From: a virus
Length of the DNA: 20,083 nucleotides
IMG/VR virus record: IMGVR_UViG_3300028829_006892
Coordinates: 1 to 20,083 of that record
Strand: one strand, 5' to 3'
Shown: piece after piece, positions 1 through 20,083 of the stretch
Layout: every line of letters starts with the position of its first letter
How positions within the stretch are numbered: position 1 is the first letter of the stretch
Notes under the pieces: model-generated
What the model was told of the DNA's origin: nothing
What the model saw: the letters and a program-made list of their open reading frames with translations, nothing else
Databases searched by the model: none
Translations under genes and position numbers: made by a program

Positions 1-975
1 GTCGTCCTCGTAGAGGGGAAGCTCGAAGAGCTGCTCCAGCGGGTTGGCCGACTCGAGCACGGCGTCTGGGTCGACCTCGTCCCCGTCTCCGAAGATCCAG
101 TCGTAGACTCCTCGGAGAGGGGTCTTCTCTACGACACTGAACTTGGTGTAGAGATGGCCCACATCGCGCGTCAGCGTCGCGTTGGACATGTCCGCGCTGC
201 GCTTCGCCCCTTCGCGAATGGCCAACAGCAGGACGTTGGAACCGCCGTGGCCCCCCGCCAGCGCATCGCCGTACTGCAGCGACAGGGCACGCTCCGCATC
301 CCTCAACGTCGTCGGGGGCTGCCCTTCCTCGGGGGTGATCAACTGCGCGACAGACCGGACGTCCTCGTCGTAGAAGCCCGCCCCTTGGTCCTTGCCGTAC
401 TTGTCGCGGTACGCCTGCTTCAGCGCCGTGCTGACCACGTCCGTGGCGACATCCTCCGCATCTCTGATCGTGCGGGACTGCACGCCTCGAGCCAGCGCCG
501 CATCCTTGTCGACGCCTGCCGGCGCCGTCATCTTGCTCGTGTCGAACGCGGGTGCCCCGAAGATCTCCTTCGCGGGGGCGGGAGCAGCGCTGCTGTCCTT
601 GATGTAGTGGAGTGCGTCGTCCACATCGAGACCGAACGTGTCCTCACCCTGTTGGTCCTTCGTCGCCAGCAGGGTCATCGCCTTCTGTGGCTCCGCCACG
701 CCCTCTTGGATCCCCCTGATCACCAACTTGCGGTGGTCCAAGTTCTCCATGACGTCGCGCATCCGCCGCATCCCTACGGGGGCGGGGGCCTGCAACCCGA
801 GGTCCGCGACCGGGGTTGACCCCGGCTTCGTGGCCTTCGTCGGTTCCCCGATGACGGGCGTAGGAGCCCCCCCGTCGACCGGCACAGGCGCAACCGTCTC
901 CACCTTCGGGGCCTTCGCCTCGGCAGGCAGGAACGGCTCGTCAGCGCGCTTGGCGAAGGTTTCGAGGTACGGCAT
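1..975 (-). CDS. Large hypothetical virion protein, N-terminal part (runs off left edge)
   Basis: This is an open frame of 325 codons from an ATG at 975 down to base 1 with no stop, so the C-terminus lies outside the window. The start MPYLETFAKRADEPF follows a weak GGTGAG site and an extended -10-like motif at 1000-1008. Residues about 15-75 are rich in Pro, Ala, Val and Thr and look disordered. After that comes charged, mostly helical sequence, for example MRRMRDVMENLDHRKLVIRG. Near residues 270-310 there is a better-ordered stretch (VGHLYTKFSVVEKTPLRGVYDWIFG). No catalytic motif or membrane segment was recognised. It is the last visible gene of the leftward structural arm and follows two candidate internal proteins, so a very long internal or ejection protein (the position of T7 gp16-like proteins) is plausible. 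That role is inferred from position only. Confidence 0.85.
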   Translation of the reverse strand, partial: MPYLETFAKRADEPFLPAEAKAPKVETVAPVPVDGGAPTPVIGEPTKATKPGSTPVADLGLQAPAPVGMRRMRDVMENLDHRKLVIRGIQEGVAEPQKAMTLLATKDQQGEDTFGLDVDDALHYIKDSSAAPAPAKEIFGAPAFDTSKMTAPAGVDKDAALARGVQSRTIRDAEDVATDVVSTALKQAYRDKYGKDQGAGFYDEDVRSVAQLITPEEGQPPTTLRDAERALSLQYGDALAGGHGGSNVLLLAIREGAKRSADMSNATLTRDVGHLYTKFSVVEKTPLRGVYDWIFGDGDEVDPDAVLESANPLEQLFELPLYEDD

Positions 976-977
976 GG

Positions 978-1004
978 ACACTCACCGGGGTTGACCGGGA
1001 GTGT
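978..1004 (-). other. Intergenic hairpin next to the start of the leftmost gene
   Basis: In minus-strand sense, ACACTC-CCGG pairs with CCGG-T-GAGTGT around a six-base loop, giving 10 base pairs with one bulged T. It begins two bases before the ATG at 975 and includes the GGTGAG Shine-Dalgarno-like bases. No T-run follows, so it is not a normal intrinsic terminator. If made by read-through from upstream it could hide the ribosome site. RNA starting at the promoter-like motif at 1000-1008 would lack its 5' arm. Confidence 0.4.
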
Positions 1005-1008
1005 AACA
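1000..1008 (-). promoter_or_regulatory. Extended -10-like motif upstream of the leftmost gene
   Basis: The minus strand reads TGTTACACT, matching TGNTAYNCT; TACACT agrees with TATAAT at four of six positions and is preceded by the extended TG. There are 24 bases between the motif and the ATG at 975. No convincing -35 lies at 17 or 18 bases. It is one of five exact copies in minus-strand gaps. Confidence 0.45.
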
Positions 1009-1026
1009 TGCGAGGGAGCGGGCGAC

Positions 1027-3777
1027 TCAGTTGGGCTCTTGCTCCCCCTCCTTGTCCTTTGCCTCCCTCTCCTCCTCCTCCCTCTTCCGTTTCTCCTCTT
1101 CCTTCCGCGCAATCGTCGACCCTGCCCCCCCGCCGAGTTCACCAAAAGAAAGTGCCGCCGCGTAGTCTGACCTCGTGCCATCACTGTCTTGGGGGGGTTC
1201 GAGGTCCTTCACCTCCCTCGCCTCCTCATCCCTCATTCTGTTGACCAGATCCTCCCTTGATTCCTGTAGCGGGGAGGTGCTGAGCGCCACCGCCAGGTCG
1301 GAGTTCCGCGCGGCAGTTCCAGACGGCTGGGGTTTCGCGACGAAGGACTCTTTCCCTCCTCCCAAGACCTCTGCGAGAGGCAGGTCCTCGGCCTCTGTCG
1401 TGTTCCACCCACCGTCCGAGTCTCTCTTTCCCAAGGCGGGCACCCCTCCAAGAGCCGCTGAGATGGGGGTCTTTCCGACCTTCTCGGTGACGACAGGCCT
1501 CGTCCCTTCGCTCGGCGCCTCGGCCTCGACCGCAGGCGCCTCGTCCACGGCGGGCTCCTCGACCACGGGCGCCGCGCCCATCGGCAGCGGTTCGCCCTGC
1601 AAGAGCTTGGTGGAACCACCCCTCGCCTTCCTCGCCATGGTCTCTCGCTGCCGCTGACGGTACCCGCCACGTCGCCCGGAGCGACGTTGCAGCCGCTTCG
1701 CGAGCCGCTCATCACCGCCCGCAAGCTCCAAGAACCCGGCGTCGTCGTCGATCGCAGCTTGCTTGATGACGTCTGCGATGTCGATGGAGTCGATGGTCTT
1801 GTCTTCGCCCGGTGATGCCCGCAGACCGTACAGCTTGCTGGGGTCTGCCCCATAGAGCTCCGTCACCTCCATGCGCGTCTCGCGCGTGGGGGGAGTCTTC
1901 GTCAGCTGAATGCCGGGAGCGATGTACGGACCCACACGAAACACCTCACCCTCCACCGCGCCGTCCAGGTTCTCCAGCTTGTTGTCCGGGCGGTTGCTCT
2001 GGTAGCCCTCGGCGGACCCCGCGACATCCGCCATCAGCGGGTCACGGGCGTATCCGTCGAGAAGAGCTTTGTTGCCTACCTTCTCGTTGTAGAGCACTTT
2101 GCCATCTGCACCGGTCACCACCAACGTGTGCCCTTCGTTGTCGTAGAACGCTCTCGCACGGCCCAGCTCAGGGTTGTCCCGCAGCCGGGTCAAGACATCA
2201 CGAAGCGGGTCATCGTCGACAACCGCCGCTCCGACCGCCTCCAGCATGGCCGGCTTCGTGAGATCGAACTCGACCACCTTCGCCTTCCCCACTTCGGCAT
2301 CTCCGAGCTGCCCGGCTTCACGCGGATCAACGTAGGTCCCGTCCGTCTTCTGGAAGTACACCCGACCCACAGCGGTGTCCTCGCCCATAGACCGGTCGTA
2401 GTGGGTGATGAGGCGGTAGTCGCCCGTCGAGGGGGCGCGGTAACGAGCTCGGCCCGTCTTGCGGACATTCCTCTGGTAGCGTCGGTACTCGTTGAACGAG
2501 ACAGGGGTGTCTGTCGACTTGCCGTTGAACATGCGCCAGCGCCGGAAGGCAGGGTCGTTTCCTGCCTCGAGAGAGGCCTGGTAGTTGGCCAAGACCACCT
2601 GCGTCACCGGGGACACAGGCTCGCGACCTCCACGCGCGTTGCTTGAGATCTGCGAGATAGCGGAGATCATCGCGGTCTGAAGCGCCTGATTCGCTTCTTC
2701 CGGGGTACCTCCTTCGGCGAGAATACGAGACCGCTCTGCCTCCGCGTTTCGGAGTTGGGTAGCAACATCACCGTCTCCCGCACTTTCAACCACAGCCAAC
2801 GTCCCTTCCGGGTTGTCAGCAACAGCCTTCAACTCCAGGTACTCCTCCGGGGTGATGATCCCGTTGCTGCGAAACCCCTCCACGAGTCCGGTCAAGTACT
2901 CAGTGGCAGCTTCGTGTACCGACATGGTTGCGAGGTCGGGGTGTTTCCTCGAGAGCGCTAAAAGATCCTCGCTGTCCAACAACTTCGCTTCTTGGTCTTC
3001 CACCATCACGTCGGTGACGAAGCGCGCACGGGTTGCCTGCGTCAAGATGTCGCGAAGGTAGCTCTCCTGTACGGGCGATAGCTGGTGTCCGCCGCTGATC
3101 TCCCGCATCAGACCGTTCACGACGCCCGCAACGTCATCGTCGACTTCTTCGGCAAGCGCGGCGTGGTCGTTGAGAAGCGCCGCCGAGGCGACCTGGGGGC
3201 CCCTGATGGTGCTGTGCTTCGTCAAGAACTCGTCGAGATCTTCGTATCCAGCAGCTGCAGCTACGATGTCCGGCGTCACCAGTGAGGTAGCGGACAGCTG
3301 CGACCCGGCGGCGCTACTGACGGATCCTGCCGTGGCGTCGCCCATGTTCGGCAAGTAGGTAGAGAAGAGATCAGGTTTCGCCCGAATCTCGGCGAGGCGC
3401 TGCTTGTTGGCTCCGGTACCGTACTTGTCGCGGAGCGCCGTCAGCGCCTTCCGCTCCGCCGTCACACGCTTCTCGACCTTCTCCACCGCCTTCTTCGCCG
3501 TCTCCGGGTCTCTACGCTCCTCCAGCTTCTTGACGATGTCGAAGTACGCCTTCCTCAGCTCCTTCCTGAGCTGACTCATGTTCTTCGTCCTCTCCTTCGC
3601 CTGATCCCGAGCCTCCTTGAATGCGAGTTCCGCGATCTTCCGCTCGTCCTCGCTCAACCGTTCCAGCCGCTTCTGCAGGTTTCGAAGCTCACCCTGCACC
3701 GCTTTCGCGTTGTCTGGGGTTGCAACGTCCGCCAAGGAGGCTGCGTATTGCGAGATGAAGTCGACTGTGGTGGTCAT
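1027..3777 (-). CDS. Large coiled-coil protein, candidate internal virion protein
   Basis: This is a 916-residue protein. Its ATG at 3777 overlaps the stop of the preceding gene as ATGA and lacks a clear Shine-Dalgarno site, so translation is probably coupled. Residues about 20-135 form a long charged helix typical of a coiled coil (LRNLQKRLERLSEDERKIAE, then LRKELRKAYFDIVKKLEERR). The middle is mixed alpha/beta with no motif I can name. Residues about 700-790 are basic (KRLQRRSGRRGGYRQRQRE) and then acidic and Pro/Ala-rich (VVEEPAVDEAPAVEAEAP). The C-terminus is an almost pure Lys/Glu helix (RKEEEKRKREEEEREAKDKE). No signal peptide or membrane segment is visible. Length, coiled coil and position after the fibres and a small internal protein suggest a DNA-ejection protein like the internal proteins of short-tailed phages. 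This is inference; I recognise no sequence family. Confidence 0.85.
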   Translation of the reverse strand: MTTTVDFISQYAASLADVATPDNAKAVQGELRNLQKRLERLSEDERKIAELAFKEARDQAKERTKNMSQLRKELRKAYFDIVKKLEERRDPETAKKAVEKVEKRVTAERKALTALRDKYGTGANKQRLAEIRAKPDLFSTYLPNMGDATAGSVSSAAGSQLSATSLVTPDIVAAAAGYEDLDEFLTKHSTIRGPQVASAALLNDHAALAEEVDDDVAGVVNGLMREISGGHQLSPVQESYLRDILTQATRARFVTDVMVEDQEAKLLDSEDLLALSRKHPDLATMSVHEAATEYLTGLVEGFRSNGIITPEEYLELKAVADNPEGTLAVVESAGDGDVATQLRNAEAERSRILAEGGTPEEANQALQTAMISAISQISSNARGGREPVSPVTQVVLANYQASLEAGNDPAFRRWRMFNGKSTDTPVSFNEYRRYQRNVRKTGRARYRAPSTGDYRLITHYDRSMGEDTAVGRVYFQKTDGTYVDPREAGQLGDAEVGKAKVVEFDLTKPAMLEAVGAAVVDDDPLRDVLTRLRDNPELGRARAFYDNEGHTLVVTGADGKVLYNEKVGNKALLDGYARDPLMADVAGSAEGYQSNRPDNKLENLDGAVEGEVFRVGPYIAPGIQLTKTPPTRETRMEVTELYGADPSKLYGLRASPGEDKTIDSIDIADVIKQAAIDDDAGFLELAGGDERLAKRLQRRSGRRGGYRQRQRETMARKARGGSTKLLQGEPLPMGAAPVVEEPAVDEAPAVEAEAPSEGTRPVVTEKVGKTPISAALGGVPALGKRDSDGGWNTTEAEDLPLAEVLGGGKESFVAKPQPSGTAARNSDLAVALSTSPLQESREDLVNRMRDEEAREVKDLEPPQDSDGTRSDYAAALSFGELGGGAGSTIARKEEEKRKREEEEREAKDKEGEQEPN

Positions 3778-4460
3778 GCTTGCACTGGAGCGGGTGTGTA
3801 GGCGTTCATGATGACATCATCCATCTTCAACTGTTGGTCAGGCGTCAACTGGTTGTAGCGGGGAGTCCCCGAGAACGACCCCAGCCCCGCCGCCGTGCCC
3901 CACGCTTCCAGCGACGGCGTAGCCACCGTCTGCCCGACAGCCATGGCCGGCTGCGCGATGGCGCCTGTGATGGCGGCCGGCGCCCCCGCTGCCGCCTGCA
4001 GGCCCATCGCCTCCGGGTCGATCGCCTGCGCCTGCTGCTCCGTCTGGAGAGCCGCCATCTCGAGCTGGTCTCGCCGGGCCTTCGACATCTGCGCCTGCTG
4101 TTGGCTGAGCGCGTCGATGCCCTGCATCTGCTGCGCCGCGCCCTGCTGCGAGACGTTCGCGAGCTCCTTCTCGAGCTCGATGTCCTGGGCCTTGTTGCCT
4201 CGCTTGTTCTCATCGCGCGCGGCTTGGACCTCCGACCCTCGCTGGAGGGCGCCCGAGGTCGCCATCTGGTTGCGCTGTGCGAGAGAGATGCCCCCCCGCT
4301 CCTTGGAGGCCTTCTGCTTCAGCGCCTCGGCGTACTCACCCAAGGACTCCTTGGCGGCGTTCGCCTGCGCTTCGGTGGCCCGCTTGGCGCGGCTCGCGGA
4401 CAGCCCTTGGCCAGCCGCGCCGAGAAGCGCTGCGCCTGCCATGATTCCAAGACCAATCAC
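3774..4460 (-). CDS. Small Ala/Gln-rich candidate internal virion protein (T7 gp14-like position)
   Basis: This is a 228-residue protein starting at a GTG at 4460, chosen because a perfect AGGAGG lies five bases upstream. An N-terminal hydrophobic, glycine/alanine-rich segment (IGLGIMAGAALLGAAGQGL, residues 2-20) could insert in or cross a membrane. It is followed by a long Gln/Ala/Glu-rich helix (about residues 25-150: AANAAKESLGEYAEALKQKA-like and QQQAQMSKARRDQLEMAALQ). The C-terminus is a short, more ordered tail with YNQLTPDQQLKMDD. A short hydrophobic start followed by an Ala/Gln-rich helix, just before much larger coiled-coil proteins, is the usual look of the small internal protein of podovirus ejection complexes (T7 gp14 type). 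It overlaps the next gene by four bases. The gene itself is near certain; the role is a moderate inference. Confidence 0.85.
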   Translation of the reverse strand: MIGLGIMAGAALLGAAGQGLSASRAKRATEAQANAAKESLGEYAEALKQKASKERGGISLAQRNQMATSGALQRGSEVQAARDENKRGNKAQDIELEKELANVSQQGAAQQMQGIDALSQQQAQMSKARRDQLEMAALQTEQQAQAIDPEAMGLQAAAGAPAAITGAIAQPAMAVGQTVATPSLEAWGTAAGLGSFSGTPRYNQLTPDQQLKMDDVIMNAYTPAPVQA

Positions 4461-4465
4461 ATCGA

Positions 4466-4471
4466 CCTCCT
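4466..4471 (-). promoter_or_regulatory. Strong Shine-Dalgarno that fixes a GTG start
   Basis: The minus strand reads AGGAGG with five bases before the GTG at 4460. This supports GTG rather than the in-frame ATG six codons later (MAGAALLG). Confidence 0.75.
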
Positions 4472-4476
4472 CTGCG

Positions 4477-4485
4477 AGAGTAGCA
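4477..4485 (-). promoter_or_regulatory. Extended -10-like motif upstream of the small internal protein
   Basis: The minus strand reads TGCTACTCT, matching TGNTAYNCT, 16 bases before the GTG at 4460. It is the weakest hexamer of the set (three of six to TATAAT). It sits so close to the gene that a start seven bases downstream would fall within AGGAGG. It may therefore be a coincidence, or the motif may not act as a simple sigma70 promoter here. Confidence 0.3.
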
Positions 4486-4488
4486 TGT

Positions 4489-5310
4489 TCATCGGAAAGC
4501 CACGACCCGAGCCGACCTACAGCCGATGGACAGGCGCTGGTGGACCGAAAGGGTCATGTCCACGTCCTTGCCCGCGTCGTTGTACTTCGGGACGTTCGTC
4601 TGCACGTAGGTCTCCCCGATCGGCTTGACATAGAAGCCCATGTAGACCTCATGCCAACCGGGAGAGAGCTTCGCCGAGGAGTCGTCGGTCGTCGCCACTG
4701 TCTGGAGGTGGCTCAGGTTCCAGTGCGCGCACTGCTCGGCCTCTATGGAGTACGGGTTCTTCTGGTCAGCCGCAGTGGTGACTTTCCGCTTGAACCACGT
4801 CAACGGGTACTCGCGCCGCAGCGCCTTCTGGTTGATCCCATCGACGAACACCATCGTGGTGATGTCCTGCGCTTGGTCAGTGTCTGGATCCGGCAAGGCG
4901 TCGAGCCCCCACCACCGGAGCACGTGCCAGAAGAACGAGACGTTCCACCGAATCGCTGTTGCGTTGAAGGGGACGTGGACCCGAACTCCGCACCCAGGGA
5001 GTGCCTGCCCAGCCACCGTTCGGCGGGGGCTGGTCGCGGTCGACCGCCCTGTCACGTCGCTCATGTTGTCCAACGAGGACCACGCCCCCGCCGCTCGAGA
5101 CTTGGCCACCTGACCCGGTTGCAGGTGTTCTTGTCGCAGGGAGAAGTCCGGCGACAGAAAGGACTGGTCGATGCCGCCGTTGCCCGCAGAGTAGATACCG
5201 TTCTCCCCCAACGTCGCGGGGAACTCCGTGTCGTACTGCGCCTTGTTCAACGAGCTTGGGTCGAGCAGTTGACCGTTTTGGAAGGTCGACGTGGGAAGGA
5301 CAACAGGCAT
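4489..5310 (-). CDS. Fibre-like virion protein, shorter of two paralogues
   Basis: This is a 273-residue protein. The frame is open further upstream, but the ATG at 5310 is the start because AGGAG lies five bases before it and the upstream part would overlap the previous gene. The N-terminus (STFQNGQLLDPSSLNKAQ) matches the start of the preceding protein (RRFKHGEPLDPEELNEAL) in pattern: aromatic, x, H/N, G, x, x, LDP, x, x, LN. This looks like a short attachment motif that docks a fibre or spike to the neck. The body is beta-rich with many Trp residues (WNVSFFWHVLRWWGLD). A second shared motif near the C-terminus is SPGWHEVYMGFYV against RPGAHRVELVARR in the neighbour, followed in both by a VxxRQL/HQRL strand. 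It probably forms or caps a receptor-binding or collar fibre. There is no enzyme motif. The structural assignment is moderate. Confidence 0.85.
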   Translation of the reverse strand: MPVVLPTSTFQNGQLLDPSSLNKAQYDTEFPATLGENGIYSAGNGGIDQSFLSPDFSLRQEHLQPGQVAKSRAAGAWSSLDNMSDVTGRSTATSPRRTVAGQALPGCGVRVHVPFNATAIRWNVSFFWHVLRWWGLDALPDPDTDQAQDITTMVFVDGINQKALRREYPLTWFKRKVTTAADQKNPYSIEAEQCAHWNLSHLQTVATTDDSSAKLSPGWHEVYMGFYVKPIGETYVQTNVPKYNDAGKDVDMTLSVHQRLSIGCRSARVVAFR

Positions 5311-5315
5311 GGGCG

Positions 5316-5320
5316 CTCCT
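5316..5320 (-). promoter_or_regulatory. Shine-Dalgarno overlapping an upstream stop codon
   Basis: The minus strand reads AGGAG, sharing bases with the TAG stop of the larger fibre gene and lying five bases before the ATG at 5310. It fixes the start of the shorter fibre gene and suggests translational coupling. Confidence 0.75.
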
Positions 5321-7442
5321 ACGACTTCATCGCGACGGCATTGACAGAGGCGAGCTTCACGTTGGCGAACGCGTTGGGCACGGTGCTCTTCATCGCACAC
5401 GAGGAGCCGAAGATGCCGACCTTGTCGATCTCCCGCAGCAGCCCCAAGTTGTCGTAGTTGAAGACGAACTCCGCTGTCACAGGCACGTCGAAGTAGTCGA
5501 AGCCGCTGTTAGCTGCGTCCGCGTTCGACAGGTGCGCGATGATGTCCAGCGCTGTCGTGGATGCGTTCTCGGACGCCCAGTACAGGTTGCTGTTGACCCA
5601 CGCCAAGCTGGGCATCCAGAGGTACCACGTGCCTTCCGACCGCACTCCGACACAGAAGACCGCCGCCGCCAGGTGCATGACCTCCGCGTCCGTGGACGTC
5701 TGGCTGGTGGCCGCACTGTTCGTGCGGACCTTGTTGAGGAACACGTTGCCTTCCACAGAGAGCGTGCAAGGGTTCCCCCCGTTGGCCGGCTTCCCCGCCA
5801 CGAGGGCTTCACTCAGGTCCGCAGAGACCACTTCCGCCCAGTTGCTCGTCCTCCGGTAGAGGAGGTAGTACTGGCCGAAGAGCTGCACCCCGGCGGTCAA
5901 GTAGGAGTAGGGGTACACGGCTGCGTCCAGCGCCACTCCCCCCGTGAAGAACGAGTTCGCTCCTACCGCCAACACCGACGAGTAGTCCGCCAAGTGCGCG
6001 CCGTTGATGGCGCCGCGAGCAACCTGATGGCTCCTCACGTCGTTCATGCCGTTGATGGTGACCCGTAGGCGTTCATCATCCAGTGACTCATGGCTGACCA
6101 CGTCTTCTGGGGCGAAGCTCGGGACCGAGACCGTGCCCTCGAACACCGTCGTGTCGATGGAGTCTTCGGGGATCTCCAAGACCTTCAGCTGCCGCGAGTA
6201 CACCGTGACGCGGTTGTCTGCAGGCATGACCGAGTCGGTCGGCCGGTCCCCCACAGGAGGGGAGAGCAGCTGGAATGCGCGGTCCCCGCCCATAGGCGCA
6301 CGCCGCGCCACGAGCTCCACCCGGTGAGCTCCGGGGCGAACCGACACGTCATACGTCAGCCGCACCGTGTACATCGGGATGCCCAGTGCGTCCGGGCGCT
6401 CTCTGGCGCGAGCTACCATCAACCCCACCAAGTTCGCACGAGGGTTCACCAGCCGGTTGGCGTGGAACGACCCCTGTTCGTTGTCGTACCTCCCCGTGAT
6501 GGTCTCCGCGAGCACAACCCCGTCCACTCGCAGAGCGAACTGGATCTGCCCCACGAAGTAGACCAAAGAGGCGTAGGTCCCCCCGGAGAACGACACCGAG
6601 GAGAGGTCCGACAAGTTCTGCACGGTCCCCGCCGCCGCTGTCGACACAGTCCCTTGGACGAACGCGGCGTTGCTCAACGCGTTCACGTAGCGCATGTAGA
6701 AGAGACCGCCGCCTGAGGAACCCGAGGCTACTCGAGTGAAGACGACCTTCGTCCCCTCGGCCCGCGCGGTGAAACCCACCGCCGCCCACGAAGGATCGGC
6801 AAAGTCCGCTTGGTCCGCAACCGTCGCTTCCCCGGCGGAGGCCACCCGCTTTGCGATCTTCGTCAAGACCGTCTCTTGTGGACCCGGACGAGGAAGCCTG
6901 ATCTTGAAGTAGTGGAAGTCCGCCGTCGTTGGGCTGTCGAGGTACAGCTTGATGTAGACCTCAGGACCGTTGTCGTTGTAGAAGTCCTCGTAGTTACTGT
7001 CGATGGTCAACAACGACGTGGTCTCCCACGTTTCTCGATCCCCTCCGTCGTAGCCGTGGAAGCAGTAGGAAGCGAAGGCTGTCAGCGACAGTGTTGCCGC
7101 TCCCGTGTCGATGTCGATCGCCATGTCCCGACCGTCGGTGTCGGCCTCGATCATCTGCCACGAGGTGTCCTGCTCCACCGTGAACCCATCAGTGACGGTC
7201 GAGGTGGGGCTGCTGTTCGGATGAGACAGGCCAGGGTCCAGGTCCACGAACACCTGCCGCGTCCGAAAGAACGTGTCGGCCTTCGCCGCCACACTCGAGT
7301 CGAGGGGTGCGCGGAGGTTGTGCGGGCCCAAGAAGCCGTTGAGCCGCTCTCCGGGGGGCTGCAACGCCTCGTTGAGTTCCTCTGGGTCGAGGGGCTCGCC
7401 GTGCTTGAACCGTCGCTTCGGGAAGAGGTAGTCGCCGGGCAT
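5319..7442 (-). CDS. Fibre-like or tail spike protein, larger paralogue
   Basis: This is a 707-residue protein. The frame is open 38 codons upstream, but the ATG at 7442 overlaps the previous stop as TGATG, so the N-terminus is MPGDYLFPKRRFKHGEP. Residues about 9-26 carry the LDP-x-x-LN motif shared with the next gene. The rest is beta-strand rich, with Gly/Ser/Thr/Asn turns and many aromatic strand tips. Around residues 365-440 is a segment also seen in the smaller paralogue (TVRLTYDVSVRPGAHRVEL to VTVYSRQLKVLEIPED). A later stretch (VARGAINGAHLADYSS, about residue 495) resembles the repeat-like strands of phage tail fibres. The last 200 residues (YLLYRRTSNWAEV, EGTWYLWMPSLAWVN) probably form the distal domain. 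No hydrolase motif was recognised. It most likely forms an oligomeric fibre or spike at the tail. The family is not identified, and the role rests on composition, length and neighbours. Confidence 0.87.
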   Translation of the reverse strand: MPGDYLFPKRRFKHGEPLDPEELNEALQPPGERLNGFLGPHNLRAPLDSSVAAKADTFFRTRQVFVDLDPGLSHPNSSPTSTVTDGFTVEQDTSWQMIEADTDGRDMAIDIDTGAATLSLTAFASYCFHGYDGGDRETWETTSLLTIDSNYEDFYNDNGPEVYIKLYLDSPTTADFHYFKIRLPRPGPQETVLTKIAKRVASAGEATVADQADFADPSWAAVGFTARAEGTKVVFTRVASGSSGGGLFYMRYVNALSNAAFVQGTVSTAAAGTVQNLSDLSSVSFSGGTYASLVYFVGQIQFALRVDGVVLAETITGRYDNEQGSFHANRLVNPRANLVGLMVARARERPDALGIPMYTVRLTYDVSVRPGAHRVELVARRAPMGGDRAFQLLSPPVGDRPTDSVMPADNRVTVYSRQLKVLEIPEDSIDTTVFEGTVSVPSFAPEDVVSHESLDDERLRVTINGMNDVRSHQVARGAINGAHLADYSSVLAVGANSFFTGGVALDAAVYPYSYLTAGVQLFGQYYLLYRRTSNWAEVVSADLSEALVAGKPANGGNPCTLSVEGNVFLNKVRTNSAATSQTSTDAEVMHLAAAVFCVGVRSEGTWYLWMPSLAWVNSNLYWASENASTTALDIIAHLSNADAANSGFDYFDVPVTAEFVFNYDNLGLLREIDKVGIFGSSCAMKSTVPNAFANVKLASVNAVAMKS

Positions 7443-9619
7443 CAGTCTTCCCCGAATGGGATGCGCGCCAGCTTGTCGCCGCCAGACGCGATCATGCTGT
7501 GGAAGGCGAACGCGGACAGGTGGAGCGGGGTCTTCGACACGATCTTGAACGCCCACGTGTTGACGTTCTCGAGCGCCACCGGCACTCGCCGCCAGAACAG
7601 CCGCCGCATCTTGGTCTTGCCCTCGTTGAGCGTCAAGTCACCGATGAGGTCTTTCGCCAAGACCCCGATCGACTTGCATGCACGGGGGCTGTCTTCGTCC
7701 GGCTCGTAGGAGCCGTTGAAGTAGATGTACACGTCGAAGGACTCATCGACCTCGTCCACCATCCCGATGAAAAGCTCGGGCACGTTGATGGGGGTGATGG
7801 CGGTGTCGTCTGCCCGCAACCAGGCGGACTCGTAGACGTAGGTGCGCTCGGGCTCGTCGAACCCCTCGACCTCGTGCCCCATCACGTAGACATCGTACTC
7901 GTTGTACGTCTTCTGCTCGGCAACCAGCGGCGTCACCGTGCCACCCTCGTCGAGGGTCAGAGCTCCGCTCAAGCTGAACTTCGGCTTCGTGACCGGTCTC
8001 GACCCTGCGAACAGCACGTAGTACCGAGGGTCGTCGGTGATGCACATATCGCTGATATAGAAGCCCAGTCGAATCTCGTTCCACCCGGCCCCGTTGAAGC
8101 ACAGGATGAGGTCGTTGTCGAACTGGCCAGCAGAGGGGACCGCACACCGGTACTCCCGGCTCTCGGGGTCGATGACGGCGACAGCGTTCGCCAACGAGCC
8201 CTTCGCCAGCTGCGTCTTCGTCAGCCGGTGGATGGCGTCGCTGATCTTCTCGACCGCGCCCCCCGGCACCCAGCCGTAGAAACCGTCACGGCTCAACCAG
8301 ACCAGGCGCCCGTCGGGCATGCCTTGCACCGAGCGAGGGGCCACACAGCCCGTTCCTCGCGCCATGACGACCGGAGGCACCCGTGGGTCCGTGATGTCGC
8401 ACACAGAGCGCTCAGTGAACGCCAGGAGCTTCCCTGCGTGGCTCACCAGCCCGGTGATCCTCGCCCCGTCAGGGTCGGGGGTGACCATCGTGTCCTTGAG
8501 CAGCGTGCCGGGGAACCCGACCTCGCTGCGGATGACTCTCGCACCATCCGCGACGACCAACGCCCCTGCGTGCGACGTCATCACCTCGAAGCGGGGCACC
8601 CGCATGTAGCTCTTGGCGGGCTCGCCCAGGCGGCTGTCCGGCACGTTGTCGGCGTAGACGAAGGGCGCGGTGCCTTCGATGCGCTCGAGCAGTCTCGGCT
8701 CACCGGGGAACCGGTTGAGGTCCGGCGTGCGGTAGAGCCGCGTGGCCACCGCGTGCTCGGGTGCTGACCCCGTCGCCTTGACCACGAACTGACGTGGCAA
8801 GTCGTCGAGCTTGGTGGACAGGTCGACATAGTCAACTCCCGTGTGCTGCTCCACCACCGAGTCGCACCGTTGCCCGGAGAGGGCGACCTCGGCGCTCAGA
8901 GGCGAGAGCGCGGAGATGTTGCCGTGAACGTCTTCCCACGCTCGGGCGTACTGCCACCGACCCGCGAGCACCGCTCCCTCATGGGTGTCGATGACATCGC
9001 CGACTGACCCCACTCGGCCCGGCCACGAGTAGCCGCCGCTGTTGGCGTAGCTGTTCTGTCGATCCACAGGCTGCTGCGGGCCCGCCGCTTCCAGTTGACC
9101 GGGCGTGGTCGTGAAGCCCAGCGGCGTGACCATCCCGTCGTGCGCGATGACGAGCGGTGTGTCGATACCGTTGGTCCACACGATGGTGTTGTTGACCACT
9201 GCGAAGATGTCGGGGTAGCCCGCGCGCCCTTCGTCGGTCAGACCCTCGTAGATGACCTCCCAGCAGCGGTACCAGCCCGCGTGCCGGTAGAGCTTCGTCC
9301 CCGCCCGCACCACCAGCGTCGGCGCCTTCCCGCCGAGTAGCCCCGCGTGGAAGATGCCGTAGATGGTGGCCGGCGTCTCCGGTGCGACCGGAGTGACGAA
9401 GCGCTCGTGCCCCGGAGGGATGCCCCCCGAGCTTCGGTACTGACTCGAGCTCCGGTAGGGCTCGTAGGGACACACCCCGCGAATCGCGCGGAGCGTGCCC
9501 TCGGGAGTCCTCTCGAAGTTGCTGACCCGTCTGGCCAGAGACGTCGGAGCGTACTGAAGCTGGGCCTCACCGCTTTCGATGCGGACCTGCGATAGCGCTC
9601 GTTGTCTCCGGTCAGGCAC
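7442..9619 (-). CDS. Tail nozzle / DNA-stabilisation-like protein
   Basis: This is a 725-residue protein from a GTG at 9619. An ATG four bases further upstream opens only a four-codon frame, while AGGGGTGA lies at workable spacing before the GTG. The sequence is built of short beta strands with recurring blade-like phrases, such as PDIFAVVNNTIVWTNGIDTP, LLAFTERSVCDITDPRVPP, GMPDGRLVWLSRDGFYGWVP and RYYVLFAGSRPVTKPKF. This looks like the propeller-type body of short-tail nozzle or plug proteins (the role of T7 gp12 or P22 gp10). The N-terminus contains LARRVSNFERTPEGTLRAIRG, the type of opening in which such proteins list a reference profile. It sits between the adaptor-like gene and the fibres, as expected for a nozzle to which fibres attach. 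Assignment to the nozzle class is by pattern and context, not by a confirmed family match. Confidence 0.85.
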   Translation of the reverse strand: MPDRRQRALSQVRIESGEAQLQYAPTSLARRVSNFERTPEGTLRAIRGVCPYEPYRSSSQYRSSGGIPPGHERFVTPVAPETPATIYGIFHAGLLGGKAPTLVVRAGTKLYRHAGWYRCWEVIYEGLTDEGRAGYPDIFAVVNNTIVWTNGIDTPLVIAHDGMVTPLGFTTTPGQLEAAGPQQPVDRQNSYANSGGYSWPGRVGSVGDVIDTHEGAVLAGRWQYARAWEDVHGNISALSPLSAEVALSGQRCDSVVEQHTGVDYVDLSTKLDDLPRQFVVKATGSAPEHAVATRLYRTPDLNRFPGEPRLLERIEGTAPFVYADNVPDSRLGEPAKSYMRVPRFEVMTSHAGALVVADGARVIRSEVGFPGTLLKDTMVTPDPDGARITGLVSHAGKLLAFTERSVCDITDPRVPPVVMARGTGCVAPRSVQGMPDGRLVWLSRDGFYGWVPGGAVEKISDAIHRLTKTQLAKGSLANAVAVIDPESREYRCAVPSAGQFDNDLILCFNGAGWNEIRLGFYISDMCITDDPRYYVLFAGSRPVTKPKFSLSGALTLDEGGTVTPLVAEQKTYNEYDVYVMGHEVEGFDEPERTYVYESAWLRADDTAITPINVPELFIGMVDEVDESFDVYIYFNGSYEPDEDSPRACKSIGVLAKDLIGDLTLNEGKTKMRRLFWRRVPVALENVNTWAFKIVSKTPLHLSAFAFHSMIASGGDKLARIPFGED

Positions 9620-9622
9620 GCA

Positions 9623-10099
9623 TCACCCCTGGCTCTTGAACTCGTTCCAGTACTCGCCCAGCATGAGGGCGCCCTCGTCGCTGTTCAGCGCCGGGAACTT
9701 GCGCCGGCAGCGGGACCGCCACCGCGCGTGGTGCTCACCATCGGCCGGCTTGGGGAGCGCGCTGGCCGGCGGCAGGGTCTCCTCCTTCTCCTCCTCGGAG
9801 GCCTCGCAGTCGACCCACTGCTCCTTCTCGAGGTCCCACTCCACCGTCGGCGGGCAGAAGCAGAAGCGGTTGGGATCCCACCGCCACGCCTTCGGGCGCC
9901 ACTGCTCATGGTTCCGAGGGTTGAGGAAGTCGGCCTTCGACAACTCGAGGATGCCCTCGTCCGAGAAGACGTGGGCGACCCAGTCGTCCATCCGCACGTT
10001 GACGGCTACGACCGCCACCTCGTGACGACCGAGCTTGCCGTCATCACGGCAGAAGATGGACCCCACAGAGGGGGCAGCGAGAAAGGCAGAGTGGTCCAT
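9623..10099 (-). CDS. Hypothetical protein between adaptor and nozzle
   Basis: This is a 158-residue protein. The frame is open upstream into the previous gene, but the ATG at 10099 has GGAG at good spacing, so the protein begins MDHSAFLAAPSVGSIFCRDD. The N-terminal 80 residues look globular, with mixed strands (VAVVAVNVRMDDWVAHVFSD) and many Trp residues (HEQWRPKAWRWDPNRFCFCP). An acidic linker follows (ASEEEKEETLPP) and then a short basic, aromatic tail (HHARWRSRCRRKFPALN, ending MLGEYWNEFKSQG). It contains five cysteines, including an FCFC pair, but no classic zinc-finger spacing. I do not recognise the family. The location between the adaptor-like and nozzle-like genes suggests a small neck or tail-completion factor. 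Its stop is three bases from the next start. Confidence 0.8.
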   Translation of the reverse strand: MDHSAFLAAPSVGSIFCRDDGKLGRHEVAVVAVNVRMDDWVAHVFSDEGILELSKADFLNPRNHEQWRPKAWRWDPNRFCFCPPTVEWDLEKEQWVDCEASEEEKEETLPPASALPKPADGEHHARWRSRCRRKFPALNSDEGALMLGEYWNEFKSQG

Positions 10100-10121
10100 G
10101 GTTGCTCCAGGGTGTGGGGCG

Positions 10122-10130
10122 AGCGTATCA
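10122..10130 (-). promoter_or_regulatory. Extended -10-like motif upstream of the hypothetical neck gene
   Basis: The minus strand reads TGATACGCT (TGNTAYNCT), with 22 bases before the ATG at 10099. Including flanks, CGCGTGATAC is identical to the copy upstream of the adaptor gene at 11833-11842. It sits in a 35-base gap. Confidence 0.45.
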
Positions 10131-10134
10131 CGCG

Positions 10135-11802
10135 CTAACCCTCTTGGTACGTGTCGATGCGGAGGTAGCGACTGCTGACCCCCCACGGCTTGTTCTCGAC
10201 GATGCCGTTGTTGTCGCCGTGCTGCGACTTGAACCGCCGCACCAGGCGAGCGTAGATGCTCCGATGCTTGATCTCCGCGTTCTGGTCCACGCCGTCCAGG
10301 CGACTCATGTAGGCGAGCGCGAGCTCAAGGAAGGCGGCGAAGGCCTCCTGCTTGATGGGCAGCTGGTCGTTGTCGTTGACCAGCTCCTTGGGCTGCCGAA
10401 GCACCGCGATGTCGAGGTCGTAGTCCTTGTCGGGCAACGGCCAGAGGTGGTAGGCGTAGTAGCCCGTGACCTTCCGCAGCTGGCGGGACGTGTCCGGCGG
10501 CAGGTTGTTCTCCGCCGTCTCGTTGATGGGCGCACCCTGCCACGTGTAGCTGCTGACCTCGTACTTGGGGATGCCCATGACGGTCGCATCCTCCAAGACC
10601 TTGTCCTGGTCCAGAGGGTTGATCTCCCCGAGCAGGTAGAACTTCTCGTCCGCATCGACCCGGTTCATCCGGTACGGCTGCCGGACGATGGTGGGCGAGG
10701 TCGCCGCTGCAGGGGGTCCGTGCGTGTCGTACGTCGCGAGGCGCCGCACGTAGATGCGGAGCCTGACCCCGCTCCGACCGAACCGGAGGGGGACGTCTGC
10801 GGGCGGGTACGAGGCCCCGACCCTGACCCCGAGAGGGTCGCCCATGAAGTCGAGCATCTCCTCGAGGTTGGCGCACTGGATGTTGATGGCACGACCGCCC
10901 GTGTACACCGTCCCTGCGTCATCCTTAAGGTCGTCGTTCTCGACCGCATGATCGAACGGGTCGCTCGGAGGGCTGGGGGCGCTCTCCCACACAGGGTCCG
11001 CGAAGTTGCCCACGCTCTGACCCCACTCCTGCTCGAGACGGCCCCACGCCCACGTGTAGCAGAACTCGAACTTCCCCTCCTGCACCGGTCCCAACCACGG
11101 CAGGTAGGTGATGACCCCGTCGACGTTGTTCTCGATGACGCTGGTGATGATCGGCGCCTCGGACGGCGTGGGCATCTGGAAGAACCGTCCCCGCCAGAAG
11201 TCCGTGGGCGGACCCCGCACGGACTGGTCGTAGCTGGGCAGCGACTCCCGTCGCGCGGTGCCTCCGCTGATCTGACCCACCAGCTGCTCGCTGTCGTCGA
11301 ACACGCGCAGCGGCGTGAGCACCTGGGTCGTGTTGCCGGGCAGGAAGAACTCGGGCTGGTAGATCTTGAACGCCATCGTCGCCGCCCCCGTGTCGAACCA
11401 CGGGGGGTCGATGCTCACGTAGTAGAGCTCAGCGGTCGAGTCGTACCACCACTCGCGAGACTGCCGACGCCGCTTCCGACCTTTCGGGTCCGTGATCTCG
11501 AGGTGCATGACCCCGTCCCACGTGCGGTCGATCGTAGGCACCCACGACCCCGACAGGTTGAACTGCAAGACCTTCAGGTCCGCCGTCTTTGAGATGGTCG
11601 CGCTCTGGTCTGCCCCCGTCACCGTCGCGTAGACATGGACGTGCGTGTCCTCGGGCATCAAGGCCTCGGGGGCCTCCCCCGACAACTCGCGCAGCGCACG
11701 CAGCAGGCAGGTGTTCGCCCGACTGTCGAGCTTCTTCCCCGTCGTCATCCACGCGCGATCGTTGAACAGGTACTCGCGAGCGGCTTTCAGCGTGGTGTCC
11801 AT
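10135..11802 (-). CDS. Head-tail adaptor-like protein with enlarged central region
   Basis: This is a 555-residue protein with an ATG at 11802 preceded by GAGGG. The first 50 residues are helical with RANTCLLRALRELSG. The last 170 residues read as an adaptor. VTGYYAYHLWPLPDKDYDLD and AVLRQPKELVNDNDQLPIKQ are followed by a helix pair, EAFAAFLELALAYMSRLDG and HRSIYARLVRRFKSQHGD. That wording (valid lower and upper preferences for a design matrix, then a helical bundle) is familiar from gp11/gp4-type adaptors of short-tailed phages. Between them lie about 300 residues of beta-rich sequence (DGVMHLEITDPKGRKRRRQS, PEFFLPGNTTQVLTPLRVFD, GVRLRIYVRRLATYDTHGPP) that such adaptors, usually about 200 residues long, do not have. 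The role would be a ring between portal and nozzle. The C-terminal match is from memory and moderate; the insert is unassigned. Confidence 0.87.
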   Translation of the reverse strand: MDTTLKAAREYLFNDRAWMTTGKKLDSRANTCLLRALRELSGEAPEALMPEDTHVHVYATVTGADQSATISKTADLKVLQFNLSGSWVPTIDRTWDGVMHLEITDPKGRKRRRQSREWWYDSTAELYYVSIDPPWFDTGAATMAFKIYQPEFFLPGNTTQVLTPLRVFDDSEQLVGQISGGTARRESLPSYDQSVRGPPTDFWRGRFFQMPTPSEAPIITSVIENNVDGVITYLPWLGPVQEGKFEFCYTWAWGRLEQEWGQSVGNFADPVWESAPSPPSDPFDHAVENDDLKDDAGTVYTGGRAINIQCANLEEMLDFMGDPLGVRVGASYPPADVPLRFGRSGVRLRIYVRRLATYDTHGPPAAATSPTIVRQPYRMNRVDADEKFYLLGEINPLDQDKVLEDATVMGIPKYEVSSYTWQGAPINETAENNLPPDTSRQLRKVTGYYAYHLWPLPDKDYDLDIAVLRQPKELVNDNDQLPIKQEAFAAFLELALAYMSRLDGVDQNAEIKHRSIYARLVRRFKSQHGDNNGIVENKPWGVSSRYLRIDTYQEG

Positions 11803-11829
11803 CAGACCCTCGTTGTTTGGCTTGTCGCC

Positions 11830-11838
11830 AGTGTATCA
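11830..11838 (-). promoter_or_regulatory. Extended -10-like motif upstream of the adaptor-like gene
   Basis: The minus strand reads TGATACACT (TGNTAYNCT; TACACT is four of six to TATAAT), with 27 bases before the ATG at 11802. It lies just after the hairpin at 11843-11876, so a hairpin that ends the capsid transcript would be followed by a fresh start. Confidence 0.5.
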
Positions 11839-11842
11839 CGCG

Positions 11843-11876
11843 AACGCCCCCGCCAGCCGAGGCTGACGAGGGCGTT
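11843..11876 (-). terminator. Strong hairpin after the capsid/decoration genes
   Basis: Two 16-base arms (11843-11858 and 11861-11876) pair at 14 of 16 positions across a two-base gap, starting 16 bases past the stop at 11893 in transcription order. The minus-strand RNA has no T-run after it (it continues CGCGTGATAC), so it is not a textbook intrinsic terminator. It may be an attenuator, a processing site or a 3' stabiliser that keeps capsid and decoration messages above downstream tail messages. Confidence 0.5.
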
Positions 11877-11892
11877 GAAGACCCGCAGGCGG

Positions 11893-12414
11893 TCAGGGGA
11901 TGCTGATGTAGACCTGGGCGTAGGTCGCGAGCGTTGCGCCCTCCGCTTCGAGGGTCCGACCGATCGACGAGCCTGCGCCGGCAGTGGCCTCCACGTAGCC
12001 CTCTCCCGCCCCCGCGCCGTCGGAGTCCACAGCGACGTTGGCGGTCAGCGTGCCCTCGGCGAGCACCACGCAGGTGCCGCGCCGAACGAGCCAGCCGTAC
12101 GAGCCGGCGTCGATGGCGTGGTCGGCGACACCGAGCAGAAGCATCGGGTCGACCGAGTCACCGTCGCAGGGTTCGGCGAAGAAGGGGTCGGCGGCGTCGG
12201 TCTCACACAGCTGCCCGGCGAGGATCGCCTCGGCAGCCTTGACGAAGATCCACTCCCGCTCACCTTTGAGGAGCGACCAAGTGAGGGTGGCGTCCACACC
12301 GGAGCCGAGGCTTGCGACCTCCGCATCGGTCTGGAGGTAGGTGGTGCCGACCCCGTACCGGTCATCGGTGAAGGTGTCGCTGAGGGCGTTGGCGATTGCC
12401 TGAATGGAAGGCAT
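11893..12414 (-). CDS. Beta-rich head decoration-like protein downstream of the capsid gene
   Basis: This is a 173-residue protein with an ATG at 12414, GGAG seven bases upstream, and only 12 bases after the capsid stop. Residues 1-30 are a small helical start (SIQAIANALSDTF). The rest is short strands and Gly/Ala/Asp turns: REWIFVKAAEAILAGQLCET, MLLLGVADHAIDAGSYGWLV, RRGTCVVLAEGTLTANVAVD, and a C-terminal strand TYAQVYISIP. Phrases of the type GxADxAIxAGxYGWLxxxG are common in small head-decoration or capsid-associated proteins that follow or precede the capsid gene. No cleavage or catalytic site is visible. It is presumably made in capsid-like amounts from the same transcript. The decoration role is an inference from fold style and position. 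Confidence 0.85.
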   Translation of the reverse strand: MPSIQAIANALSDTFTDDRYGVGTTYLQTDAEVASLGSGVDATLTWSLLKGEREWIFVKAAEAILAGQLCETDAADPFFAEPCDGDSVDPMLLLGVADHAIDAGSYGWLVRRGTCVVLAEGTLTANVAVDSDGAGAGEGYVEATAGAGSSIGRTLEAEGATLATYAQVYISIP

Positions 12415-12426
12415 GGTGTTCTCCTA

Positions 12427-13488
12427 TCAGAGCGCGGTGCCGCTGATGCAGCCCTGCGCGACGAGGTTGGTGCAGATGAAGCCAAACTTCGCGACGACGA
12501 CGTCCTGGGTGGCGATGCGGTCCTCGAAGTCGGTGAGCTCCGCGTCCTCGATGGTCGAGAACTCGAAGTACGCCGGGTTGAGGATGTAGCCACCACCGTC
12601 GGCGAGAGCCTGGCCCGAGAACACCGAGAGGGTGCGGTCGAGGTCGAGGGACTCGTGGAAGGTGACGCCGTTGTGGACGATCGTGTGCAGGTCGGACTTC
12701 TCGGTCTTGTCGTCCACGAGGCTGACGCGCACGTGGTCGCGCTTGGACCGCTCGAGGTTGACCATGGTGTCGGGGTCGAGGAAGCCGAGCTCGGGCGAGC
12801 CCTCCATGGCGAAGTGACCGCAGCGCCGGATGACCTTGCTGAGCTTGTCCTCGCCGTCCGAGGTCCAGCTGGACACCGACTCGTACTGGTTGTACCAGAA
12901 CTTGTCAGCGTTCTTCGCCAGGGTGAAGACCGCCTCGCCGTTGGTGTTCTGCGTGGCCTTGCTCTCGAAGTCGAGCATGCCGTTGGTGGTGCCGGTGAGC
13001 GTGCCGCTCGTGAAGGCGCCGTTCAGCGGGCAGATGCCGTACATCGAGGAGGACGAGAAGGCGTGGTTGCCGGCGGGCGCGGCGCCCGACAGCACGTACG
13101 CCTCGAGGACCCGGTTGAAGCTGTTCATGAACGCTTCGGGGTACTTCTCGATCAGCTTCATCACGGCGAGGGGGCCGTTGTTCTGAGCGAGCTCGCGGTT
13201 CGGGATGGCGATGGCGGCGGCCAGGCGATGCGGCTCGACCTGCAGCTGCTCGGTCCGCTTGGTGCGGGTGGCGTTCAGCAGCTCGGTGCCGTTGTAGATG
13301 CCGCGACCGGTGGCGGGCGAACCCGTCATGAGGGCGCGCTCGATGTAGGAGCCGCCGTCCATGGACTGACGGACCCGACCGGCCTTGAAGAGGGTGTCCA
13401 GCAGGACGGTGCGACGCATGAAGGTGTCGATCAGCGGACCCTTCAGCTGGCGGAAGGTCGTGTTCAGGACCTCGGTAGAGATGGCCAT
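12427..13488 (-). CDS. Major capsid protein
   Basis: This is a 353-residue protein. A TTG four codons upstream is in frame, but the ATG at 13488 has GGAGG with a five-base spacer, so the protein begins MAISTEVLNTTFRQLKG. HK97-fold features are readable in order. An N-terminal arm (LLDTLFKAGRVRQSMDGG) is followed by an E-loop-like region (YIERALMTGSPATGRGIYNG), the spine helix (PLAVMKLIEKYPEAFMNSFN, about residues 104-123) and a long P/A-domain segment. The C-terminal part contains SVFSGQALADGGGYILNPAY and ends KFGFICTNLVAQGCISGTAL. The pattern xxGRVRxxxDGG followed by E/R-rich strands is widely seen in capsid proteins of short-tailed phages. No protease or delta domain is fused. It has its own promoter and is followed by a decoration-like gene, as expected for the most abundant virion protein. 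Confidence 0.92.
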   Translation of the reverse strand: MAISTEVLNTTFRQLKGPLIDTFMRRTVLLDTLFKAGRVRQSMDGGSYIERALMTGSPATGRGIYNGTELLNATRTKRTEQLQVEPHRLAAAIAIPNRELAQNNGPLAVMKLIEKYPEAFMNSFNRVLEAYVLSGAAPAGNHAFSSSSMYGICPLNGAFTSGTLTGTTNGMLDFESKATQNTNGEAVFTLAKNADKFWYNQYESVSSWTSDGEDKLSKVIRRCGHFAMEGSPELGFLDPDTMVNLERSKRDHVRVSLVDDKTEKSDLHTIVHNGVTFHESLDLDRTLSVFSGQALADGGGYILNPAYFEFSTIEDAELTDFEDRIATQDVVVAKFGFICTNLVAQGCISGTAL

Positions 13489-13493
13489 GGTGG

Positions 13494-13498
13494 CCTCC
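13494..13498 (-). promoter_or_regulatory. Shine-Dalgarno of the capsid gene
   Basis: The minus strand reads GGAGG, five bases before the ATG at 13488. It selects this ATG over the in-frame TTG at 13500, which itself overlaps the site. Confidence 0.8.
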
Positions 13499-13601
13499 AA
13501 TAGATGCAGGTGGAAGAAAGTTGTCTCTCGTCTGGCCTGCCCTCTCCTGCTCGTCGGACCCGAAGGCTACCCGCTCGCTCAACCAAGGGTGCGCTACCAG
13601 C

Positions 13602-13631
13602 GATATACCAAGAGTACGTGAGACGTGTCAA
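13602..13631 (-). promoter_or_regulatory. Sigma70-type promoter of the capsid gene
   Basis: The minus strand has a perfect TTGACA (13631-13626), an 18-base spacer and TATATC (13607-13602), itself preceded by an extended TG (TGGTATATC). The expected start is near 13595, giving a leader of about 107 bases to the capsid ATG. This is the only gap with a clear -35. The other minus-strand gaps use the shorter TGNTAYNCT motif close to the gene. Apart from this promoter, the terminator and a weak second hairpin (TGCCCC/GGGGCA at 13691-13724), the 254 bases between 13489 and 13742 hold nothing I recognise. Confidence 0.65.
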
Positions 13632-13679
13632 GGAAAAGAAGAGCCCCCGCCCCGAGGAGCAACTTCCCGAAGCGAGGGC
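13630..13679 (-). terminator. Intrinsic terminator between the upstream head gene and the capsid promoter
   Basis: In minus-strand RNA, 13679-13666 pairs with 13656-13643 as a 14-base-pair stem with four G-U pairs and a nine-base loop. The tract TCTTCTTTTCCTT follows at once (9 of 13 T). The four wobble pairs would be C-A mismatches on the other strand, so the structure is specific to leftward RNA. The tract runs directly into the -35 box of the capsid promoter. Confidence 0.75.
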
Positions 13680-13742
13680 AGCGGTCAACGTGCCCCTCAG
13701 TGGAGCAACTCACCGGGTGGGGCATCGCTGCCGCTATCAACT

Positions 13743-14417
13743 TCAGTACAGGGGACTGAAGACCATGCAGAACACGTCGGCGTTCGACGCACCGGGGTCT
13801 ACGGTGAGGGTGATGGTCAGCTGCCCATCCCCGTTGACGACAGCGCTCGCCACGGCTGCGGTGGCGTCTGTGGTGGCCTCGTTGATGGTGGCGAGCACCT
13901 TGGCGTTGGCGTAGCCCGCCCCGAGCTCGTGCGTTCCCGTGGTGCCGCCGTCGTTGACCGTCACGGTCACGGTGCGGGTCAGCATCTTGAGCTGCGAGGC
14001 ACCCGGCTCGAGTCGCACCACGCCCACGGTGGCGCTGATGGACATAACGTAGCCCACGACGATGTTGGAGTCGTCCGCGCCCGACGGCTTGGTGGCGGTC
14101 CAGCCGCCAGCGGTCGTGCTCAGGTAGACGGGGTCGCCCACAGAGGACGCCGCGCTGGTGTCGACATCGGAGAGGATGACCCAGGGCAGCAGGACGAGCT
14201 TGTCGTTGGCGGCGGTGGCGCGGCCAGCGGCGACGAAGAGGGGGCCGGGCCCGGTGCCGTCGGCATCGGCCGGACTGACCTTCGGGAGGACACCGGACAC
14301 GCCGTCAGCGACGACGATGTCGTACTGGGCGACAGCTGCCGTGGCAACACCCTCCATGGCCGAGGCCCAGGGGGTGACGGCTGCGGGGTAGACTTCGCGC
14401 TGCTGAATGAGAGCCAC
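13743..14417 (-). CDS. Beta-rich head protein upstream of the capsid gene
   Basis: This is a 224-residue protein starting at GTG 14417, which has AAGGAGG five bases upstream. The open frame extends further but would cross the divergent control region. The N-terminal domain (residues 1-145) is made of strands and Gly/Ala/Asp turns: YPAAVTPWASAMEGVATAAV, AAGRATAANDKLVLLPWVIL, GDPVYLSTTAGGWTATKP and NIVVGYVMSISATVGVVRLE. The last pair strongly resembles small capsid-associated proteins in which GDPVYLS and VGYV strands recur. After MLTRTVTVTVNDGG a second, Thr/Ala-rich beta domain (about residues 150-224) ends DVFCMVFSPLY. It may be a head fibre or decoration protein, or a stabiliser. It occupies the place where a scaffold or protease often stands, but has no helical scaffold character. 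It is ended by its own terminator. Confidence 0.85.
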   Translation of the reverse strand: MALIQQREVYPAAVTPWASAMEGVATAAVAQYDIVVADGVSGVLPKVSPADADGTGPGPLFVAAGRATAANDKLVLLPWVILSDVDTSAASSVGDPVYLSTTAGGWTATKPSGADDSNIVVGYVMSISATVGVVRLEPGASQLKMLTRTVTVTVNDGGTTGTHELGAGYANAKVLATINEATTDATAAVASAVVNGDGQLTITLTVDPGASNADVFCMVFSPLY

Positions 14418-14422
14418 GGGCT

Positions 14423-14429
14423 CCTCCTT
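14423..14429 (-). promoter_or_regulatory. Shine-Dalgarno that fixes a GTG start
   Basis: The minus strand reads AAGGAGG, five bases before the GTG at 14417. This is the best-matched site in the window and the reason for rejecting in-frame upstream starts. Confidence 0.8.
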
Positions 14430-14442
14430 GGTTGGTGCCCCG

Positions 14443-14451
14443 AGCATATCA
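14443..14451 (-). promoter_or_regulatory. Leftward extended -10-like motif in the divergent region
   Basis: The minus strand reads TGATATGCT (TGNTAYNCT; TATGCT is four of six to TATAAT), with 25 bases before the GTG at 14417. It is the likely start of the whole leftward structural arm. It lies only 26 bases from the rightward near-match at 14478-14486, so the two promoters would share upstream DNA. Confidence 0.5.
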
Positions 14452-14477
14452 GGGGTATGGCGGGTTCCTCCCCGTTG

Positions 14478-14486
14478 TGTTACCCG
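14478..14486 (+). promoter_or_regulatory. Rightward near-match to the extended -10-like motif
   Basis: The plus strand reads TGTTACCCG, one base off TGNTAYNCT (final G for T), with 23 bases before the ATG at 14510. The spacing matches the leftward copies. The last-base change removes the conserved T of the -10 hexamer, so it may be weak or need a partner. Confidence 0.35.
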
Positions 14487-14495
14487 TGTCACACG
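14487..14495. promoter_or_regulatory. Candidate operator, first copy
   Basis: TGTCACACG lies within GTGTCACAC, a perfect odd palindrome (14486-14494: GTGT-C-ACAC). The same nine bases recur at 14748-14756 before the terminase. They sit between the putative promoter and the start of a small ribbon-helix-helix-like gene, so binding there could give autoregulation. This is inference. Confidence 0.3.
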
Positions 14496-14509
14496 ACCAA
14501 GGAGCCCTC

Positions 14510-14731
14510 ATGGGACGGCGACGCAAGGAGTACATCCCAGTCCGGTACGACGCCGGGACCACCCGACGGGTGGATGCCCTACGCGACTACATCGGAGCAG
14601 AGTGTCTCTCGAGGGCGGAGAACCCTGACGGGGTGGACCGGTCCGAGGTCATGCGGGAGCTGTTGAACTTCGCGGTTACGGTGTACGAGCGCCGCGCCGA
14701 AGCCTGGCGGGCGGAGCACGGCACCCCTTGA
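14510..14731 (+). CDS. Small ribbon-helix-helix-like DNA-binding protein
   Basis: This is a 73-residue protein. The ATG at 14510 has AAGGAG (14499-14504) five bases upstream; a longer frame from 14432 would cover the divergent control region and is rejected. After a basic start (MGRRRKE) comes a strand, YIPVRYD. Then comes a helix (TTRRVDALRDYIG), a short acidic turn, and a second helix (DRSEVMRELLNFAVTVYERR). A strand, helix, helix order with RSEVMRELL in the second helix is the ribbon-helix-helix plan of small phage repressors and regulators. It is the first gene of the rightward arm, directly before the large terminase, so it could be a transcriptional regulator of the divergent promoters or stand in for the small terminase. 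The fold call is moderate, the role open. Confidence 0.8.
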   Translation: MGRRRKEYIPVRYDAGTTRRVDALRDYIGAECLSRAENPDGVDRSEVMRELLNFAVTVYERRAEAWRAEHGTP

Positions 14732-14756
14732 CACAACTTTGACAGGTTGTCACACG
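14728..14756. promoter_or_regulatory. Repeated TTGACA/TGTCA sites before the terminase (candidate operator)
   Basis: The gap before the terminase holds TTGACA at 14728-14733 and again at 14739-14744. The second forms an inverted repeat, TGACA-GGT-TGTCA (14740-14752), that leads into TGTCACACG, the same nine bases found at 14487-14495. No -10 box follows either TTGACA at normal spacing, so an operator reading fits better than a sigma70 promoter. Confidence 0.4.
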
Positions 14757-14766
14757 GAGCGAACAC

Positions 14767-16419
14767 ATGAAGAGAGCCGGTGCTCAGATCGTCATCGCTC
14801 CGGGTATGGACGGCGGCGCCATCCGGCAGATGTTCAGCGTCCCCGAAGCCTTCGTCTCCATGTGCAAGATCGTCCGTGAGAACGAGACCACGGGGTATCT
14901 GAACCCGACCCCCGCTCAGGTCCGCGCCATCCGCGCCGTCGAAGCGAACAAGTGGACCTTCATCACCAAGTACCGTCAGGCGAAGATGACGACGGTGACC
15001 CTGATGCACTTGTTGCTCAGGGACTGCATGTACCTGCAGGGCATCGCAGGCATGCTCATCGCCGACACCAACGCGACCGCCGAGATGGCGTTCAAGCGGC
15101 TCCGTTTCGCCTACGAGAACCTCCCCGAGCCCATCAGGATGCCGCTCGCGGCGGGGTCGAAGGGCTCCAAGAAGGAGCTCGAGTTCGTCCACGGAGGGAA
15201 CATCATCATCAAGTCGCTGGAGGGGCGGGCGCCCGCTGTTGGTCACTCCATCGACCGGCTGCACATCACGGAGCTCGGTGAGGCGCTGCACCAGCAGAAA
15301 GCCATCATCAACCTGTTCCCCGGCATCAACAAGCGGCCGAACGCGAAGCTGGTCATCGAGAGCACGCCGGGTCGCGCAGGTTCCTTCCACGAGCGGATGT
15401 GGCACGAGGCGCTGCGGCGCGAGGGGCAGTTCTACCCCCTCTTCCTCGAGTGGTGGTTGGACGACACGTGCCGCCTCCCTGTCCCCAAGGGCTTTGACCC
15501 TTCAGAGGAGGAGCTCGAGTACCTGGGCAACCACCCCGGCATGACCATGGAGAACCTCTACTTCATGCGGACCCGCCTGCGGTCTGAGTTCGTCGGCGAC
15601 AACCGCCTGTTCAGCGCGAAGTACCCCTCCGACCCGTACGACGGTTGGATCGGGAGTCAGCGCCCGATGATGCCCGAGGAGGTGCTGCGGCACCTCCTCG
15701 AGACCGCGCAAGACGACCCTCCTGAGGGCTCGCACGGTTGCGGAGAGTTCATCTCCCCGATCGAGGGGCATCGCTACGAGGTCTTCGCCGACCCGACCGG
15801 CTTCGGCGCGGTGGGTGACCCTGCCGCACTGACCGTGTTCGACGTGGACACTCTGGAGGAGGTCGCGGTCTGGTCCGGCCGGGAGGCCCCTGACCGCTTC
15901 GCCGTACGCATCCAGCTGGTCTGCCAGCGCTACAACGGCGCCCGCGCCATCGTCGAGTCCAACCACGCGGGCTGCATCACCGCGTTGCGCGAGCTTGGAG
16001 TGAAGATCACGTACTCCAAGCGGCAGCCTGGTTGGTACGCCACCGCGAAGCGCGTCGCTCAGGCAGAGTTCGCGCTGGTCAGGATGCTCCGAGAGGACGA
16101 CTTGATCATCCGCTCCCGCGCCGGCCTGCAGCAGCTGCTCCGCTACGACGGGGACTTCTCCCGCCGCGTCCAAGGTGCCGACGGCGAAGGGCACCACTTC
16201 GACCGCGCCCGCACCTACGTGATGGCGGCCGACATCCTCATCAAGGCCAAGCGCATCATCGACCGGCGAGCCACGCGTCGTCAGCGGGAACAAGACCAGA
16301 TGGTCGAGATGGAAGACCTTCCGCCTGGGACCATCCCCTACCGGCTGATCGCAGACGAACGTGGTAGTATCCGCCGCAAGCGGCAGGAGTCGGCCTTCTC
16401 CGTCCCCAAGTTGAGGTGA
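14767..16419 (+). CDS. terL: Terminase large subunit
   Basis: This is a 550-residue ATPase-nuclease that drives DNA into the head and cuts it. The start ATG 14767 has GGAG seven bases upstream. A Q-motif-like LNPTPAQ (residues 45-51) precedes the Walker A region KYRQAKMTT (68-76), which follows the R-Q-x-x-x-S/T-T form of phage terminases but has Lys73 where Gly is usual. A Walker B-like strand (DRLHITELGEA, about residues 164-174) ends in T-E. The RuvC-type nuclease shows its acidic residues in order: Asp342 in VFADPTGFG, Glu397 in AIVESNHAG and Asp479 in HHFDRARTYVMAADI. The length is normal for the family. The C-terminal 60 residues are basic and probably bind DNA or the portal. The small regulator-like gene lies upstream, and a 37-residue gene overlaps the terminase exit by its ribosome site. 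Confidence 0.95.
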   Translation: MKRAGAQIVIAPGMDGGAIRQMFSVPEAFVSMCKIVRENETTGYLNPTPAQVRAIRAVEANKWTFITKYRQAKMTTVTLMHLLLRDCMYLQGIAGMLIADTNATAEMAFKRLRFAYENLPEPIRMPLAAGSKGSKKELEFVHGGNIIIKSLEGRAPAVGHSIDRLHITELGEALHQQKAIINLFPGINKRPNAKLVIESTPGRAGSFHERMWHEALRREGQFYPLFLEWWLDDTCRLPVPKGFDPSEEELEYLGNHPGMTMENLYFMRTRLRSEFVGDNRLFSAKYPSDPYDGWIGSQRPMMPEEVLRHLLETAQDDPPEGSHGCGEFISPIEGHRYEVFADPTGFGAVGDPAALTVFDVDTLEEVAVWSGREAPDRFAVRIQLVCQRYNGARAIVESNHAGCITALRELGVKITYSKRQPGWYATAKRVAQAEFALVRMLREDDLIIRSRAGLQQLLRYDGDFSRRVQGADGEGHHFDRARTYVMAADILIKAKRIIDRRATRRQREQDQMVEMEDLPPGTIPYRLIADERGSIRRKRQESAFSVPKLR

Positions 16420-16422
16420 GCA

Positions 16423-16536
16423 GTGAAAAAGACCCCCATCCGCGACTACAACCAGTCCAAGCGCGACTACCTCGAAGCCGAGAAGAAGAAGCGCGACGAC
16501 AAGGCTGACCCCGCCCCCGACTCGAAGGACTCCTGA
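16423..16536 (+). CDS. Short charged peptide, hypothetical
   Basis: This is a 37-codon frame from GTG 16423, with GAGG six bases upstream overlapping the terminase stop, to a TGA one base before the next start. The product, beginning KKTPIRDYNQSKRDYLEAEK after the initiator, is nearly all Lys, Arg, Asp and Glu with a PAPDSKDS tail; it has no hydrophobic core. It fills the gap between terminase and the next gene exactly. The ribosome site and tight spacing argue for expression. The role is unknown; a small nucleic-acid-binding or assembly peptide is possible. Confidence 0.55.
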   Translation: MKKTPIRDYNQSKRDYLEAEKKKRDDKADPAPDSKDS

Positions 16537-16537
16537 C

Positions 16538-18169
16538 ATGAACTACCAACAGACCTTTGACGACCTCTGGACGAAGGCTACGCAGGCGGCGGTTCGCACC
16601 CGTGAGGAGGCGAACGAGGCGGCCAAGGCGTTGGGGCTGGAGGACTGGATCACTCCTGCGGAGAACGAGCTCACCGACCAAGGTCGGGTGGGCGCGAACC
16701 GCGACCAAGGCGCGAGGACGCCGGCCGCCGGTCCCGTCGAGGCCACGGATAGTGACATTCGCGGCGGACGCCGTGGTGACAGGGCGGACCTGGCGTCTAT
16801 CCAGGCACAGACCCGTGCGAAGCAGCCGACCGCCGAGATGGTGGATCAACGCAACGTGCTTCGCCGCGGCGGCGCCGAGACCACCTCCCCCTACGGCTTC
16901 ATGGATGACGGGGTGACGAACCCGAGGATCGAAACCACCCTCCCCTTGGAGACGACGGTTGAGGTCGAGAAGACCCAGTCCATGCCCACTGCTCGTGGTG
17001 CAACCGCCGTCCCAGACGTCACTGCCGGGGGTCGGACCGCGCGCGGCGTCTCTGGTCGCGCCGCCGCCGACCTCGGGCCCGACCGTCCCGACTTGGAGGA
17101 CACCCGTACCGCCGACGGTCGCACCACCAACGACCGGACCGCGCGCGGCGTCTCTGGTCACGCCGCCGCCGACCTCGGGCCCTCCCGTCCCGACTTGGAG
17201 TACACCACCAACGACCGCACCGACCCGATGCCGTCTCGGTCGGAGCTGAGAAAGAAGGTGGCGGACGCCGCCGCTCGTCACAACCTCGACAGGGAACTGG
17301 CCGCTCTCAGCAAGGTCGAGTTCGACGATGTGACGGGTACCCTCGAGAAGCTCGCTCGAGACGCTCGCAAGCTGGACCCCAAGGCGGCGCTCTCCGCCGT
17401 GATGTCATCCCCCGCCGCCAAGACCTTCAAGAAGTTCCTCGGACCGGCGGGCACCGTTCTGAGCGCTGCCGTCATCGGAGACATCCTCTCCGACATCGGG
17501 GCATCGGCGCAGAAGGGAGACCTCGGCGCGGTGGGTACGGGTACGGAAGCACTCGCAGAAGAACTGAACCCGATTCCGGGTGTCAGCGTATCCGACGCGG
17601 GTCGCCGCCTCAGTGCACATTACGGGGGCGGAGACAAGCCCTCCTCCCATGACTACGCGGCCCGAGCGAAGGCAGCCGAGACCACCGACCGTGCCTTGAG
17701 TCACATCAAGGCGAAGAAGATCGCATCCGACAGGGCGGCGGAGACAGCAGACCGAGACATCCTGGCTGACGACCTCACCTTCCAAGATCGGGAGGTCGAG
17801 GTTGAGACGCCTGCGGAGAAGAAGCCTACGGCGAAGAAGGGACAGCCGGGGCTACTCGCGATGGGAGCCGTAGGTTCTGATGTTGCTCAGCTTCAAAAGG
17901 ACCTCCAGGCGCTCGGCGCCTTGACGGGAGGCATCTCGGCAGACGAGCAGGGGGGCATCTTCGGGGCTCAGACGAAGCGCGCTGTGGAAGCGTTCCAGCG
18001 TCGAGAGGGGCTCACAGTCGACGGGATGTTCGGTCCCGACACCAAGGATGCGCTGATGGTAGCGATCGACCGCAACAACTACATCCAGACCTTACCCTAC
18101 CCCGAAGGGAGGCGTGCCCTCGAGGACGTGTACCGTGCGTACACAGAGCGGATTCGCAACCGCAGCTGA
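16538..18169 (+). CDS. Long low-complexity protein with C-terminal peptidoglycan-binding domain
   Basis: This is a 543-residue protein with an ATG at 16538 and AAGGA eight bases upstream. Residues 1-50 are helical. Residues about 50-240 are polar and disordered and hold two copies of a 22-residue repeat (RTARGVSGxAAADLGP and RPDLE, residues 166-187 and 200-221). Residues about 240-300 form helices (LRKKVADAAARHNLDRELAA). A hydrophobic Gly/Ala segment follows near 302-322 (FLGPAGTVLSAAVIGDILSD). The region after that is charged. Residues about 442-512 match the PG_binding_1 fold: VGSDVAQLQKDLQALG, then GIFGAQTKRAVEAFQRREGL and TVDGMFGPDTKDALM. No amidase or lysozyme catalytic domain is visible, so it binds but may not cut the wall. 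Between terminase and portal it is most likely a virion or ejection protein. A lysis role is less likely. Confidence 0.88.
   Translation: MNYQQTFDDLWTKATQAAVRTREEANEAAKALGLEDWITPAENELTDQGRVGANRDQGARTPAAGPVEATDSDIRGGRRGDRADLASIQAQTRAKQPTAEMVDQRNVLRRGGAETTSPYGFMDDGVTNPRIETTLPLETTVEVEKTQSMPTARGATAVPDVTAGGRTARGVSGRAAADLGPDRPDLEDTRTADGRTTNDRTARGVSGHAAADLGPSRPDLEYTTNDRTDPMPSRSELRKKVADAAARHNLDRELAALSKVEFDDVTGTLEKLARDARKLDPKAALSAVMSSPAAKTFKKFLGPAGTVLSAAVIGDILSDIGASAQKGDLGAVGTGTEALAEELNPIPGVSVSDAGRRLSAHYGGGDKPSSHDYAARAKAAETTDRALSHIKAKKIASDRAAETADRDILADDLTFQDREVEVETPAEKKPTAKKGQPGLLAMGAVGSDVAQLQKDLQALGALTGGISADEQGGIFGAQTKRAVEAFQRREGLTVDGMFGPDTKDALMVAIDRNNYIQTLPYPEGRRALEDVYRAYTERIRNRS
17033..17200 (+). 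repeat. Two near-identical 66-base in-frame repeats
   Basis: Bases 17033-17098 and 17135-17200 match at 63 of 66 positions, offset by 102 bases (34 codons). The element ACCACCAACGACCG precedes the second copy and appears again after it at about 17204, so part of a third unit remains. The repeats lie in the disordered middle of the peptidoglycan-binding protein. High DNA identity implies recent duplication or ongoing recombination. Confidence 0.85.
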
Positions 18170-18201
18170 ACGCACACCCCCCTCTCCCCCTGAGCTGATC
18201 C

Positions 18202-19929
18202 ATGGCCAAGCTGGCTGACCTCATCGAGCACCACCTGTCGTACTATCGTGAGAACGAGAAGGACGACATGGACCGGGCTCGCGCATACTACCGAGGCGAC
18301 TTCTGGGACGCCTCGGTGTCGAAGGGCGCCGGTCTTGACCACCGTCTCGCGAAGATGTACGCGCAGAAGAACTTGATCTTCGCCATCGCCGACACCGCGA
18401 CATCGAGCCTCTTGGGGCCGAACCCGCGCGTGGCGGCGATGCCTCGGACCCCGCAGAGCGCGGAGTTCCGGGGTGCGACCACGGGCCTGATGGGCTGGGC
18501 CTTCGACACCGTCAAGATGCGGCGGCGGTCGGGGCTCGCCTTGATGGACTCCACGCTCTGCAAGCGCGGGGTCTTCAAGACCTCGTGGAACTCGAAGCTC
18601 GACCAGCCGGTCGTGAGCAACCCGAACCCCGCGACGGTCTTCTTCGACCTGACCGCGCGTGACCCAGACGACATCCGGTACTGGGCGCAGGCCTGCCCTC
18701 TGACCCCCTCCGTGTTCGCACAGAAGGTCAAGAGCGGTCGCTACAAGCTGGGCGAGGGCAAGGATGAGATCAAGCCCGAGACCTCGCCCGACTGGATGCT
18801 CGACAACGTGCAGAAGCAGTCGTTGAAGCAGTTCTCGTCCATCGACAAGCGCGTCATGGTCTACGAGTACTACGACTGCGAGTCGGGCACGGTCATCCAC
18901 TACCACAAGGACACCGACACCGTTCTCTTCAAGGGAACGCTCGACTACATCCCGTTCAGCATGTTCTCGCTGAACCACAGCGGAGTGGACTGTACCGGTC
19001 TGTCTGAGGTCCAGCTGGTCCTCGACCAGCAGACGAACATCAACCAGCTCCTGACCCTCTGGAAGCGCATCGTCTATCTGCAGGTGCCCAAGATCTTGTA
19101 CGATGCCGGGAAGATCGACAGCCACGAGCTCGACAAGGCGATGGACGCCATCGTGGGCTCGCTGGTCCCCGTCGAGGCCGACGGTGTAGACGAGATGCGG
19201 AACTTCGCCGCGCTGTTCTACCAGATGCCGACGCCCGACGTGCCCGCCGCCGTCATCCAGTTCATCCAGCGGCTCGAGAACGACGCGGGCTTCGTGTCCG
19301 CCCTGGCCGAGGCCGCTCGCGGCCAGGTGGCCGGCGCCAAGACCGCGACCGAGATGAGCATCATCAACTCGCAGATGCGGAACCGCCTGGCGACCCGCGA
19401 GGGGCACCTGAACACCGCCATCGAGGACGTCGGCTCGAAGATGTTCTACTTGATGCAGCGGTACATGAAGCGGTCCCGCATGGTCCGCATCGCAGGCGCG
19501 GAGATGTTCACCCATCTGCCGCTGCAGACCCTGCGTGAGCTCGAGATGGACTTCGAGATGGTGTCCTACAACCCCATCCGCAAGAACCCCGCCGTGCTCC
19601 TCGAGACCCTGCAGGCGATGGTCCCGCTGCTCGCGCAGGCCCCGAACATCGACATCTACCGGCTCTTCGAGGAGCTGGTCAAGGGTCTCGGTCTGCCCTC
19701 GGACATCATCATCCCCGAGGAGAAGGCCCGCGCCGAGCAGGCACAGGCCGCTCAGGCTCAGGCGCAAGCCGAGCAGCAGAAGTCGCTGGGCGGTGCTGCC
19801 GTCAAGGAGACCCCCACGGACTCCGAAGCACAGGCGACCATGCAAGGGGAGGCCGCCGAGATGCCCCCCGAGGTCAAGGCGCAGGTCCAACAGCTCGCCG
19901 CCCAACAGGGCGGCAGCCCCCCGCAGTAG
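18202..19929 (+). CDS. Portal protein
   Basis: This is a 575-residue portal with the ring-forming role at the DNA-entry vertex. The N-terminus is helical and charged (HHLSYYRENEKDDMDRARAY). Middle features fit the portal plan: YRGDFWD, MDSTLCKRGVFKTSWN, and VFFDLTARDPDDIRYWAQAC leading to PLTPSVFAQKVKSGRY. Next come FSMFSLNHSGVDCTGLSEVQ and the long stem helix with DQQTNINQLLTLWKRIVYLQ. The crown and C-terminus contain NPIRKNPAVLLETLQAMVPL and DIYRLFEELVKGLGLPSDI, then a Gln/Ala-rich tail (AEQAQAAQAQAQAEQQ). The ribosome site before ATG 18202 is weak (only TGAG-like). The length is at the upper end of normal for short-tailed-phage portals. It is far from the capsid gene and in the opposite orientation, which is unusual. 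The portal call is strong on overall pattern and co-location with terminase. Confidence 0.88.
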   Translation: MAKLADLIEHHLSYYRENEKDDMDRARAYYRGDFWDASVSKGAGLDHRLAKMYAQKNLIFAIADTATSSLLGPNPRVAAMPRTPQSAEFRGATTGLMGWAFDTVKMRRRSGLALMDSTLCKRGVFKTSWNSKLDQPVVSNPNPATVFFDLTARDPDDIRYWAQACPLTPSVFAQKVKSGRYKLGEGKDEIKPETSPDWMLDNVQKQSLKQFSSIDKRVMVYEYYDCESGTVIHYHKDTDTVLFKGTLDYIPFSMFSLNHSGVDCTGLSEVQLVLDQQTNINQLLTLWKRIVYLQVPKILYDAGKIDSHELDKAMDAIVGSLVPVEADGVDEMRNFAALFYQMPTPDVPAAVIQFIQRLENDAGFVSALAEAARGQVAGAKTATEMSIINSQMRNRLATREGHLNTAIEDVGSKMFYLMQRYMKRSRMVRIAGAEMFTHLPLQTLRELEMDFEMVSYNPIRKNPAVLLETLQAMVPLLAQAPNIDIYRLFEELVKGLGLPSDIIIPEEKARAEQAQAAQAQAQAEQQKSLGGAAVKETPTDSEAQATMQGEAAEMPPEVKAQVQQLAAQQGGSPPQ

Positions 19930-19938
19930 GCGACCCAG

Positions 19939-20083
19939 ATGTCCGACTACGACAAGAAGAAGAAGGCGATGAAGGCGAGCGCGCGGAAGACGCAGAAGGA
20001 TCGCACTGCCTGCAACAAGCCTCGGAGGATCCGAGAGGGTGAGCCGGGGCATGGTCGAAAGAAGAGCGTGGTGACCGCGTGCA
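19939..20083 (+). CDS. Small basic protein, N-terminal part (runs off right edge)
   Basis: The ATG at 19939 is nine bases past the portal stop, and 48 complete codons remain open to the edge. The product starts MSDYDKKKKAMKASARKTQK and is very rich in Lys and Arg, with Cys in DRTACNKPRR and again in VVTAC. The recurring style CNKPRR and KKSVVTAC recalls a family of short phage proteins placed after portal genes, but I cannot name it with certainty. The ribosome site is poor, so the call leans on the start, open frame and spacing. Confidence 0.65.
   Translation, partial: MSDYDKKKKAMKASARKTQKDRTACNKPRRIREGEPGHGRKKSVVTAC

Follow-up and report, generated by a model that had tools for sequence, protein, structure and literature searches.

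A conserved extended -10-like motif without a -35 element upstream of virion genes in a family of uncultivated phages of roughly 80 kb

The late genes of phage T4 are served by promoters made of a single block near -10, without a -35 element, which are read with the phage sigma factor gp55. The nine-base motif TGNTAYNCT analyzed here has this architecture and the association with putatively late genes in common with them, but its sequence differs and no phage sigma factor was found in the phage family that carries it. In bacteria, the -35 contact is bypassed at promoters of the extended -10 class (TRTGN-TANNNT; PMC7403470), and mycobacterial promoters of the form TGnTANNNT that show no clear -35 have been described (PMC8470358). 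The motif shares with them the TGN before a TANNNT hexamer, the purine at -16 and the lack of a -35, whereas it strongly prefers C over T at -17 and C at the fifth base of the -10.

The middle and late promoters of Thermus phage P23-45 are likewise reported to belong to the extended -10 class and to be transcribed by the host RNA polymerase with gp39 (PMC7403470, PMC10770324). P23-45 also resembles the present family in genome size and in possessing a giant virion protein, but differs from it in that two phage polymerases serve its early genes. Among the gap genes of P23-45 (genes that follow a non-coding gap), only one had a site at the usual distance when searched with the same pattern, for which reason this phage was rejected as a positive control for the strict pattern. 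No Thermus phage stood among the matches listed when the terminase and both halves of the giant protein were searched against the phage collection. The Start Associated Sequences of Cluster K mycobacteriophages are also a short phage-wide motif, found in fixed orientation before many starts; with a length of 13 bp and 3-7 bp to the start codon, they include the ribosome site, and the genes that they mark are non-structural (PMC3203893), whereas the present motif lies further upstream (15-29 nt), does not show their overlap with the ribosome site and marks virion genes.

Motif copies in the window

The stretch of DNA analyzed here, hereafter the window, is the complete 20,083-nt virus record IMGVR_UViG_3300028829_006892 (GC 65%); since this record is linear, it is probably a fragment of a larger genome. 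A codon-usage caller written for this analysis, on whose calls all gene starts rest, gave 17 genes. In the order of transcription, the minus strand carries a first gene (13743-14417), the major head protein gene (12427-13488; phrog_9953), a gene (11893-12414) between the latter and a tail-protein-like gene (10135-11802), a gene on the 3' side of the tail-protein-like gene (9623-10099), two long genes, the genes at 4489-5310, 3774-4460 and 1027-3777, and the start portion of a giant virion gene (1-975), encoding the first 325 residues of the protein. The plus strand bears a small gene (14510-14731), the terminase (14767-16419), an endolysin-like gene (16538-18169) and the portal (18202-19929).

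As the preliminary description had noted, TGNTAYNCT occurs in five exact copies, all on the minus strand (1000-1008, 4477-4485, 10122-10130, 11830-11838 and 14443-14451), at 24, 16, 22, 27 and 25 nt from the start codon, respectively; shuffled sequences held 0.89 copies on average, and none of 100 reached five. Of the six minus-strand genes that follow at least 28 nt of non-coding DNA (starts at 975, 4460, 10099, 11802, 13488 and 14417), five are preceded by a copy, the exception being the major head gene; of the eight genes lacking a gap, none is. When the six gaps were resampled under a dinucleotide model (20,000 trials), 19,636 trials gave no match, 363 gave one and a single trial gave two, corresponding to a match chance of about 0.003 per gap, and of about 1e-12 for five of six gaps before allowing for the post-hoc definition of the motif. 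The simpler pattern TGNTANNNT had been expected about 0.1 times per 300 nt, in agreement with our recomputed value of 0.09; across the whole window it occurs 7 times against 5.4 expected and is not over-represented. What is unusual about the motif in the window is its position, not its number.

With both strands counted, five of nine gap genes have the motif, the plus-strand ones contributing none. The plus-strand near-copy TGTTACCCG (14478-14486), previously taken as a site, lacks the last T of the -10, which is nearly obligatory, and was not counted; its place is taken by a TGATACNNT-type site at 15-16 nt in 10 of the 12 orthologs sampled. The earlier statement that the motif stands before almost every gene after a gap holds for the minus-strand virion genes of the window, but not genome-wide: in the relatives, the motif characterizes the virion module.

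Before the giant virion gene, the putative extended -10 promoter reads TGTTACACT (1000-1008, minus strand) and is kept in front of the giant genes of three relatives (L037, L042, L080), the upstream flank not being conserved. An inverted repeat, ACACTCACCCG...CGGGTGAGTGT, overlaps this promoter and reaches the start codon (976-1008, minus strand); it is kept in the same three relatives and is a possible leader hairpin or operator. The giant gene of L037 (867-16160 of that record) encodes a 5,097-residue virion-module protein with an ADP-ribosyltransferase domain (ART-PolyVal, PF18760) at residues 1834-2005.

The site before the gene at 3774-4460 reads TGCTACTCT (4477-4485, minus strand) and had been considered awkwardly close to the ribosome site. 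The copy is nevertheless real: a short spacing of 17-18 nt is kept by the orthologs of four of the five relatives shown, whose copies mostly read TGCTAATCT where the window has TGCTACTCT. The gene at 9623-10099 is preceded by TGATACGCT (10122-10130, minus strand), and its orthologs have a copy in four of the five relatives shown. At the tail-protein-like gene the site reads TGATACACT (11830-11838, minus strand) and lies just downstream of a strong hairpin found by folding (11844-11876, ends approximate, minus strand), which is kept in all three relatives folded (L036, L050, L080) and is the probable terminator of the preceding gene. In three relatives with terminases about 53-55% identical, the motif of this gene is recognizable about 48-51 nt before the start. 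Relatives of this degree of identity (L083, L086, L088) have a hairpin between the tail-gene promoter and the start codon, an order opposite to that of the window's clade. Finally, TGATATGCT (14443-14451, minus strand) precedes the gene at 13743-14417, most orthologs of which retain TANNNT there, but without the TG.

The major head gene, the sixth gap gene, has a separate conserved promoter in place of the nine-base motif (13602-13631, minus strand), consisting of TTGACA (13626-13631), 15 nt and TGGTATATC (13602-13610). TTGAC, 16 nt and TGNTA precede the head gene in 10 of 11 aligned sequences, the window included. Upstream of this promoter, a hairpin followed by a T-rich tract (13643-13660, minus strand) folds in the window and in L036 and is a probable terminator; the number of such hairpin and T-rich tract elements in the window overall is at the shuffled level. 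The head-gene leader (window 13489-13601, minus strand; L036 7231-7353) holds the conserved stretch GCACCC...CGGGYAGCC-loop-GGTCCGAC...GGGCAGGC, with loops exchanged among relatives (TTCG, GAAA, GCAA). Part of this stretch can also be seen in relatives whose terminases are 52-55% identical, and the stretch may form a structured leader RNA; Rfam gave no match to it in L036 7200-7360 (E up to 1), nor any match in the window at the gathering threshold. In place of the motif, the terminase gene has upstream of it (14732-14766 in the window; likewise in orthologs) pairs of TTGACA/TGACA repeats spaced by about 11 bp, and many relatives also have a GAACACA box there. By eye, the small gene upstream of the terminase resembles a ribbon-helix-helix regulator.

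Enrichment and consensus in relatives

Relatives were collected via the terminase and head proteins. Two long ones measure 81.6 and 80.0 kb, sizes consistent with nearly whole genomes, and the 81.6-kb relative has portal-like genes at both its beginning and its end; several others are fragments. A further relative is a 73-kb contig inside a Planctomycetota MAG, the sole cellular match. This contig may be mis-binned and its tRNA-Pro matches nothing else in the MAG, so no host is claimed. It encodes four tRNAs (Lys, Asn, Pro and Leu; L079 4491-4738, L081 4487-4573), whereas ARAGORN detected no tRNA in the window and none in the scanned long relatives from IMG/VR. In the phage collection, the terminase had only remote matches in 478 records, none covering 80% of the query and with about 23-26% identity among the matches listed; the head protein had no match there.

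The motif was defined in the window, and eleven relatives, whose orthologs share ancestry with the window's genes, played no part in its definition. TGNTAYNCT is enriched near starts in these relatives: of 160 gap genes, 22 have it at 14-30 nt from the start, against none of 243 no-gap genes, and it never stands there on the opposite strand; 300 letter-permuted patterns gave a mean of 0.36 and a maximum of 7 in the same relatives. The looser TGNTANNNT marks 40 of the 160 gap genes against 2 in antisense. Orthologous genes share these sites, several families having the same motif between differing flanks, and further sites belong to gene families beyond the window's span. In a distant group with terminases 52-55% identical, TGNTAYNCT was not enriched at the usual distance, and a Gordonia phage used as baseline had the motif at 1 of 33 gap genes.

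The consensus CGTG[AC]TAY[AG]CT was derived from 44 sites that differ in sequence context; through shared ancestry, these are not all independent and correspond to a number nearer ten or eleven gene families. Their TG, TA and T follow from the pattern searched for, the enrichment being judged against permuted patterns. Besides them, C is found at -2 in 30 sites, Y in 38 and C at the eighth position in 32, and the base before TG (-1 of the motif, -16 of the promoter) is a purine, G in 35 and A in 6. No other column from -40 to +39 has comparable information in the 44 sites. Nor did a -35 element clearly stand out among them, with a best match of 2.80 against 2.63 in shuffled upstream sequence (sd 0.11) and at least four matched bases at 5 sites against 5.4 expected, a result that concerns the presence of the element and not promoter activity in its absence. 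The distance to the start varies from 15 to 29 nt, independently of the ribosome site. At 19 sites with long leaders, A stands at offsets 7, 8 and 9 past the -10, where the first base of a transcript would be expected, in 9, 10 and 10 cases, respectively. At about five sites, the motif shares bases with the TGA stop codon that ends the gene before it; omitting these would leave the picture unchanged.

Promoter classes and the candidate reader of the motif

The motif is confined to the virion module. In three long relatives, its TGNTANNNT form stands at 26 of 47 virion-module gaps and at none of 57 replication-module gaps, i.e., 10/16 vs. 0/22 in the record of L012 (Fisher 2e-5), 9/14 vs. 0/23 in that of L013 (Fisher 2e-5) and 7/17 vs. 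0/12 in the Planctomycetota-binned contig of L066. Replication modules instead hold a few TTGACA-N17/19-TANNNT promoters, three of which occupy corresponding positions in the 81.6- and 80.0-kb relatives; only three or four -35 promoters were recognized in each long relative, and the TANNNT -10 is common to both promoter classes. Several virion-module gap genes lack the motif, and the terminase and head genes use other designs.

The motif is probably the late promoter of these uncultivated phages, of the extended -10 kind and most likely recognized by the RNA polymerase of the host together with the principal sigma factor. The host polymerase is preferred as reader because of the TGN, the purine at -16, the lack of a -35 and the hexamer shared with the TTGACA promoters. 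It suffices alone as an explanation, and a phage protein may possibly favor the extended -10 class late in infection. Position, enrichment, conservation, the lack of a -35 and the restriction to the virion module are observed; promoter activity, start points and enzyme are inferred, as is the late timing, from gene function. In the late promoter so envisaged, CG would precede the TGN directly before the TANNNT hexamer, and the TGN contact would stand in for the missing -35. With a transcription start about 7-9 nt downstream, the leaders would measure roughly 7-20 nt and often contain little beyond the ribosome-binding site. Several such promoters along the virion genes would each start transcription anew, at least one of them directly behind a terminator hairpin. 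An extended -10 without a -35 and with short leaders, as proposed at the outset, is well supported, including in the relatives outside the motif definition. The accompanying idea of a phage-specific promoter in need of a phage factor or polymerase fared less well: no sigma or RNA-polymerase family was recognized in the relatives searched, no activator site appeared as a second upstream element at fixed spacing among the 44 sites, and the -35-type promoters share the TANNNT -10.

A tentative alternative keeps the same promoters but adds a phage protein that remodels or displaces sigma domain 4, producing a late switch from -35 to extended -10 promoters as do gp39 of P23-45 and AsiA of T4. Such a switch has a precedent (PMC7403470) and would agree with replication gaps that have no extended -10 at the usual distance and with TTGACA promoters lying mainly, in few gaps, in that module; one might even speculate that the ADP-ribosyltransferase-like domain of the relative's giant virion protein acts on the host polymerase. 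However, the -35 promoters recognized per long relative are so few, and the head gene, which is surely late, keeps its TTGACA. Moreover, no homologue of a sigma-domain-4-binding phage protein was recognized in Pfam or PHROGs, though such proteins are small and diverse and those resembling gp39 are hardly findable by family search. A fuller version, in which an unrecognized early phage protein blinds the host polymerase to the -35 within a two-class program and leaves only the extended -10 late promoters to fire, as an independently evolved form of the gp39/AsiA strategy and perhaps with the help of the giant protein's ADP-ribosyltransferase-like domain, is more doubtful still.

It is unlikely that a phage-encoded sigma factor or RNA polymerase, too diverged for recognition, reads the motif. 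Most gene products are of unknown function, and T4 late transcription typically uses promoters of a single block that lack a -35. In addition, the giant virion protein of 5,097 aa recalls the 5,002-residue tape protein of P23-45, which contains an RNA polymerase (PMC10770324). Against such a reader, Pfam scans of the relatives' proteins gave no sigma factor or RNA polymerase match, the scans covering the products of the 81.6-kb relative downstream of its giant gene, its giant protein in two pieces and selected others. Six-frame family searches for Sigma70_r2/r4 gave no PF04542 match in four records and no PF04545 match in five, although distant sigma factors could be missed, and a search of the relatives for PF00940 (RNA polymerase), which had no working positive control, gave none either. 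The polymerase signature DFDGD is absent from the predicted proteins, the giant protein included, and the few looser D.DGD matches lie in proteins without other polymerase features. Furthermore, the motif follows host sigma rules, with its purine at -16 and with the same -10 as in these phages' TTGACA promoters.

A translation or RNA-processing signal, rather than a promoter, would account for the fixed neighborhood of start codons. This is very improbable: the distance varies independently of the ribosome site, the motif is not a ribosome-site sequence, none of the 243 no-gap genes carries it though they also need translation, and in one gene family a terminator-like hairpin immediately precedes it. 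Chance or over-fitting after inspection, a worry already voiced in the preliminary description and fed by the post-hoc definition and by the chance-level count of TGNTANNNT in the whole window, can practically be dismissed given the enrichment in relatives outside the definition and the permutation controls.

The motif thus very probably belongs to the ordinary bacterial extended -10 type, readable by the host RNA polymerase. For this phage family, it provides a usable promoter rule, CGTGMTAYRCT at 15-29 nt before the start without a -35, which lets the putative late transcription units of these uncultivated phages be read from sequence alone. Besides, the split of promoter classes between modules predicts how such phages may time expression with the host polymerase only.
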